NCBI RefSeq assembly: GCF_014698965.1 | Contig: NZ_JACXAE010000076.1 | Span: forward strand, 1-64,000 | Reading direction: 5' to 3' | From: Iningainema tapete BLCC-T55 | GTDB taxonomy: Bacteria; Cyanobacteriota; Cyanobacteriia; Cyanobacteriales; Nostocaceae | DNA: 64,000 nt | Part shown: one piece after another, positions 1 to 64,000 of the stretch | Layout: the number at the start of each line of letters is the position of its first letter | Position numbering within the stretch: position 1 is the stretch's first letter | Position numbers and translations under genes: made by a program | Notes under the pieces: model-generated | Told to the model about the DNA's origin: nothing | Seen by the model: only the letters and a program-made list of their open reading frames with translations | The model's database searches: none

Positions 1-877
1 ATACAAGTCCCGTAAAGGTTCTAGCGCTAATGGTACGTTTTAGAGCCTCAATTTTTTGAGGACTATCATTTTCAAAAACGGGATTCCAAGTGGCATATTC
101 CTTACCGCCAAAATATGGTGGAGGTGGTTCTGGCTCTGGTTCTTCTGGAGGAAACGCGGCATTGTAGACTGTATCCGCAATTATTCCACCAATCAATCCA
201 CCAACCAACCCACCAACCGGACCGCCTAATGCAGTACCAATGATAGTTCCTGCTAAACTACCGCCCGTACCATAAGCTGCTTGAGCTGGTGGCTGTCCGG
301 CGGCTACGCGAACACCAAACTCGACTGCAGCACCAATAGCAAAGCCTCCTAAAGCATTTTTAGGCGCTGGTGTTGGTGCAGGAGGTTTAGCTGGTGGAGG
401 TGGAACAGGTTCCGGTGGTGGCGGCGGCGGTAGTGGTGGCGGCGGCGGTGGTGGCGGCGGTGGTGGTGGGGTCGGCGCTGGTAAAGGAGCAGGTTTGGGA
501 ATTTTTGGCGCTGGTTTGTGAGGCGGATCAAGTCCAATCGTTTCTTGAGCAGGGTTGGGTAATGGCTTTGGTTCAACTGGCATCGGAACTGGGTCTAAAC
601 CAATTCCCCCAATTGATTCTTGAGCCAAATTTGGTATTGACTTTGGTTCAACTGGCATTGGAATTGGGTCTAAGCCAAATGTTCCTGGATTCGGGTTTGG
701 TAATGGCTTTGGTAGCGGATTTTGATTAGGAACCAGACCTGGAGTAGAACCAATTGTTTCTGGAGTAAAGTCTGGTTTACCCAGTGGGGAGTACTGATAA
801 GACTGAGGTTGATTGTAAACATCAAGAGGCAATGGTAACGGCTTTTGTACAGGTTGACGTTGTAATTCCCCGCTCAT
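1..877 (-). CDS. Proline-rich protein with glycine-zipper segment (3' end outside window)
   Basis: The frame is open from the ATG at 877 to the window edge, so at least 292 residues are encoded and the C-terminus is missing. The N-terminal half carries imperfect repeats of a unit like GLDPxPMPVEPKxxPN followed by AQExIG, then a long polyproline tract. Around residues 190-240 there is a Gly/Ala-rich run with spacing GGPVGGLVGGLIGG that looks like a glycine-zipper membrane-inserting hairpin, then an acidic Pro segment. It lies 24 bp downstream of a small orphan gene and is divergent from a 2OG oxygenase. I do not recognise the family. A membrane-inserting or secreted protein with a C-terminal functional domain is an inference. 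Confidence 0.7.
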   Translation of the reverse strand, partial: MSGELQRQPVQKPLPLPLDVYNQPQSYQYSPLGKPDFTPETIGSTPGLVPNQNPLPKPLPNPNPGTFGLDPIPMPVEPKSIPNLAQESIGGIGLDPVPMPVEPKPLPNPAQETIGLDPPHKPAPKIPKPAPLPAPTPPPPPPPPPPPPLPPPPPPEPVPPPPAKPPAPTPAPKNALGGFAIGAAVEFGVRVAAGQPPAQAAYGTGGSLAGTIIGTALGGPVGGLVGGLIGGIIADTVYNAAFPPEEPEPEPPPPYFGGKEYATWNPVFENDSPQKIEALKRTISARTFTGLV

Positions 878-901
878 ATCAAGTACTCCTTTTACTGTTT
901 G

Positions 902-1207
902 TTAGGCCGCTACCTTAAATTCATTGGGAATTGCTGTCTGCGACAATGCTTCCGCATAAGTCCACGGATTGCTAGTACCTGACAAATGATCAGATGACAT
1001 GGGCAAAGATACTCGAATTAACAATCTATGTTTATTGTCAGCATCAATGAAAAAAGTACCTGCCTGACAAGTTCTTTGTGAGTAGTTGGGAGCTTCTATC
1101 GCCGTCAATGTTAGGTTAATAGACGCGAGAGATAAGCCTACCCAAGCTGCAAGTTTTTCTAAAGTATCAATGTTCGATGGAATATCGCTGGTAGAGAAAG
1201 CAGTCAT
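902..1207 (-). CDS. Small protein of unknown function (101 aa)
   Basis: The gene encodes a 101-residue soluble protein with no signal peptide or membrane segment. It starts at an ATG at 1207 and ends 24 bp before the start of the proline-rich gene, so the two are probably co-transcribed. The middle contains a short beta-rich stretch (FFIDADNKHRLLIRVSLP) that would fit a small barrel-like or chaperone fold. I recognise no motif. A dedicated partner or chaperone for the downstream proline-rich protein is one possibility, based only on adjacency. Confidence 0.6.
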   Translation of the reverse strand: MTAFSTSDIPSNIDTLEKLAAWVGLSLASINLTLTAIEAPNYSQRTCQAGTFFIDADNKHRLLIRVSLPMSSDHLSGTSNPWTYAEALSQTAIPNEFKVAA

Positions 1208-1311
1208 GTTAATTAATTTGTCTGTACATATATCTATTACTATTTAATAACTAATATTGGTTTTAGATAATTAGTAAAAATATTGGTTTTTTTTTTAGAT
1301 CAAACTTACGT

Positions 1312-1851
1312 ATGAATACTTGCTTTCGTATAGATAACTTTTTAAGCTTTAAAGAAAATCAAGCTATCTTGGATTGGGTACTTAACAACGAAAATAGGTT
1401 TAGCCAAAGCTGCGTTACAACTAAAGTCGAAGGTTACAGGCGTTCAAGAATTGCTCATATATTTCCGGTGGGAAGCTATGTGCTGCCTAAACTTATTGAC
1501 CTCCTACCCATGATCACTGAAACCTTGGAGTTGACGTTTGAACTGGGAGTAATTGAATCTCAAATTACTTCAAGCAATGACCAGGATTACTTTAAAAGCC
1601 ATTTGGACGCTTCCATAGATTGCCCAAAACGTGTGCTTAGCTACGTTTACTATTTTCACAAACAGCCCAAAGCATTTACGGGTGGGCAATTAGCACTTCA
1701 CCATAACATAACAACTTTAATTGAACCACTCAACAATTCGTTGATCTGCTTTCCAAGTACATGTTTGCATGAGGTGTTAACTGTTCAATGTCCGAGCAAG
1801 ATTTTTTCGGATGGGAGATTTACTCTTAACGGTTGGATTAATTGTAAGTAA
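1312..1851 (+). CDS. 2-oxoglutarate/Fe(II) dioxygenase, prolyl 4-hydroxylase-like
   Basis: A 179-residue protein with the facial triad of 2OG-Fe(II) oxygenases: H97-x-D99 in SHLDAS, distal H153 in CLHEVL and R169 in DGRF, which would bind the 2-oxoglutarate carboxylate. Family members hydroxylate proline or other residues using O2 and 2-oxoglutarate. The length fits the small bacterial prolyl 4-hydroxylase-like group (PF13640 type). It is transcribed divergently from the gene pair at 1-1207, whose product is a proline-rich protein, so that protein is an obvious candidate substrate, but only by context. No signal peptide is present, which suggests action in the cytoplasm. Confidence 0.75.
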   Translation: MNTCFRIDNFLSFKENQAILDWVLNNENRFSQSCVTTKVEGYRRSRIAHIFPVGSYVLPKLIDLLPMITETLELTFELGVIESQITSSNDQDYFKSHLDASIDCPKRVLSYVYYFHKQPKAFTGGQLALHHNITTLIEPLNNSLICFPSTCLHEVLTVQCPSKIFSDGRFTLNGWINCK

Positions 1852-2006
1852 TTCCTCTTTTATGTAAATTCAGAACTACTTCTGATGACGTACATACCTT
1901 GCTATACATAGCATTGAAACAGTTAATAGCCCTAGCCAAAAATCAAAATGTTCCGAAATTATTACTCACAATAATAAATCCGGAACATTTAAGAAAGAAA
2001 CAGCAA

Positions 2007-2588
2007 ATGAAAAACAACCGAAATGGACAAGCATCCATTTTAAGTACCGAAGAATATTCTAAGCTTCGTAAACAAATCCAAAGTCAAAAATACAAACTTC
2101 TTTTTGATTTGGCATGGTTTACCGGAGAGCGGTGGGGAGCTTTAGTACAGCTGCGTGTTGAAGATGTGTACAACCAGGATTTAACTCCTCGCGAGTACAT
2201 CACTTTTCGCTCGCGTACGCGAAAGGCGTCCCCCGACGGAAAGCGACAAACCCGACAAATTCCCACGCATCCTACACTGCTTGAATCGCTTAAGGCATAC
2301 TCGCCCGATCCAGAATCAGTTTGGCTTTTTCCGAATAAGGACTCAACCAAACCCATCACCCTCAGATGGGCTGACGCTATCTTGCGCAAAGCCATAGAGA
2401 GAGCAGGATTTGAAGCAAAAGGCATTTCAACTCACAGTACCCGCCGGAGCTTTATCACTAAGCTCCACAAAAACGGGACTGACCTTTACACCATCAAGCG
2501 CATCACTGGGCATTGCAATTTTCAAGCCCTGGAACGTTACGTAGACATCGACTCTGACCGCATCAAAGGAGCCATCGCCACTTTATGA
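2007..2588 (+). CDS. Tyrosine recombinase/integrase, catalytic domain only
   Basis: The protein has the tyrosine recombinase signature: R42 in TGERWGAL, H143-x-x-R146 in HSTRRS, H169 in GHCN and nucleophile Y178 in ERYVD. I chose the ATG at 2007 because the open frame upstream (from 1899) is AT-rich and does not look like integrase. The product is about 193 residues, so the N-terminal SAM-like core-binding domain is missing. Minimal integrases of this kind are common on cyanobacterial plasmids and islands. The stop overlaps the next start (ATGA), so both are translated from one message. It probably mobilised or maintains this island. Confidence 0.85.
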   Translation: MKNNRNGQASILSTEEYSKLRKQIQSQKYKLLFDLAWFTGERWGALVQLRVEDVYNQDLTPREYITFRSRTRKASPDGKRQTRQIPTHPTLLESLKAYSPDPESVWLFPNKDSTKPITLRWADAILRKAIERAGFEAKGISTHSTRRSFITKLHKNGTDLYTIKRITGHCNFQALERYVDIDSDRIKGAIATL

Positions 2589-3055
2589 AACCATTGCTTT
2601 TGTTTCACAACAAGTTGGGAGACTCAAGTCAGTTGTTGGAGGGACGCCTACTGCTAATTGACTCAGAATCCAACACAATCAAAAACGTTTACCGCGCTAC
2701 TTCCGGTAGTGCAGGTTGGCAGGAACATCACGAACTAGCGGTAAGGGGAAAGGGAAGTATACCACCCCAAAGCGATGTAAACATCCCACATTACACTGTT
2801 GCCACCAAACCAATTCCAATGCCAAAGCTCAAAGGAGTTGAAGGCAACTTTTACAAGATTGATCCGCATTTGGTGCGAATAAATGGTCAACAACGGGGTG
2901 ATTTTGGTATACACCGAGATGCCAATGTTCCCGGCAGCGCCGGTTGTGTTGTATTAACAACAATCCCTGGTTGGGAAGGATTTCAGTTAGATATGCGAAA
3001 TCTAGCAACCTCTGGAGTTCAAAAAGTTCCTTTACTCGTAAGTTACATCCGATGA
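2585..3055 (+). CDS. L,D-transpeptidase-like protein with H...SAGC motif
   Basis: A 156-residue protein with no signal peptide. Residues 107-123 contain H110 and, after a Gly-Ser spacer, SAGC with C121, which resembles the H...S-x-G-C active site of YkuD-type L,D-transpeptidases and related amidotransferase folds. This motif was identified by eye and the rest of the protein is unfamiliar. The start overlaps the integrase stop by 4 nt and its own stop overlaps the next small gene by 4 nt, so it sits in a tightly coupled operon. A role in peptidoglycan cutting or crosslinking during transfer is possible but inferred. Confidence 0.5.
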   Translation: MKPLLLFHNKLGDSSQLLEGRLLLIDSESNTIKNVYRATSGSAGWQEHHELAVRGKGSIPPQSDVNIPHYTVATKPIPMPKLKGVEGNFYKIDPHLVRINGQQRGDFGIHRDANVPGSAGCVVLTTIPGWEGFQLDMRNLATSGVQKVPLLVSYIR

Positions 3056-3225
3056 CAATACAGCAATCTTATATTTTCCTTCAAATTGAAGAATTCTAAG
3101 CCCAACTCCAGAACGGACAATTCGACCACCCACTGGACTTGGCACGATCACTCCAGGAGCTTGCCGACAAGGGATGGGACCAGGTAGAAGAACTTTACGC
3201 GCCCTGCATCTGCATAGTTCCTTAA
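3052..3225 (+). pseudogene. Small coupled gene interrupted by an in-frame TAA
   Basis: An ATG overlaps the previous stop (ATGA at 3052-3055). Fifteen codons later there is a TAA at 3097-3099. The same frame then stays open for 41 more codons to a TAA at 3223 and reads as a plausible amphipathic protein (for example DLARSLQELADKGWDQVEEL). No start codon opens the second part. The simplest reading is a 57-codon gene broken by one nonsense mutation. Stop-codon readthrough or a sequencing error cannot be excluded. Confidence 0.55.
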
Positions 3226-3260
3226 TCGCTACAATGCCGTGTAACAACGGCAATGTAGCG

Positions 3261-3608
3261 ATGAAAAATAAAACTACCTGGACTAATATCAATGGCTCCT
3301 GGCAACATGGGAAAACTAAAGTTATCAGGGTGCCCGAAGCTCTGGCTGAGCGAATACTCGAATATGCTAGAGCAATTGATGCTTCTGCTCCTATATCTGA
3401 CACGGCATACGACATCCCCGACCGCTACGGGGATGTTTCTCAACAGCAGGAAATTATTCTCCAAGCCCTGGCGTCATATGTTAAGTGGAAGAGGAAGAAC
3501 TATCACCCAAACCAAAATTCAAAACAATTGAATACTGACACCAGAGCCTGGGATGAATTTAGAAAGTTTCAAACAATGGTTCAGGAAAACCCGGAATTGT
3601 TGATTTAG
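3261..3608 (+). CDS. Small DNA-binding-like protein (RHH-type N-terminus)
   Basis: The ATG at 3261 is preferred to the upstream one at 3174 because the 29 residues before it are Arg/Leu-rich and unlike coding sequence here. The 115-residue product has a short basic N-terminus, then TKVIRVPEALAERILEYAR, which has the beta-strand plus helix pattern of ribbon-helix-helix proteins, then a Gln-rich helix and a charged tail. Proteins of this look are frequent on cyanobacterial plasmids and islands. It ends one base before the convergent zinc-ribbon gene. Confidence 0.6.
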   Translation: MKNKTTWTNINGSWQHGKTKVIRVPEALAERILEYARAIDASAPISDTAYDIPDRYGDVSQQQEIILQALASYVKWKRKNYHPNQNSKQLNTDTRAWDEFRKFQTMVQENPELLI

Positions 3609-3887
3609 TTAACACTTAATCTGGTGAAAGGTTTTTTGACAGATTTGACAAATCCAATAAAGAATGGGAGTGCCATCACTTAAAACGCTTCCGCCATTTT
3701 GATTGGTTTCAATACTTAAACAAAATGGGCATTGTGCTATACGCTTTACACCTCTTCTTTGTTGGAAAGTTTTTCGGCAGTCTTGACAAAAATATCTTTG
3801 AACGATAATGCCATCGCAAAGGGTGTTACTGCCATTTTTGTAAGTTCGATTGGATTCGCATTTAGGGCATTGTGGTCTTTGGTTCAT
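3609..3887 (-). CDS. Double zinc-ribbon protein
   Basis: A 92-residue protein built of two similar halves. The first has CPKC at residues 8-11 and CQDC at about 34-37, the second has CPFC at about 53-56 and CQIC at about 80-83. Each pair of CxxC knuckles surrounds a short beta segment ending in RKTF or QKTF. This is the pattern of the N-terminal zinc ribbon of IS1-type InsA proteins and transposase zinc ribbons. With no catalytic domain it is probably a small nucleic-acid-binding protein or a leftover of an insertion sequence. Its start overlaps the upstream gene by 26 nt. Confidence 0.65.
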   Translation of the reverse strand: MNQRPQCPKCESNRTYKNGSNTLCDGIIVQRYFCQDCRKTFQQRRGVKRIAQCPFCLSIETNQNGGSVLSDGTPILYWICQICQKTFHQIKC

Positions 3888-4449
3888 GATTTGAAAGTAG
3901 TAACTGCTTTATTTCACATGGTGACAGTCCCGACGCGATCGCAATCTCCACAGCTTCCTTTTTTGTTTGAGCGGCGCGAGATCGCACACTGCCAATGTAA
4001 ATGCGATTGAGTTTGCGCCCCTGCATCCACATATAGCGGTAGTACCAATATTTATTCCCACCGCGCTGCACCCAATACTTCTCCACCCAGTGAGCGGTAT
4101 CGTGTTGGGGAGCAGATTTTTTAGTATCTTGTTTAACTTGCTCCCCAACAAGTGAATCTACTAGGTCTGTTGTTGCATTTTCTGTAACTTGCTCCCCAAC
4201 ACTTTGGTACTGAGATTGGGTTAAAGTTTGTTGGGGAGCAGACAGGAAAGAAAGTTGCTCCCCAACAAAGTCATCGTGTTGGGAAGCAGTGCCGTAAAGA
4301 TTACATTCGTCAAAGTTATCACAGTCCTCACTTTGGGACGACTCACGTAGAATTTCATCCCAGTAAGGATCGAGAATTGGTACGTAGGGATTTGACGGTT
4401 TCGTTGGAGCTATGTTGAGGGGAAGTTCTAATTGCTCGTGTTCTTTCAT
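3862..4449 (-). CDS. Island protein with VGEQ repeats
   Basis: The ATG at 4449 overlaps the stop of the upstream gene (ATGA), so translational coupling fixes this start; the product has about 195 residues. The N-terminal half is acidic and Gln-rich and contains three VGEQ motifs and related APQ motifs, encoded by both orientations of one 11-bp repeat. The C-terminal half (VEKYWVQRGGNKYWYYRYMW and following, then an alpha-helical SGLSPCEIKQLL) looks like a compact DNA-binding domain found in cyanobacterial plasmid proteins. The function is unknown. Confidence 0.6.
   Translation of the reverse strand: MKEHEQLELPLNIAPTKPSNPYVPILDPYWDEILRESSQSEDCDNFDECNLYGTASQHDDFVGEQLSFLSAPQQTLTQSQYQSVGEQVTENATTDLVDSLVGEQVKQDTKKSAPQHDTAHWVEKYWVQRGGNKYWYYRYMWMQGRKLNRIYIGSVRSRAAQTKKEAVEIAIASGLSPCEIKQLLLSNHEPKTTMP
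4104..4288. repeat. Six copies of an 11-bp repeat in both orientations
   Basis: The element GTTGGGGAGCA occurs on the plus strand at 4104-4114, 4230-4240 and, with one mismatch, 4278-4288. Its reverse complement TGCTCCCCAAC occurs at 4139-4149, 4190-4200 and 4256-4266. All lie within one gene, where one orientation encodes VGEQ and the other encodes APQ. Confidence 0.9.
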
Positions 4450-5084
4450 AGTGCCACCCCTATTTCTTCCCAATATCGCCACTGCAAACAATCGATTAGC
4501 CAACCTTGTGGATTACGGATTTTTTCATGCCCACCGCGAATGAAGAATGAAGCAATGGCTAGCTTGATTTCTTCTACTGAGTAAGTAAAAATTCTCGCTG
4601 GTTTATTAGGAGGATAATTGATACCAGCCTCGTTACAGATTTCCAGTATTTCCTCTTTGTCCCCCGCGTCATTGTGAGGATAGCTGCTGCTGTTAACCTC
4701 GTTTTCAATTGACTGCGGATTTGAGGTTTGTGAAGCGTAAATTTCATTCTGCTTTTGTAAGTTTTTTTTCGGTAGCAACCAGTCAAGTGGGCGTGTAACT
4801 ATTTTGACAATCCGCCAAGTGTACTGTTTTATGAGGGTTATGACCCTACACTCTACGAGTTTGGCAAGTGCATTTTTGAGCGTGAGACGACAGTAGCCTT
4901 TACCTCGGTGCTTCTTTACCCAATCGTTGAATTCGGCTAAGTCTGGTTCGGTTTCTTCACCAATCCCTTGAATTATCAGCCACTGCCATAGAAGCTTGGC
5001 GGCGGGGGGAATTTGATTTTCTAAACAAAAAGCCTCGTGTTTTTGTGACCAGCTTGATAGTCTGTTTTTGGTTTTTTCTGTCAT
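4446..5084 (-). CDS. Winged-helix, replication-initiator-like protein
   Basis: A 212-residue protein. Residues 20-100 look helical and winged-helix-like (KLLWQWLIIQG, then LTLKNALAKLVECRVITLI). The C-terminal 50 residues include NPQGWLIDCLQWRYWEE, which resembles the C-terminal motif of DnaD-like and plasmid replication proteins. These resemblances are by eye only. The gene heads a coupled pair with the VGEQ protein (ATGA overlap). In an island context it may be a relic replication or partition factor. Confidence 0.5.
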   Translation of the reverse strand: MTEKTKNRLSSWSQKHEAFCLENQIPPAAKLLWQWLIIQGIGEETEPDLAEFNDWVKKHRGKGYCRLTLKNALAKLVECRVITLIKQYTWRIVKIVTRPLDWLLPKKNLQKQNEIYASQTSNPQSIENEVNSSSYPHNDAGDKEEILEICNEAGINYPPNKPARIFTYSVEEIKLAIASFFIRGGHEKIRNPQGWLIDCLQWRYWEEIGVAL

Positions 5085-5152
5085 AATTTGGTTAGTAATT
5101 GTGCCATGAGCCGCTTGATAGTTGATAGATAAAAAGCGGCTTTTTGGTTTTT

Positions 5153-5506
5153 TTAGTGCCGATCGCGCTCTAAGTCGTAAATCACTTTCTCTAAGTACCA
5201 GTTATCTGACTTGCCTTTGTGTAGTTGTCGCTGCTGCTTTAGTAAGCGTTTAGCTGTAGCAATGTCACCGCGAAGTAAGCCGATAAGTCTATGCTGTAGT
5301 TCCCGGTTTCTCGGGTCATTGCGGTAGGATGATGACCATTTGCCCTGTCGCTGCTGTGGTGAACGTCGTGGCTTTTTTGGGATTTGAAAACCAATTGGTT
5401 CACGAGATTTGAAATAGTGCCTGAACCTTGCAAAGAGGTCTTCTACTGATGCAATTAGGTAAACTATCTGCTGCAACAGGTAGAGTATTTGTGTTAGTAA
5501 TTCCAT
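5153..5506 (-). CDS. Basic island protein, unknown function (117 aa)
   Basis: A 117-residue protein with a hydrophobic, helix-forming N-terminus (about residues 1-25, ELLTQILYLLQQIVYLIASV) followed by a strongly basic, Arg/Gln-rich region and a C-terminal helical segment ending in IYDLERD. It may be peripheral to the membrane or bind nucleic acid. The gene follows the same direction as its neighbours, with 68 bp to the gene downstream. I recognise no family. Confidence 0.55.
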   Translation of the reverse strand: MELLTQILYLLQQIVYLIASVEDLFARFRHYFKSREPIGFQIPKKPRRSPQQRQGKWSSSYRNDPRNRELQHRLIGLLRGDIATAKRLLKQQRQLHKGKSDNWYLEKVIYDLERDRH

Positions 5507-5639
5507 AGGTTTGAGTATTGAAGACTACTCAATCCAACTTGCGGGGTATTTCCTAGTACAGCATCGGGAAAACTCCGCATTTTCATTTGAAGAATTACCA
5601 CATACATGAAAACCGTCCTACTTGTGGGGTGGGACGGCT

Positions 5640-6019
5640 CTATTCGGATTCCACTTCTTGTTCACCCAAAAGCTCAAGTACCTGCTTTTCTAGGTGCTGT
5701 ATGGTTTCAATAATTTGGTTTCGGTGTTCTGTATCTGCAGCTAACTGAGATTCAAGGGATTTTCTGCGGTCGTCTAAAAATGCCAGGTGAGCTTTTTGTA
5801 AATCTCTCAACTGGCTAGCAATTTTCCCAGCACTTCCTTGTCCTCCACCAATATCTTCTTCTCCAAGTGAATCTCTCCGCGTGCTATTTGGGTTAGAAAT
5901 TTGGTTCGAGTCATGCCCATCTGTTGAGCTTTGACTTGAAGGGCTTCCCAATCTTGAATTGACATTCTCAACGTTGCGTTTACGGTTTTCTTCTGCGGTT
6001 GCGAGTTTTGGTCTGTCAT
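5640..6019 (-). CDS. Putative -1 frameshift fusion: RHH domain plus coiled coil
   Basis: If ribosomes slip back one base at GGGAAAA (plus-strand 5822-5828), the RHH protein continues as IASQLRDLQKAHLAFLDDRR and a further coiled-coil segment to a stop at 5640, giving about 126 residues. The heptamer fits X XXY YYZ in the upstream frame. Six bases after it GCCAG (5815-5811) could pair with CTGGC (5786-5782). The upstream part of the second frame (start at 6038) is Asn/Ser/Arg-rich and looks like a shadow frame, whereas its downstream part looks genuine. A simple frameshift mutation is the alternative. Confidence 0.5.
5807..6019 (-). CDS. Ribbon-helix-helix-like protein (70 aa)
   Basis: The 70-residue product contains TVNATLRMSIQDWEALQVKA, then QMGMTRTKFLTQIARGEI, the strand-helix-helix pattern of RHH regulators and MobC-like relaxosome proteins. 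Just before its stop the frame contains the heptamer G GGA AAA, and the -1 frame after it encodes a good coiled coil (see the fusion entry). Four CACGTG palindromes lie directly upstream and are likely its operators. The best Shine-Dalgarno sequence (AAGGGG) lies 16 nt upstream and is better placed for ATGs at 6038 and 6032 in the other frame, so the start is not certain. Confidence 0.65.
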   Translation of the reverse strand: MTDQNSQPQKKTVNATLRMSIQDWEALQVKAQQMGMTRTKFLTQIARGEIHLEKKILVEDKEVLGKLLAS

Positions 6020-6050
6020 CGTTAGCTTGCATAATCATCCCCTTAAATTA

Positions 6051-6157
6051 TTGCACGTGCTAATCAGCGAGAGTTTGCACGTGCTTGTTTAAAAAACCCT
6101 TGACTTTTACTTTTGCACGTGCAATTAATAATTACATACCAAGGTTATCACGTGCAA
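6051..6157. promoter_or_regulatory. Array of four CACGTG palindromes (operator or iteron region)
   Basis: TTGCACGTGC occurs at 6051-6060 and 6075-6084, the full palindrome TTGCACGTGCAA at 6113-6124, and CACGTGCAA at 6149-6157. The array begins 13 bp upstream of the coding frames at 6038. A plus-strand promoter-like TTGACT (6100-6105) with TAATAAT at 6126-6132 overlaps the third copy. Spacing is irregular (24, 38 and 35 bp). Autoregulatory operators for the RHH protein are the likeliest reading; plasmid iterons are the alternative. Confidence 0.7.
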
Positions 6158-6446
6158 GTAGTTTTGCTAAGTGATACCAGCCCCCTCCCACGCTGCTTTA
6201 TGCCTAGTGGGACACCCAAATAAACCGGGGCAAGCACCCATGACACTGCAGCGCGTGCCGTCGTGGAAACAACCTAAAACTGAATACACATCCATCGCGA
6301 TCGCGCTTCTTGCTTCGCGCACTCAACCAAACCAAGGAGGACACTCTATGTAATAAAACACTCACAAACGAAACGTTCTTGCAAATCGCACCAGCTACCT
6401 GGGTGCTGATTTGTGCTGGTGCTTCTTAAAACTTGGATTCAATTTT
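6158..6446 (+). other. Leader region with SD plus ATG-TAA and a hairpin
   Basis: I see no convincing gene here. A perfect AAGGAGG (6334-6340) is followed after 7 nt by ATG TAA TAA (6348-6356), a start directly followed by stops. Downstream, GCACCAG (6388-6394) can pair with CTGGTGC (6416-6422). The stretch leads into the gene pair at 6447-6838 and could be an untranslated leader, or the scar of a deleted gene. Confidence 0.5.
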
Positions 6447-6638
6447 ATGACATTAGACAGTTCAACTCACAAACCGTGGGTAGTTTTCCGTGTGCTGAAA
6501 ATTCAATATTGCCAGCCCGTAGGACGCTTCCGTTCGCGGGTCGATGCAGACTGCTACCTTAAAGTCGCGAGGAAATTGCAGCCGGGATGTTACACGACGG
6601 TTTGGCAGCCACCACAGCCACCAAAATCTGAATCTTAA
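6447..6638 (+). CDS. Small paralogous island protein A
   Basis: A 63-residue protein from the ATG at 6447; an upstream ATG at 6411 would add an atypical Cys-rich extension. It shares a pattern with the next gene: KPWxxFR near the N-terminus, RFRxRxDAxxYL in the middle and a following xxRxxxPG. The shared pattern in both proteins supports both being real genes, formed by duplication. The fold is probably small alpha/beta. Function unknown. Confidence 0.6.
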   Translation: MTLDSSTHKPWVVFRVLKIQYCQPVGRFRSRVDADCYLKVARKLQPGCYTTVWQPPQPPKSES

Positions 6639-6643
6639 ATGAT

Positions 6644-6838
6644 ATGACTAAACCCAAAAACCACATTAAGCCGTGGGCAATTTTTCGATGGACCTCACCC
6701 GTCAATAGCTCTTGTATCATGCGATTCCGGCATCGAGGGGATGCTGAGGGATACCTGCAAATTTTGCGCCAGAATTCACCTGGCGCGAATTTGCGGCTAG
6801 TGTTTGACCATGATAGTACCACTGTCAAGATAGATTAA
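6644..6838 (+). CDS. Small paralogous island protein B
   Basis: A 64-residue protein that begins 5 bp after the stop of paralog A. It matches A in KPWAIFR, FRHRGDAEGYL and the PG turn before a hydrophobic beta strand (LRLVFD). The two are diverged at most other positions, so the duplication is old. They are probably translated together. No known family was recognised. Confidence 0.6.
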   Translation: MTKPKNHIKPWAIFRWTSPVNSSCIMRFRHRGDAEGYLQILRQNSPGANLRLVFDHDSTTVKID

Positions 6839-6935
6839 CCCGGACTACATGTGAGCGAGGCTTTGAAACTCACATGTGGTCAACAGGATCTATCTACCTT
6901 AAAGCACAGTATAAGCGGCTCTTTCAGGAAATGTC

Positions 6936-7268
6936 ATGCAATACAAGACCATTGTTTATGAACGAAGCAAGGGCGACAACTACAATCGCCAATCGCTTAG
7001 ATTTGAAGTTCAAGTAGGCGAAAATGAGGATTTAGTATCAATCTTGGATTGCCTAACAGCAACCGTAGATCAACAACTGGGAATCAACTCGGAAATATTA
7101 GAGCGGGAAACCAAACGACTCGAAGGTAGGAAGCTCGATTTAACTAACGAGATTGAAAACATAGAATCTCAGCTTATTCTTGCCAAAGAACGCATTATGA
7201 AGGCAAAGCTTTTTTTAGAAAAGAATGGTATTCCCATACCAGGAGAATATGACCACTTACCATTTTAA
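6936..7268 (+). CDS. Coiled-coil island protein (110 aa)
   Basis: The 110-residue product has an N-terminal beta-rich part (KTIVYERSKG...LRFEVQVG) and from residue 40 to 95 a strongly helical, charged segment (LERETKRLEGRKLDLTNEIE and on) that should form a coiled coil. The C-terminus is IPGEYDHLPF. It lies 5 bp ahead of the next gene. Proteins of this look occur on cyanobacterial plasmids, but I cannot assign a function. Confidence 0.6.
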   Translation: MQYKTIVYERSKGDNYNRQSLRFEVQVGENEDLVSILDCLTATVDQQLGINSEILERETKRLEGRKLDLTNEIENIESQLILAKERIMKAKLFLEKNGIPIPGEYDHLPF

Positions 7269-7273
7269 AAGTC

Positions 7274-7756
7274 ATGGCAACTCAAAAACATATAGCTCAA
7301 GCAAAGGAAGTAATAAAAGAGTATATTCGCAGCGCGGTAGTGGGCGGCGGCATCAGGATACCTGTAGAGGATGAAGCTAATTTGGCTCTTTTTCAGCAAG
7401 TCAACCGTAGTGCCGACATTCAAAGTATGGCAGCACAAAAGCACATCGCTGCCATAGAATTTTACATTCCCGACGTGGTAGGACAAGCCAAAGAACACAT
7501 GCTGAAATACATTAATGGGGCAAGGAGTGAGGTCAGGCAAGTAATTTTTCCGTGCTTGCATCAAGACTACGTAATTTATCATCAAGCATTGCAATCAGAT
7601 GAAATTCAACGCGCCTTACAGCGACGTGGGATAACTGCATCTTTGCGCACTGTAAGCAGGGATGGGGAGCCTTGCCCGGACATCATAATTGCGACTCTTG
7701 AAGATGCCCACAACGGAAAATTAAAACGCTTCTTAGAAAAGTTTGAAGGACCATGA
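7274..7756 (+). CDS. Island protein with duplicated QKHIA segment (160 aa)
   Basis: A 160-residue soluble protein. The first residues (MATQKHIAQAKE) recur at residues 52-60 (MAAQKHIAAIE), which suggests that a coding segment was duplicated or that the gene is a fusion of two short genes. The rest is mixed alpha/beta with no recognisable catalytic motif. The stop overlaps the next start (ATGA), so the pair is translationally coupled. Confidence 0.55.
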   Translation: MATQKHIAQAKEVIKEYIRSAVVGGGIRIPVEDEANLALFQQVNRSADIQSMAAQKHIAAIEFYIPDVVGQAKEHMLKYINGARSEVRQVIFPCLHQDYVIYHQALQSDEIQRALQRRGITASLRTVSRDGEPCPDIIIATLEDAHNGKLKRFLEKFEGP

Positions 7757-7989
7757 ATGAAACTTTAGAAAATAACAATCATCCCCTACCAGATCCAGCT
7801 TGGGATTACTACGAAACCTGGGAACAACTGCTCAAAGCTAAAGAGGAAATCGACAAAGCTCTTGCACTGATAAAAGTAGAAGAAGTAGGTAATGATGATT
7901 GCGACTTCCACGCTAATCAGCACGTACAAGACGCGATCGCGGCTTTAGACTCAATTGATTTTGGGATTGACAAGGAAGATTACAAATAA
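7753..7989 (+). CDS. Small acidic protein (78 aa)
   Basis: A 78-residue acidic protein (many Glu and Asp) with a central helix (WEQLLKAKEEIDKALALIK) and a second helix (QDAIAALDSIDFGID). Its ATG overlaps the preceding stop. The stop codon TAA is part of the TAACGCC repeat that marks the left boundary of the IS110-like element, so the element may have inserted at, or altered, the end of this gene. Confidence 0.55.
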   Translation: MNETLENNNHPLPDPAWDYYETWEQLLKAKEEIDKALALIKVEEVGNDDCDFHANQHVQDAIAALDSIDFGIDKEDYK

Positions 7990-8329
7990 CGCCCGATGAG
8001 TCGGACTAACCCACCGGCGAAACGGGTCAAGTTAGCGGTAAAGGGCGTAGCGGTCAATGCTGGCAAGTGGTGCTTTTTGGTATGCCACACTCGCACGTCT
8101 ACCCGTCGCGTATTGGGTCCAAACCATTGCGTCCCGTTATCAGCAGGGAATGCGGTGTTAAAGAGGAAATGCGCCCCAAAGAGCGTATCGTTTTTCAGGC
8201 GCAGCTTCCCTGTTGAGCGCGGGTTTCCCAGTTCGTTAAGGAGTGAATCGCGCATCTTGTGTGAGGCGTTAGGGTGATTCTTGCGTTAACTGGGTCTTAA
8301 ATTTAGACAAAACCCAAATTTACAGAACC
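7990..8329 (+). ncRNA. Candidate bridge RNA region of the IS110-like element
   Basis: The stretch lacks a credible gene; a 93-codon plus-strand and a 91-codon minus-strand frame both read as Arg/Ser-rich shadows. It is visibly richer in G and C than its surroundings and has hairpin-forming pieces, for example TCCC/GGGA around 8132-8149. GGCGTTA at 8265-8271 is an inverted copy of the boundary TAACGCC. In IS110 elements this position encodes the bridge RNA with target- and donor-binding loops. I could not match the loops to flanks by eye. Confidence 0.4.
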
Positions 8330-9700
8330 ATGACAACTGAATTAAAAGTGATCGGCATCGATGTTTCAAAATCAAACGTCACGGTTCACATTTTATCCGC
8401 TTATCCCAAAGGAGGGTTAAAAAACTATTGGGATAAAACTAGGAATAAGTCCTCAAGCTTGTACCCAGTTTTTTACAGCAACCCTCGCAATAAAGAAACA
8501 CAGAAAAGTGCTTTTGAGTTTGCTGATTTTGTCAAAGAAAATCAACTCAATTTGGCTATATTGGAGCCAACAGGAAACCACTACAGTCGATTGTGGGCAA
8601 TGATATTGTCAAGTTTAAAAGTCGAAATTCTTTGGGTAGGACACGTCGAGTTGCGGCGCTACCGTGAAGGCAAGAACTTGCCCAACAAATCTGACGCTGC
8701 TGATGCCCTGGCAATGGCTGCGTACACGTTAGATGTGGAACATCACACAGAAGATGGGGAATTGAACAAGCGATACTTCCTGCTGCACCGCCCTTACCCC
8801 ATTGATGACCTCAGGGAGATGTGCCAGCAGTTGGAACATCTCAACCGAGTTCAAAACCCAATTATCAATTATGCCAGACAACTACTCGCTTGGCAGTTCC
8901 CGGAAGTCGCGCTTTCTCAATCAAGAACTACTTTAGAAGGAAAGGTCCCTCCACTGTGGGGATGGCTGGCATCTCGACAGTCCGAGGTAGCTCCTAACAG
9001 TTGGAAGCGTTTACAAAATCAGTACACCAAATCAATAGCTAACGCTTACTGCATCAACTTTGATCCATTTTTGAAGTTACATGCAGATTGGTTGTGTGAC
9101 ATTGAATTGTATGCTCAACAACTAGAGGGTAAAATCTCCCAGTTATTAGCTAACGAATGCTTTAGTGTTTACAACCGCATCTTTGATACATTTGGCTTTG
9201 GTTTACGAGTTCGCTCTAGGTTACTAAGTCGAATTTACCCATTTGAAGCTTTTCTGGTTGACAGCAAACCTCTCATTGAGTACGAGATCCGAGAAGTTAA
9301 AAAGGTAGAGAAACAGCGCATTGATGGAAAAACCGTCGTCAAACGTTCCCCTGGAGACAAGAAACGAATTAAACGCAACCGCAGCCGGGACGCCTTCAAA
9401 ATGCGGCTAGGTATGGGGACGGTGCTTGAGTCGTCAGGTGATGAGTTGGTAGAGAAAGCTAGTGGTTCGGCGCTGTGCCGAAAATCAATTTGGCAATATG
9501 TGCTTTGCCAAATTGAAACCGGAAAGCTTCCCGTCAACAACATCACTCTTGAGCTTGTCAAATACAGGGATGACCTAAAAAATCTTACCAACTCCCAGGG
9601 CAAGCAACTTCTTAATGGTAAGCACTTGCAGGGCAAGCTGATGGCCAAAGTGGTCAATTTGCTCTTTCGGGAACTCGTAGCGGCGATCGCCAAAAAGTAG
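8330..9700 (+). CDS. IS110-family DEDD transposase (recombinase)
   Basis: A 456-residue protein. The RuvC-like DEDD motif is present: D10 in IGIDVSK, E in ILEPTGNHY near residue 80, and two Asp in KSDAADALAMAAY near residue 122. The C-terminal Transposase_20-like part has GFGLRVRSRLLSRIYPFEA and ends in GSALCRKSIWQYVL, where the catalytic serine is expected. It is longer than typical members (320-400 residues), with a basic insertion at about residues 315-350. IS110 recombinases use a bridge RNA to pair donor and target DNA. The gene appears intact. Confidence 0.85.
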   Translation: MTTELKVIGIDVSKSNVTVHILSAYPKGGLKNYWDKTRNKSSSLYPVFYSNPRNKETQKSAFEFADFVKENQLNLAILEPTGNHYSRLWAMILSSLKVEILWVGHVELRRYREGKNLPNKSDAADALAMAAYTLDVEHHTEDGELNKRYFLLHRPYPIDDLREMCQQLEHLNRVQNPIINYARQLLAWQFPEVALSQSRTTLEGKVPPLWGWLASRQSEVAPNSWKRLQNQYTKSIANAYCINFDPFLKLHADWLCDIELYAQQLEGKISQLLANECFSVYNRIFDTFGFGLRVRSRLLSRIYPFEAFLVDSKPLIEYEIREVKKVEKQRIDGKTVVKRSPGDKKRIKRNRSRDAFKMRLGMGTVLESSGDELVEKASGSALCRKSIWQYVLCQIETGKLPVNNITLELVKYRDDLKNLTNSQGKQLLNGKHLQGKLMAKVVNLLFRELVAAIAKK

Positions 9701-9825
9701 TAAGATTTTCTAACGCCTGGTGCCGCGTAATTTTAGGGAAGGCTAGAATTTAAAACCGAGGGGAGGAAGTGAAAACTTTCGCCTCTCAACCCAAAAATTA
9801 TTAATTGAGCTTATCTAAATAGAAG

Positions 9826-9857
9826 CGATTGATTTCCGGCGGGAAATCAATCGTTTT
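9826..9857 (+). terminator. Rho-independent terminator-like hairpin
   Basis: CGATTGATTTCC (9826-9837) and its perfect complement GGAAATCAATCG (9842-9853) enclose a 4-nt loop and are followed by TTTT. The perfect 12-bp stem lies 125 bp past the transposase stop. The rest of 9701-10144 holds a receptor remnant and the promoter region of the NADH dehydrogenase gene. Confidence 0.7.
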
Positions 9858-9918
9858 CAGACTATCGGTTGCGAGAATCGTTTTATACTTGATACTTAAC
9901 GCAGTTGACTAGAGTGAA

Positions 9919-10032
9919 AAAAGGTACGACATTAATTACCTGAGGAATATCCCGAATTGGCGTATCAGTTCCATTTCTAAGATTCACACGCCCGCCTTGA
10001 TCGGCTTTCTGATTTAATTGCTGTAATTGAGA
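9919..10032 (-). pseudogene. Remnant of a TonB-dependent receptor plug region
   Basis: On the minus strand about 39 codons read as a TonB-receptor plug start: after a Gln-rich lead, TDTPIRDIPQVINVVP matches the usual receptor pattern of (D/E)xPLRDxPxSVQVVP. It compares with LRDLPFDVQVIPQQI in the receptor at 16-19 kb. There is no start codon, signal peptide or barrel, and the frame leaves homology after VVP, so it is a short relic of another receptor gene. Confidence 0.65.
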
Positions 10033-10144
10033 CTACTTTTAGTATTTCTTCAAAGGTTGTAAATAAACGGCAGCCTTTATTCTAATTTTGCTAGATATTT
10101 GTTAAGAAAATTTACAAGCCCCTTAACAAAAGGAAATAGTTCTT

Positions 10145-11509
10145 ATGGTAGTTGTACATGAGAATAATGCACTACATCACGTTGTGATCATTGGTGGAGG
10201 CTTTGGTGGACTGTATACAGCAAAGACTCTTGCCAAAGCGAATGTCAATGTGACTCTGATCGATAAACGTAACTTTCATTTATTTCAGCCGCTTTTATAT
10301 CAAGTTGCGACAGGTACGCTATCACCTGCTGATATCTCCTCACCATTACGAGCTGTATTCAGGAAAAGCAAGAATACAAAAGTGTTGTTGGGAGAAGTAA
10401 ATGATATTGATCCAGAAGCCCAAGAAGTTATTCTGGGTGATAGAACAATACACTACGATACATTAGTTGTTGCTACAGGTGCTAACCATTCCTATTATGG
10501 TCACGATAACTGGAGACCATTGGCTTCTGGCTTGAAAACTGTTGAAGACGCCATAGAAATACGTCGCCGGATATTTTCGGCATTTGAAGCAGCAGAAAAA
10601 GAAACTGACCCCGAACTACGCCGAGCTTGGTTGACTTTTGTGATTGTCGGAGCAGGTCCGACAGGTGTAGAGTTAGCAGGTGCGATCTCAGAATTGGCAA
10701 AAACTCTCAAAGAGGATTTCCGCAACATCGACACAACAGAGACTAAAATTTTATTACTACAGGGGGGCGATCGCGTTCTCCCTCATATGGCACCACAGTT
10801 ATCAAAAGTAGCAAAAGAATCTTTGCAGAAGTTGGGTGTAGTTACCCAAACTAATACCAGGGTGACGAATATTGAAAATGAGATCGTTACTTTCAAGCAA
10901 GGCGATCAAGTTGAACAAATTACCTCAAAGACTATATTATGGGCAGCAGGTGTGAAAGGTTCCGCTTTAGGGCAAGTTTTGGCAAACCGTACAGGTGTAG
11001 AGTGCGATCGCTCCGGACGTGTGATTGTAGAACCAGACTTGACGATTAAAGGCTATAAAAACATTTTTGTCATCGGAGATTTAGGCAACTTCTCTCATCA
11101 AGATGGGAAACCCTTACCTAGTGTTGCACCCGTAGCCAAACAAGAAGGAGAGTATGTAGCTAAACTCATTCAAAAACGCCTTACTGGTCAAACACTACCA
11201 CAATTTCGTTACAATGACGTTGGTAGTTTGGCGATGATTGGCAAAAATTTAGCTGTTGTAGATTTAAGTTTCATCAAACTCCAAGGTTTTGTTGCTTGGA
11301 TATTTTGGTTAGTCGTTCATATCTACTTCTTAATCGAGTTCGACACTAAATTAGTAGTAGTATTTCAGTGGGCTTGGAATTATATCACTCGTAATCGTCG
11401 CTCCAGATTGATTACAGGTCGAGAAGCTTTTGGGGAAGCGACAACTGTTACCAACGATGTTCCGTTAACTACTATAAAAGTGCAAGAAGCTTACAAGGTA
11501 GGAGTCTGA
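10145..11509 (+). CDS. ndb: Type II NADH dehydrogenase (NDH-2)
   Basis: A 454-residue single-subunit flavoprotein that would transfer electrons from NAD(P)H to quinone without pumping protons. The FAD-binding motif IIGGGFGG is at residues 15-22 and the NAD-binding motif IVGAGPTGVELAG at about 167-179. A conserved FVIGDLGNF (about residue 315) precedes the C-terminal amphipathic and hydrophobic region (FVAWIFWLVVHIYFLIEF, about 381-398) that attaches to the membrane. The length is normal for the family. It is monocistronic, starts at an ATG 7 bp after AGGAAATAG, and has no regulatory site that I can see. The number of the cyanobacterial ndb paralog cannot be assigned. Confidence 0.9.
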   Translation: MVVVHENNALHHVVIIGGGFGGLYTAKTLAKANVNVTLIDKRNFHLFQPLLYQVATGTLSPADISSPLRAVFRKSKNTKVLLGEVNDIDPEAQEVILGDRTIHYDTLVVATGANHSYYGHDNWRPLASGLKTVEDAIEIRRRIFSAFEAAEKETDPELRRAWLTFVIVGAGPTGVELAGAISELAKTLKEDFRNIDTTETKILLLQGGDRVLPHMAPQLSKVAKESLQKLGVVTQTNTRVTNIENEIVTFKQGDQVEQITSKTILWAAGVKGSALGQVLANRTGVECDRSGRVIVEPDLTIKGYKNIFVIGDLGNFSHQDGKPLPSVAPVAKQEGEYVAKLIQKRLTGQTLPQFRYNDVGSLAMIGKNLAVVDLSFIKLQGFVAWIFWLVVHIYFLIEFDTKLVVVFQWAWNYITRNRRSRLITGREAFGEATTVTNDVPLTTIKVQEAYKVGV

Positions 11510-11883
11510 AAAAATGGATATTTCAGTGAAAAGTTAAATGGGCTACAATGTCGAGAGTGTTCTATTTGACAGATATTTTTCAGATCACCATTAACCGACT
11601 CAATACAGAAATCATTCACGTCATGAAAATCTCACGCCAAGACGCACTCGTCGCAAAAAAACCTTGGCGTCTTGGCGTCTTTGCGATCGAGCAAAAAATA
11701 ATTCATACACGAATTCAGCAACGCCGAAAAAGCTATACTTATGGTACGTATGCCAGTTGATGTCGTAGATGTTGACACACAAGAGATTACTCAATCGATA
11801 AGATAGCTCACCCTTTGAATAAAGAAATGCGATCGCATTCCCAATGGGCGCTAGTATTATAGAAGATTTGGTTAGTGAAAACT
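11510..11883. repeat. Intergenic region with an 11-bp inverted repeat
   Basis: The region carries CGCCAAGACGC (11635-11645) and its exact complement GCGTCTTGGCG (11667-11677) around a 21-nt spacer. The GCGTCTTGGCG motif is a widely dispersed intergenic word in cyanobacteria. A frame at 11548-11760 overlaps it but is unlike coding sequence. A 21-codon frame at 11741-11806 is too short to judge. Otherwise I see only the likely promoter region of the toxin-antitoxin pair. Confidence 0.7.
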
Positions 11884-12093
11884 ATGGAAACTAAACTTGT
11901 CAAAGATATGACTGTTGATGAACTCAAAGCTTTGATAGCTTCTGTTGTCGATGAGCGGCTACGTAATAAGGAACAACCAGGAGAAAAACGCTCTTTACAA
12001 GAGATTTTTGACTCTATCGATCGCCATAGATGGACACCACCACCAGGTGCAAAATCATCGCTCGAACTCCTGCGTGAGGATCGAGAAAGATGA
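11884..12093 (+). CDS. Antitoxin of a VapBC-type pair
   Basis: A 69-residue acidic/basic protein with DMTVDELKALIASVVDERL near the N-terminus and a C-terminal RHRWTPPPGAKSSLELLRED. The latter is the linker and toxin-binding tail typical of cyanobacterial antitoxins that accompany PIN toxins. I prefer the ATG at 11884; a GTG at 11875 would add three residues. The stop overlaps the toxin start (ATGA), the usual arrangement in toxin-antitoxin operons. The antitoxin should bind the PIN toxin and repress the shared promoter. Confidence 0.75.
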   Translation: METKLVKDMTVDELKALIASVVDERLRNKEQPGEKRSLQEIFDSIDRHRWTPPPGAKSSLELLREDRER

Positions 12094-12518
12094 AAGCAAT
12101 CTATGTGGTAGATACAAGTGTAGTGATGCAGTATTTACTCACAGAGACTTACACCTCACATGCAATAGTTTTGGTACAGCAGTTGCAACAAGGCGCTCAA
12201 TTATGCATACCAGAGTTTTGCCTACTAGAGTGCGCGAATGTGTTGTGGAAACAGGTACGCTTTCAGGGGATGTCACAAACAGAAGCCTCACTGCTACTTG
12301 TTGAACTTTTGGCTTTACCATTAGAGATTATGCCAGTAGGCAATTTACTACAACGAGCTTTACTAATTGGTCTAGACCACCAATTAGCTGTTTACGACTC
12401 ATTTTACATTGCTTTGGCAGCTCGTCTTAGTTGCCCGTTGATTACTGTAGATCAAAGGCAAGCTCAAGCCGCAACGGCTAGCAATGTAGTTATTAAACCC
12501 ATCACTGATTTTGTGTAA
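12090..12518 (+). CDS. vapC: PIN-domain ribonuclease toxin, VapC-type
   Basis: A 142-residue PIN protein. The acidic metal-binding residues are visible: D8 in YVVDTSVV, E47 in LLECANVLW, D103 in VYDSFYIALA and D121 in LITVDQRQ. PIN toxins cleave RNA with Mg2+ or Mn2+ when freed from the antitoxin. It follows its antitoxin with a 4-nt overlap and has normal family length. The active-site set looks complete, so it is probably functional. Confidence 0.85.
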   Translation: MKAIYVVDTSVVMQYLLTETYTSHAIVLVQQLQQGAQLCIPEFCLLECANVLWKQVRFQGMSQTEASLLLVELLALPLEIMPVGNLLQRALLIGLDHQLAVYDSFYIALAARLSCPLITVDQRQAQAATASNVVIKPITDFV

Positions 12519-12580
12519 ACGAGTGCGATCGCCTATTCAATTCAGGGTATAAGTTAAAGGATTTTTATAATACTTTGTCT

Positions 12581-12615
12581 ATTAAAAAAGCCCCTATTTT
12601 GTAACGAATGGGGCT
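12581..12615 (-). terminator. Hairpin with T-run on the minus strand
   Basis: AGCCCC (12589-12594) pairs with GGGGCT (12610-12615). Read on the minus strand the stem is followed by six T (complement of AAAAAA at 12584-12589), so it terminates leftward transcription. There is no T-run on the plus side. No minus-strand gene lies between it and 12807, which leaves open a small antisense or untranslated RNA starting in the operator region. Confidence 0.55.
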
Positions 12616-12627
12616 GAAAAATATTTA

Positions 12628-12764
12628 CTAGCAAGAAGACAGATAGTTTATAGATAAAACTATGCCACCTTGCTAGTATTCTAGCAACAGGTTAGTTGCT
12701 CTTGCTATAAGAAGAAAAACTTAGCTAGAATTCTAGCAAAATGTATGCTAATCTTGCTATAAGA
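12628..12764. promoter_or_regulatory. 52-bp tandem operator units upstream of the AraC gene
   Basis: The palindrome TTGCTAGTATTCTAGCAA (12670-12687) and the variant GCTAGAATTCTAGC (12724-12737) are each followed by CTTGCTATAAGA (12701-12712 and 12753-12764). Both parts recur with an exact 52-bp period, and a single half-site CTAGCAAG lies at 12628-12635. The array ends 42 bp before the regulator start and is the probable autoregulatory site. Confidence 0.75.
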
Positions 12765-12806
12765 CATTAAAAAAGGTAAGCATTTTGGCAATAATCGCCC
12801 TTCTAG

Positions 12807-13706
12807 TTGGACATGACCAGTATTAAAATCAGGCGTAGAGACGGTTCGGTTGCTGCTCTAAATACACTTGTTGATGGATTATCTAGTCCGGCGAAACTGA
12901 TAGAAGGGATTGGATTTGTTCAACGTTTTGAGGTAGCTGCTGGGGAAACGTCGGAAATTATCCGACTCGATCACCACCTTACGCTCAATCGAAGAGGAAA
13001 TTTTACGCTAACCTCAACTCATGAGGGGCAACGACTAGGGGCGTGCCTCGTGAGTGCAGGGCATATTCATTTCCGTCCGGCATTAATGCCACATTCTTCA
13101 GTGTGGGATGGTGAAACAGCATTTACGGTAATTGCGCTCAATCCTACTTTTGTTCAAACCTGTGCAATAGATTTTTTTAAGCAAGTCTGTTTTGCTACGT
13201 TTCGTCCAGTAATTGCACAACAGGATCAGTTATGCTGGGCGCTTGGTTCTCGCCTTGAAGCGGCTGCTTATGATGAAGTACAGTCTCCTCGCGTTTTTGT
13301 AGAGGAAGTTGCAACCCTGCTAGCAATGCATTTACTTCTGACTTACGGTAGCAGTGTTTCTACTCGTGCAGTGTCACATATTGCTTTAACTGAAACAAAA
13401 CTCAAACAACTATATGACTATATTGAAGATCGTATTTGCGAAGATATTGGGTTGCATGAGTTGGCAAGCTTGTGTGGTTTAAGCAAATATCATTTCTGTC
13501 GCCAGTTCAAGCAAATTACTGGAATGACTGCACATCAATATGTTATTCATCGTCGAATTGAGGCGGCGAAACGGTTGCTTGCTAAACAAGAACTAACTAT
13601 CAGAGCCGTGAGTGAATGTTTGGGATTTGCAAGTCACAGTCAGTTTACTGCATTCTTTCGTAGGTATACAGGTGTAACGCCTCAAGTATTTCGACAAAGG
13701 CTGTAG
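12807..13706 (+). CDS. AraC-family transcriptional regulator
   Basis: A 299-residue protein with an N-terminal cupin-like effector/dimerisation part (residues 1-185) and two helix-turn-helix motifs in the C-terminal 100 residues: LHELASLCGLSKYHFCRQFK and TIRAVSECLGFASHSQFTAF, closing with FRRYTGVTPQVFRQ. Length and layout are standard. A tandem-repeat operator lies just upstream, and the short-chain dehydrogenase 122 bp downstream in the same direction is a likely target. Confidence 0.9.
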   Translation: MDMTSIKIRRRDGSVAALNTLVDGLSSPAKLIEGIGFVQRFEVAAGETSEIIRLDHHLTLNRRGNFTLTSTHEGQRLGACLVSAGHIHFRPALMPHSSVWDGETAFTVIALNPTFVQTCAIDFFKQVCFATFRPVIAQQDQLCWALGSRLEAAAYDEVQSPRVFVEEVATLLAMHLLLTYGSSVSTRAVSHIALTETKLKQLYDYIEDRICEDIGLHELASLCGLSKYHFCRQFKQITGMTAHQYVIHRRIEAAKRLLAKQELTIRAVSECLGFASHSQFTAFFRRYTGVTPQVFRQRL

Positions 13707-13828
13707 CTCTATCTGAAGAAGGATTTTGGTAAACAACCGCAACTTTTGATCAGCTTGGGCAAGATTTACTCAAGACAACTTTGAGGTAGCTTAGTAATCT
13801 CTGTATAGAGGTTTCAGTAGGCTAATAA

Positions 13829-14728
13829 TTGATGAAATCTAAGACACGGCGTAGAGTAATCATTGGGAGTGGAGCTACTCTAACAGGTTTAACAGCTGGC
13901 ACAATTACGGCAAATCAAACGAATGCTCAACCAATGCCTCCTGCTTCAAATTCACAAGGTGCAGGTCGATTTAGTAACAAGGTTGTGCTAATTACAGGTG
14001 GTACAAGCGGTATCGGTAGGGCAACTGTTGAGGCGTTTGCAGCTGAGGGAGCGAAAGTGACTTTCTGCGGACGGCGCGAACAACTGGGTAAGGAAGTTCA
14101 GGCGAACGTTCGTGCTAAGGGCGGTGATGTACTCTATATTCGTGCGGATGTGCTCAACCCTGATGATGTACAAGCGTTTGTGCAGAAGACGATCGCTACC
14201 TATGGTCGGATCGACATTGCATTTAACAACGCGGGAGTCTCCACTCAAGGCAAAGTTCATGAAACCTCTGAGGAGGAGTGGGATCGAGTTGTTGATACCA
14301 ACCTCAAAGGCGTATGGCTTTCAATGAAGTATGAAATTCCGCAGATGCTCAAGCAAAAAAGTGGTGTCATCATTAACAACTCGTCCGTACAGGGGTTTGC
14401 AACTCGTCCTGGTGGATCGCCTTATGCTGCAACTAAAGCTGGCATTATGAGCCTGACTCGCTCGGCGGCTCTTGAGTATGGCACTTCTGGTATTCGAGTC
14501 GTTGCGATCGCACCAGGTATTATTGATACTCCATTGTTTCGACGCTATAGTGAACTGGCGAAAACTTCAGAGGGGCTTGCCCAAATTGCAGAAAATGTCG
14601 GTGGTTTAAAGCGAATTGCGATAGCAGATGAAGTAGCAAAGGCAGTGCTGCTACTCAGTTCTGACGAGGCATCTTATATTACAGGATCTCCCCACATCAT
14701 TGATGGTGGCTTACTAGCAGGGTTTTGA
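13829..14728 (+). CDS. Short-chain dehydrogenase with Tat-like leader
   Basis: A 299-residue SDR oxidoreductase. The N-terminus has three arginines before a hydrophobic run and ends in NQTNAQP, like a twin-arginine export signal, which is unusual for an SDR. The Rossmann motif TGGTSGIG is at about 57-64, NNAG at about 135, the catalytic Ser in NNSSVQG and YAATK at about 199-203. Family members oxidise or reduce alcohols or ketones with NAD(P)H. A terminator follows. The AraC gene upstream is the probable regulator. Confidence 0.85.
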   Translation: MMKSKTRRRVIIGSGATLTGLTAGTITANQTNAQPMPPASNSQGAGRFSNKVVLITGGTSGIGRATVEAFAAEGAKVTFCGRREQLGKEVQANVRAKGGDVLYIRADVLNPDDVQAFVQKTIATYGRIDIAFNNAGVSTQGKVHETSEEEWDRVVDTNLKGVWLSMKYEIPQMLKQKSGVIINNSSVQGFATRPGGSPYAATKAGIMSLTRSAALEYGTSGIRVVAIAPGIIDTPLFRRYSELAKTSEGLAQIAENVGGLKRIAIADEVAKAVLLLSSDEASYITGSPHIIDGGLLAGF

Positions 14729-14802
14729 AAACTGAACTATGGGAACGTGAAATATGATTCAAGTGAAATTTCCTTAAGATTAATTTGTTAAAGCTATATA
14801 TA

Positions 14803-14838
14803 TTAGGGTAGCTAGTTTTCTGGCTACCCTAAATATCT
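14803..14838 (+). terminator. Rho-independent terminator after the SDR gene
   Basis: TTAGGGTAGC (14803-14812) pairs perfectly with GCTACCCTAA (14823-14832). A run of six T follows after ATATC. It lies 75 bp after the SDR stop and ends that transcript. The rest of 14729-15006 carries only the leader of the next gene. Confidence 0.85.
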
Positions 14839-15006
14839 TTTTTACTTAGGGGAGTGAGTGTATAGTACCGTGTTGTGGTATAAACAAAGTTGGTAAAGTG
14901 GTTGGTAACTCCAATAGTTACTTTGTAGTAATTTCCAACTGGAAGTTAACGGCACTATCCTTAGCCAAACGGTTTAATTTTTTAATAGTAGGTAGACGTA
15001 TAGTTT

Positions 15007-15618
15007 ATGAACATTACTCGTGGGATTGCAATTGTATCTTTAACACTGTCATTACTAGGGGGATTAGGACAACCTACCTTAGCTAACCCTGTAGGAAAAA
15101 ACTCAACCTCTAGGGAACAAACAGATTGTTCAGGTGGTAGGTCTGAGCAATTTGAATTGGGTGGTCAAGTCGTAAATCGCAGAACCTTCAACTTATCAGA
15201 TTTGCAATCATTCCCAGCAATAGAAGTCAATGCCAGCTTCCGAACAATGCAAGGACAGGAAAATCGTACCTATGTCGGAGTGCCTTTATGGAATCTGATC
15301 CAAGCAGCAGGCGGACTTAGACCCAATCCCGATCCAACAGTAAGAAACAACTTCCTTCGTCAGTACATTGTGATTGAAGCTACTGATTGCTATCAGATAG
15401 TTTTGGCGGTGGGTGAAATTCAACCAAACTTTGAAGGTAAGAATGTAATAGTTGCTTATGCAACCAAAGACGATTCGTCTGATGATCCACAACTACTAGG
15501 AGATGATCTAGGATTTGCTCGTCTAATAGTTCCAGGCGATCAAGCCGGTGGACGTAATATTTTCTATATAAGGCGTATTCAAGTGCTATCTGCTCCTGAT
15601 TTTCGTTTTAAACGTTAG
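15007..15618 (+). CDS. Secreted molybdopterin-binding (SUOX-fold) protein
   Basis: A 203-residue protein with a signal peptide ending near LANP (residue 27). The mature part follows the sulfite-oxidase-type molybdopterin-binding fold: FELGGQVVNRRTFNLSDLQ, TYVGVPLWNLIQAAGG, YQIVLAVGEIQPNF and ARLIVPGDQAGGRNI. Small single-domain members are found near molybdenum uptake genes in bacteria, which fits the ModA-like and molbindin genes nearby. It is convergent with the ModA fragment at 15654. Whether it binds cofactor or has become a binding protein for something else cannot be seen. A single Cys pair (C41, and C in TDCYQ) may form a disulfide. Confidence 0.7.
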   Translation: MNITRGIAIVSLTLSLLGGLGQPTLANPVGKNSTSREQTDCSGGRSEQFELGGQVVNRRTFNLSDLQSFPAIEVNASFRTMQGQENRTYVGVPLWNLIQAAGGLRPNPDPTVRNNFLRQYIVIEATDCYQIVLAVGEIQPNFEGKNVIVAYATKDDSSDDPQLLGDDLGFARLIVPGDQAGGRNIFYIRRIQVLSAPDFRFKR

Positions 15619-15653
15619 AAAAGTCTTGAACATAATTAGCACTCTGCTTGATT

Positions 15654-16085
15654 TCAACTTTCAAGATTCAAGATATTTTTCCTCAAAACAACAACTATAC
15701 CAACCGCAAGAAGAATTCCATATATATCTTGAGATTCTGGGATAGAAGCTGAAGCAGTACCAGAGGGGCTAGTAAAACCATACTTTGCTAGGATTTTTTG
15801 TCCAGATGGTGAAAGAATATAATCAACAAGTTTTGCTGTATCAGGGTTTGCATTTTTGATGATTGTTAAACCGTATTCGGCTTTAACTGCTAAATTCTCT
15901 GGTAATTCTACTACCTGTAGATTCGGTGACAATTCCAGTGCTGAAATGGCGCTGGTGTAATAAACGATTTCTGCATCTACTAGTTGAGTATCTTCAATAA
16001 AGTAGACAATACTACCACCTGAACTATTTCTTTCAGGTGGTAGTGTTCCTGACAAAATGATGGATTTTGCATCTTCGTTGTTCAA
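15654..16085 (-). pseudogene. 5'-truncated ModA-like substrate-binding protein (C-terminal part)
   Basis: About 140 codons match the C-terminal 40 percent of the intact ModA-like protein at 18932: IVYYTSAISALE, QVVELPENLAVKAEYGL and YILSPSGQKILAKYGFTSP, then a hydrophobic tail SIPESQDIYGILLAVG ending in RKN. The start, signal peptide and first lobe are missing and the sequence begins directly after the stop of the TonB receptor gene. It is a duplicated, truncated copy. The tail resembles a PEP-CTERM sorting signal. Confidence 0.75.
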
Positions 16086-18911
<2,826 letters not shown>

Positions 18912-18931
18912 GGCTACTACTCATCTTAGGG

Positions 18932-19867
18932 TTAAACATCGCCAACCTTGACTTGCTGCTTTTGAGCCAATTTCTTCTGCAAAGCAAAAGCGACACCCAA
19001 AGCAAACACCATACCAACAACTCCTTGCCCTTCAGGTACAGATGTATACTGTGGACTTGTAAACCCATACTTTAATAGAACTTGTTGCCCCTCTGGCGAG
19101 AGGATATATTGTGCTAATTTCTCACTGTCAACAGAAGCACCTTTAAGAACGCTCAAGCCATACTTTGCCTCAGTTGCCAAGTTATTTGGCAATTCCACGA
19201 TTTGCAGATCAGATGCAGCTGCTACTGATGCTAAAGCACTTGTGTAATAAACTAAACCTACATCCGCCGAGCGTTCATCAACGAGAATATACTTGAAGTT
19301 ATCCACACCAGCAGGAGGTGTAACGCTTGTAGGAGCGCCACCTACCAGACGTAAAGCTTTACTATCTAAAATTTGAAAGCTACCTGGTTTGATACTATCA
19401 GCTTTTTGAAATATCTCTTGGGCGTAGTCCCCAGAAGGGTCTAGGATCGGTGTTGAGGTTGCTAACCTAATATTGGGGTCTAAAAACAAGTCCAACAAGT
19501 TGTCTGATGTTACTGATAAGCCTGGTTTGACAAGGGCTACCAGTCGGTTATCAATAAAGTTCACCACCGGACTACCCAAACCGGATTCAAACAGTTTCTG
19601 CGGGTTTCCGATATCCGCACTAGCAAAAACGTCTGCGGATGCTCCCAGCGATGAAAATTCTTGCTCGATGCGCGCGCGCAGTGAACCAGAAGGACCAGAC
19701 ACTTGTGTAACCCCAATGCCATATGTTTGAGTAAAGTTGTTAGAGATTTCCCCAAGCGCATTCCTCAAACTGCCTGCATTGTATAAGGTAACAGCCTGAA
19801 CCTTACTAGCCAGCGTGGCACTAACAATACCAGTAATTAATGATACAGCAAATAAATATTTTTTCAT
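18932..19867 (-). CDS. ModA-like substrate-binding protein with PEP-CTERM-like tail
   Basis: The ATG at 19867 gives an N-terminal signal peptide (KKYLFAVSLITGIVSATLAS, cleavage near VQA). The first lobe starts LYNAGSLRNALGEI and contains SGSLRARIEQ and ADVFASADIG, as in molybdate-binding ModA proteins; the second lobe has VGLVYYTSAL. The C-terminus adds SVPEGQGVVGMVFALG and a basic end, like a PEP-CTERM sorting signal, which ModA proteins normally lack. So the protein is probably surface- or membrane-anchored. It is followed after 20 bp by the TonB receptor gene. No ModB or ModC is nearby. The ligand could be molybdate, tungstate or another oxyanion. Confidence 0.8.
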   Translation of the reverse strand: MKKYLFAVSLITGIVSATLASKVQAVTLYNAGSLRNALGEISNNFTQTYGIGVTQVSGPSGSLRARIEQEFSSLGASADVFASADIGNPQKLFESGLGSPVVNFIDNRLVALVKPGLSVTSDNLLDLFLDPNIRLATSTPILDPSGDYAQEIFQKADSIKPGSFQILDSKALRLVGGAPTSVTPPAGVDNFKYILVDERSADVGLVYYTSALASVAAASDLQIVELPNNLATEAKYGLSVLKGASVDSEKLAQYILSPEGQQVLLKYGFTSPQYTSVPEGQGVVGMVFALGVAFALQKKLAQKQQVKVGDV

Positions 19868-19893
19868 GATTTTTAGCATTGTTTACAATCTTT

Positions 19894-19920
19894 GTAGAGA
19901 CGTTCCGCCGGAACGTCTCT
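19894..19920. repeat. Palindromic GTAGAGACGTT element
   Basis: AGAGACGTTCC and its exact complement GGAACGTCTCT surround a 3-nt centre, 27 bp upstream of the ModA-like gene start. It belongs to a dispersed palindrome family also seen at 42289, 57809 and, in variant form, 60173. The region 19880-20053 holds nothing else I can recognise. Confidence 0.8.
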
Positions 19921-20053
19921 GAGCTTGTTTTTCACGCCTACAGATACGTTTATTAATGTTTAACTATAAACATTTATATGTACGTAATTTTTCTGAGCGA
20001 AGCTATCATACCAACAATATTGGCAAAAGTCAAATTGACTATGTTATCAAACC

Positions 20054-20611
20054 CTAACGAATGCGTTTTAACCCCAACACTACACCGGAACCTACCAAAC
20101 CAGCAACAAGACCAAATAATAGATGAGTCACCAGTGGATAAATATATCCATTAGACAAAAAACCATACGACCAAACCCCACTGGCACTAACAATCATACG
20201 AGTTAAGGGTCGCAGCAGATGAACTAATCCAGCTACTATCGCCCAGAACCAAATTTGTCGTCGCCATTTTTTTCCCAAGTGGTAGGCTATATCCAAGAAT
20301 TCACCCACGACTAAATAAAAAAACCAGTCAAAGGGATCATTTTTCACAGCAAATAATAGTGAGAACCCAGCAGCGCTCAAACTTACCGTCGAAGCAGCGC
20401 CAAAACGGGATGTCAACAGCCGTGTGGCTACCAGTGGTGTCAACCAGTAAAGTCCGCGCCAACCAGGTAATCGCAATGGCAGACGCAGGTTAGCTTGTAC
20501 AAGGGCAATCATCAACCCAAGAGCGATCAACACACCTATTGAGTGCCATTTAACTTGACGCAGGCGCTTAATATCGACGGATAATGTTTTTGGGAGCCAT
20601 TTCGTATTCAT
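20054..20611 (-). CDS. Integral membrane protein, ECF S-component-like
   Basis: From the ATG at 20611 the product has 185 residues with about five hydrophobic segments (for example HSIGVLIALGLMIALVQA, IWFWAIVAGLVHLL, PLVTHLLFGLVAGLVGSG). Size and pattern resemble substrate-binding S components of energy-coupling factor transporters, but this is not certain. Its start overlaps the frameshifted gene upstream by 44 bp and it reads towards the ModA-like gene, so it may take part in the same uptake process. Confidence 0.5.
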   Translation of the reverse strand: MNTKWLPKTLSVDIKRLRQVKWHSIGVLIALGLMIALVQANLRLPLRLPGWRGLYWLTPLVATRLLTSRFGAASTVSLSAAGFSLLFAVKNDPFDWFFYLVVGEFLDIAYHLGKKWRRQIWFWAIVAGLVHLLRPLTRMIVSASGVWSYGFLSNGYIYPLVTHLLFGLVAGLVGSGVVLGLKRIR

Positions 20612-21315
20612 AGTCTTCTGTGATTTCAAGTTTATTACCAACCGCTTTGACTACCAGCATCACGGCTTGTCCATCAATCAGCACCGGACGAGGCCAAGGA
20701 CTAGTGTTTATTCTGGTGCTGACGCTAACAAGTTCTCCTGCCAAATCCTGAATGCGATCGATGCTAGCTATTTGGTAAAGTTCGCTCTTTTGTATGTACA
20801 CCGGAAAGGTCGTACAAACCAGGTACCCAAATAAACCGTCCATCGTTGCCATTTTTCCGTAAGCCAACGGCAGCAAGTGCGCCTATAATACCTTGTTTTG
20901 TGCCAGTTAAACCGAATAGGAATATACCAGAAACAGTTGCTACTCTAACAGCTTGTTCTTGGGTGAGTACTATTTCTTTTGCCTGCTGACCAAAAGCCTG
21001 TACTGTGGGACTTACCTGCTCCCACGCGGCTACACACAGTCCCACATCCGATTCCTCTTCGCTGTGGAGGAGCAGATATTCTCGGCAGTAGTCAGTCAGG
21101 GCCACCAACTCTTGTGATGTATCCACCATAATACAGGCGGAACTGTTGTGGGAAGTATAGGGAATTTCTGGACTCAGATGCAGTTGGTGGCGGGTAATGC
21201 CAATGGTTTGTGCTAAATTCTGTTCGGCAATTTCTTTGCTGAGTTGCCGTGCTAGCTTTCCTGTCCCACCACTGGTAAGATTGTCGGTATCATCTATGCC
21301 TATGAGGTAACGCAT
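20568..21315 (-). pseudogene. IGIDDTD-motif (TiaS N-terminal-like) protein, frameshifted
   Basis: The N-terminus MRYLIGIDDTDNLTSGGTG recalls the first domain of archaeal TiaS and related proteins. The frame from 21315 stops at 20764, but the other frame carries on with SELYQIASIDRIQDLAGELV and PWPRPVLIDGQAV to a stop at 20568. Dropping one A from AAAA (plus-strand TTTT 20788-20791) would join the two into one protein of about 249 residues. I infer a 1-base insertion or a +1 slip site. The function of the bacterial family is unknown to me. Confidence 0.65.
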
Positions 21316-21454
21316 TTTCTTGTATCCTGCACCCTCAGCCTACGCTATCTAGTTTTAGATATTTTATCACCAACTATGTAGGTAGAATATGGTCAATTTT
21401 TTCATGCAGATGAGTAAAAGAGTTGTTACCACAGTTAGATGATTTTGCCTGACT

Positions 21455-21742
21455 TTAAAGTGCGTCTGGTGGTGGCTCCGAATCGCTCTGCGGCTGCTCG
21501 TCGCTAATTCCCAGTTCTTTTTTGCTGCGTTTCAACTGTTTCCAGAGCGCTTTAATTTGATTGTAGGCTTCTATTGCCGAGATTTTTCCCGAAGTTTCTA
21601 GACTAGTAATATATCCGACTTTCTGGGCAAATTGTTGCAGATTGGCATTAAATACTAGGGTTTCTGGCTTAAATTGACCGTAGTAGCGACTACGAGGGTA
21701 GAGAAAGTTTTCTTTGTCCATCGGGTCAGGCTGTTCCATCAA
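21455..21742 (-). CDS. Conserved cyanobacterial protein, DUF7219-like
   Basis: A 95-residue soluble protein with FLYPRSRYYGQFKPE near the N-terminus, NLQQFAQKVGYI in the middle and AYNQIKALWKQLKRSKKELGI before a Pro/Asp-rich tail. I recall this pattern from a small cyanobacterial family of unknown function (DUF7219). It is monocistronic. The helical core suggests a protein-protein interaction role. Confidence 0.6.
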   Translation of the reverse strand: MMEQPDPMDKENFLYPRSRYYGQFKPETLVFNANLQQFAQKVGYITSLETSGKISAIEAYNQIKALWKQLKRSKKELGISDEQPQSDSEPPPDAL

Positions 21743-21892
21743 TCAATTCCCCTGTTTATAGTTTTTCTTAAATTATATTTAATCTAATTTTAACCTATGT
21801 GTTTTTCATAACACCATAATTGACGACTAATTACGTAACATCCTCCCAAAGGAATAAATACCAAAATAGTAGGTTAAATAGTAAGCTTTCGG

Positions 21893-22025
21893 TGCCGTAC
21901 TCTGAAGCGACGCGGGCAACCAGAAGAGGTGGCTGTGGGAATTGCGTTTTTATGTTCGAGGAAGATCGAGCTTTGTACTAGGTGCTAGCTGGCGAGTGGA
22001 TGGTGGTTCGGTTGCAACTGTGTAG
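21893..22025 (+). pseudogene. Remnant of a short-chain dehydrogenase C-terminus
   Basis: TLKRRGQPEEVAVGIAFLCS (from 21899) matches the late helix of SDR enzymes. After a frame change near 21960 the sequence continues as SSFVLGASWRVDGGSVATV and a stop at 22023. Together they look like the last 40 residues of an SDR broken by a frameshift, with nothing of the rest left. The surrounding 21743-22138 holds no gene. Confidence 0.65.
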
Positions 22026-22138
22026 AGCTTCTCAATCTATCTTCATGAAATCTTAAAAAAAATCTTGAGAGTTTGACCTGTTTTCAGCAAAAGGTGCGAA
22101 GTTAGGTGTATGCACCCTCAAGATTGGAAAGGGCTTTT

Positions 22139-22486
22139 ATGAGTAAACCTACCCTTCCTCCAGAAGATTTACCTCCCGTCAAAGCAACGCAGCTTGATGA
22201 GTTATTGCTCAGACAATTAGAAGAGGCGATCGCTAAGCGCTTTTACCAAGCTTGTGGTCCGATTACTCGTGTTGTGTTGTCCCATTGTCATTGGTATTTT
22301 ACTACTAACTCCAGCGCCCTAACGCTGATTATGATCTGCTATGACATGGAAAGTTACTGGCATATTGACAATGCTATTCCTCAAATCATCAAAAAATTGA
22401 TGTTGTTTTCCAACAATACCAGAATTCACATATCTCACCCCTTTAATACAGGGATTCTATGGCAAATTCCGGTAGATGAAGTTTAG
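22139..22486 (+). CDS. Small protein, paralog 1 of the HsdR-flanking pair
   Basis: From the ATG at 22139 the 115-residue product reads MSKPTLPPEDLPPVKATQLD, then a helix (LLLRQLEEAIAKRF), ALTLIMICYDMESYWHIDNA and a C-terminal WQIPVDEV. The gene at 23736 encodes a clear paralog with the same landmarks (DDFPPTKAT, CHCHWYF, LTLIIICYD, SYSHIDDA, DEV). The fold is probably alpha/beta. The HC(H)W motif could bind metal. Function unknown; position on either side of an HsdR-like gene suggests a shared role. Confidence 0.65.
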   Translation: MSKPTLPPEDLPPVKATQLDELLLRQLEEAIAKRFYQACGPITRVVLSHCHWYFTTNSSALTLIMICYDMESYWHIDNAIPQIIKKLMLFSNNTRIHISHPFNTGILWQIPVDEV

Positions 22487-22525
22487 CTAGTGGTAGTACA
22501 GTTTCACCAAATGTTTACTACACAC

Positions 22526-22568
22526 GATCCCCCCAACCCCCCTTTTTAAGGGGGACACGGAGGGATCT
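22526..22568. repeat. C/G-run inverted repeat
   Basis: GATCCCCCCAACCCCCC, a T-rich centre with AAGGGGG and then GGAGGGATC form an imperfect inverted repeat. Similar runs occur in the compound hairpin at 49062-49128. It is a common intergenic repeat type in cyanobacteria. The rest of 22487-22767 shows no gene. Confidence 0.75.
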
Positions 22569-22767
22569 GATTTTTTATACTTACCAACTTATTTGGAAAT
22601 TTCATATATTTTTACCAACTAAACTGGTAAACTGCAGCTATTGATACAATTTTAGTGATAAATTTAAGGTTACATGATTACTAAGCAAGCTGTCTACGCC
22701 TAAAAAAAATACCAACCAATACCAGCTAGGCGGACTTCTGCATTGACTCAAAACATCTTCTATTCCG

Positions 22768-23709
22768 ATGAATCGTGCGCTACTAAGAATAGCAACTGTT
22801 AATGCGACTAGCTTTCCTACAAAGCTCCGCCGTCGTTTTAACTCATCACCCTCGATTGCAGTACCAGATTTTCTCACTTGGTTTGAGGTAATTGGCTATA
22901 CCGTATTGTTGGAATCAGATATAGCATCAAGACACAAAATAGAGTGTAGTTATGACGATGTGGTTTTGCGCAAAGAAGATGAGTGGAGCCTGTTTGTCAG
23001 ACATCGACTACGCAGCGCACTCCAACGGATTAATCCCCAAATTCCACACCAGGTAATAGATACAGTTATCTGTACTTGTTGCACAAGTCATCCTGACTTG
23101 CCTAAAAGTAATTATCATTTTCACCAACTTTTGACTGAAGGTGTTGATGTTACCTATTATGACGGTGAGCAAACGGTTCATGACAAAGTGTGGCTGATTG
23201 ATTCGTCTAATTTGCTGAACAACGATTGGTTAGTGATTCATCCGTTTAGTGTTACCTCCCCCAGTCATGCTCATCCCATTACTACGGTTGTCTTGATTAA
23301 CGGTTTACCCTTAGCAGTCATTGTTCAAACTCACCCAAGGCATGTCCAAGCTTTGCGCAATGAAGCGTATCAAAGTCTTCAGAAATACATTCAACAGCAA
23401 CAGGCTCTATTTTCCTACAATGCGTTGGCGATCGCCTGTTGTGGAAATCGCGCAAAAGTTGGTACATTAACCTCGAATTGGCAAGAGTTTTTGCCTTGGC
23501 GCTCAATTGACGGTGAAGATTTTTCAATTTCAGGAACAACCGAGCTAGAGGTACTAATTCAAGGCATTTTTGACAAGCGACGGTTCTTGGAACTAATCAA
23601 GGACTTCATCAAGTTTGAGGATACCGGAACCAGCATTAGCAAAAAGTTGCTTCGTCACCCTTTTTGTACGATAAAGAACCCAAAAAACTCATTGCACAAT
23701 CGACAGTAA
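22768..23709 (+). CDS. Orphan HsdR N-terminal domain, nuclease motif lost
   Basis: A 313-residue protein that follows the N-terminal domain of type I restriction HsdR subunits: WFEVIGYTVLLESDIA, VVLINGLPLAVI at 174-185, LFSYNALAIACCGNRAKVGT, NWQEFLPWRSIDGEDF and FDKRRFLELIKDFIKFED. The helicase part is absent and the protein ends soon after this domain. The PD-(D/E)xK residues are replaced: T173 stands where Asp is expected, and V186-Q-T188 where the Glu-x-Lys (IELK) is. So it is predicted to lack nuclease activity but may bind DNA. Paralogous small genes flank it. Confidence 0.75.
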   Translation: MNRALLRIATVNATSFPTKLRRRFNSSPSIAVPDFLTWFEVIGYTVLLESDIASRHKIECSYDDVVLRKEDEWSLFVRHRLRSALQRINPQIPHQVIDTVICTCCTSHPDLPKSNYHFHQLLTEGVDVTYYDGEQTVHDKVWLIDSSNLLNNDWLVIHPFSVTSPSHAHPITTVVLINGLPLAVIVQTHPRHVQALRNEAYQSLQKYIQQQQALFSYNALAIACCGNRAKVGTLTSNWQEFLPWRSIDGEDFSISGTTELEVLIQGIFDKRRFLELIKDFIKFEDTGTSISKKLLRHPFCTIKNPKNSLHNRQ

Positions 23710-23735
23710 ACAACAATGCTAGAACTAGTTTTATT

Positions 23736-24092
23736 ATGAATAAACCCTCTGTTCATCCAGATGATTTTCCCCCAACCAAGGCAACGCTACTTGATGAGTT
23801 ACTGCACAGACAACTAGCAGAAGCCACAGGCAGACTCTTCTTCCAAGCTTGCTGCCCCGTTATACGGGCTTTATTGTGCCATTGTCACTGGTATTTCAAC
23901 GCCAAGACAAGCCCTTTGACTCTGATTATTATCTGCTATGACATAGAAAGTTACTCGCATATTGATGATGCACTTGCCCAGATTGTTGACAGGTTAAAGC
24001 GGTTCTCCAACAATGCCACAATCCGTATTTATCCTCCCAATAACAATGGTGTATACTGGGAATTTGGAATAGATGAAGTTCACGATAGCTAG
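23736..24092 (+). CDS. Small protein, paralog 2 of the HsdR-flanking pair
   Basis: The ATG at 23736 gives 118 residues. Compared with paralog 1 it shares the N-terminal PDD(F/L)PPxKAT, LDELLxRQL, CHCHWYF, SPLTLIIICYDIESYSHIDDA and an IDEV end. It begins 26 bp after the HsdR-like stop. Divergence is moderate, so the pair is an old duplication rather than a recent repeat. No catalytic motif is evident. Confidence 0.65.
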   Translation: MNKPSVHPDDFPPTKATLLDELLHRQLAEATGRLFFQACCPVIRALLCHCHWYFNAKTSPLTLIIICYDIESYSHIDDALAQIVDRLKRFSNNATIRIYPPNNNGVYWEFGIDEVHDS

Positions 24093-24166
24093 TAGTCTGA
24101 TGACTGAAAATAGCCTTGAGGCATAATGATTATTCCAAGATAAAAGAAGATGTCCTCGCAACTACA

Positions 24167-24190
24167 AAGCCTCCACCTAAATGGAGGCTT
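24167..24190. terminator. Hairpin between paralog 2 and the molbindin gene
   Basis: AAGCCTCCA (24167-24175) pairs perfectly with TGGAGGCTT (24182-24190) around a 6-nt loop. It lies between two convergent genes and may end both transcripts, though the T-runs on either side are short. Confidence 0.6.
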
Positions 24191-24224
24191 GACAGCTTTA
24201 TGATGATCGCTTCTCTAGAAATTT

Positions 24225-24434
24225 TTAGTCAACAGCAACAATGACATCCGAAGATTTAATTATGGCGTAAGCATCTTTACCCTCAACTAGTCCCAGCTTT
24301 TCTGCCGATGATTTAGTAATGATTGCCGTCACCTCTACTCCTGGAGCAATTTCTAGTATCACCTCAGCGTTAACTGCTCCATCCACAACTTTTTTCACTT
24401 TAGCCTTGAAAGCATTACGTGCGCTAACTTCCAT
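24225..24434 (-). CDS. Molbindin (Mop/TOBE-type) protein
   Basis: A 69-residue protein that consists of one Mop domain: SARNAFKAKVKKVVDGAVNA, then EVILEIAPGVEVTAIITKSS and a C-terminal YAIIKSSDVIVAVD. Molbindins bind molybdate or tungstate as a hexamer and buffer the oxyanion in the cytoplasm. It is intact, whereas a second copy at 24966-25171 is frameshifted. It fits the molybdenum theme of 15-25 kb. Confidence 0.9.
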   Translation of the reverse strand: MEVSARNAFKAKVKKVVDGAVNAEVILEIAPGVEVTAIITKSSAEKLGLVEGKDAYAIIKSSDVIVAVD

Positions 24435-24602
24435 TTTCTGATATTTCCTAAGCTTTGTGTGAACTTACTGATGCTAGCAGATGTTGGCTACCGAGTTGAA
24501 GATGGTAGCTGTTAAAGTCAATATTCTTAACTTGTTCTTAACTTACTTACAATTAGCATCGCTCTCGTTGCTCTGGATTTATGGCTCATCTAAGTTGCAA
24601 CA

Positions 24603-24980
24603 GTGGTACTAGGCGGGGATACAAGTGAAGTCAGAAAAAATACTTTTCTACAAATTGTGGAATTACCAGAAAACTTGGCAACTGATGCACCGTTTAGCTT
24701 GACTGTCCTCAAAGGTGCTTCTGTTGACGGTGAGAAATTGGCAGAGTATATCCTCTCAGCAGAAGGGCAGCAAATTCTATCAAAGTATGGGTTTCCCAGT
24801 CTGAACAAATCTACATCTGTACCTGAAGGGCAAGGAGTTACTGGTGTAGTACTTGCTTTCGGGTTGATGTATGCTCAAAAGAAATTAAGCAAGAGAGATT
24901 TCTCTAAAGAGGGAGTCAGGAGAGTCGTACATCATAGCTCTTGGCTCCTGTTTAAAAAGAAACGTTTACACCGCAATTAG
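24603..24980 (+). pseudogene. 5'-truncated ModA-like C-terminal fragment
   Basis: From 24648 the frame matches the last part of the intact ModA-like protein: LQIVELPENLATDAPFSLTV, KGASVDGEKLAEYILSAEGQ and ILSKYGF, then SVPEGQGVTGVVLAFG and a basic end. The upstream 15 codons do not match, so the start is not original. The signal peptide and first lobe are gone. It is the third ModA-like copy in the window and lies on the opposite strand from the other two. Confidence 0.75.
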
Positions 24981-25171
24981 TACGTCTGATGCTTTGATGA
25001 TAGCGATCGCTTGCCCACCTTCAGTAAGGTGTAGATGTTCAGCAGACGCCTTGGTAATAATTGCAGTTATTTCTACACCAGGCGCAATTTCTAATATTAC
25101 CTCAGTATTGACTGCTCCTGGTTAAGTTGCTTTACAGTTCCTTTAAAACTATTACGAGCGCTGACTTCCAT
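24966..25171 (-). pseudogene. Frameshifted second molbindin
   Basis: The sequence begins MEVSARNSFKGTVKQL at 25171, as in the intact molbindin, then the frame is lost. In the next frame GAVNTEVILEIAPGVEITAI and ASAEHLHLTEGGQAIAIIKA lead to the proper end ASDVLIAV at 24966. Comparison with the intact copy shows one base missing near 25130. The 3' end overlaps the truncated ModA copy by 15 bp. Confidence 0.85.
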
Positions 25172-25553
25172 ATTAGTAATGCTCCCTACTTATGTGATGA
25201 TCTAAGACTTCCTCATACTAGCAATTAGATATCTTGTGGTTATCTCCATTAAGTTAGATGCTTAATGCGAGCAAAAGCAATATCTCCACGGGAACAAATG
25301 AGAAATTAACGCTTAAAATAAAACAAAACAAACCAATTCATATTGCAATTAACTGCAATATTTTACGTGTGTTTTTGGCAGCGAACAATAGACAAATAAT
25401 GGTAAAACCTAAAGTAATTAATGAGTGTAAAAACATAACAACTCTTATTGGCAATTACTAGTAATTGACGTAAGAATGGAGCGCAAATATTTCCTTGGTT
25501 TATTACCGCTTGGAGCCGTGGATTTTCTCTACTTAGTGATAATGTTTGATCGA
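25172..25553. other. Intergenic region, no supported gene
   Basis: A 67-codon plus-strand frame at 25258-25461 is Asn/Lys-rich and a 37-codon frame at 25476-25589 overlaps the next gene; neither is convincing. ATATTGCA (25340-25347) is repeated inverted as TGCAATAT (25354-25361). Otherwise I see only AT-rich DNA. Confidence 0.5.
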
Positions 25554-26540
25554 TTAAACTTGAGCAGTGTTAGAACTATCTTGTGTTAATTTTGGCAGTG
25601 AATTAGCTCGTAAAGCGCGAAACATTCCAAATCGGCAAAGACCAATGCCAAATGCTAGCCGCATCAGTAGAAGGGTTGGTACTTCGCGCAGAGATTTAAT
25701 TAAACCAGGTAGACCAAAACGAACCAAACCTTCAGGTCGAACCACTCCCTGCCAGATAGAATCTAGCCAAGAAGGAAGTGTTTGTGCTGTCCAGTCTGCT
25801 GTTTCCACTCTTCCCTCGACGAATCCCGTTGCTTCTAAAAGTTCACCAAAGCCTTCGATACTAGAAAAGGCGGGATGGGACCATTGATCTAGGAGTTGCC
25901 GCATCACAATTTTCTCCCAAAAGTTAAGCGGGTGTTGGCGATCGTCCCTCTGATTCCAGTCAGCTACAACCAACACGCCACCCGGCTTGAGTACTCTCAT
26001 TAACTCATGAGCAAAAATGGCTTTATCTGGCATATGAGGTCCCGCTTCAATTGACCAAACGACATCAAAACTTGCATCTGGGAAGGAAAGTGCCATAGCA
26101 TCATCCACCTGAAACTGCACATCAAGTTCCTGGGGAGTTAACTGCTGTGCGCGTTTGACTTGTTGAGGACTGATAGTAATACCTGTGACGGCAAACCCGT
26201 AATCCCGTGCCAAAATGCGGCTGCTTCCCCCAATTCCACAGCCAACATCTAAGACGGTAGTGCCTTTCGGTAATTGATCTAAACCACTCCAACGCACCAT
26301 TTCACGCACAAAGTCAGATTTGGCTGCCAAAAAATCCTTCCGTTGCGGTGGGGAACCATAATGACCTAAGTGGATATGTTCGCCCCAGTAAAACTCCAAA
26401 ATACCGTCTTCAGTCCATTGGTCATAGGAATTGGCTACAGAATCAGAGGATTGATAAGGGCGAGCCGCGATCAAATAGAATACAACACCTAGTGTCAGTA
26501 GGAAAAAGATAAGTCCAAGCACCGAAAAAAACAAACTCAT
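25554..26540 (-). CDS. MPBQ/MSBQ methyltransferase (tocopherol and plastoquinone synthesis)
   Basis: A 328-residue SAM methyltransferase with an N-terminal membrane anchor (residues 2-25). The sequence closely follows Synechocystis Sll0418 as I recall it: SYDQWTEDGILEFYWGEHIH, the SAM motif VLDVGCGIGGSSRIL at 96-110, PQQVKRAQQLTP, AGPHMPDK and a C-terminal LLMRLAFGIGLCRFGMFRA. That enzyme methylates 2-methyl-6-phytyl-benzoquinol and the solanesyl analogue, in the thylakoid or plasma membrane. Length and motifs are standard. It is monocistronic and divergent from the Rieske gene at 26751. Confidence 0.9.
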   Translation of the reverse strand: MSLFFSVLGLIFFLLTLGVVFYLIAARPYQSSDSVANSYDQWTEDGILEFYWGEHIHLGHYGSPPQRKDFLAAKSDFVREMVRWSGLDQLPKGTTVLDVGCGIGGSSRILARDYGFAVTGITISPQQVKRAQQLTPQELDVQFQVDDAMALSFPDASFDVVWSIEAGPHMPDKAIFAHELMRVLKPGGVLVVADWNQRDDRQHPLNFWEKIVMRQLLDQWSHPAFSSIEGFGELLEATGFVEGRVETADWTAQTLPSWLDSIWQGVVRPEGLVRFGLPGLIKSLREVPTLLLMRLAFGIGLCRFGMFRALRANSLPKLTQDSSNTAQV

Positions 26541-26750
26541 TAAGATCTAACCTTAATATTTCTTTGATAATCTTATTCTATTGCTAGATGACAAGCTCCA
26601 GTTTGTTCAGAGGGATAGCTGTTGGTGCGATTGATAGCCAGAGACATCAAACACGCTCTCTGTAGTAAGGGTGATGTTTTTTTAACTAATATTACAATAA
26701 GCTAAATTTCTGTTGCGGGGATTGAAATGAGAACTTGAGAAGAGGATGCT

Positions 26751-28100
26751 ATGACCACCGTTGACTTTACTCAGCACGAGATGCAGACTGTCTCCGAACT
26801 GCTACAAAATGATACTAAGCAGGTGCCGTCTGTGCTGCTTGAGCAGTCGGTAGCAGATCTTGGCATCGCCGACATTGAGCGCGAGGTCTTTTTCTCGAAG
26901 CAGTACCACGACCTCGAGGTCGAAAAGCTCTGGAAGAAGGTTTGGCAGTGGGCCTGTCGCGAGGAGGAGATACCCTCTATCGGTGACTACGTGGTGTACG
27001 AGATCGCCGACCTCTCACTGATTATAGTGCGCAGCGCACCTAGCGAGATCCGGGCGTTCTACAATGTTTGCCTGCACCGGGGGACGCAGTTACTAGTCAG
27101 CGAGGGCAACGTCAAAGCGTTCCGATGCCCGTTCCACAATTGGACGTGGAAGCTTGACGGCACACTCGCATACATTCCCTGCCAATGGGACTTTGAACAC
27201 GTAGAAAAAGAAGCCTTCCGTCTGCCCGAGGTAAAGGTAGCAACGTGGCAGGGCTTTGTGTTTATCAACTTCGACCTTGAGTGTGAGCCATTAGAAACCT
27301 ACCTGGAGAACATACCCGATCACTTCAAGCACTTTCCCCTTGAGGAGCGTTCCAAAGCTGTACATGTAGCTAAGGTGATGCCAGCAAACTGGAAGGTTAC
27401 GCTTGAGGCGTTCATGGAGGCATACCACTCGGTTGCAACTCACCCGCAGATCCTCAAGTTCACTGGCGACGCTAATTCCCAATACGACGTGTACGGACGT
27501 CACAGCCGCATGATCACACCGTTTGCAGTGCCGAGTCCACATTTAGGCAACCAGGTCGATCAGCAAGCGGTGGTCAAGGCAATGGCAGAGTTTGAGGGAA
27601 CCGACCCAGAAACGGTGCAATTGCCGAACTCTATGACTGCACGCACATACGCAGCCTCGGCTGCTAGACAGCGTATGAGCGATCGCATGGGAGTTGACTG
27701 CTCAAACCTGTCCGACACCGAGATGCTCGACGCCATTGAGTACTTTATCTTCCCCAACTTCATGCCGTGGGCAGGTGTAGGAGCGCCGCTCCAGTACAGG
27801 TTCCGTCCCAACGGCAACGATCCCGATTCCTGTATTATGGACGTGCTACTGCTCCTGCCGTACCCGCCCGGGATGCGCCCAACACCAGCTAAAATTCACT
27901 GGCTTACACCAGAAGAAAGTTGGACTAACGCACCCGAGTTAGGCGGACTTGGTCCAATCTTCGACCAGGACACCTCAAACTTGCACCGCATCCAGCGGGG
28001 CTTGAAGGCGTCCGCAAAGCCAGGGGTTACGCTCTCGCGATACCAAGAGTCCCGTATCCGCCACTTCCACCTAGTGCTTGAGCGCCAGTTGCGGTCATAA
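26751..28100 (+). CDS. Rieske aromatic ring-hydroxylating oxygenase, large subunit
   Basis: A 449-residue protein with the Rieske [2Fe-2S] ligands C107-x-H109 and C126-x2-H129, and mononuclear iron ligands H226 and H231 in EAYHSVATHP. Family members insert O2 into aromatic or other organic substrates using electrons from a reductase, which is not encoded next to it. Codons are much richer in G and C (GAG, GTC, CGC, CCG) than in neighbouring genes, which suggests acquisition by transfer. It is flanked by unrelated genes and has a GAGG Shine-Dalgarno 7 nt before the ATG. The substrate is unknown. Confidence 0.9.
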   Translation: MTTVDFTQHEMQTVSELLQNDTKQVPSVLLEQSVADLGIADIEREVFFSKQYHDLEVEKLWKKVWQWACREEEIPSIGDYVVYEIADLSLIIVRSAPSEIRAFYNVCLHRGTQLLVSEGNVKAFRCPFHNWTWKLDGTLAYIPCQWDFEHVEKEAFRLPEVKVATWQGFVFINFDLECEPLETYLENIPDHFKHFPLEERSKAVHVAKVMPANWKVTLEAFMEAYHSVATHPQILKFTGDANSQYDVYGRHSRMITPFAVPSPHLGNQVDQQAVVKAMAEFEGTDPETVQLPNSMTARTYAASAARQRMSDRMGVDCSNLSDTEMLDAIEYFIFPNFMPWAGVGAPLQYRFRPNGNDPDSCIMDVLLLLPYPPGMRPTPAKIHWLTPEESWTNAPELGGLGPIFDQDTSNLHRIQRGLKASAKPGVTLSRYQESRIRHFHLVLERQLRS

Positions 28101-28136
28101 TTCAGAGTTTTTGTGAAATGGTATGATTGTTGAGTG

Positions 28137-28361
28137 TCAACTGTCAACCTTTTCGTTCCCAGTTTCTGTCTCACCAGGACGTTCGAGGGCGGGAGGAAAG
28201 TCTACAAATTCTTGGGTTCTTGTGGTATTGGTAGTTGCACCTTCTAATAGAACATCTTCGGGATCTACTGATTTGTCAGCAGCAGACACGTTAATTTGAC
28301 CTGATGTGTTTACGTTGGGTTTGTCAGAAGTACCTTTATGACTTGCATGACCGCTAGGCAT
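28137..28361 (-). CDS. Small hydrophilic protein of unknown function
   Basis: The ATG at 28361 has a GAGG Shine-Dalgarno sequence 8 nt upstream and gives 74 residues. The product is low in complexity, rich in Ser, Thr, Asn, Glu and Gly, with no hydrophobic core, and is probably disordered. It lies between the Rieske and LysR genes. No family was recognised. Confidence 0.5.
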   Translation of the reverse strand: MPSGHASHKGTSDKPNVNTSGQINVSAADKSVDPEDVLLEGATTNTTRTQEFVDFPPALERPGETETGNEKVDS

Positions 28362-28491
28362 AGTTAATTCCTCAAGATTGCTATGGTGTTTATATCCTCT
28401 CAGCCTAGACTTGTCGTTAATGAGGTACACACTATCATAAGGCTTAAATCTAGATTGGTAAAAACTGTTACTAATGGTAGGTGCTGAACAA

Positions 28492-29376
28492 TTATGTGAT
28501 TTGATGAGACTGTTTCACTACATTCAAAAACTGATTCAAAACTAGAGAATTTTTTTCCTTTCGCCAAGCTACGGCAATCTCTAGGCTAGGGACTGGTTCA
28601 GCAAGGGGGCGATAGATGACTTGTGTTTTGTGTCTCTTCTCGGCACTCGTTGCAACCAGGGAAATCCCCATCCCTGATTCTACTAACCCAATTAAAACTT
28701 CAGGTGGACTAGCTTCTTGAACTATCCTGGGTTGAAATCCGGCTTGTTGACAAAGATTCAAAATTTGGGTGTATAAGTCAGGCTTTACTTGTTTTGGGCA
28801 AAGAACAAACGGTTCTAAGGCAAGCGATCGCAACTCTATTTGCTTTTGTGCTGCCAAATAGTGGTTCGGAGGTAAAGCAACCACTAATAATTCACTAAAA
28901 AGATTTATGGAGATAAGTTCTGCTATATTAACAGGTCCATGCACAAAAGCAACGTCAATTTCTTCATTAAGTAAAGCTTTAATTTGTGATTCTGTAGACA
29001 TCTCTATTAATTTTACTGTCACATCGGAAAATTCTTGACGGAATGCTTGAATAATTTCCGATAAAACGCGATTAAAAATGCAGATGGAAAAGCCAATCAC
29101 CAATTTTTCTGATTGCACGACTGCTTTCTTCGCTGCTTTTACTGCTCGCTCTGCTTGGGCAAGAGTCAGTCGTGCTTCATCCAAAAACGCTTGCCCTGCT
29201 TCAGTTAAAGTCACACCACGTTTACTGCGCTCAAATAATTCTACCCCCAATTCTTCTTCCAAAGAGCGAATCTGCCGACTTAAAGGCGGTTGTTCCATAT
29301 AAAGACGTTCGGCTGCACGTCGAAAGTTTAATTCTTCTGCAACCGTCACAAAATACTTCAGATGCCGCAGTTCCAT
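28492..29376 (-). CDS. LysR-family transcriptional regulator
   Basis: A 294-residue protein with the N-terminal winged helix LRHLKYFVTVAEELNFRRAA, then SRQIRSLEEELGVELFER, followed by the two-lobed effector domain (SEKLVIGFSICIF from about residue 90). It is divergent from a quinone oxidoreductase gene, and a perfect TGATACTT...AAGTATCA palindrome lies in between. By the usual LysR arrangement it should control that oxidoreductase and the carotenoid oxygenase behind it in response to a small ligand. Confidence 0.9.
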   Translation of the reverse strand: MELRHLKYFVTVAEELNFRRAAERLYMEQPPLSRQIRSLEEELGVELFERSKRGVTLTEAGQAFLDEARLTLAQAERAVKAAKKAVVQSEKLVIGFSICIFNRVLSEIIQAFRQEFSDVTVKLIEMSTESQIKALLNEEIDVAFVHGPVNIAELISINLFSELLVVALPPNHYLAAQKQIELRSLALEPFVLCPKQVKPDLYTQILNLCQQAGFQPRIVQEASPPEVLIGLVESGMGISLVATSAEKRHKTQVIYRPLAEPVPSLEIAVAWRKEKNSLVLNQFLNVVKQSHQIT

Positions 29377-29385
29377 AAAGAGTAT

Positions 29386-29454
29386 TGATACTTTTTAAGT
29401 ATCAGTTTAGCTTAAAAGAGATCTTGGACAAAATTCCCTACATTACCTGATACT
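29386..29454. promoter_or_regulatory. LysR operator in the divergent promoter region
   Basis: TGATACTT (29386-29393), three T and AAGTATCA (29397-29404) form a perfect 19-bp palindrome 10 bp upstream of the LysR start. A further half-site TGATACT occurs at 29448-29454, 27 bp before the oxidoreductase ATG. Confidence 0.8.
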
Positions 29455-29480
29455 CAAAACTATAGAGTTTGAACACAGCA

Positions 29481-30524
29481 ATGAAAGTAATTGAACTTTG
29501 TGCAGGTTTTGGTATCAACAATCTCCAGATGACAGAATATCCCAAACCAACTCCGCTTGCTGGGGAAGTATTAGTCAAAATGGAAGCTTTTTCTTTAAAC
29601 TATGTAGACTTGCTCGTTGTTAAAGGGCTACTGAATCCCAATCTGTCACTTCCTTACATTCCCGTATGTGATGGAGCGGGTATTGTTGAAAGCGTAGGTG
29701 AAGGTGTAACAACGTTTTCGCCTGGTGACAAAGTAGCAACAACGTTTATTTCTAATTGGGTAAGCGGCTTTCCTACACCTGAAACTGTTGATTTTGCAAC
29801 TCGGCAGGGGCTTGGTGGTGTTCCCGGGCAACTTTCTGAGTATAAAATATTTCAAGTTAATCAGTTAATCAAAAGCCCGAGCAATCTTTCTACCGCAGAA
29901 GCTTCTACTCTTCCTATTGCCGGGTTAACTGCTTGGAATGCTTTGCGCTACGGCAATTTGAAAGCAGGTGATACTGTATTGCTACATGGTACAGGTGGAG
30001 TGTCAATTTTTGCACTCCAATTTGCTAAGGCACAAGGGGCAAGGGTGATTATTACATCAAGTAGTGATGAAAAGTTGGCAAGAGTGCAGCAATTGGGTGC
30101 AGACTTAACTATCAATTACAAAACTACTCCCGATTGGGATGCGAATGTCATAGAATTTACAGGTGGTGCAGGAGCAGATTTGGTTGTGGAGACGGTAGGC
30201 GGTAAGAATCTGCAAAAGTCTATTAATGCTTTGCGCATGTCTGGGCATATCTCAATTATGGGGTTACTTGATGGCTTCGACACTAGCATAAATACTCTCT
30301 CTCTAGAGGTTAAACAAGCTACTATTAAAGGTATGGAAGTTGGTAGCACCAGTGATTTTGAGTTTATGAATCAGGCGATCGCCACTAATAACATTCACCC
30401 TATAATCAACAAAACCTTTTCTTTCCATCAAACCAAGGAAGCGTTTGAGTATCTCGACAAAGGTTTGCACTTGGGAAAGGTGGTAATTGCTGTTGAGCAA
30501 GCTAAACTCTCATCATCAACATAG
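29481..30524 (+). CDS. Zinc-independent quinone oxidoreductase-like MDR protein
   Basis: The ATG at 29481 gives a 347-residue medium-chain dehydrogenase/reductase: GES-fold N-terminal part (LAGEVLVKMEAFSLNYVDLL), PVCDGAGIVESVGEGVT at about 66-82, then the Rossmann domain with VLLHGTGGVSIFALQFAKAQ (about 165-185). The Cys/His ligands of structural and catalytic zinc are absent, as in quinone reductases. It probably reduces quinones or enones with NADPH. It is divergent from LysR and 12 bp ahead of the carotenoid oxygenase, so both are co-regulated. Confidence 0.85.
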   Translation: MKVIELCAGFGINNLQMTEYPKPTPLAGEVLVKMEAFSLNYVDLLVVKGLLNPNLSLPYIPVCDGAGIVESVGEGVTTFSPGDKVATTFISNWVSGFPTPETVDFATRQGLGGVPGQLSEYKIFQVNQLIKSPSNLSTAEASTLPIAGLTAWNALRYGNLKAGDTVLLHGTGGVSIFALQFAKAQGARVIITSSSDEKLARVQQLGADLTINYKTTPDWDANVIEFTGGAGADLVVETVGGKNLQKSINALRMSGHISIMGLLDGFDTSINTLSLEVKQATIKGMEVGSTSDFEFMNQAIATNNIHPIINKTFSFHQTKEAFEYLDKGLHLGKVVIAVEQAKLSSST

Positions 30525-30536
30525 TTAAAATCTGAT

Positions 30537-31967
30537 ATGCATACAATTGAGAAAAAGTCAAATAAAAAAGCTTGGGCAGGTGCTCTAGCTCAACCAGCCC
30601 AAGAATTTCCTCACACTCAACTGCAAATCCTTTCTGGCGAAATTCCCGCAGGCATACGCGGTACACTTTATCGCAATGGGCCAGCAAGGTTAGAACGAGG
30701 TGGTATTCATGTGGGACACTGGTTTGATGGAGATGGCGCAATTCTTGCCGTACACTTCACCGACGCGGGTGCTACGGGAGTTTATCGCTACGTGCAAACT
30801 GATGGTTACAAAGAAGAAGCAGCATCAGGTAAACTGCTTTACGGCAATTATGGCATGACTGCACCAGACCCAATTTGGAATCGATGGTTAAAACCAATTA
30901 AGAACTGTGCCAATACTTCAGTACTAGCATTACCAGATAAATTACTAGCACTGTGGGAAGGCGACAACCCCCACGCCCTAGACTTGCAAACGCTCCATAC
31001 TTTGGGCAAAGATGATTTAGGTGGGTTAGATAATGGCTTAGCTTATTCCGCTCATCCCAAAATTGATCCCAAAACGGGGGAGATTTTTAACTTTGGTATT
31101 TCTCCAGGATTAAATGGCAAGCTGAATATTTACAAAAGTGATTCCACAGGCAAAATTAGGCAAAAAACATCATTTGAACTTGATGGTATTCCCTTAGTAC
31201 ACGATGTTGTCCTCGCTGGGCAATATCTTGTATTTTTCGTTCCCCCTGTGCGAGTAAATCCAATACCCGTGTTAACTGGATTTAGCTGCTACAGTGATTC
31301 TTTGGAATGGAAACCGTCCCTTGGTACTCAGGTTCTTGTTTTTGAACGTGAGAGTTTATCTCTAGTTAGTCGCGGTGAAACTGAACCTTGGTATCAGTGG
31401 CATTTTGGTAATGGGTACGTGGATGATTCTGGATTGGTAATTGTTGATGTTGTTCGCTATGAGGATTTTCAAACCAACCAATATTTAAAAGAAGTGGCGA
31501 CAGGTGAAACTCATACCACTGCTGTTAGTACTTTATGGCAAGTGCATCTTGAACCTAATACTGGGAAAGTACACACAATACAGGAAATTATGGATCGCCA
31601 TTGTGAGTTTCCTATAGTACCACCATCAGATCGAGGACAAAACGATCGCCAAACTTATCTTAATGTACATCGCCCAGAAGATCAGCACAAACAGATTTTT
31701 ACGGCGATCGCTCGTTTCGATCACAACACCGAAACTCTGACAATAGCTGACTGTGGAGAAAATCGCTATCCTTCCGAACCCATCTATGTCCCAGATGCCA
31801 ATAACGTAAAGCAAGGTTGGGTGATAACAGTAGTGTATGATGGCAATACTGATAGTAGTGAAGTCTGGATTTATGATGCTATGAGACTAGATGACTTACC
31901 AGTGTGTAAATTAGCATTACCTAGTGTCATTCCCCACAGTTTCCACGGTACTTGGAAACCAATTTAA
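30537..31967 (+). CDS. Carotenoid (apocarotenoid) cleavage oxygenase
   Basis: A 476-residue RPE65/ACO-type oxygenase. The four iron-binding histidines are visible in context: SAHPKIDP, LVHDVVL, QWHFGNGY and VIPHSFHGTW at the C-terminus. Other landmarks are GTLYRNGPARLERGG and HWFDGDG. These enzymes cut carotenoids or apocarotenoids at a double bond with O2, giving aldehydes such as retinal. It lies 12 bp after an MDR reductase under LysR control, which could process the aldehydes or ketones. Length is standard. Confidence 0.9.
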   Translation: MHTIEKKSNKKAWAGALAQPAQEFPHTQLQILSGEIPAGIRGTLYRNGPARLERGGIHVGHWFDGDGAILAVHFTDAGATGVYRYVQTDGYKEEAASGKLLYGNYGMTAPDPIWNRWLKPIKNCANTSVLALPDKLLALWEGDNPHALDLQTLHTLGKDDLGGLDNGLAYSAHPKIDPKTGEIFNFGISPGLNGKLNIYKSDSTGKIRQKTSFELDGIPLVHDVVLAGQYLVFFVPPVRVNPIPVLTGFSCYSDSLEWKPSLGTQVLVFERESLSLVSRGETEPWYQWHFGNGYVDDSGLVIVDVVRYEDFQTNQYLKEVATGETHTTAVSTLWQVHLEPNTGKVHTIQEIMDRHCEFPIVPPSDRGQNDRQTYLNVHRPEDQHKQIFTAIARFDHNTETLTIADCGENRYPSEPIYVPDANNVKQGWVITVVYDGNTDSSEVWIYDAMRLDDLPVCKLALPSVIPHSFHGTWKPI

Positions 31968-31991
31968 AAAACTCACAAATATAGTACTTTG

Positions 31992-33731
31992 ATGTTTCCA
32001 GCGTTTTCTAAAAATGATTGGCTTCATCTTTTACTGCTTTTAATTTGGACATTATTAGGATTGGGTTTACGCTTTACCAATTTGATGGAAAAACCTCTGT
32101 GGGCAGATGAGTTTTCCACAATTGTGTTCAGCTTGGGTAACAGCTTTCTGTCAGTGCCGCTGGATGAGGCGCTGACAGCACAACAACTGCTCAGCCCTCT
32201 TGTGCCTAATCCTCAAGCAAATATCAGGGCAGTAGTAGATCACTTGTTCGACGAAAGCAATCATCCACCACTGTATTTTATCTTGTCTCATTTCTGGTTC
32301 AAGTTATTTCCCACTGAAGATGGATTGGTGACAGCGCTGTGGGCGCGATCGCTATCAGCCCTTTTCGGTACCATGACAATTGGGGCAACCTTTGTTTTGG
32401 CACGGATGGCATTTCGCTCAAGCGTAGTAGGGCAAATTGCAGCTGCATTCATGGCAGTTTCTCCCTTTGGAATTTATTTAGCACAGGAAGCCCGTCACTA
32501 TACCTTGGCAATTCTTTGGGCGATTGTTTCTCTATACTGCATGGTGAGGGCAGCCCAAACCATACATAATCGCATCCCACTGCCACTTTCCATCTGTGTG
32601 ATTTGGATTGTTGCCAATGCGTTGGGAGTTGCTACCCATTTCTTTTTCTGTCTGACGTTGGCGGCAGAAGCAATATCAATGGGCAGTTTGGGGCTGAGAG
32701 AATGGCGACGTGGAATTAACCTTTATGCTGTTTATTGGCAAAGGATTTGGGCAGTAGCTGCTGGTACGTTTGTTACTTGCTTAGTTTGGATACCTTTGCT
32801 CCCAAAGCTTTCTAACAACGAGCTAACTCACTGGATTTATAAAGGCTCGCGCTCGGGATTAGACTGGTTAGATCCTATATTGCAAGCAATCGCAGGTTGG
32901 ATAACCATGCTCTATCTGCTACCGATTCAATCTGAATCTCGTCTAGTGGCGATCGTTTCTGGGATACTACTGATTGTACTTGCAATCTGGACAATACCTA
33001 AACTCTGGCGGGGATTGAAACAACTTTACAACCGTGATGAAGAGCGGTTTACTGTCTATGTTCTTGTCAGTTTCGTTGGGGCGGCAATTTTTCTGTTTTT
33101 TGCGATTGTCTATTTTGGGAGTATTGATTTAACAAAAGCATTTCGCTATAACTTTGTTTACTTTCATGCCGTCATAGTTCTGGTAGGAGGCGGACTAGCC
33201 AGTGCTTGGAATGACACCACTAAAATTGTTCAAAGTCAAATACATTGGCTGAGATTATTTAGCATTAGTGGGCGGCAAACCGTAATCCTGATTTGGCTTG
33301 TAAGTTTATTAGGGGGATTGAGTGTGGTGACAAATTTGGGTTACCAGAAAACCCATCGCCCGGATGTAGTAGCTGCAACAATTCGGCAAGAATCTCAAGG
33401 AACTGTGTTGATTGCCATACCCCATTACCATCACGGGCAAACAGGCAGACTGATGGGTATTGCTTTGCAATTACAGCAAAATAAGTGTGAGGGAAAACCC
33501 TTAAATCCTCTGTTTTTGTTAGCCCATCAAACTCAAAATCCACTGTCGGCACTCACCACTCTCAACCAGTCATTAACTCAGTTACCTCATCCTCTCGATT
33601 TATGGCTAGTTAATTTTCAACAAGTACCTGAGCAACCGCTTAACACGCTCCTTGTTCAACAAAGTTGTGCTACCAGTGATCAAGCACATTCTATCGATGG
33701 TTATCGATATCAACTTTATCATTGTTTTTAG
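31992..33731 (+). CDS. Membrane glycosyltransferase, GT39/ArnT-like
   Basis: A 579-residue polytopic protein with about 11-12 hydrophobic segments. After the first membrane helix, MEKPLWADEFST has the Asp-Glu pair (D39, E40) typical of PMT/ArnT-type transferases that use polyprenyl-phosphate sugars, followed by SNHPPLYFILSHFWF. The C-terminal 110 residues are soluble. It likely glycosylates proteins or envelope components on the outer side of the membrane. It is 24 bp downstream of the carotenoid oxygenase. Confidence 0.75.
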   Translation: MFPAFSKNDWLHLLLLLIWTLLGLGLRFTNLMEKPLWADEFSTIVFSLGNSFLSVPLDEALTAQQLLSPLVPNPQANIRAVVDHLFDESNHPPLYFILSHFWFKLFPTEDGLVTALWARSLSALFGTMTIGATFVLARMAFRSSVVGQIAAAFMAVSPFGIYLAQEARHYTLAILWAIVSLYCMVRAAQTIHNRIPLPLSICVIWIVANALGVATHFFFCLTLAAEAISMGSLGLREWRRGINLYAVYWQRIWAVAAGTFVTCLVWIPLLPKLSNNELTHWIYKGSRSGLDWLDPILQAIAGWITMLYLLPIQSESRLVAIVSGILLIVLAIWTIPKLWRGLKQLYNRDEERFTVYVLVSFVGAAIFLFFAIVYFGSIDLTKAFRYNFVYFHAVIVLVGGGLASAWNDTTKIVQSQIHWLRLFSISGRQTVILIWLVSLLGGLSVVTNLGYQKTHRPDVVAATIRQESQGTVLIAIPHYHHGQTGRLMGIALQLQQNKCEGKPLNPLFLLAHQTQNPLSALTTLNQSLTQLPHPLDLWLVNFQQVPEQPLNTLLVQQSCATSDQAHSIDGYRYQLYHCF

Positions 33732-33743
33732 TCAGCAAATTGT

Positions 33744-34094
33744 TTAGGCAATTGATGCTAACAGCTTCAAGAGAACAGAGTTCACTAATGATAAACAAAT
33801 TGAACCGAGAAAAGCGCTCCAAATACCGGTTTTGAGGCGAAATCCTTCTACCAAATAAGCGGCTAGACAGAAGATAATTGTATTCAAAATAAAGAAGAAT
33901 AACCCCCAAGTAGATACAATGAAAGGCAAGGTTAACAGAGTTAGAATCGGTTTGAGAAGAGCATTTAAAACTCCAAAGACTGTTGCACAAATGAATACTT
34001 TCTCAAACTTATCTATTTCTACTCCGATTGGTAATTTAGAAATAATCAAAAAACTCATAGCGGTTACCAACCAGGTAATAAGCAGATCAAGCAT
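33744..34094 (-). CDS. Phage holin family 4-type membrane protein
   Basis: A 116-residue protein with four hydrophobic segments. LNALLKPILTLLTLPF in the middle and GIWSAFLGSICLSLVNSVLL near the end are typical of the small 4-TM family named after phage holins but common on bacterial chromosomes. It is convergent with the glycosyltransferase gene and has a single transcription unit. A role as a lysis protein is unlikely; the function in non-phage context is unknown. Confidence 0.8.
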   Translation of the reverse strand: MLDLLITWLVTAMSFLIISKLPIGVEIDKFEKVFICATVFGVLNALLKPILTLLTLPFIVSTWGLFFFILNTIIFCLAAYLVEGFRLKTGIWSAFLGSICLSLVNSVLLKLLASIA

Positions 34095-34281
34095 AGTAAA
34101 ATCTCCTGCCTAAAGTATTTCCAGCCAGCAGGTTTGTGGTATCATAAACAACAAATAAAGCTAACCTAAATTTCCCATAACTCTGGTTAGCTTTTAAATG
34201 ATTTATAATACTTTTGGCGCTACAATAAATCAGCTTTTAGATAGATGACTAATTGATGATATTATGCTTAGTCAATTCAAT

Positions 34282-34314
34282 AGATCCCCGACTTCTTAAA
34301 GAAGTCGGGGATCT
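34282..34314. terminator. Hairpin downstream of the sugar dehydrogenase gene
   Basis: AGATCCCCGACTTC (34282-34295) and its exact complement GAAGTCGGGGATCT (34301-34314) enclose a 5-nt loop. It lies 60 bp past the stop of the minus-strand dehydrogenase gene. There is no T-run, so it may be a dispersed repeat serving as terminator. A similar word is in the hairpin at 43155. Confidence 0.7.
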
Positions 34315-34373
34315 GAAACCGCCATGTGTTAAAACGGACTAAAAATCAACAATTGGTGAAAAGATGGAAATAT

Positions 34374-35573
34374 TTACTTACTTTCTCCGGTGTATGAAAC
34401 GCGGTAAATTACACCATTGGTATCATCGGTGAATAACAGCGCACCATCAGGTGCGATCGCTAAACCAACCGGTCTACCAAACTGTGCCGTTCCTTCTTCG
34501 TTTAAGAATCCAGTGATAAAGTCTTCAAACTCGACTGGTTTGCCATCTTGGTAACGCACCCGCACGACTTTGTATCCTGAAGGTGGTAAACGATTCCATG
34601 AACCGCGCATAGTGACAAAAGCATCATTCTGGTATTCTTGGGGAAACTGAGATCCCGTATAAAAAAGCAGTGCTAACGGTGCACTATGTGCTGTGTAGGT
34701 TAGTACTGGTGGTTCTGTATTGGCGCAATATTGCTCCTTGGTTGTGCCTCTTGGGTTTAGTTGGAAATACACATCCGGACGGCGATCAGCATAACAGAAG
34801 GGCCAACCATAATTTACGCCTTGACGAATCAGATTTAATTCTTCTGGTGGTTGCTCATTACCACGCCAGTCAGTACCGTGATCCATCCCCCACAATTCCC
34901 CTGTTTCGGGATGCCACGCAAAGCCAATGGTATTGCGTAAACCAGAGGCATAAATTGTCCGATTGCTACCGTCGGGTTGTGCCTGTAGCAGGGTGGCGCT
35001 TTCTGGGTTTGTATCATTGCAAGCGTTACAAGTGCTACCTACTGAAATATAGAGTAACCCATCAGGACCAAAGGCAAGGGTACGATTTGGGTGTTGCCCT
35101 GCATCAGGTAAGTTATCAATTAATAGTTGTGGTTCGCCTTCTATACCTTCAGTTGCTAAAGAAGCAACGTAAAGTTGTTTATCTGTGACAAAGTAGAGAC
35201 GATTCTCATGAATTGTGATGCCGTTAACGTATGGTAAACCTGATGCAACAGTATTGTAACCGTCGGCACGACCATCGCGATCGCGATCGTACAATGCCAA
35301 AACATCTTCTTGATCCCTACGTGTAACGTAGACAGTACCATCAGGAGCAACTGCCAAGTTCCGGGGATTGCCCAAGTTTTTGGCAAATACTTCAATCTGA
35401 AATCCTTCTGGTACTTTCAACTGTGACAAAAGTGATTCATCAAATTCTAGGCGCTCAGGTGTTGCTAAGTAGCCTTCAACTTGCTCTACCCTTTGTTGTT
35501 GCACTTGTTGTGCGCCTGCAGGGATGATGCTGAGCAGTAATGCACAACCGACGAGTAAGCTTGTTACTTTCAC
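34374..35573 (-). CDS. Exported PQQ-type sugar (sorbosone/glucose) dehydrogenase-like protein
   Basis: A 399-residue protein with a signal peptide ending near AGAQQ. The mature part is a six-bladed propeller of the soluble glucose/sorbosone dehydrogenase family: GFQIEVFAKNLGNPRNLAVA, VNGITIHENRLYFV, DAGQHPNRTLAFGPDGLLYI, SGLRNTIGFAWHPETGELW and FGRPVGLAIAPDGALLF. CNACND suggests a disulfide. It would oxidise sugars or aldehydes in the periplasm with PQQ, but PQQ synthesis genes are not seen here. Some family members act without PQQ. Confidence 0.85.
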   Translation of the reverse strand: MKVTSLLVGCALLLSIIPAGAQQVQQQRVEQVEGYLATPERLEFDESLLSQLKVPEGFQIEVFAKNLGNPRNLAVAPDGTVYVTRRDQEDVLALYDRDRDGRADGYNTVASGLPYVNGITIHENRLYFVTDKQLYVASLATEGIEGEPQLLIDNLPDAGQHPNRTLAFGPDGLLYISVGSTCNACNDTNPESATLLQAQPDGSNRTIYASGLRNTIGFAWHPETGELWGMDHGTDWRGNEQPPEELNLIRQGVNYGWPFCYADRRPDVYFQLNPRGTTKEQYCANTEPPVLTYTAHSAPLALLFYTGSQFPQEYQNDAFVTMRGSWNRLPPSGYKVVRVRYQDGKPVEFEDFITGFLNEEGTAQFGRPVGLAIAPDGALLFTDDTNGVIYRVSYTGESK

Positions 35574-35705
35574 GGTATTTTTCCTTTAAATTTTGGTAAA
35601 TGAATTACCGTGAAACAGCTTAAAATTTTGTATATAAAACTACATCCTTCTGATGGAATAAGTAATATTACTTTCTGTGTTTATATATACCTTTAAAAAA
35701 ATAAA

Positions 35706-36530
35706 TTAATGAGCGAGGCGATCGCTCATCCCAAATATTCGGCGAAAAATTGGCTTCATCAAGCCGGGAAATAAGTGAAAAGCTGATGACCAAAAATTTG
35801 CTGTACCAACGACTACATTGGCTTTTTTATATTTGACTCCGCGCCAAATTGCTTTTGCTACATCCTCTGGTTTTTCTAATAAGGGACTGTTGAATGCTGT
35901 GTTTATTAACTGATAACGAGCTTGTTTTGTCTCCTCACTTTTACCGCGAAAGATTGCTCTTTCCATCAAACGAGTCCGAATGAAACTGGGATAAATGCCA
36001 CAAACATGGATGCCTTTTGGGGATAATTCTGCATGTAGCGATTTGGTTAATCCAGTGATAGCATACTTACTTGTTGTGTATGGTACTTGATATGGAATTG
36101 GATCAAGACCACCGATAGAACTCACGTTGACGATTGTGCCAGTTTTGCGCTCTAAAAAATGGGGTAAAAGTGCATGAATGGTGTGAATATAACCCCACAG
36201 GTTTGTATTAATTATTTGTTGCCAATCATTGAGCGAACTTTCGTCCACAGGTCCCATATAATAAATACCTGCATCATTAATCAATACATCTACATGACCG
36301 AAATGAGCAAGTGCTTTTTCCACAAGATTGTTCACCTGTTCGTAATCTCTTACATCTGTGGAAATGGCAAGTGCTTGTCTACCGAGCGATCGCACCTCTG
36401 CTGCTGTAGTTTCTAAGCGCTCTAGTTGACGAGCTGCCAACACAATATCATACCCTTGACGGGCAAATTGGAGTGCTGTTGCTTTACCAATACCTTGAGT
36501 TGCCCCAGTGATGATTACTGTGTTAGCCAT
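35706..36530 (-). CDS. Short-chain dehydrogenase/reductase
   Basis: A 274-residue SDR with ITGATQGIG near residue 8, a NAG motif (INDAGIYYMG; the usual Asn is Asp here), the catalytic Ser in VSSIGG and YTTSK. The C-terminal 50 residues (hydrophobic and basic) recall classical SDR lipid or ketone reductases near membranes. It is a single gene with the stop near 35706. The substrate is unknown. Confidence 0.85.
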   Translation of the reverse strand: MANTVIITGATQGIGKATALQFARQGYDIVLAARQLERLETTAAEVRSLGRQALAISTDVRDYEQVNNLVEKALAHFGHVDVLINDAGIYYMGPVDESSLNDWQQIINTNLWGYIHTIHALLPHFLERKTGTIVNVSSIGGLDPIPYQVPYTTSKYAITGLTKSLHAELSPKGIHVCGIYPSFIRTRLMERAIFRGKSEETKQARYQLINTAFNSPLLEKPEDVAKAIWRGVKYKKANVVVGTANFWSSAFHLFPGLMKPIFRRIFGMSDRLAH

Positions 36531-36590
36531 ACTAGATTGTTTTTGATCATAGGTGTCTTGTCCCAGTTTGCTACAGAAAACTTGAGAAAC

Positions 36591-36610
36591 CTTCTAACAA
36601 AAGTTAGAAG
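36591..36610. terminator. Small hairpin between the CAP and SDR genes
   Basis: CTTCTAAC (36591-36598) and GTTAGAAG (36603-36610) form a perfect 8-bp stem with an AAAA loop. It lies upstream of the SDR start and just downstream of the CAP gene stop, in minus-strand order, so it may end the CAP transcript or act as a leader hairpin. Confidence 0.55.
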
Positions 36611-36628
36611 TTGTGACACAAACACTCT

Positions 36629-37183
36629 TTAGCGACGCAAAAATAACTGAGTAATGTAGTAAGTGTTACCAGTCCGCCAGACGCCTACGCCTGTTTCTTT
36701 CCAACCGGGGCGTAAAATGTTCTCGCGGTGTCCTTTGCTTTTCATCCAACCCTCAACTGCTGCAGGTACAGGTTGAGGAATATTTGTACTGGTGAACAGA
36801 TTTTCACCCACTACCCAGTAAGAGATTCCCCCAGCACGTACTCTCTGGGGAAGAGTACTGCCATCTGCTCCGGTATGACTGAAGAAGTTTTTTTCTGCCA
36901 TCTGCCTACTGTAATTACGGGCAACCCGTGCTAGTTTTTCATTATTTTGCAAGGTTGTTAACCCGTTTTGCTGACGTACTTGGTTGATGCGTTGTCGAAC
37001 TGCTGCCTCAATGTTATTAGTTGTACTTGTTTGGCGTGGTATTGGTTTTGGGGTTTGTGTTGATGGGATTTCGACTCTGGGTAGTGGTGGCAAATATTCA
37101 ATTACCTGCTCACATCCCGTGGTTAAAAGTGCGAGTGCCACCCCAAAAGCCCAAAACATTGGGGATAATAGGCGGTGTTTCAT
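36629..37183 (-). CDS. CAP/SCP-domain lipoprotein
   Basis: The ATG at 37183 gives a 184-residue protein with a lipoprotein signal: basic start, hydrophobic run and lipobox LLTTGC. After a Pro/Thr-rich linker the CAP (SCP/Tpx-1) domain has NGLTTLQNNEKLARVARNYS, NFFSHTGADGSTLPQRV, VVGENLF and RPGWKETGVGVW. Bacterial members are surface or periplasmic proteins of uncertain role, often with His and Glu that bind metal (H in FSHTG, E in VVGEN). It is probably anchored by lipid to a membrane facing the periplasm. Confidence 0.85.
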   Translation of the reverse strand: MKHRLLSPMFWAFGVALALLTTGCEQVIEYLPPLPRVEIPSTQTPKPIPRQTSTTNNIEAAVRQRINQVRQQNGLTTLQNNEKLARVARNYSRQMAEKNFFSHTGADGSTLPQRVRAGGISYWVVGENLFTSTNIPQPVPAAVEGWMKSKGHRENILRPGWKETGVGVWRTGNTYYITQLFLRR

Positions 37184-37278
37184 AATTAATGCTCTCCATC
37201 CTATATATTGTAGTGTGAGCAATATGACAAAAAAATGACATGAAGATGAAGTGGTGGGGATGTGGAGAAGTTTTAAGT

Positions 37279-39306
37279 TTAGAAGGGAAAGTGAATGACA
37301 ATAATAGAGGTATGTCTGTGAGTGCGTGCGATCGCCTTTGGTGCAATTCCTAATGCTGACAAATGAAATTCGGGATTAGTACCAGCAATTAATATTAATA
37401 AATCATCAGGTTCGAGCATTTTTGATACTTGGCTCACAAAGTTACCCTGCAACTGCACAATCGGAATATCTAATTGCCAATCATCTATTTTTGTCTTTGG
37501 ATTACGTCGCGATCGTGCCGTAACTTGTAAAATTTGCAATGTACCTTTCAGTTCGACAGCAATAGTTTGTGCTAGCGTTACTACTTGCTCAAATATAGGA
37601 GATGTACTTTTAATTTCAGGAATTGCTAAAAATACTCGTTTTGTATTTTTTATGGAATGAGGAAATCGAGCAATTAGCAGCGGCACAGTTGTGCGACGTA
37701 CCACATAGTCAAGCACACCACCAAACAAATTTTCACGGGTAGTAGAATACCCTTTCCAACCACAAATAATCAGACTAGCATCACGTTCTTGAGCAGAGCG
37801 CACAATTCCTTTCCCAATTGAATCATCCACCCGCCCAATTGGTTCAACGGAAGTAACAGCACCATGAGCTATTGTTTCTGCCGTGGCTAATAATTGATTT
37901 TGCCGTATTTTTGCTTCCGCTAAATTCGCTTCCTGACTCTCAGGAATAACGTGCAGTGGTAGTAGAGTTCCTTCTGTCGCTTTAGCTAAAATTAAAGCAA
38001 GTTGCAGTAAGTTATCTTCAGTATTTGGGTTAGCTACTGGTACTATAACACGAGCGCCTAAAAGCTTTTTTTCCTGACTAACAGAACTTGCTACCTCTGC
38101 TTTGATACTTTTTCCCCAACGAGCGGTAATCCAAGGTGAAGCAATGCAGGTAACTAGAATCATTGCAATAATACCATTAACGGTTGGTTGATCTACTATT
38201 CTAATTTGGTAAGCAACTGTAATCGCTGCTAGTGTTGATGCAGCTTGAGCAACGGAAAGACCAAACATTACCATAATACTGTTCCAGTCAAAACCAGATA
38301 CTTTACCGCTTACCCAGGCAGGAAGAAACTTGGCGATGATTGATACAAAAATCATTACTGCTGCCACTAGTAAAGATCGAGGTTCACTCACTAAAATTTT
38401 TGGGTTAATCAGCATCCCAACTGAAATCAGAAAAAATGGTACGAATAAAGTATTACCAATAAACTGAATTCTATTCATTAATGGGCTAAGTTGCGGTATT
38501 AACTGAGTAATAGCAATTCCTGCTAAAAATGCTCCAATTATCGGCTCAATTTCAATTATTTCTGCTACATACGAAACAACAAATAAAGTTGCTAATACAA
38601 ACGTAAATTCTGCTCCTTCATCATGCCCAAAACGCCGAAAGAACCATCGACCAATTCTTGGAACTCCCCATAAAGTAGCCCATGTATAAATTATCAAAGA
38701 TGGAATGAGAAACAACCAAAAACTAAAGGAGAGAGTACCTTGATGAGCCTTGACAACAACAGCCAAAACCAGTAGTGCTAAGACATTAGTAATTAAAGTA
38801 CCGCCCAAAGTAGTGGTTACAGTCTGAGTTCGCATAATTCCCAATTTACTAGCAATTGGCAAAGCTAAAAGTGTATGGGAAGCGAAACAAGAAGCTACTA
38901 AAATTGATGCTAAAAAATTGTATCCCAATAGGAGCATAGCAACTGTACCAAGCAGCATGGGAATAGCAAAAGTAGCTAAACCAAAAATCACTGCTTTGTC
39001 GGCGTTGTATTTTAAATCATCCAAGCTGGTTTCTAATCCAGCCATAAACATCAGAAATAGTAATCCTACTGTACCTAAGAGAATAATTGTGCTATCTCTT
39101 TCCAATATCCCTAATCCATTAGGTCCGACAACGACTCCGGCTAAGATTAAGCCAACAATTCCTGGTAGTTTCACCCGCTCAAATAACAGCGGTGCAACCA
39201 GCATAATTGCCATAATTATCAGAAAAACTGGTACTGGATCGGTGATCGGACCAGATAGTACTGAGGGAGTTAACAATTCCTTAAATGAGCGCACCCAGCT
39301 TTCCAT
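37279..39306 (-). CDS. CPA2-type cation/proton antiporter with C-terminal USP domain
   Basis: A 675-residue protein. Residues 25-410 have 12-13 hydrophobic segments with KLPGIVGLILAGVVVGPNGLG, GLLFLMFMAGLETSLDDL and EIEPIIGAFLAGIAI, as in monovalent cation:proton antiporters. The C-terminal 240 residues are soluble with GARVIVPVANPNTEDNLLQL and an ASLIICGWKGYSTTRENLFG loop, as in universal stress proteins, which may bind nucleotide and regulate transport. It exchanges Na+ or K+ for protons. The gene stands alone with a 426-bp region upstream. Confidence 0.9.
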   Translation of the reverse strand: MESWVRSFKELLTPSVLSGPITDPVPVFLIIMAIMLVAPLLFERVKLPGIVGLILAGVVVGPNGLGILERDSTIILLGTVGLLFLMFMAGLETSLDDLKYNADKAVIFGLATFAIPMLLGTVAMLLLGYNFLASILVASCFASHTLLALPIASKLGIMRTQTVTTTLGGTLITNVLALLVLAVVVKAHQGTLSFSFWLFLIPSLIIYTWATLWGVPRIGRWFFRRFGHDEGAEFTFVLATLFVVSYVAEIIEIEPIIGAFLAGIAITQLIPQLSPLMNRIQFIGNTLFVPFFLISVGMLINPKILVSEPRSLLVAAVMIFVSIIAKFLPAWVSGKVSGFDWNSIMVMFGLSVAQAASTLAAITVAYQIRIVDQPTVNGIIAMILVTCIASPWITARWGKSIKAEVASSVSQEKKLLGARVIVPVANPNTEDNLLQLALILAKATEGTLLPLHVIPESQEANLAEAKIRQNQLLATAETIAHGAVTSVEPIGRVDDSIGKGIVRSAQERDASLIICGWKGYSTTRENLFGGVLDYVVRRTTVPLLIARFPHSIKNTKRVFLAIPEIKSTSPIFEQVVTLAQTIAVELKGTLQILQVTARSRRNPKTKIDDWQLDIPIVQLQGNFVSQVSKMLEPDDLLILIAGTNPEFHLSALGIAPKAIARTHRHTSIIVIHFPF

Positions 39307-39732
39307 GCAATACCAAAATATTTTATATTAGTAATCATACATTTATATTGAATCGTAAGTTTTTTTCTATCTATATTAGGTTAGATAACAAGAAAAATAT
39401 CAGATGCACAGTAAATGATCCCAACTTTATATAAGAAGTCGAAAGTAAATATGATCGAAAAGTAACAGCATTGCTGACACACCGCTAGCAATCAAACATG
39501 AATAGTTAGTTATTTAGATATACTTTGTTGATTTAGCTATAATATATCCGGCTAATTAACCTGACAAAAACCCTCTATCCAGGAGCTTTTTCCAAATTAG
39601 AGGATCTGTATTGAATATATCCGTTTTAACCATTACTGTGGGGGGATGTGTTATTTATAGTATGTCAATAAAATTCGGGAAATGGTTATAATAGTCCGCT
39701 ACCTATACAGCCAAACCATGAGCTGATAGTTT
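39307..39732 (+). promoter_or_regulatory. Long intergenic region with a promoter for the MscS-type gene
   Basis: TATAAT at 39687-39692 with GTCAAT at 39664-39669 (17-bp spacing) makes a plausible sigma-70-type promoter 40 bp before the gene at 39733. The rest is AT-rich with no recognisable gene or long repeat. Confidence 0.5.
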
Positions 39733-41394
39733 ATGAGTCGTCATCGCTGCTTGCGGAGAAATTCCACTATCCTTGCCATTGCTTTGATGGTTATCCAGGG
39801 ATGTTTTCTCACTTTAATACCGGTGCAAGCCCAACAAAAACAAGTAAATGCTCCCATCATATTGGATGGCTACAAGCTATTTGAAGTTAGTCAATCTGGG
39901 CAATTCAGTGCTGAAGATCGCGCCGATGATGCTAACTTGATTTTAAAACAGGTAGTCCGCTCCACTAAGCCGGTGAAGGTGGAGATTGTCAAAAGCAATC
40001 AATTACCTGTGATTCGGGTAAATGGTCGTCACTTGCTGAGTGTGACGCAACAAGACACTCCCACAGGAAGAACAGAACAGGAACAGGCTGAAATCTGGGC
40101 GCAACAGATTGCGGAAGCACTTCAACAAGGTCAAGAACAGAGAAAGTTAAGTTATGTGTGGAGAGCTATACTGTTCGCAGTCTTGTCTGGGTTAGGTGCT
40201 TACGCTCTCCATCGACTTTCCGGTTGGATTTGGCGTTACTGGCTACGACAGTTGGTGCCAAGAGCCGCAAGCGATCCCGACACGGGAGCGCAACCAAAAT
40301 CAATAGAATTATTTCTGCTGTTGACTCTAACTGTAGTGCGTGCTGGAATATGGTTAGGGACGACTATTTATATTACTAACTTATTTCCTTTGACACGGTA
40401 TTGGAGTCAGCAAATTACCAGTATTCTCTGGTTGAGCCTGACATCACCTGCGATTTCTTTAGGGAAAAGTTCTTATTCAGTCATAAATTTAATTATCCTG
40501 TTTTGCTTATTTTTTGGAGTGGTAGCTATTGCTGGAGCAGTCACAAATCTGTTGCGATCGCGAGTACTGCGCATCACTCGTGTTAGCCGAGGCGTTCAAG
40601 AATCGATTGCGCTGATTTTCAACTATAGCCTAATCTTTATTGGTGCATTTGTTTTACTGCAAATTTGGGGTTTGGATATCAGTTCCTTAGCAATAGTAGC
40701 CAGTGTTTTGGGTGTGGCGATTGGATTTGGTTTCCAGGGTATTGCTAAAGAGTTTATTAGTGGCTTAGTTATCACCTTCGAGCGAGCGATTGAAGTCGGG
40801 GATTTTATCGAAATTGGCAAGTTTATGGGAACAGTGGAGCGATTAAATGCTCGCAGTACTCAGATCCGTACTTTAGATGATACATCAGTGATTGTGCCAA
40901 ATTCTCATCTGTTAGAAAATGAAGTGGTGAATTGGAACCATCAGAGCCTCGTTTCTCGGTTAGTACTACCTGTACGTGTAGCTTATGGCTCGACATTAAG
41001 TAATGTGCGTTCTGCGCTGCTTGAAGCTGCTAAGGATAATCCTAATGTATTAAAAAAACCAGCGCCTAACGTCTTTTTTAAAGGATTTGGAGAAGATTTT
41101 TTGGATTTTCAGTTATTAGTTTGGATTTCTCAACCGCAGAAACAATTTCAAATTAGGAGCGATTTGTACTTTCGCATTGAGGAAATGATGCGGCTTCATC
41201 AGGTTCATATTCCCTTTCCCCAACGCTCTGTGCATGTGCAATCGGGAAATCTACCCCTGCAGCTTTCACCAGAGTTAGAAGAGTCTTTGTCTCACCTTTC
41301 TCAAGGGTTGACAGCTTGGTTGAATCAAACACAGAGTGAGAAATTCAATGGTTCAACTAATTCATCCACAAAAAACCAACCTGATGAGCGGTAA
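39733..41394 (+). CDS. MscS-family mechanosensitive channel with signal peptide
   Basis: A 553-residue protein with an N-terminal signal peptide (cleavage near VQAQQ) and a periplasmic domain of about 110 residues, then several hydrophobic segments. The pore and beta domain are seen in IVASVLGVAIGFGFQGIAKE, FERAIEVGDFIEIG and RSTQIRTLDDTSVIVPNSHL. MscS channels open under membrane tension and release solutes. This is the larger form with an extra periplasmic domain, common in cyanobacteria. The C-terminus adds a Gln/Ser-rich tail. Confidence 0.9.
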   Translation: MSRHRCLRRNSTILAIALMVIQGCFLTLIPVQAQQKQVNAPIILDGYKLFEVSQSGQFSAEDRADDANLILKQVVRSTKPVKVEIVKSNQLPVIRVNGRHLLSVTQQDTPTGRTEQEQAEIWAQQIAEALQQGQEQRKLSYVWRAILFAVLSGLGAYALHRLSGWIWRYWLRQLVPRAASDPDTGAQPKSIELFLLLTLTVVRAGIWLGTTIYITNLFPLTRYWSQQITSILWLSLTSPAISLGKSSYSVINLIILFCLFFGVVAIAGAVTNLLRSRVLRITRVSRGVQESIALIFNYSLIFIGAFVLLQIWGLDISSLAIVASVLGVAIGFGFQGIAKEFISGLVITFERAIEVGDFIEIGKFMGTVERLNARSTQIRTLDDTSVIVPNSHLLENEVVNWNHQSLVSRLVLPVRVAYGSTLSNVRSALLEAAKDNPNVLKKPAPNVFFKGFGEDFLDFQLLVWISQPQKQFQIRSDLYFRIEEMMRLHQVHIPFPQRSVHVQSGNLPLQLSPELEESLSHLSQGLTAWLNQTQSEKFNGSTNSSTKNQPDER

Positions 41395-41654
41395 TACCAT
41401 CTGTTTTTACAACCCTCTTAAAAAACAACATCTAATGTTGTAGAGACGCGCTTTTTGAATGCCTTCACGAATGAATTTAATTTTGTCCAACTACTTACAG
41501 TAATCGCTCTTGACATTTAAGCAAATGCTTATCTATAATCAAAACAGTTAAGTATTCACTTAAATATTTTGGTCAACCTCATGATAACATTTTTGTTTTG
41601 TCAAGCTAAACGATCATCTCGCCCCTAAGAAAGCAATGCACAATCCAATATCTT

Positions 41655-41987
41655 ATGAGTAGACTTGCAGCTAGTGCTGATGTGTTTGCAGCGATCGCCG
41701 ATCCAACTAGACGAGCGATATTGGATCGGTTGCGTACTGGTGAGCAACCAGTCAAACAGTTAGCCGAGCCTTTTGCCATGAGCTTGCCAGCGATTTCTCA
41801 GCACTTGCAGGTTTTGTGTGAAGCTGGCTTAGTAAAAATACGCAAATCAGGACGACAACGCCTGTATAGTTTAAATCCAGAACCACTCAAGCTGGTATCT
41901 GATTGGATTGGCGATTACGAGCAATTCTGGCAAGAAAAACTGGAAGCCCTGGGCAACTATTTGGAGGATTCATGCTCGGAAACTTAA
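41655..41987 (+). CDS. ArsR-type transcriptional regulator
   Basis: A 110-residue winged-helix protein: IADPTRRAILDRLRTGEQPV, LAEPFAMSLPAISQHLQVL and VKIRKSGRQRLYSLNPEPLK. No Cys metal site is seen, as in the SRPBCC-linked subgroup whose members control the adjacent AHSA1 gene. It overlaps the SRPBCC gene by 16 bp. It is likely to repress this three-gene operon. Confidence 0.9.
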   Translation: MSRLAASADVFAAIADPTRRAILDRLRTGEQPVKQLAEPFAMSLPAISQHLQVLCEAGLVKIRKSGRQRLYSLNPEPLKLVSDWIGDYEQFWQEKLEALGNYLEDSCSET

Positions 41988-42520
41988 AGATAGAAACTTT
42001 TTACCCTCATCCACCCCAAAGAATTTGGCAAGTATTGACAAATAGCCGCACTCTTGCTGCATGGCTGATGGAAAATGACTTTGAGCCGCGTCTGGGACAT
42101 AAATTTCAATTTCAACATACAACACTACCAGGATTGGATGTTCGTATTGATTGCGAAGTAATTGAAATAGATGCGCCAAAACGGCTTTCTTATACTTGGC
42201 AAGACAAATTTATGTGCCAGCCTTCTATTGTTACTTGGACGCTAGAAGCTGTTGATAATGGTACTAAACTACAGTTATTGCATCAGGCTGTAAAGACGTT
42301 ACATGTAACGTCTCTACATAAATCAATGCGCTATGCTCAACCGTGGCAAAATCAATTCGTCCAAACACCAACAGCAGTAACTCAAACGCCTCTTTTACAA
42401 TCAATGCCTGTTGGGAGGTATGAGGCTTTGGATAGTGTAATTCTCAACTCTTTTCTCAATGGTGGTTGGGATTACAAGTTGAATGAAAGAATGCCACAAA
42501 TTTTGATACTAATACAATGA
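41972..42520 (+). CDS. SRPBCC (AHSA1-like) protein with palindrome insertion
   Basis: The ATG at 41972 has a GGAGG Shine-Dalgarno and gives 182 residues. The N-terminus (IETFYPHPPQRIWQVLTNSR) and the end (SVILNSFLNGGWDYKLNERM) are typical of the START-like AHSA1 family, a hydrophobic ligand cavity often paired with ArsR. The middle has an extra stretch of about 40 residues, which begins in the 30-bp palindrome at 42289-42318. The gene seems to have accepted a mobile palindrome in frame. Its stop overlaps the ClpP-like start. Confidence 0.8.
   Translation: MLGNLKIETFYPHPPQRIWQVLTNSRTLAAWLMENDFEPRLGHKFQFQHTTLPGLDVRIDCEVIEIDAPKRLSYTWQDKFMCQPSIVTWTLEAVDNGTKLQLLHQAVKTLHVTSLHKSMRYAQPWQNQFVQTPTAVTQTPLLQSMPVGRYEALDSVILNSFLNGGWDYKLNERMPQILILIQ
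42289..42318. repeat. Palindromic GTAGAGACGTT element inside a coding region
   Basis: A 30-bp palindrome with one mismatch: TGTAAAGACGTTAC is followed by ATGTAACGTC and TCTACA. It lies in the SRPBCC gene in frame and codes for KTLHVTSLH. It is one of four related elements in the window. Confidence 0.85.
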
Positions 42521-43125
42521 ACTTACAACATCAAAGCAACTTACCGTTTGTGATTCAAGCATCAGATAAAGGAGAACGCACATTTGATATATATTCGCGC
42601 TTACTTGTAGAGCGAATTATATTTTTGAGAGGTGAACTGACAGATGAAACAGCTAACTTAATTGTTGCACAAATGCTGTATCTTGATGCTGAAGCTCCAG
42701 AAAAAGATATCACTTTGTACATTAACTGTTCTGGAGGAGAAGTAATGGCAGCTATGGCTATATACGATGCCATAAATCAAATTCGTTCAGAAGTATGTAC
42801 AGTCTGTATTGGTAATGCAGTTGCAATCGGCGCATTATTGCTTTCTTCAGGTACTAGGGGTAAAAGATACGCTTTGCCCAATGCTCGAATTACCATCCGT
42901 CAACCTTCAGGAGGCACTCAAGGAAAAGCTAGTGATATAGAGGTAGCAGCTAGAGAGATTCTGTATCTTAGAGAATCAATAAACAGAATACTCGCTATCA
43001 ACACTGGTCAATCAAAAGAGCGAATTGAACGTGACTCAGAACGAGACTTTTTTATGAGTGCCGAAGAAGCTCAAGCCTACGGCTTAATTGACAGTATCAT
43101 CAAAAGAACACCTACACCTATTTAA
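42517..43125 (+). CDS. ClpP-like protein without catalytic Ser and His
   Basis: A 202-residue protein of ClpP length and fold: FDIYSRLLVERIIFLRGELT, YINCSGGEVMAAMAIYDA and ASDIEVAAREILYLRESINR. The position of the nucleophile (AASMG in active ClpP) reads AVAIG, so A103 replaces Ser. The His position (MIHQP) reads TIRQP, so R128 replaces His. The third member, Asp in IERDSERD, is kept. It is not the standard cyanobacterial ClpR as I recall it. It may act as a structural subunit of a Clp ring. Its ATG overlaps the SRPBCC stop. Confidence 0.85.
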   Translation: MNLQHQSNLPFVIQASDKGERTFDIYSRLLVERIIFLRGELTDETANLIVAQMLYLDAEAPEKDITLYINCSGGEVMAAMAIYDAINQIRSEVCTVCIGNAVAIGALLLSSGTRGKRYALPNARITIRQPSGGTQGKASDIEVAAREILYLRESINRILAINTGQSKERIERDSERDFFMSAEEAQAYGLIDSIIKRTPTPI

Positions 43126-43154
43126 TCCTCAACCAGCCGCTCCCCAAGATCCCC

Positions 43155-43191
43155 AAGATCCCCGACAAATAAATGCGTTGTCAGGGATCTT
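43155..43191 (+). terminator. Hairpin after the ClpP-like gene
   Basis: AAGATCCCCGACAA (43155-43168) pairs with TTGTCAGGGATCTT (43178-43191) with one bulge. It lies 29 bp after the operon stop. No T-run follows, so it may be a dispersed repeat that serves as a terminator. The GATCCCC word is repeated just before it. Confidence 0.65.
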
Positions 43192-43367
43192 ACTGTCATA
43201 TAATCACAAAGTTTACTAAATTTTTAATTTTACTCTAATTTTTTTTAAGTATTGTTACTGAAGTTATTTGTCATTAAAAATACGAAAATAGCAGTGGTTT
43301 TATACCATATTGTTTGGTACATGCCAAGTTATTTCATACCGTTACGTAATTATAACTTTAGTAAAAA

Positions 43368-43586
43368 ATGAATAATTGTCCAACTTGTGATACCGTGCTT
43401 CTACGACATGTACGTGAGACAGGAGTCTACTGGTTCTGCCGCTCCTGTTGGCAAGAAATGCCTGTACTAAGTTGTAAAAAAAGCAATTTCTTACCAGAGG
43501 ATCTCACAGGGGAATTACCTAAAGGACTTTCTCGGCAACACAAAACTCATCTCACTGTTTCTTTGAGTAGAGCGAAAAGTAGCTAG
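43368..43586 (+). CDS. Small zinc-ribbon protein
   Basis: A 72-residue protein with CPTC at residues 4-7 and CRSC at 24-27 around a short beta segment (GVYWFCRSCWQEMP). This CxxC pair should bind one zinc ion. Small proteins with a conserved CRSCWQEMP-type motif occur in many cyanobacteria, as I recall. The C-terminal 45 residues are polar. Role unknown, possibly nucleic-acid or protein binding. Confidence 0.7.
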   Translation: MNNCPTCDTVLLRHVRETGVYWFCRSCWQEMPVLSCKKSNFLPEDLTGELPKGLSRQHKTHLTVSLSRAKSS

Positions 43587-43760
43587 GCAGTAATATTCTT
43601 CACGTATATTTAAGTGAACTTTATAAACATCAGAAGCCTACTTTCTCCGCAACAAAATTGCTAGAGCTTGTGGTGTAAAAAATGCGCTGGGAATTCCGAT
43701 GATGGATAGAGGTGAAGTTTGGGCGGTTCTTACCTTTTTTAAAACTGTTTAAAAAAACTT

Positions 43761-45416
43761 TCACTGTGAACTTTTATTCACAAACTGCTTCACCACTGTC
43801 ATCGCATCCTGGGGAATTTCTCTGACTAAATGAATGGGAAAAGCCTGAGTTGAAGCAGATTGAGCATACTCAGGCGTGAGAAAAATTGCATATTTATCTG
43901 CCTCAGTTGTCATTTGCGCAGCAAAAGCCAAAGTGATAGCTTTGATGTATTTGCGAATATCAACAGCTTGTTCGCCAAACACTTCATCCCCAGCAAAGGC
44001 TGTACTTGGTTTTGTCGCCTCATCTTGAGTGGTGCTAGGGTCTTTTACACTAGCATGAGTTGCCCCAACTATACCAACCAGCCATTTGTCCCTGGGAATT
44101 TTGTTAAAACCAATAATTTGTTCTGTCAAAGCTGGAGTAGATTTGTCGGCGGATGATGCTAGCATCAGCAGCGGAACTTGTACTTTCTCTAAACCAGTCT
44201 CGCCAAACATCAGGGAACTGACGGGGTTAAGAGCGATCGCTCGTTTTACTCTTGTATCTCGTAGTTGATAACTATTTTTTGGCAACGCTTGCGCAGCACA
44301 TTGTAAACCTTCAGCATAGTTAACACTTGCTAAGTTTTTCTGACAGCGTTTTTTCAAGTAATCTATTTGTAATTCAGCCCCAGCAATGGATAGTGTTGTT
44401 CCACCCCCAAGGGAATGACCTACTAGAATAGTTTGATCAACTTTTAGTTTACCACTCAACGGATTATTTGCTGTTTTATTTAGCTTTTCTAGTTGATCCA
44501 AAACAAAACTAATATCTCTAGGACGTTCTAAAAACTCCTGTGGTTTGATAATTCTTACCTTGCCCTGAGTTGCCAAGTTATCATAAGCTTTGTTACTACC
44601 AGGATGTTCTAAAGCTGCTACTACATAACCATGAGACGCTAAATGCTCGGCAAGGTAGCGCATATCTGTACGTAGAGAAGAAAACCCGTGACTAAAAACA
44701 ATGAGAGGTTTAGTATTATTTGCATCTTTTGACCAGTATATATCAACGGGAATTTGGCGTTGGCGTTTTGTATCTTTCCAGTTAAAGTTAAGAACTTGTA
44801 CTTGGGCGCTTCCTGTTTGGCTAGGATCAAATGGTGGATTTATTTGAGTTAGTTTTCGCTCAAGCTGAGGAGCAATAGCTGTGATAAACTGCTGAGTTTG
44901 CTTAAATGAGGTGTTGAGATTACCAGCTACTTTGAATGCTTGCTCAACATCTATAATGATCCGCTCGCTTGGATAAGCTTTGATAAAGCTGGCGATCGAC
45001 AAGCCACCAGGTGCAGTAGAACCTCTGATGATTCCACTTCTGAGCGCCTGCATTCCGGCATTATCTTCTCGCGCTATCACTGTAGATAGATCCTGAAGTA
45101 TCGTGCTTCCAACTTTGGAGTTAAGTAATTTATCAATATATAAAAGATTGACTGGAAATTTTGTCCGTAGTGCTGTTAATACTTGGCTACGTTGTGCATG
45201 CGACAATCGTTTAGAGTAAGATTCGTAACCTTCAGGAGCTTTTCCAGTTTCTGCGATTTTTTCTAATTCAGTTACTGTGATAGACTCTTCTAATGGACCA
45301 ATACGTAACACAGCGGTTTCTGCTGCTTGTGCGGAATTATTTGTGTTGCTTTGTGTAATAGCAAGTGCGCAAAGTAAACCCACACCCATTTTGATACTGT
45401 TAGAAATTTTGCTCAC
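43761..45416 (-). CDS. Exported alpha/beta hydrolase with DUF1400 N-terminal domain
   Basis: A 551-residue protein with a signal peptide ending near AQAAE. Residues 40-160 form the DUF1400 helical domain (ITVTELEKIAETGKAPEGYE), common in cyanobacteria. The hydrolase part has IVFSHGFSSLRTDMRYLAEH (oxyanion region) and the nucleophile elbow VGHSLGGGT, as in platelet-activating factor acetylhydrolase-like esterases. THASVKDPS near the end gives a candidate catalytic His. It is probably a periplasmic lipase or esterase. Length is standard. Confidence 0.85.
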   Translation of the reverse strand: MSKISNSIKMGVGLLCALAITQSNTNNSAQAAETAVLRIGPLEESITVTELEKIAETGKAPEGYESYSKRLSHAQRSQVLTALRTKFPVNLLYIDKLLNSKVGSTILQDLSTVIAREDNAGMQALRSGIIRGSTAPGGLSIASFIKAYPSERIIIDVEQAFKVAGNLNTSFKQTQQFITAIAPQLERKLTQINPPFDPSQTGSAQVQVLNFNWKDTKRQRQIPVDIYWSKDANNTKPLIVFSHGFSSLRTDMRYLAEHLASHGYVVAALEHPGSNKAYDNLATQGKVRIIKPQEFLERPRDISFVLDQLEKLNKTANNPLSGKLKVDQTILVGHSLGGGTTLSIAGAELQIDYLKKRCQKNLASVNYAEGLQCAAQALPKNSYQLRDTRVKRAIALNPVSSLMFGETGLEKVQVPLLMLASSADKSTPALTEQIIGFNKIPRDKWLVGIVGATHASVKDPSTTQDEATKPSTAFAGDEVFGEQAVDIRKYIKAITLAFAAQMTTEADKYAIFLTPEYAQSASTQAFPIHLVREIPQDAMTVVKQFVNKSSQ

Positions 45417-45564
45417 GCTCGCACCCTGTTTGAATGACTTCTTGATGATATAGTGGATTGTGAGGATGACTTATGCACTTTAAGGCAGAAGTCAGGAGGA
45501 GCCAGTGCTGCTCTCTACCCCACAAGAATTATCCCCTAATTCAGCAATGCCGACAGGTTGCAAT

Positions 45565-46818
45565 TTAAGTGTGTGATAACTTCTCTTCAATGATATCAAC
45601 AGCCAGTTTGACTCCATTAGCTTTGCTGATTGTTGCTTGTAGGCGACGGGCGTTTTGACGATAGGAGTCGTTGGTTAACACTTGATGTACGAGAGTTTTT
45701 AAGCGATCGCGATTAAAGTTTTTTACGGTAATATACTCACCAGCGCCCACCCAAGCTAATCGTGCAGAAATACCTGGTTGATCGTCACCTGGTGGAATTG
45801 CTACCATTGGTACTCCGGCACTAAGTGATTCTAGCACTGAATTTAAACCTGCATGGGTGATACAAAGGCTGGCGCGTTTGAGGAGTTCTAGTTGTGGGGC
45901 GTAGTTGACGACTATTGGTGAACCTGGTAATTCTCCCAACGCTTCAGCAATTGAAGCACCACCTAAAGATATCAGGAGTTGTACATCTTCGCGATCGCAA
46001 GCGGCGGCTATCCCTTGAAAGACTTCGACAAAACGATTTTTTAGCGTTCCTAATGAAGCATAAATTAGGGGTTTTTCGCTCAATTGTTCATAGGGAAAAT
46101 CTACCTGCTTACGTGCTGTTGGGTTAACAAATGGTCCTGTATAATAAAAGTGTTCTGGTACGATGCGCGGAAAGTCAAATTCAGTCGGTAGTTGGCTAAT
46201 TTGTGCTATTGTTGACCAAACATCTGTCAGCTGAGAATACAGAGGTAAATTCCACTGTTTGCGGTAAGTTTGAACGATTTTGAAACCTGGTAAAAATAAT
46301 AGGTTGATCAGCGAGTATGTAATTTGATTACGCCACTTCGCCCACCACACAGGTTGATAGCTCCAGGTTGTGAAAAAAGGTGGTATATTTGGTTCGGGAT
46401 TCATCGGTAGGGCAATACAGATGGTGATGAAAGGAATGCCCAGATAATCGGCGATCGTACCTCCTTCTGGAGAAACTTGATCCACTAGTAATGCTTCAAT
46501 GCCTGCATCTCTGATTACATCAGGAGCATTTTGTAACCTAATTTTTGCTAAATCTGTAAAGTAATTTATAGTGAATTTGAGCGCAGCAAAACCACTTAAC
46601 TCACCATCAATTTTCTGTAGTTCTCGTGTTTTTCCTAAAGGAAATTCTTCCGGCGCTATGACTCGGAATTCTACTCCAGCAGCTTGTGCAGAAGCTTCAG
46701 CATCAAGAAAATTAATCAGTGTTACTCGATGTCCGCGCTCTTGAAGTTCCCTTGCCAAAGCAATCATCGGATTGAGATGACCAGAAACTCCTGGACAAAT
46801 TATACCAAAGTGGGTCAT
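45565..46818 (-). CDS. UDP-glycosyltransferase-like (GT1/MGT) protein
   Basis: I chose the ATG at 46818 because the product then starts MTHFGIICPGVSGHLNPMIA, the normal first strand and loop of macrolide- and zeaxanthin-type glycosyltransferases; a non-ATG codon four residues earlier is possible. The C-terminal half has VVNYAPQLELLKRASLCITH and AGLNSVLESLSAGVPMVAIP, the donor-binding signature. At 417 residues it is standard for the family. It transfers a sugar to a lipophilic acceptor such as a carotenoid or natural product; the acceptor is unknown. The gene is monocistronic. Confidence 0.85.
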   Translation of the reverse strand: MTHFGIICPGVSGHLNPMIALARELQERGHRVTLINFLDAEASAQAAGVEFRVIAPEEFPLGKTRELQKIDGELSGFAALKFTINYFTDLAKIRLQNAPDVIRDAGIEALLVDQVSPEGGTIADYLGIPFITICIALPMNPEPNIPPFFTTWSYQPVWWAKWRNQITYSLINLLFLPGFKIVQTYRKQWNLPLYSQLTDVWSTIAQISQLPTEFDFPRIVPEHFYYTGPFVNPTARKQVDFPYEQLSEKPLIYASLGTLKNRFVEVFQGIAAACDREDVQLLISLGGASIAEALGELPGSPIVVNYAPQLELLKRASLCITHAGLNSVLESLSAGVPMVAIPPGDDQPGISARLAWVGAGEYITVKNFNRDRLKTLVHQVLTNDSYRQNARRLQATISKANGVKLAVDIIEEKLSHT

Positions 46819-46898
46819 CTGACGCTCCAATTAATAATGATTATCCCATCACTTCTTTATTAATTCATAACTTTAAATTTGTAAATTAAACTTAAGAA

Positions 46899-47390
46899 TT
46901 ACGAATTTGTAATCTGAATTAAGGTATCAAAGTTATTAGGATCTACTTCATAAGCAGCACCAAAACCGATCACAAAGCGACCATTGTTTGGCGTAAGTTT
47001 AAAAATGCGAAAATCTGGTAAACTACGAAACATTTGAATCAGCTCGCCAAATCGTGCTTCAAAATTATCAACTATTTGGTTCCATAATTCCGTATCACGT
47101 TCAACCAAACTTGCTGAACAATCAAATGTCAGGCGACGACGAGCAAAGATTTGCTTAGTTTGAGATTCATCGTCAATAAACAGTACACTTACTCTCGGAA
47201 CTGCATAGAGATTTTGAGTGTGGGGAGAAAGACCACTAACATATATATAGATATTTTTGCTCTCATCAATGACGAAAGGAGCATAACTAGCATTGGGAAG
47301 GCCATCTGCACTTACCGTGCTGAGCATAACACTTTGGAACTGGTCGGTAAAGCCTTGATAGGCGGCAAGGGCGTTTTCAAATTGTGACAT
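46899..47390 (-). CDS. Pyridoxamine-phosphate-oxidase-fold protein, HugZ-like
   Basis: A 163-residue split-barrel protein: FQSVMLSTVSADGLPNASYA, then IYVSGLSPHTQNLYAVPRVS and a C-terminal GRFVIGFGAAYEVD. This pattern is typical of the HugZ family, which binds or degrades heme, and of related flavin-binding proteins. It lies 9 bp upstream of the AAA ATPase end in minus-strand order and may be unrelated to it. The His for heme coordination (SPHTQN) is present. Confidence 0.75.
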   Translation of the reverse strand: MSQFENALAAYQGFTDQFQSVMLSTVSADGLPNASYAPFVIDESKNIYIYVSGLSPHTQNLYAVPRVSVLFIDDESQTKQIFARRRLTFDCSASLVERDTELWNQIVDNFEARFGELIQMFRSLPDFRIFKLTPNNGRFVIGFGAAYEVDPNNFDTLIQITNS

Positions 47391-47399
47391 GAGTCTATA

Positions 47400-49013
47400 T
47401 TACTTATTTTGTGCTAAAATCAAACTTTCCAAAAAACCTACTTCCAAAGCAGATGCAGGTTTACTGCCCCCATCTTCTAATAACCTCAGATACTTTTGCA
47501 ACAGGCTTTGCATTTTAGGAGTACGGTACTGGGGGGCAATTTGAGCTAAAGCTTCCTGCCAATGAGCTTCTGTGGGTAAGTAACCAATTCCAGATCGATA
47601 AATTGCTTCTTTAACTAGCTTATCTAACTCTGCTCCAGAAAAGCCATTTGTATACTCTATCAAGAATGCTAATGTAGGTTCGGGAATGGGAGGAAGTTTG
47701 TAGGCTTGGGCGCGTTTGTGCAGAATTTCGCAACGCTCGTGTAAATTAGGTGGCATGATAATGAAAGTTTCATCAAATCTACCTGCACGGAAAAGCTCTG
47801 GAGGAAGTGCGGTTCTATCATTAGAAGTGGCAATAAAAAAGATCGGATATTGATGATCGTTGAGCCAAGATAAAAAAGTGCCAAACTGTCGCGTACTTAC
47901 TCCAGAGCTATCTCCTCCTACCCCAGCAAAGGCTTTTTCAATTTCATCCATAAATAGAATATTAGGGGCTGAAGCTTCAATTGCACGTAAGGCTTGAAAT
48001 GTGTTGCTTTCTGATTCGCCTACCCATTTGGATTGCAATCGTGATATTTCAAAGTTGATTTGTGGTACGCGCCATTCTTGCGCTATGGCTCTGGCAATAA
48101 ATGTTTTGCCACATCCAGGAAAACCTTCGAGTAAAATGGCACGGGGGCGCATTTCTGGGTTGGTGTCTTGCTCAAACCACTGCTGGCGACTTTCAATCCA
48201 CGTTTTTACGTTTTCTAATCCGCCAACTTCTGTTAATCCTTGCCCTTGGGGGACGAAGTATTCTAAAACTCCTGTTTTGCGAATTTCTTGCTTTTTTACT
48301 TCTAGTAGTAATTGTCCCGCTTCTTGTGGTTTTGACCACAGGTTTCTGGCGGTGATTAATCTGGCTGTTTGCAATGCTGCTTGTAAGGGCATTCCCTGGG
48401 CTTGTTCGGATAATTTTCTGGCTTGATTTGCGCTTAGTTCTGTTTTTTCGCTGACTATGCTAAAGACATCTTGATATAGTTCTTCTCCAATGGGTAGGGG
48501 TAAGTCTTGAATGTGAACGCTGTTGCGCAGGATTTCGGGTATTGTCCAATCTGCGCCGATGACTATTAATGTTAGCCTGGGTCGGGGTCGTTTTTCTTCG
48601 ATCGCGATCGCTAGTTCTTTGAGTTTGCGAGCTGTAAAATGGCAGTTGGGTTCGATTAATGTTGACCAATCTGGCAAGATGTAGGTGTATTGTTGTTCTG
48701 GGTTTTTGCCTGCGTGATTTTGTAATCGAGATTGGAGAAAGTTGAGGGCTGTGAGTAGGGGTTCGGTGTTGGGTTCTGGTGCTGAGCCTGTGCTTTGCCA
48801 GATGTCTTCTCCTGTTAGTCTTTGGAATCCGTCGATGCTACTCCATCTGGCTATTTCGCCGTTTTTGATGTTGGTTGTGGTTAGGGTTTGATGGGCGGCG
48901 ATGGCACAGTTGATTGCTCGGCTTTCTTCGGATGAGCGGAGGAAGATGAGGGGGTATTTTGATTTTAGCAGGTCTTGTAGTTGGTTTTGGCATTTTTGTA
49001 GTGGTAGTTCCAT
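47400..49013 (-). CDS. AAA+ ATPase, Ycf46-like
   Basis: A 537-residue protein. An N-terminal domain of about 230 residues (KYPLIFLRSSEESRAINCAI) precedes an AAA+ module: Walker A GFPGCGKT at about 295, Walker B NILFMDEIEKAF, sensor/Arg motifs IATSNDRTALPPELFRAGRF and the lid with YTNGFSGAELDKLVKEAIYR. This layout is that of Ycf46, a cyanobacterial and plastid ATPase linked in the literature to carbon-uptake control. It is the last gene of the same-strand set that includes the GTPase operon, after a compound hairpin. Confidence 0.85.
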   Translation of the reverse strand: MELPLQKCQNQLQDLLKSKYPLIFLRSSEESRAINCAIAAHQTLTTTNIKNGEIARWSSIDGFQRLTGEDIWQSTGSAPEPNTEPLLTALNFLQSRLQNHAGKNPEQQYTYILPDWSTLIEPNCHFTARKLKELAIAIEEKRPRPRLTLIVIGADWTIPEILRNSVHIQDLPLPIGEELYQDVFSIVSEKTELSANQARKLSEQAQGMPLQAALQTARLITARNLWSKPQEAGQLLLEVKKQEIRKTGVLEYFVPQGQGLTEVGGLENVKTWIESRQQWFEQDTNPEMRPRAILLEGFPGCGKTFIARAIAQEWRVPQINFEISRLQSKWVGESESNTFQALRAIEASAPNILFMDEIEKAFAGVGGDSSGVSTRQFGTFLSWLNDHQYPIFFIATSNDRTALPPELFRAGRFDETFIIMPPNLHERCEILHKRAQAYKLPPIPEPTLAFLIEYTNGFSGAELDKLVKEAIYRSGIGYLPTEAHWQEALAQIAPQYRTPKMQSLLQKYLRLLEDGGSKPASALEVGFLESLILAQNK

Positions 49014-49061
49014 ATTCTAAAGCACCTGTTACACGAATTATCTTTATCGCTGCCACAAATT

Positions 49062-49128
49062 AGAACCCCCCAGCCCCCTTACCAAGGGGGGTTTAATGCC
49101 CCCCTTACAAGGGGGGTTGGGGGGTTCT
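49062..49128. repeat. Compound hairpin of C/G runs between AAA gene and GTPase operon
   Basis: AGAACCCCCCA (49062-49072) and TGGGGGGTTCT (49118-49128) are the outer arms. Inside are two smaller inverted repeats, CCCCCTT/AAGGGGG and CCCCCCTT/AAGGGGGG. The whole could fold as a three-way junction in RNA. It separates the operon from the AAA ATPase gene and could lower read-through. Confidence 0.85.
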
Positions 49129-49134
49129 ACGGTA

Positions 49135-49509
49135 TTAACCATCGAATTCAAATTTGTTATTTTTTGCCCGCTTTTCGGTTGTGGGTTCTGGGGTTGGTTT
49201 GAGGGGGGGTTTTGGTTGTGGGGTGGTTGGGGGTACTGGAGGTTCTGTGGGTAGGTTGATGGGAATGGTTGTGCGGCGTAGGTTTTGTTTGATGTCTGAT
49301 GTCCATTGTTGTATGATTTGTTTTAGTTGGGTTTGAGTTATTTGGCGGGCTGTTTTTGTTTGTAGGGTTGTGTGTAGATTGGTTTTGTTTTCTTGTATTT
49401 CAAAGTAGTCTTCGGGATAGGCTTCGTGGGTTTCTGTAAGGTTGATTGTATGGGATATTTGTTTGTTGCCGGCGTTGGGGATTTTGATGATTAGGGTGTA
49501 TTGGGGCAT
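49135..49509 (-). CDS. Small protein with Pro-rich C-terminus, last gene of the GTPase operon
   Basis: A 124-residue protein. The first 50 residues are beta-rich and start with PQYTLIIKIPNAGNKQISHT; the middle is helical (ITQTQLKQIIQQWTSDIKQN); the end is a Pro/Thr-rich tail with LPTEPPVPPTTPQPKPPL. It begins 3 bp after the VWA gene. No catalytic residue is visible. Pro-rich tails often bind adaptor domains, so it may be an assembly or substrate protein of the complex. Confidence 0.7.
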   Translation of the reverse strand: MPQYTLIIKIPNAGNKQISHTINLTETHEAYPEDYFEIQENKTNLHTTLQTKTARQITQTQLKQIIQQWTSDIKQNLRRTTIPINLPTEPPVPPTTPQPKPPLKPTPEPTTEKRAKNNKFEFDG

Positions 49510-49512
49510 TTT

Positions 49513-50823
49513 TTAGTTTTGTAAGTTGTGTTCTGCTTGTTGTTTTAGGTGGTGGCTCCATTTGATGTAGGTGAGTGTTCCTATGCTGGCGAGGGTGGTT
49601 GTGAAGGCTAGTATGTTTATGCGTTGGAGGAGTGATATTTGCTGGTAGTGAAAGTTGGATATGCGTATGGTTTGTGGGTTAGAGGTTAGTTTGTTGATTT
49701 GACGGGCGGGGGAGTTTATTTGTATTTTTGTTTGATGGATTGTGGCTCTGTCGGCTCCTGGTTGTTTGTAGATTAATTGATATTCTCTTAGGGTTGTGAG
49801 AAAGTCTGTTAGGCTTTTGGCTATTTCGTTGGCGTTGGCTGAGAGTTTGTAGATTCCGCCTGTGGCTGTGGCTATGTTTTTGAGCAAGTTTTCGTCGATG
49901 ATAAATTCACGAATTTCTCGCTGGCTTAAGCGACAATATTTACTTACTGTGTCTGCTGTAAGTTGATCGTTGGGGGGTATTAATATGGTACATTGGGCGC
50001 GATCGCGTAGTTGACTTAAGGATTCTCCATACCCTAATGAGTGAACTGTTACGGGTGGTGATTGCTGTAAGAAGTTTGTGAGTTTTTGTATTTGCTCTTG
50101 TTTGGTTGAGTCATAGCCGTCAGAAAGTAGAATTATTGCTAGTCTGGGTTGTGTTTCTGGATTTACGTTACTGGTTATGTTGGCAAATTCATTTTTTAAG
50201 TAATTTGCGGCTGCTTGTAGTGGTAGATGTAAGTTAGTTGAAGCACAAACTGGGATATTTGCTAATTCTTTGAGTTGGGTTTTTAAGTTATCGTTGGTGA
50301 TATCATGAAAGGGGGATTTTTGGGCGATTGTTTGTTGAGTAACTTCATATAAGTGTGCGCATTGATTACCGCCTTTATATCCAAAAGGCACAAGAGCTAC
50401 TTTGACGGGAATTTTGTTATTCTTGGCTTGCTCAATAAATTGATCGATTGCCTGAATGGCTCCAGTAAGTTTTTTGGTTCCTCCTGAATCGTTGTGTTGC
50501 ATACTGCCGCTCATATCTAATAGAATAGCGACATATGCAGGGTCAGGTTGAGATTGTCTTTCTGGAGGTATTAAGTCGAATTTGATCGTTGAAGGTTTGA
50601 CAGGTTTGCCTTGACTATCTGTGGAAAGAATTTGCATGTCTTGGCGATTTAAGCCTTGGATAGGTATGTTATTATGATCGAAAACTCTGAATCTTAAGGT
50701 GACGCGATCACTTTCGGTACTAGAACGAGATATATCTATAGTGTTAGCCATGACTGGGAATGGTAGCAAGCCAAGCAAGACAAACGCAATTAGCTTAAGC
50801 TTGTGGATCGAGAAATCTATCAT
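49513..50823 (-). CDS. Exported VWA-domain membrane protein
   Basis: The ATG at 50823 places a signal peptide or anchor first (IHKLKLIAFVLLGLLPFPVM); an ATG at 50862 would add 13 residues. The VWA domain has the metal-site motif ILLDMSGSM (DxSxS) and the later strands RLAIILLSDGYDS. A second part precedes a C-terminal membrane helix (INILAFTTTLASIGTLTYI) and a short basic tail. The protein is about 436 residues and faces the periplasm. It overlaps the FHA-like gene by 29 bp. VWA proteins usually bind proteins through the metal site. Confidence 0.85.
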   Translation of the reverse strand: MIDFSIHKLKLIAFVLLGLLPFPVMANTIDISRSSTESDRVTLRFRVFDHNNIPIQGLNRQDMQILSTDSQGKPVKPSTIKFDLIPPERQSQPDPAYVAILLDMSGSMQHNDSGGTKKLTGAIQAIDQFIEQAKNNKIPVKVALVPFGYKGGNQCAHLYEVTQQTIAQKSPFHDITNDNLKTQLKELANIPVCASTNLHLPLQAAANYLKNEFANITSNVNPETQPRLAIILLSDGYDSTKQEQIQKLTNFLQQSPPVTVHSLGYGESLSQLRDRAQCTILIPPNDQLTADTVSKYCRLSQREIREFIIDENLLKNIATATGGIYKLSANANEIAKSLTDFLTTLREYQLIYKQPGADRATIHQTKIQINSPARQINKLTSNPQTIRISNFHYQQISLLQRINILAFTTTLASIGTLTYIKWSHHLKQQAEHNLQN

Positions 50824-51826
50824 AGAAAACAAAACGGTAATATTTTTCGTCGTCATGGGCATGATAAAATGTGAGAATCTGGTTATGTGTTAACGAAATT
50901 GGTTTTGCTCTTTCAAATAAAAGCCGGGATTGAATTTTCACAGCAGCGTCGGTAAGGCAAGTGAGTGTGACGTGGCGATCGCGTATAGTTAAAGATGCAG
51001 CTTTTCTGGGAATATTAGGAATATGGATATCCGCTTCCAAAGAAGAACCAATAATTATCGATGTTGTTGTTGCAGGTAGTTGAATAGATAAACCCTCTTC
51101 AATAAATTCGTAGTCATCTCCAGTCACGAATTGGAGGTTGGGGTTGTTAAGATAGGGGCGGGGACGATTTTTATCTTCACTAGAAGGATCTACCGCTTCA
51201 AAACCCTCGCCTGCCCTAAGAGCCACTAGATAAGTAGGAGAAGTAGCAAAACTCAAACCATATCCTAAACAAAGTCCCAAAATCAAGAATCCCAGAGCAT
51301 CTTCATATCCTCCTAATTTTTGAAAGCCGCGCAGAATCTCTACTAAAACTGCAGCGATAAATCCGGCTCCCAATCCATACAAAGTTGCTCTTTGAATTCG
51401 TTTAGTAGCTTTTCTCGTTCCCCCTTCGATACTCCGCAGACGCCAACTAACTCCTTCGCCTAAACCTGTAAATAAACCAATTAGACTCCAGCAGACAATC
51501 CTAACGCTCCCAGCAGGTGCTCCAGTTTGGTAGAGTATTTTAGTTAAGACAGAGGCAACTAATCCTGCTATAATGCCAGTCCACAATGCTACCCAAAAGT
51601 AGCGTGGTAATACGCGCCTATTGGCTCTATGTCGAGTGGGGTTACTGAGAAAAATCTCTGTTACTACCATTGCTATGGCAAGGCAGGCGGCTTCGATGGG
51701 AAGTAAAATAAAGTCTGGATTGAGTGGAGTTTTGTTAGTTCCTAAATCGATTAATAAGATTTGGCTTAAGCTCCAACCAAGTAGAGCGGAGACAATCCCG
51801 GATATGGTGTAGAAATAAAATCTCAT
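50795..51826 (-). CDS. Polytopic membrane protein with C-terminal FHA-like domain
   Basis: The ATG at 51826 gives 343 residues. About six hydrophobic segments (for example FYFYTISGIVSALLGWSLSQ and ALGFLILGLCLGYGLSFA) precede a soluble C-terminal domain with IIIGSSLEADIHIPNIPRKA and AASLTIRDRHVTLTCL, which resembles an FHA domain: GS, then a beta strand and the RxH-like segment. FHA domains bind phosphothreonine peptides. Together with the kinase gene at 63 kb this allows a phospho-regulated role, but the link is speculative. The gene lies between the GAP1-like and VWA genes. Confidence 0.7.
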   Translation of the reverse strand: MRFYFYTISGIVSALLGWSLSQILLIDLGTNKTPLNPDFILLPIEAACLAIAMVVTEIFLSNPTRHRANRRVLPRYFWVALWTGIIAGLVASVLTKILYQTGAPAGSVRIVCWSLIGLFTGLGEGVSWRLRSIEGGTRKATKRIQRATLYGLGAGFIAAVLVEILRGFQKLGGYEDALGFLILGLCLGYGLSFATSPTYLVALRAGEGFEAVDPSSEDKNRPRPYLNNPNLQFVTGDDYEFIEEGLSIQLPATTTSIIIGSSLEADIHIPNIPRKAASLTIRDRHVTLTCLTDAAVKIQSRLLFERAKPISLTHNQILTFYHAHDDEKYYRFVFYDRFLDPQA

Positions 51827-52076
51827 GGTTGATTTGTTGTCTATGAGGTGGGTTGTTTTGAACCGCAGAGAACGCAGAGAACACAGAGGAAAGAAAGAGA
51901 AACAGAATTGTCGAGTGGGCAATACCTACCCTACGTGTATTTCTATATGATTTTGAGTTTTAGTCCGTTTTAACTGACTTTGCTATTAGCTCGGAAATTT
52001 ATTTCTGGGTGGGCGTGAATGTAATCAAATAACCATAATTGCCTTATTCATCTTAATTTTTACAAAATAGCGAATT

Positions 52077-53885
52077 TCATTTATTTTCTCTTAGTAATCT
52101 AATTTTTTGTAAATGAATCTCATTTAGTAAGTTTGGGTTTTCCACAATCAAAAAGGCAGCAGATATAAGACTGAGGATCGAGAAGAGAATAGCAAAGTGA
52201 ACCGCTGTATCTCTAGAGAATAAATTGGATACAGAAGATAACCAGTTTCTTTCTTTTGGCTCAACTCTTGTTGTGGGAATGATTTTTACATAGTCTCTGT
52301 CATATATTTTGGCGGGAACTCTACCATCGCTTAGCTGATAGAAAAATGCAGATAAACAGTAGTTTTTCTGTTGAGCAAATAAATAAGCTAAACGTGTATA
52401 TTGTGGAAAGTGTTTTATAAATTTATACTTTTGCTTCCATTCTTCCCTTTCCTTAAATGTTTCACCGATTTTGTTGTAAAAACTGTCATCTTCTACTTGT
52501 TCTTCACGGATTAACCAATACACAAGATTAAAAGCATAATTATCAAAGCCTTCACACCATATACTATTAGACTTAACTAACAACCATTCAATAGCTTGAT
52601 ATTGCTTTTTCTCCTCTTTAGAGTAAAAAGTATTTAATGAATGACATTTTAATAGCAGTTCAATAATTCCAGCATATAAATAATTTAAGAGTTGGCGGTA
52701 AGCATTATTTTGATCTAGTTTTTTGGTAGTCACAATCAGTCGTTTCTGTAGAGTTAGAGAAGTAATTAAAGATTTCTTGTCATCATTGTCATCATTGTGT
52801 TCACTCCACCAGTTTAGCCAGTCAGGTACTTTTATATAGCCCAGAATAGTTAGTAATGCTCTATATCTTGTTGTATAGTAATTGGCAGAATTACTCATAG
52901 TTATTTTATCAACAATAGCGTCCCAATCCCAATTGGCGCTGGGATATCTATCTAGATATGTGGCTAAATGTGAGATCTGTGTTTCATTATCTCTCGCAAT
53001 ATCTAATAGTAACTTTTTAATTAGATGCAAAGTTTGCTTGTCTATTTCTCTTTGTTCTTTTTCTTGAGTAACATTGGAAGTGTCAATAGGTGAATTACTA
53101 TGTCTATCTGCGTTTTTTTCTGATTCTAGAGTAAATGATGTAGGAGAAATTAATGATTTTAGGCGAGTTTTGATATGACTTGTATTTTCTTGATAAGCTT
53201 TTTCATCAGCACAGTATATTAAAAGGAATCTTTCTGGGTAATCTAGCAAACGAACATTCCAAGCCCAAGAGAGAGTAGTATCATATTGTTTTTGTAGTTG
53301 TAAAGCCAGAGTGTGCAATATCCAAGGTAGAAATTCTCTAAATGATTCAGGTTTAAAAACATAGGGATAATGCTTAATTTTAGATAAAATTTCTACTACT
53401 TGTAAACTACATTGCTGAAAGTATACATCAAAATCTTCTCTAGTATAGTATTGAGCATTTGAGTTTAGCTTTGAAGACGATTCACTAACTTGAAACTCAA
53501 AGCATGGTTTTCCGGATCTCAACCACCATAATAGTAATGTACCCACTCCATCTATATATTGAGCCGATTTTTCCAACCAGAAATACCGATAAGCAACTAG
53601 AGGGCGCTCCCCTTTATCATCTATTTGCCGCGTAGCTACCGCTAAAACAGAATATTCATTTATGTCCCTAGCAATTAGAGCATACTCTCCATCTTGCGGA
53701 GGATAATTATCATTAATCCGAAAATCACCCTTGTTAACAGCTTGTTGAATCTCTTCCGGAACAGCGACATCAGATACTCCCACCTCCTTACCAAATCCAC
53801 CAGAAACATACCTTCCATCCTTTTGAGAAACATCAATCAATTCTCTAGAAAACTCATGAATCTGAACAACATTTTGTGATACCAT
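52077..53885 (-). CDS. Large GAP1-like protein with C-terminal membrane segment
   Basis: A 602-residue protein. The first 200 residues (QIHEFSRELIDVSQKDGRYV, VAYRYFWLEKSAQY) resemble the N-terminal part of GTPase-associated protein 1 (GAP1) as I recall it from predicted GTPase-linked conflict systems. A linker rich in Ser and Glu (about 255-290) leads to a helical middle and a C-terminal membrane segment (VHFAILFSILSLISAAFLIV, about 570-590). It lies directly downstream of two GTPase genes, which supports but does not prove a GTPase-effector role. Confidence 0.6.
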   Translation of the reverse strand: MVSQNVVQIHEFSRELIDVSQKDGRYVSGGFGKEVGVSDVAVPEEIQQAVNKGDFRINDNYPPQDGEYALIARDINEYSVLAVATRQIDDKGERPLVAYRYFWLEKSAQYIDGVGTLLLWWLRSGKPCFEFQVSESSSKLNSNAQYYTREDFDVYFQQCSLQVVEILSKIKHYPYVFKPESFREFLPWILHTLALQLQKQYDTTLSWAWNVRLLDYPERFLLIYCADEKAYQENTSHIKTRLKSLISPTSFTLESEKNADRHSNSPIDTSNVTQEKEQREIDKQTLHLIKKLLLDIARDNETQISHLATYLDRYPSANWDWDAIVDKITMSNSANYYTTRYRALLTILGYIKVPDWLNWWSEHNDDNDDKKSLITSLTLQKRLIVTTKKLDQNNAYRQLLNYLYAGIIELLLKCHSLNTFYSKEEKKQYQAIEWLLVKSNSIWCEGFDNYAFNLVYWLIREEQVEDDSFYNKIGETFKEREEWKQKYKFIKHFPQYTRLAYLFAQQKNYCLSAFFYQLSDGRVPAKIYDRDYVKIIPTTRVEPKERNWLSSVSNLFSRDTAVHFAILFSILSLISAAFLIVENPNLLNEIHLQKIRLLRENK

Positions 53886-53923
53886 AAAACTCCTCTATAT
53901 CAACTCTCTCTTCTCTGCTTTCC

Positions 53924-53939
53924 TGGGGTTAAAACCCCA
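53924..53939. repeat. Short hairpin in the operon
   Basis: TGGGGTT (53924-53930) and AACCCCA (53933-53939) form a perfect stem with a 2-nt loop in the 56-bp gap between the GTPase and the GAP1-like gene. It could modulate relative expression of the two halves of the operon. Confidence 0.7.
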
Positions 53940-53941
53940 AG

Positions 53942-54823
53942 CTATATTGTTCTCAACCGCCGATCATCCTTACCCGTATATAACCAATAAATAGGAGCAA
54001 CCAAACCAAAAGGTTGCCAAACAGCAGGATTAGCGATCGCCGCATAAGTCCCGCCACTATCTGTTGATTGCACTTTGACATTTGGGCTTGGAGGACTTCC
54101 CTTCATCCCAAAAGCCGAACAAAAAAAGTAATTAACCGAACAACCCCAACTTTTCACCCAGATTCTTAACGTTTCTTTAGTCAAAGGAAATTTTCTATTC
54201 ACAAATTTTTGCATCTCATGACGATGAATCCAAACCTGAGATTGCTCTGCTTTAGAAAAAACAACAGCTACACGATAATCTCTCAAATTCTTATTCTTCC
54301 CCACCAAACGCTCGTTCAATTCTGTTTGCAACCGCGCAAAAGCTTGAGAATAATAATTATCTTCTCTAGAAGTACCATCTATTAAAAGTAACAAACTAGA
54401 AGAATTAGCACAATCATCTAAATAGTTACTCAGATTAATACCAGAAGACTCACCGCGTAAATCTTTAATAATTTCACCTGAGTATTCCCGACAAGATACT
54501 TGAAATCTGACATTTGAGCCAATAATAAATGCTGGCTTAAGTTCAATCAATAAAGTGTACAAAGGCAAGTTATACACATCTTCATCTGGACGTGTAGGAG
54601 CCATAGACAAACCATTTTCTAAAATATCTTTTGCCATAGCAATCAATTTGCCTGATTGATCGTCAAAAGGATTCACTGACTGAATTGCACCATCGGGTTT
54701 AGCATTGGGCCAACGAGCCAAGGATGCCATGAATGTTGTTTTACCAGCACTACGGGGACCAACAATCCTAATGTCAGGACTCCCTGATAAATCTCGCGGT
54801 AGTCTTCTAAAGGTGTTGATCAT
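53942..54823 (-). CDS. P-loop GTPase, second of a paralogous pair
   Basis: A 293-residue protein with Walker A IVGPRSAGKTTF at about 20-31, a DxxG-like CREYSGEII and a guanine-type VVFSKAEQS. It shares the P-loop GxRSxGKTT and SKxE pattern, a Phe-Gly-Leu (FGLVAPIYWLYTGK) end and overall size with the upstream gene product, which shows tandem duplication. Such double GTPases occur in predicted conflict systems. Its ATG overlaps the preceding stop by 17 bp. The G3 motif has Glu in place of Asp, so hydrolysis may be altered. Confidence 0.75.
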   Translation of the reverse strand: MINTFRRLPRDLSGSPDIRIVGPRSAGKTTFMASLARWPNAKPDGAIQSVNPFDDQSGKLIAMAKDILENGLSMAPTRPDEDVYNLPLYTLLIELKPAFIIGSNVRFQVSCREYSGEIIKDLRGESSGINLSNYLDDCANSSSLLLLIDGTSREDNYYSQAFARLQTELNERLVGKNKNLRDYRVAVVFSKAEQSQVWIHRHEMQKFVNRKFPLTKETLRIWVKSWGCSVNYFFCSAFGMKGSPPSPNVKVQSTDSGGTYAAIANPAVWQPFGLVAPIYWLYTGKDDRRLRTI

Positions 54824-55691
54824 GTAAAGTTTTTCCTGTACTCAACCAATAAATCGGAGAAATTAAACCGAAAGGATGCCATTGGCTAGGACTTCTTAAA
54901 AAGGCGTTGTAATCGGCTGGGCTACCATCATCGGGAATGTAGCGATTGGGACGGGGATCGAAATCATTAGGGCGCGAGCTAAGTACCCCAAAGGAAGAAC
55001 AGGCAAAAAACTTTAACCTGTTAGTACGCGGTGGAAATTTTTTAGTTAAGAACCGATAAGTTTGTGGTAATCGAACTTTGAATAAATCTTCTTCCGGTTC
55101 CAAACGACAAGGCCAAATTTCACCTCTCTCACACTTTGACATCACAACTGCTATCCTTAAATTTTTAATCTCTCGATTCACCTGTTCTCTTTCAGAAATT
55201 TCTTGACAAAGCTTTTCCAAAGCAGGTTTGTAAAGGCGAGTATCTTGACTTGGTTGCCAATCAGTCAGCATCACCATCCAGCTTTGTGCAGTAAATAAGT
55301 CGTCAATATATGACTGAATTTCATGCCATTTATGTTCGAGGGGGATATCGTGAAATATTTCTCCTGCGAAATCTCTCACCGTTAACTCGATTTCTGTTCC
55401 TGGCAAACCTTTACGCGATGGTATTTGAATTCGGAAGTAGTAATAAGGTAAGTTATTTACGTTTCCTCTATTTGTTCCAGCTAATTTAGTGCCTTTTTTG
55501 ATAATATCTTCTGCCATTCTGGCTAACTTACCTGCTTCTGAGTTTTTGTCGTAAGTGACTGCTAAACCAGGAAATTGGCTTTCTAGTTGTTTTTGATGAG
55601 GTAAATGAGCGAGGGTAGCAAGATATGTAGTTTTGCCAGAAGAACGCGCTCCGATGAGCCGAATTTCTGTTGTTGCCGGATAACGTGCCAT
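54807..55691 (-). CDS. P-loop GTPase, first of a paralogous pair
   Basis: The ATG at 55691 gives 294 residues; a TTG at 55706 would extend it by five. Walker A is IGARSSGKTTYL, G3 is VRDFAGEIF and the guanine specificity motif is VVMSKCERG. The C-terminal WHPFGLISPIYWLSTGKT matches the paralog downstream. Together they look like the double-GTPase pairs known from computational surveys. It starts 1 bp after the stop of the third GTPase, so translation is tightly coupled. Confidence 0.75.
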   Translation of the reverse strand: MARYPATTEIRLIGARSSGKTTYLATLAHLPHQKQLESQFPGLAVTYDKNSEAGKLARMAEDIIKKGTKLAGTNRGNVNNLPYYYFRIQIPSRKGLPGTEIELTVRDFAGEIFHDIPLEHKWHEIQSYIDDLFTAQSWMVMLTDWQPSQDTRLYKPALEKLCQEISEREQVNREIKNLRIAVVMSKCERGEIWPCRLEPEEDLFKVRLPQTYRFLTKKFPPRTNRLKFFACSSFGVLSSRPNDFDPRPNRYIPDDGSPADYNAFLRSPSQWHPFGLISPIYWLSTGKTLHDQHL

Positions 55692-55692
55692 T

Positions 55693-56451
55693 TTAGATGT
55701 TAGCAAGATATGAACCCAGGTAAATCCAAGGAAGTTCTAATAATGAGGGATGATCTGTGGTAGTGATGAAGAATTGCAGGTTAGATGGGTAATGACGTGA
55801 ATTGTATTGTCGAATTAAATCGTTAGCTGCTGTAAAGTAAGTTTTGAAGATGTAGTTGTTATATTCATATAAAAGAGAGTTTCTGGAGTTGTCATAGCGC
55901 CACTTTTTGCCTTCGTATTCAATATCACAAAAAGTATCTGCTCTATGAATACAAACTAAAATATGTTGGTAGTTGGTACAATTTTCACTGAAGAAATTTA
56001 GCCAGTGTTCTAATCGATTTACCCAAGCTTGGTTGATTGGCAAGTCATTTGTATCTGTTCGCTCATCTAACCGATTTGGTTGAATTAAATCGCGATGAGG
56101 TGGTAGCAGCAAAATTACTCCGGCTGACTGACTAATTTGTTGTTTGATGTCTCGCCAAGCAGTGGGATTGTTTGTTTGCCACTCTCTGTTGGAAAAGGCT
56201 TCACCAGGGGTGTCTATCCACAAAACCTGGATTTGCCTTTGCCCAGATGGCAAGTCAATATTGATCAGCAGGGTTTCTTGCGTCATCTGAGCCGTACCTG
56301 CGATACGATTTTCCTCAACATTGAAACGTCTTGCTATTATTTCTGGATTGCTGACGACTTTAACGTGCTTTGTTGCTGATTTCGCTAAGGCTACTACCAT
56401 ACTGGTTTTACCAATACCGCGATCGCCTATCACCACAACACTCATCCGCAC
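55693..56451 (-). CDS. Small P-loop GTPase, different subfamily
   Basis: A 252-residue protein that begins VVVIGDRGIGKTSMVVALAK (Walker A), with G3 as LWIDTPGEAF (DxxG) and G4 replaced by CIHRADTF, where Asp is kept but the Asn-Lys is not. It ends with a hydrophobic strand (ITTTDHPSLLELPWIYLG). It is more distantly related to the pair than they are to each other. Loss of NKxD may lower guanine specificity. It starts 3 bp after the radical SAM gene. Confidence 0.75.
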   Translation of the reverse strand: MRMSVVVIGDRGIGKTSMVVALAKSATKHVKVVSNPEIIARRFNVEENRIAGTAQMTQETLLINIDLPSGQRQIQVLWIDTPGEAFSNREWQTNNPTAWRDIKQQISQSAGVILLLPPHRDLIQPNRLDERTDTNDLPINQAWVNRLEHWLNFFSENCTNYQHILVCIHRADTFCDIEYEGKKWRYDNSRNSLLYEYNNYIFKTYFTAANDLIRQYNSRHYPSNLQFFITTTDHPSLLELPWIYLGSYLANI

Positions 56452-56454
56452 CTC

Positions 56455-57009
56455 CTAAATTGGAAATCCTGTGTAAGTCACTGTCTGTTGATTCATCACC
56501 CACTCTTGACGCGGAATATCTACCAAATCTGACGCGGTTATTCTTCCTGATAAAAAATGTAACTTCTGATTGCGGGAACCACGTAGCACTAAATCATCTG
56601 TTTGTTCTTGAATAAAAAGACCATCTATCAACAAATCTATATGCTTTAGTAAAGCTGTTGAACCTGGTATTTTTCCTGTTTGTAATTGTTCTAAAGAATA
56701 CCCACTCCAACACACAACCGTTTTTCCTGCTTCTTGCACTCGGCAAGCCAAATCCGCCAGCGCCACCGCTTGAGCAAAAGGTTCACCACCAGAAAAAGAA
56801 ATTCCCGCCAATGGAAGTTGCTCAAACACTTCCCACACCCGATCTACTGTAACGATCCGATGCGGTCGAAATTCCAAATAGTCGGGGTTCTGACACCCCG
56901 AACAGCGAAACGGACAACCTTGCAGCCACAACACCATCCTGGTTCCCGGTCCATTGGCACGAGAACGCAACAGCCATGATGCTACATTTAATAGTAGGGG
57001 AGTAGTCAT
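56455..57009 (-). CDS. Radical SAM activase-like protein (NrdG-like)
   Basis: A 184-residue protein with the [4Fe-4S] motif C-x3-C-x2-C in CPFRCSGC (about 32-39), preceded by GPGTRMVLWLQG, and a SAM-binding GISFSGGEPFAQ near residue 75. Small radical SAM proteins of this size activate glycyl-radical enzymes such as NrdD. No ribonucleotide reductase or other glycyl-radical enzyme is seen in the window, so its target is unknown. Inside a GTPase operon it may modify a protein partner. It starts 2 bp after the coiled-coil gene. Confidence 0.85.
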   Translation of the reverse strand: MTTPLLLNVASWLLRSRANGPGTRMVLWLQGCPFRCSGCQNPDYLEFRPHRIVTVDRVWEVFEQLPLAGISFSGGEPFAQAVALADLACRVQEAGKTVVCWSGYSLEQLQTGKIPGSTALLKHIDLLIDGLFIQEQTDDLVLRGSRNQKLHFLSGRITASDLVDIPRQEWVMNQQTVTYTGFPI

Positions 57010-57011
57010 TT

Positions 57012-58091
57012 CTAATATCCCAGACTTTGTTGACGACGTACAGATGAATAGGAAGTAGTGGCTGATTGTTGAGGTGTCGTAGAATAGATGTGCTGCAATT
57101 CTTCAGAAACTGGTTGACCATCCCATTGAGTCCATTGAAGTTGATAACCTTGTTCTTGAAAGATTTTCAGTGCTTCAACGGTACGAGTTGCACAAGAGTC
57201 TGTTTCTTCTGGTGGTCCAAATAAGTCAATTTGTTGACCTTCAAATTGTACCCGCATTTGGGTATTAGCACCTTCATGAGTTTCTACTTCAATCACGACA
57301 TCGCCATCATCTGTGTCTAAAACACGCGCTGCATAACCCACTTGAAGCCAAGAAGCAACTAAATTTTCCGCCATCTCGTGAATTTGATCGGCTTGAGTTT
57401 CTAAGTCGGTAAGAAGTTGATGCAAATCTTCTATATAAATATCGGATTGTTGTTGATCAATTCGGTATTGCATTGCGGCAAAAATAGAGTAGGGAATGCG
57501 CGATCGCAAACCATCCAACCTTTCTTGTAGGTATTGAACATGCTTCTTTAGTTGCTCAGAGCGCAATTGCATAACTTGAATACGCATGTCATCCAAAGCT
57601 TGCAAATAAGCTTCTGCAGCCGCCAAATTATTAGCATTCAAAGCTTGTTGCGTATGAAGCAGTGCTTGTTCGACAGTTTGTGCATCTAAAAGTTGTTGCT
57701 CGATCAGCGTTTGATACTCTGTTCTGATTTTAGGCAGTCTGTTGTTCAGTTTATCTACTCGTATTTGAGCATCTTTTCGCTCAGTAGTATCAGGTAGTAC
57801 CGCCACTTTCGTAGAGACGTTCCATGAAACGTCTTTACGGGAACCAATCCCAGCTCTAATTTGCGCAATCCGCTGCTGAATTTCCGACTCTCGTTGCAAA
57901 GCAGCTTCTCGTTCTCTATTTCTTCGCTCTTGATAAGACTGAAGTGCTTTACCAGTTAAAGAAACAACTGCACCCGCAGCGATTACTACTCCTACAACTC
58001 CCCCCACCACAGCAGCTCCAGCAACTAAAGCTCCCAATGATGCAGTAGGTGAAACACCCGCCGTGACAACAAATGCTTTTGAACCACTCAT
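57012..58091 (-). CDS. Membrane-anchored coiled-coil protein, first gene of the GTPase operon
   Basis: A 359-residue protein. Residues 8-50 are a Gly/Ala/Val-rich hydrophobic stretch (GALVAGAAVVGGVVGVVIAA) that could insert into the membrane as a glycine-zipper hairpin. Residues 55-260 are long charged helices (coiled coil). The last 100 residues are beta-rich with ARVLDTDDGDVVIEVETHEG. A 30-bp palindrome insertion encodes RKDVSWNVST at about 85-94. It starts the operon with an AGGAG Shine-Dalgarno, and the 347-bp region before it is shared with a divergent gene. Confidence 0.75.
   Translation of the reverse strand: MSGSKAFVVTAGVSPTASLGALVAGAAVVGGVVGVVIAAGAVVSLTGKALQSYQERRNREREAALQRESEIQQRIAQIRAGIGSRKDVSWNVSTKVAVLPDTTERKDAQIRVDKLNNRLPKIRTEYQTLIEQQLLDAQTVEQALLHTQQALNANNLAAAEAYLQALDDMRIQVMQLRSEQLKKHVQYLQERLDGLRSRIPYSIFAAMQYRIDQQQSDIYIEDLHQLLTDLETQADQIHEMAENLVASWLQVGYAARVLDTDDGDVVIEVETHEGANTQMRVQFEGQQIDLFGPPEETDSCATRTVEALKIFQEQGYQLQWTQWDGQPVSEELQHIYSTTPQQSATTSYSSVRRQQSLGY
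57809..57838. repeat. Palindromic GTAGAGACGTT element inside a coding region
   Basis: A 30-bp palindrome (CGTAGAGACGTTCC, ATG centre, then AAACGTCTTTACG) lies in the coiled-coil gene without breaking its frame. It is closely related to elements at 19894, 42289 and, in variant form, 60173. Confidence 0.85.
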
Positions 58092-58438
58092 ACGAGGACT
58101 CCTGAAAAAAGCTTTATTTACTTGTGCGTCTTTTATCTAATCGTTTGCCACTTTCAAGTTTTATGCAGATTGTTACAAAACTTTACATATGGCTGGCGAT
58201 CGCGCTCGATTTCGACTTGAGCGCTTTGCTGAACTTTTTGGTGAACAATTATCGAACCAAAACTGGGACTAGTCAGCTTATTTGCGATGTTGGAATATTT
58301 ATCGTAGAAAGCCGCGCAAGGCTTTCTGGTACTGAAGAGTAAATCTTATTTGTCGCAGGTTAACTGCAAACCCTATTACCAAGCATAAAACGAGCTCTCA
58401 ACCGAGATATAAATCTAACACACAAAAGGAGAAAAGCT
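58092..58438. other. Divergent promoter region, no gene
   Basis: This 347-bp region lies between the first gene of the GTPase operon and the GRDP-like gene. A 72-codon frame at 58124-58342 is AT-rich at one end and has no plausible start or homology. HIP1-like GGCGATCGCGC is at 58195. It probably holds both promoters; none is clearly recognisable. Confidence 0.5.
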
Positions 58439-58936
58439 ATGCAAACGCTCAAAGCTCCAGTAACTATTATCGTTATCGCCTTAGCTGCCATGACTTTAGG
58501 AATGCAGAATCCAGCAAACCAAACTTTTTTCGCTCAGCTTAAAGTCATTGACTGGCAAACAATATTTCTGAGACTGATGAGTTCTGATGAAGGTCAAAAA
58601 TTTACCCTAATGCAAGCGGCGATCGCAATTAGGCGGTATGGATTGTTTTTATTTTTGCTCCAAAAGTACCCACATTTGAAGATGGTTCCCAATCAGGAGA
58701 TTGATGCAGTTTTACACGCTCATATTGCCAACGCTCACCAGTTTCAAGAAGACTGCCAAAACCTCTTTAATGTTTGCCTCAAGCATGTTCCCGAAGTCGG
58801 GTTAGGAGGCGAAGTTGAACAGCAGGAATGGCTACTTACTTTTGCTCACACCCAAACATTATTCGAGCAAAATTTTGGACAGGGTGCAATGGGTAGTTCT
58901 GTTGCAGCTTGTTGCGAAATACTCTTGAATGCATAA
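58439..58936 (+). CDS. GRDP-like protein with N-terminal membrane segment
   Basis: A 165-residue protein with a hydrophobic N-terminus (APVTIIVIALAAMTLGM) that is an anchor or signal. The rest has YGLFLFLLQKYPHLKMVP, then QEIDAVLHAHIANAHQFQ and EDCQNLF and ends EWLLTFAHTQTLFEQNFG. This is the pattern of glycine-rich-domain-containing protein-like (DUF1399-type) sequences. The function is unknown. It is the first of a plus-strand pair with the M48 peptidase. Confidence 0.6.
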   Translation: MQTLKAPVTIIVIALAAMTLGMQNPANQTFFAQLKVIDWQTIFLRLMSSDEGQKFTLMQAAIAIRRYGLFLFLLQKYPHLKMVPNQEIDAVLHAHIANAHQFQEDCQNLFNVCLKHVPEVGLGGEVEQQEWLLTFAHTQTLFEQNFGQGAMGSSVAACCEILLNA

Positions 58937-59058
58937 TTTTTACAATACATCGCCTCAACTCGTATAAAAGTAGGTGCATCCAATCAAATGTTGCAGATTG
59001 AATTTTGTGGTTTTGACATCTCAACCTAACTCATTTTATTCACAAACAATAACGTTTT

Positions 59059-60171
59059 ATGGCACAGCAAACATTGGACAAAACAAACTTTCAATTTGTT
59101 CGTTTAGCTAGATTTTTGCTTGTGAACGTAGTAACACTTGTTGCTACTACTATTGGTACGATGAGCTTCACTAATATTTCTTGGGGTGATTCCAATCGTG
59201 CCTCTGCCCAAGTTCCAGAGATTAATAACCAAGATTCAATAAGTTCCTCTACTAAAAATGCACTATCACCAATTTCAGTTCAAATCTTATCCAAATCCAA
59301 TCCAGCAGTAATTGAAGATGAGAAGTCGATTTATCCTATTGCAGAAAAGTTAATACGTGCTAATGGAATTGATGAGCACCCGTGGCGAATTAAAGTAGAA
59401 GATGTATATGATGATAATGCTTTTGCTAGCGATCTCAACCAAGTTACGATTTTTTCAGGATTGCTAGATAAATTGCATGGTGATGAAGCTGCTATTGCTT
59501 TTCTCCTCGGTCATGAAATCGCCCACAATACACAACGTCATACGTATACGCGAACTGCGTTTGAGGCTAAGTTAAATAAAACCGTGCAAGTAGAAGCAGA
59601 CGCAAAAGTTCAAAATTTAATCACAGAAGAAAAAAGAAAATTTAGTGCCAAGAAAAAAACAAGTCGTGAAAAAATATGTCAACGTCAAGCTCAAACTAAA
59701 AAAACATCAACATTTGCTACAGAATATTTAGTTCTCAACTGCCAAGGACAACCTGACACTGATAAAGTTGAGCGCCTAAAACAACAAATATTTGATGACA
59801 AACAACAAGAGATTGAAAGCACAATTAAAAAACTAAGTCGCCAGCAAGAGTTTGAAGCTGATGCATTCGGTTATATGTATATGGTACGGGCAGGCTACGA
59901 CCCAGAAGGTGCATTGCGAGTGCTAAATCTCATGACACGTTTACCTTATTATGACGCAGATGATAGCACTCATCCATCCTTTATTGATAGAATTAATGCT
60001 ATCAAAGAGCTAATGAAAAAGTATCCCCCATCAACTCTAGTAGCTGAGGGTGCAATTCGCTTGCGTCAAAATCCCAATCCTCTGACATTTGATGTTTCAA
60101 ATGATGGCGAATCTTTGCGCATTAATTCTCGGTTTGGTTCGCAACAAACTCAACCATTAGCTGAGAATTAA
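59059..60171 (+). CDS. M48-family zinc metallopeptidase
   Basis: A 370-residue protein with a membrane or signal segment at 15-40. The zinc motif HEIAH is at 152-156 in LLGHEIAHNTQRH, and the third ligand is Glu in FEADAFGYMYMVRAGYDP. Between them lies an insertion of about 90 charged residues (KKKTSREKICQRQ and more) that is larger than usual. Family members such as HtpX and BepA degrade misfolded proteins. It is probably periplasmic or membrane-bound. Confidence 0.85.
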   Translation: MAQQTLDKTNFQFVRLARFLLVNVVTLVATTIGTMSFTNISWGDSNRASAQVPEINNQDSISSSTKNALSPISVQILSKSNPAVIEDEKSIYPIAEKLIRANGIDEHPWRIKVEDVYDDNAFASDLNQVTIFSGLLDKLHGDEAAIAFLLGHEIAHNTQRHTYTRTAFEAKLNKTVQVEADAKVQNLITEEKRKFSAKKKTSREKICQRQAQTKKTSTFATEYLVLNCQGQPDTDKVERLKQQIFDDKQQEIESTIKKLSRQQEFEADAFGYMYMVRAGYDPEGALRVLNLMTRLPYYDADDSTHPSFIDRINAIKELMKKYPPSTLVAEGAIRLRQNPNPLTFDVSNDGESLRINSRFGSQQTQPLAEN

Positions 60172-60172
60172 A

Positions 60173-60201
60173 GTAGAGACGCTTGGGGATAGCTTCTCTA
60201 C
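60173..60201. repeat. Palindromic GTAGAGA element providing a stop codon
   Basis: GTAGAGA at 60173-60179 and TCTCTAC at 60195-60201 flank a shorter variable centre. Read from the minus strand, the TAG inside it is the stop of the STAND gene, so the element forms the end of that gene. Confidence 0.75.
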
Positions 60202-62528
60202 AGCGTTTGAAGTAAAATTTGTGTTTCCTCTACTTCTGGTAGCATCCCCAGTTTCTCGAAATTTTCCACAGCAGCGTAAGCCCAACTACGAGCCGAAACT
60301 AAATTCCCTTGCGCCTTTGCTAAACTAGATAATGAGCGTTGACAAAATGCACTTCGGCATTTATCCCCGTTAGCTTCAGCAACGCGCAGTCCTTGTTTGA
60401 GAAGTCGATCTGCTTCATCTAACCTGCCTTGCTTAATAGCAATGTCAGCTAACCAATTTTGCGTACAGAAAATGGCACGTCTCCAGTCCATTGACTGTGC
60501 AAGTTCTAAGGCTTCTTGAAAAAGAATTTTCGCATCGGAGTACTCTTGTTTCTTGAAGAAAATTTCACCTTGATAATAACGAATTTGAACTAATTGCTCC
60601 AGTCGCTGCTGTTCTTCCAATTGTGTTTGTTCTAGAAGTTCTATCGCCTGAGTGAGCTCCTGTTGTGCCTCATCAAACCTCTGTTGTTGAATGCGTAAAA
60701 CCGCAATGTTTCTAGCCAAGCTTAACCGGAATAAAGGTTCTTGGTGGTGACGAAGTTCCCAAGCTTGTGCAAACAGTGAGTCTGCTTCAAGTAAATGTTT
60801 TTGCTTTCCCATTGAAGTGAGAGTCCAAGCACGATCGACAATCACCTTTGCTGCTGCTAACCAGTCTCCACGTTGCTCTGCTGCTTGAATTAGCCATGCA
60901 GTCCAAGTCAGGCGATCGTCCCAGTAGCGCAAGCGGCTTTCTCTTCTACCCATAATGTGGGTGTATGCTTCAATATTTTGCCAAAACTTGAGCATCTCAG
61001 CATATCGCCCCTCAACCATACACCACTCAATTACAGCTTGCAGATTTTGCCATTCAAGATCTAAACCATCGAACTGTTGCCACTCCTTGGCGTCTTGTCC
61101 AAAGTACTTTTGTGAAAAGCTTAAGTACCAACCAATCCATCTCTCCCGCGCTTCCCGTTCAAAGTTGGGATGAGCTTTAAGTTCGGCAAGGGCATATTCA
61201 CGAGTTAATGGCAGCATACTGTAGCGATGATTTTCCTGTCTCACTAAAGAAAGTCCACGCAATCGAGCTAAATCATTATTTATAGTGCTATCAGCATCTG
61301 GTACTGCAACTTGCACGAGGGCATCCTGTAAAGCAGGCATTGGGAATAGGGCTAATGCCATTAGTAACTGATGCGCTGATTGTTCGGACAATGGTTTGAC
61401 TGAATTTTCAAAGCAAAAACGGGCGACATCTCCTTTCGAGTGAGATACCCGTTCCAATACTTCCTGAATCGGGTAGCCATTGGCTAACTGTCCAATTGCG
61501 TAGCTGATGGCTACCGGAATGCCACCCGTCACATGATAAAGTGCCATTTGATCTTGATGTCTAAGTGATACCCCCTTGGATTGGGCTTCATGTTGAATCA
61601 GACAAACACCATCTTTCTCAGGCATTGATGTGAGACGAACGGGAACAAACACAATCTGTTCGCGGGTGGTGATGACTGCTTTGACAGTTGGCGGTAGCTC
61701 ATATAAAAACGCCAGAACATCTTGCTGGTTCTCCACTGTCTCCAAATTATCCACAATGAGCAGCGTGCGTTGGTACGAGAGAGCATCTTTAATTAAGTCT
61801 AATTGCTCTTCAAAACTCGCCCCAGTAATGTCTAGTTGATCTAACATCCGCGCAATCTGCCGGAAAATATCACGTAGAGTCCGTCGCGGAGCCAAAGAAG
61901 GCAATAAACCAAAGGACGTGAGGTAATATTGCTTGGCTGAGGTGAAGATAATGGTATCAAAGGTAGGCACACCCAAGAAAGCTTCGTTGTTGTCGCTGGC
62001 ATTTAGGCAACGGTAGGCTGCTTCTACCACCAGAGTTGTTTTGCCTACACCGCCAATGCCATCAACGCTAACCAAATGTGCTGAATGTCTGGGTGAAAGC
62101 AATTCTAAAAGTCTAGCAATTTCTTCTTCCCGACCAATAAAAGTAGTACAACTGGGAGCAGGTAGGTTGTGACGCAGGCGTTTGGGGATGACAGGTGGAG
62201 GAACTGAAACCGCTTCGATTGGGATAGCAATTTCGCTTTCATTGTTACTACCGGATTTTTGTTTTAATATCTTATCTAACACTAATATAATAGTATTAAT
62301 ACGTACTTTTTGTTTTGTAGCTTCTGACAATAGTTCCCAAAGTTTTGGGCAAAAGACTCGCTGCACAGTACTGTCGGAGTACCCTGTTACCTGAATATCT
62401 TTGAGCTTCTTTCCTTCCATAACTTGCTGAAGGATACGTTTTTGAACATCTGTTAAAGACTTTCCTGTTTGAGAGTCCACTAAATTGTTTGCTACTGTTA
62501 TGAGTTCCGATATTTTTTCTTTGTTCAT
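60198..62528 (-). CDS. STAND (NB-ARC-type) ATPase with TPR-like repeats
   Basis: A 776-residue protein. The N-terminal 85 residues (SLTDVQKRILQQVMEGKKLK) look like a helix-turn-helix or effector domain known from cyanobacterial STAND and VMAP-type proteins. NB-ARC follows: FIGREEEIARLLELL, Walker A GIGGVGKTTLV at about 153-163, and Walker B TLLIVDNLE. The C-terminal 350 residues are TPR-like helices. STAND ATPases sense ligands and switch on ATP exchange, often in defense or signalling. Its stop codon is formed by a palindromic repeat. The start at 62528 fits the reading. Confidence 0.8.
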   Translation of the reverse strand: MNKEKISELITVANNLVDSQTGKSLTDVQKRILQQVMEGKKLKDIQVTGYSDSTVQRVFCPKLWELLSEATKQKVRINTIILVLDKILKQKSGSNNESEIAIPIEAVSVPPPVIPKRLRHNLPAPSCTTFIGREEEIARLLELLSPRHSAHLVSVDGIGGVGKTTLVVEAAYRCLNASDNNEAFLGVPTFDTIIFTSAKQYYLTSFGLLPSLAPRRTLRDIFRQIARMLDQLDITGASFEEQLDLIKDALSYQRTLLIVDNLETVENQQDVLAFLYELPPTVKAVITTREQIVFVPVRLTSMPEKDGVCLIQHEAQSKGVSLRHQDQMALYHVTGGIPVAISYAIGQLANGYPIQEVLERVSHSKGDVARFCFENSVKPLSEQSAHQLLMALALFPMPALQDALVQVAVPDADSTINNDLARLRGLSLVRQENHRYSMLPLTREYALAELKAHPNFEREARERWIGWYLSFSQKYFGQDAKEWQQFDGLDLEWQNLQAVIEWCMVEGRYAEMLKFWQNIEAYTHIMGRRESRLRYWDDRLTWTAWLIQAAEQRGDWLAAAKVIVDRAWTLTSMGKQKHLLEADSLFAQAWELRHHQEPLFRLSLARNIAVLRIQQQRFDEAQQELTQAIELLEQTQLEEQQRLEQLVQIRYYQGEIFFKKQEYSDAKILFQEALELAQSMDWRRAIFCTQNWLADIAIKQGRLDEADRLLKQGLRVAEANGDKCRSAFCQRSLSSLAKAQGNLVSARSWAYAAVENFEKLGMLPEVEETQILLQTL

Positions 62529-63033
62529 AGGTTAATTTTAAATTACTCCTTTTAATGAGCTTATCCTAGATTGCCGAAATAATTTTATACATTGAATAAA
62601 TTGAGCAAACAAGCTGAAAATGTTGAAGATGTTGAACTAATAGCTGAATATACAGCTGAAGTTCAAGCCAAAAAACGAACGAAAGTTCTAGTACTTTAGT
62701 AGCAAAGTCTTAAAGCTGAACTCGTAGCTTTGGACATATTTAACATAAATGACATTTTACATCTTGCCAAAATGTTGACTTTGTTTAAAAATTTATACTT
62801 AAGTAAGAACTAGGAGGAAATAAACGTACTCTAATATAGTTACAGGATTACTATTTGATTTTTGAAATACACGTAGGTAGGGCGCAAGCACACATATCTG
62901 AGCTTTGTGCGGCGTCCTACCTTAGTTGTTCTCCGCCGCGCTTGAGGATAGATACGCTAAAACGAAGTATTGTCCAAGTCCAAACTGTTCGTCATCCAGT
63001 GTGTAGCTAGAAAAAAGCTAAAGGTTAAGTAAT
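62529..63033. other. 505-bp region without a clear gene
   Basis: A TTG-started frame at 62593-62700 (35 codons, Glu/Lys-rich) may be a relic. GTAGGGCGC (62877-62885) and a partly complementary GCGTCCTAC near 62913-62923 form an inverted repeat around a 30-nt spacer. Otherwise AT-rich DNA with the likely promoters of the divergent STAND and kinase genes. Confidence 0.5.
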
Positions 63034-64000
63034 GGTTAAAAGCGCTCCTATTCAAGTTTACTGCACTCGTCCGAGTTGTAGCGACCCTATAAATTATATT
63101 CCAGAGACATTACTCACTCCTGGTTCTATTGCACAGCGATATTGCAGTTGCTGTCAAATGCCCTTGATTTTGAAGGGGCGTTTCTTACCATTGAGATTAT
63201 TGGTTCCTGATGACGAACGTGGTGGATTTGGGAGAACATTTTTAGCGTTGGATTTGCATTCTCCACAACGACGAGAGTGTGTTATCAAACAGTTGCACCC
63301 TCTAAACACTCCTCGACCATCAGAACTTGAAAAAATAGAGCAATTATTTCGCCGAGAGGCAGATGTTTTAGATAAACTTAGTCATGATCAAATACCAAGA
63401 GCATTGGCATTTGATGTAGTACAAGCTCCTACCCATTCACAGAAGCAAGATCTTGGCACATCTAACAATCAGCAGAAGTTTTTTTATTTGGTACAAGAAT
63501 ATATCGAAGGACAAAATTTAGCTCAGGAGCTAAAGCACAGAGGAAATTTTTCAGAGGAAGAAGTTATTGAGCTTTTGAAACAAATTTTGAATGTACTAAA
63601 TTACATCCACAAGAAACAAATATTAAACTATCAGGGAATTATCCATAGAGATATCAAACCTCACAATATTATCCTTCGTCAGAGTGACAATAAGTTCTTT
63701 TTGATAGACTTTGGTGCGGTTAAGCAGGTAGTTGTTGCAGGAGTATCTACCGAGACATCATGTGTATTGGGAACACCACTTTATGCTCCTCCAGAGCAGG
63801 TTAGTAGAAGGCCAGTGTCTCCTTCATCTGATTTATATTCTTTAGCTGCAACTTGTGTTTGTTTGCTCACAGGCAAAACTCCGCAAGAGCTTCGTCATGG
63901 GGATAAGTGGGATTGGAGAAAATATGCTAGTTTAAGCAGCGATCGCCTTGGGGAAATTTTAGATCTGATGCTATCCCCAGATCCAAATGTTAGGCTTCAG
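63034..64000 (+). CDS. Serine/threonine protein kinase with N-terminal Cys motif (3' end outside window)
   Basis: From the ATG at 63034 the frame is open to the window edge (322 codons). The first 45 residues hold two Cys pairs (C11, C16 and RYCSCCQ) that could bind zinc, as in SpkB-type cyanobacterial kinases. The kinase part has GGFGRTFLALD with a Gly-rich loop, CVIKQL (ATP-binding Lys), IIHRDIKPHNI (catalytic loop), LIDFGAVK (DFG) and YAPPEQ. It is an Hanks-type kinase and the last gene of the window. Confidence 0.9.

What the first reader, a model, noticed from the sequence alone, without database searches (positions are those of the whole stretch)
7987..9717. IS110-type element with a candidate bridge RNA
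A DEDD transposase of unusual length (456 aa, with a basic insertion) follows about 340 nt of structured non-coding sequence, and short TAACGCC direct repeats flank the whole. This is the layout of bridge-RNA-guided recombinases. The enzyme is diverged from known types, so its RNA may have new loop architecture.
Basis: partly seen in the sequence, partly recalled or inferred. Interest (0 to 1): 0.75.

Follow-up and report, generated by a model that had tools for sequence, protein, structure and literature searches.

The report
Ribozyme-cut guide RNA in giant IS110 element
The 'IS110 insertion sequence' is really the right-hand end of an 11-17 kb cyanobacterial mobile element whose RNA-guided recombinase has a bridge RNA that matches its insertion sites, and directly in front of that RNA sits a conserved self-cutting (hammerhead) RNA that probably cuts the guide RNA free of the element's own messenger RNA.

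Summary
The finding is real but larger than described. ORF 8330-9700 is an IS110-type DEDD recombinase (NCBIfam NF051857). The 340 nt before it hold two things: a hammerhead-ribozyme fold (7989-8111, predicted cut 8107/8108) and a bridge RNA (about 8108-8293). In relatives the bridge RNA guides match the insertion flanks (left 112/115 bases, right 117/138; shuffle maxima 69 and 72). The element does not end at 7987/9717, and the TAACGCC repeats are chance. The right end is 9918. In relatives the left end (GAA|TCCCCA) lies 9-15 kb upstream, giving 11-17 kb elements with about 20 cargo genes, inserted without target duplication and once as two identical 15,393-bp tandem copies. In the window the left end lies beyond the contig start. 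The hammerhead is found in 52 parsed loci across Cyanobacteria, down to 30% recombinase identity, with strong compensatory changes and a covarying pseudoknot. A covariance model trained on close relatives finds it in front of this recombinase almost exclusively. Rfam and the papers searched do not report it. Most likely it frees the bridge RNA 5' end from cargo read-through transcripts; that step is inferred. The window copy has U4 changed to C and may be impaired.

The parts
1..9918 (+). Right-hand part of a large mobile element; left end (expected TAAGAGGAA|TCCCCA) lies beyond the start of the contig
   Evidence: Cargo gene families shared in order with mapped 11-17 kb elements; no GAATCCCCA left end in window 1-8000; window base 1 is base 1 of contig C76
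1899..2588 (+). Cargo: short tyrosine recombinase, family 1, present in 18 of 19 elements
   Evidence: Pfam Phage_integrase 7.2e-18; family table
3862..6038 (-). Cargo: minus-strand genes of families 2, 5, 24 and 7, conserved in the elements; function unknown
7274..7756 (+). Cargo ORF of family 18, 160 aa
7753..7989 (+). Small cargo ORF (78 aa, family 6) whose stop codon abuts the hammerhead
   Evidence: same position in C50 copy at 77% DNA identity
7989..7992 (+). Hammerhead stem I, 5' strand (ACGC), pairs with 8108-8111 (GCGT)
7993..7999 (+). Hammerhead core CCGAUGA (family consensus CUGANGA; U4 to C in this copy)
   Evidence: 50 of 52 loci have U4; window and L063 have C4
8000..8018 (+). 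Hammerhead stem-loop II (GUCGG-ACUAACCCA-CCGGC); loop 8009-8013 pairs with 8114-8118 (pseudoknot)
   Evidence: family pseudoknot
8019..8107 (+). Hammerhead GAAA and long stem III (8022-8027 with 8101-8106), cleavage triplet GUC, predicted cut after 8107
8108..8293 (+). Bridge RNA: 5' stem-loop 8109-8131, target-binding loop about 8133-8223, donor-binding loop about 8227-8293
8160..8168 (+). Left target guide AAAGAGGAA
   Evidence: position in A2 alignment, coordinates; family test
8188..8197 (+). Right target guide UCGUUUUUCA; reverse complement TGAAAAACGA against right junction TGAAAAAAGG
   Evidence: coordinates and flank read directly
8238..8247 (+). Left donor guide AAGGAGUGAA, matches right end TAGAGTGAA
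8269..8280 (+). Right donor guide UUAGGGUGAUUC, complementary to left end GAATCCCC
8330..9700 (+). IS110-type DEDD recombinase, 456 aa; D11 E79 D122 D125 and S369 invariant in 24 relatives
   Evidence: NF051857 E 2.6e-136; alignment A1
9910..9918 (+). Right end of the element (TAGAGTGAA), shared core GAA
9919..9990 (-). Right flank: fragment of a TonB-receptor-like reading frame (reverse strand), the probable target gene
   Evidence: sequence read directly and established motif knowledge; not confirmed by an empty site

Best explanation
This is the recombination module of a large (11-17 kb) cyanobacterial integrative element. A promoter in the cargo region transcribes through the last small cargo gene, a type I hammerhead ribozyme, the bridge RNA and the recombinase gene. 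The hammerhead folds co-transcriptionally, held by a loop II to 3' tail pseudoknot, and cuts at GUC|GCG, giving the bridge RNA a defined 5' end. The freed GCGG strand of stem I then forms the 5' hairpin of the bridge RNA. The recombinase with bridge RNA joins the donor junction (RE TAGAGTGAA | LE TCCCCA) to a target TNNNNNGAA|NNNNNN chosen by the target loop, inserting the whole element without target duplication. Shown by sequence: module, guides, ends, empty sites, covariation. Inferred: ribozyme cleavage, its purpose, and recombination chemistry by analogy with IS621.
For: Recombinase: NF051857 E 2.6e-136; DEDD and SG invariant. Guides: LTG-left flank 112/115, RTG-right flank 117/138, shuffle maxima 69 and 72 of 100,000. 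Ends: 23 mapped elements; precise gap-free empty site for a 15.2-kb element in other genomes; joined flanks restore tnpB and other reading frames; identical tandem copies with an RE-LE junction between them. Hammerhead: 850/884 stem cells paired against shuffle maximum 648, core CUGANGA in 50/52, GUC/GUA/AUC triplets; 97.8% paired, covariation 0.294 against 0.019-0.038 when slid; model trained on close relatives finds the window copy and distant members, and 27 of 30 genome-wide loci carry this recombinase downstream, 2 more are cut by contig ends. No promoter-like site on the plus strand between 7200 and 9550.
Against: No transcript or cleavage data. The window copy has U4 to C, a core position that is otherwise constant. 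Rfam hammerhead models do not match any copy. Three intact relatives keep the bridge RNA but have a plain hairpin instead (L075, L076, L088), so the ribozyme is not strictly required. Some left ends were chosen among candidates by their match to the guide, which inflates the left score (the right score is free of this). The predicted recombinase structure was too poor to use (pLDDT 43).
Confidence: 0.78

Rival explanations
1. The hammerhead is active but serves to regulate the recombinase message (cutting it off from cargo mRNA, lowering or stabilising expression) rather than to mature the bridge RNA.
For: The hammerhead lies in the 5' leader of the recombinase gene at all loci; some relatives lack it and keep the guides.
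Against: The cut falls exactly at the first paired base of the bridge RNA 5' hairpin in all groups, not near the start codon, and the distance to the start codon varies.
Confidence: 0.15
2. The hammerhead-like fold is a conserved structural domain (protein or DNA recognition, part of the RNP) that does not cleave.
For: The window copy and L063 keep all stems while losing U4; Rfam does not match.
Against: All catalytic core bases are kept in 50 of 52 loci over large divergence, and the triplet changes only among cleavable ones (GUC, GUA, AUC), which cleavage explains best.
Confidence: 0.05
3. Ordinary 1.7-kb IS110 insertion sequence with ends at the TAACGCC repeats; upstream sequence is host flank.
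For: Layout looks like an IS110 element to the eye.
Against: Repeats are chance; right end is 9918; guides match ends 11-17 kb apart; empty site and restored frames fit the long element only.
Confidence: 0.02

Closest known systems
IS621 and other IS110 elements with bridge RNA (PMC11208160, PMC11208158)
   Same: DEDD recombinase with invariant serine, upstream RNA with a target loop and a donor loop, each with two guides that match the two DNA strands; insertion without target duplication; no terminal inverted repeats
   Different: Element is 11-17 kb with about 20 cargo genes and the module at its right end; a hammerhead precedes the RNA; core is GAA rather than CT; recombinase is 400-460 aa against 326 and Pfam PF02371 does not match; both papers mention ribozymes only as cloning tools or not at all
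seekRNA of IS1111/IS110 elements (PMC11187229)
   Same: Short guide RNA from a non-coding region matching both target strands
   Different: There the promoter forms at the joined ends and processing is thought to be by the transposase; here a cis ribozyme is predicted to make the 5' end
Bacterial hammerhead ribozymes near prophage integrases (PMC3088659)
   Same: Conserved core, pseudoknot that holds stems I and II together
   Different: Not described with IS110 or cyanobacteria in that paper; stem I of only four pairs; not matched by Rfam
NCBIfam NF051857 transpos_IS110_2
   Same: Full-length match, E 2.6e-136
   Different: A protein family name only; no RNA, ends or element size are part of it

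Membership tests
IS110 RNA-guided recombinases | DEDD catalytic residues of the RuvC-like domain | tested here: met
   D11, E79, D122, D125 invariant in 24 sequences
IS110 RNA-guided recombinases | Tnp domain (PF02371) with catalytic serine | tested here: inconclusive
   PF02371 not matched; full-length match to NF051857 and invariant S369-G370; structure prediction too weak
IS110 RNA-guided recombinases | Bridge RNA with target and donor loops whose guides match target and element ends | tested here: met
IS110 RNA-guided recombinases | Precise insertion without target duplication | tested here: met
   Empty site aligned without gap in two genomes for the L008 element
IS110 RNA-guided recombinases | RNA-guided recombination activity | not testable with these tools
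   needs a recombination assay
Hammerhead ribozyme (family of copies) | Core CUGANGA...GAAA...NUH with three helices | tested here: met
   50 of 52 loci, helices supported by compensatory changes
Hammerhead ribozyme (window copy) | Core with U4 | tested here: not met
   CCGAUGA at 7993-7999; rest of fold kept. Filed as a hammerhead-derived fold, activity uncertain
Hammerhead ribozyme | Match to a curated Rfam hammerhead model | tested here: not met
   no match at gathering or E up to 10; this tests the models, not the core
Hammerhead ribozyme | Self-cleavage | not testable with these tools
   needs in vitro transcription

The most novel reading that the evidence does not exclude
A widespread class of large cyanobacterial mobile elements uses a bridge-RNA recombinase as its integrase, and a cis-acting hammerhead ribozyme, conserved across the family, generates the 5' end of the guide RNA from a polycistronic cargo transcript: the first DNA-recombining guide RNA matured by its own ribozyme.
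Probability: 0.7. Interest if true: 0.92.

Novelty: new variant of a known kind. Interest (0 to 1): 0.86.

Why it matters
How IS110 guide RNAs are made is open; the literature suggests processing by the transposase. Here evolution appears to have supplied a ribozyme that defines the 5' end exactly, which explains how a guide can be made from the far end of a 12-kb operon and gives bacterial hammerheads a clear job. It also shows natural bridge recombinases moving 11-17 kb with no target duplication, which bears on their use for inserting large DNA, and offers a new recombinase clade with a different core (GAA) and a fixed T at the outer target position.

Tried and rejected
TAACGCC direct repeats as ends: chance. 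Element as 1.7-kb IS: rejected. Early idea that 7753-8126, shared with the C50 copy at 77%, was a common host target: rejected, it is cargo plus hammerhead inside the element. Left junction at window 7838-7850 (AAAGAGGAAAT matches the guide): rejected, no TCCCCA follows, coincidence inside the small ORF. Left end elsewhere in the own genome: pattern search gave no convincing site. Window empty site in relatives: not found, flank differs. Viral origin: no relative of the recombinase in IMG/VR or phage records; a conserved cargo protein has no phage match. Rfam, PDB, PADLOC and NCBIfam searches of RNA and cargo gave nothing decisive. AlphaFold of the recombinase: unusable.

Full report
What was claimed.

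The recombinase. ORF 8330-9700 matches NCBIfam NF051857 (transpos_IS110_2) over its whole length, E 2.6e-136, and the general IS110 model over residues 7-221. Pfam finds only the DEDD domain below cut-off and not PF02371. In 24 relatives D11, E79, D122, D125 and S369 are invariant; relative to the ~400-aa branch the window protein has extra segments, one of them basic. A second, 42%-identical copy is on contig C50 of the same genome. Relatives are common in Nostocales and occur across Cyanobacteria.

The RNA region is two things. All relatives share a motif CCGC-CUGANGA-[stem II]-CGAAAC-[stem III]-GUC-GCGG upstream of the recombinase. This is a type I hammerhead. Parsing gave 52 distinct loci: core U4 kept in 50, triplets GUC 47, GUA 3, AUC 2, and 850 of 884 stem cells paired against a shuffle maximum of 648. 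Stem I also shows compensations (CCGC/GCGG, CGGC/GCCG, CCAC/GUGG, UCGC/GCGA and, in the window, ACGC/GCGU). Loop II pairs with the bases just 3' of stem I: total pseudoknot pairs 261 against a maximum of 210 in 20,000 shuffles. On a 17-sequence alignment the structure scores 97.8% paired and covariation 0.294; slid by 1-3 columns it scores at most 44.5% and 0.038. Such pseudoknots are described in bacterial hammerheads (PMC3088659).

Independent test. A covariance model trained on 17 close relatives (not the window) found the window copy at 7989-8123 (44.6 bits, E 3.6e-8 in 589 kb) and nearly all distant members, but not the three that by eye lack a hammerhead (L100, L101, L088). In 293 genomes of the order it gave 45 hits. 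Of 30 of these read in detail, 27 have the recombinase downstream, 2 stop at a contig end but still show the bridge RNA, and 1 (L191) stands alone. Rfam matches none. A loose pattern scan outside the position has a background of roughly one per 90 kb, so the position-specific conservation is not chance.

The window copy has U4 changed to C and a long stem III, both shared with L063. From general knowledge of hammerhead mutants this should reduce cleavage; I did not test it.

Bridge RNA. The next part (about 8108-8293) folds as a 5' stem-loop, a target loop and a donor loop (z -4.1). Each loop has two guide strands. The donor guide UAGGAGUGAA matches the right end TAGAGTGAA; where the guide is CUCCUGAA the right end is ACCCTGAA, and where it is GGACUGAA the end is AGACTGAA. 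The right target guide, reverse complemented, equals the DNA just right of the right end.

Finding the left end. Searching each locus for its left target guide followed by the donor motif gave no hit nearby, but a conserved GAATCCCCA site 9-15 kb upstream, preceded by the guide sequence. Over 23 elements the left guides match their own flanks in 112 of 115 positions and the right guides in 117 of 138; the best of 100,000 reassignments reached 69 and 72. In some loci the left site was chosen among several by its match, so the left value is inflated; the right value is not. The outer left target base is always T although the guide base there varies.

The elements are 11.4-17.2 kb in the main set (about 10 kb on the TIOX110 plasmid). 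One genome carries two identical 15,393-bp copies in tandem, joined RE-LE (TTAGAGTGAA|TCCCCAATATGG), with outer flanks that fit both guides. Joining the flanks restores reading frames of tnpB-like, LOG-like, DUF2887-like and cas1-like genes (names from sequence motifs). For the 15.2-kb element of G132 the unoccupied site is intact in other genomes at about 92% with no gap at the junction.

Cargo. About 20 genes in conserved order, 18 of 19 elements with a short tyrosine recombinase (PHROG integrase 7.8e-28) and most with a long coiled-coil protein; most genes are unannotated. An F5/8 type C domain protein and a weak tape-measure match hint at phage ancestry, but there are no matches in phage or viral collections. 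Window 1-7986 carries the same families. The window begins at the first base of contig C76 and the left end was not found in the assembly.

Mechanism. No promoter-like site was found on the plus strand between 7200 and the recombinase start, and a cargo stop codon abuts the hammerhead at most loci. The simplest reading is read-through from the cargo operon, ribozyme cleavage at GUC|GCG, and a bridge RNA that starts with the strand that was stem I, now able to form its own hairpin. Processing of IS110 guide RNAs is otherwise thought to be by the transposase (PMC11187229). Loss of the hammerhead in a few members shows it can be dispensed with.

Novelty. No paper in the held library links hammerheads with IS110; preprints and most subscription papers are not covered. 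The parts are known kinds; their combination, the element size and the clade are new to me.

Noticed in passing
L177 (G618:C55), about 1500-2130 of the reverse-complemented locus: Two hammerheads about 570 nt apart flank a small ORF upstream of an IS110_2 gene, as if each operon unit were cut out.
   Followed up: no
L191 (G247:C29:125447-125515): Hammerhead with GUA triplet in an operon of small ORFs with no IS110 recombinase downstream.
   Followed up: partly
L075/L101, L076/L100, L088: Relatives that keep the bridge RNA (and, in the first two, the TCCCCA left end) but have a plain hairpin in place of the hammerhead.
   Followed up: partly
L110 and L112 (G030:C10): Two identical 15,393-bp elements in tandem, with the donor junction recreated between them.
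   Followed up: yes
L046 (L017 element), left end: Two copies of the left-end sequence TCCCCAAAGAGTTGGAACC 54 bp apart.
   Followed up: no
L093 (G006:C1, about 2754000): Element inserted near the 3' end of a cas1-like gene; joined flanks restore the frame.
   Followed up: partly
window 1312-1851, 5810-6019 (-), 2585-3055: Cargo ORFs: a 2OG-Fe(II) oxygenase (4.3e-15), a NikA/MobC-like protein (1e-05), and an unassigned 156-aa protein.
   Followed up: partly
window 7989-8123 and L063 hammerheads: The only two copies with C4 also share a long stem III with conserved sequence (near CAAGTTAGCGGTAAAGG), as does the U4 copy on C50.
   Followed up: no
L197 6057-16196 (CP150887.1 about 12970-23109, plasmid of Aphanizomenonaceae TIOX110): A named public plasmid carries an element of about 10 kb with hammerhead, bridge RNA, left and right ends.
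   Followed up: yes
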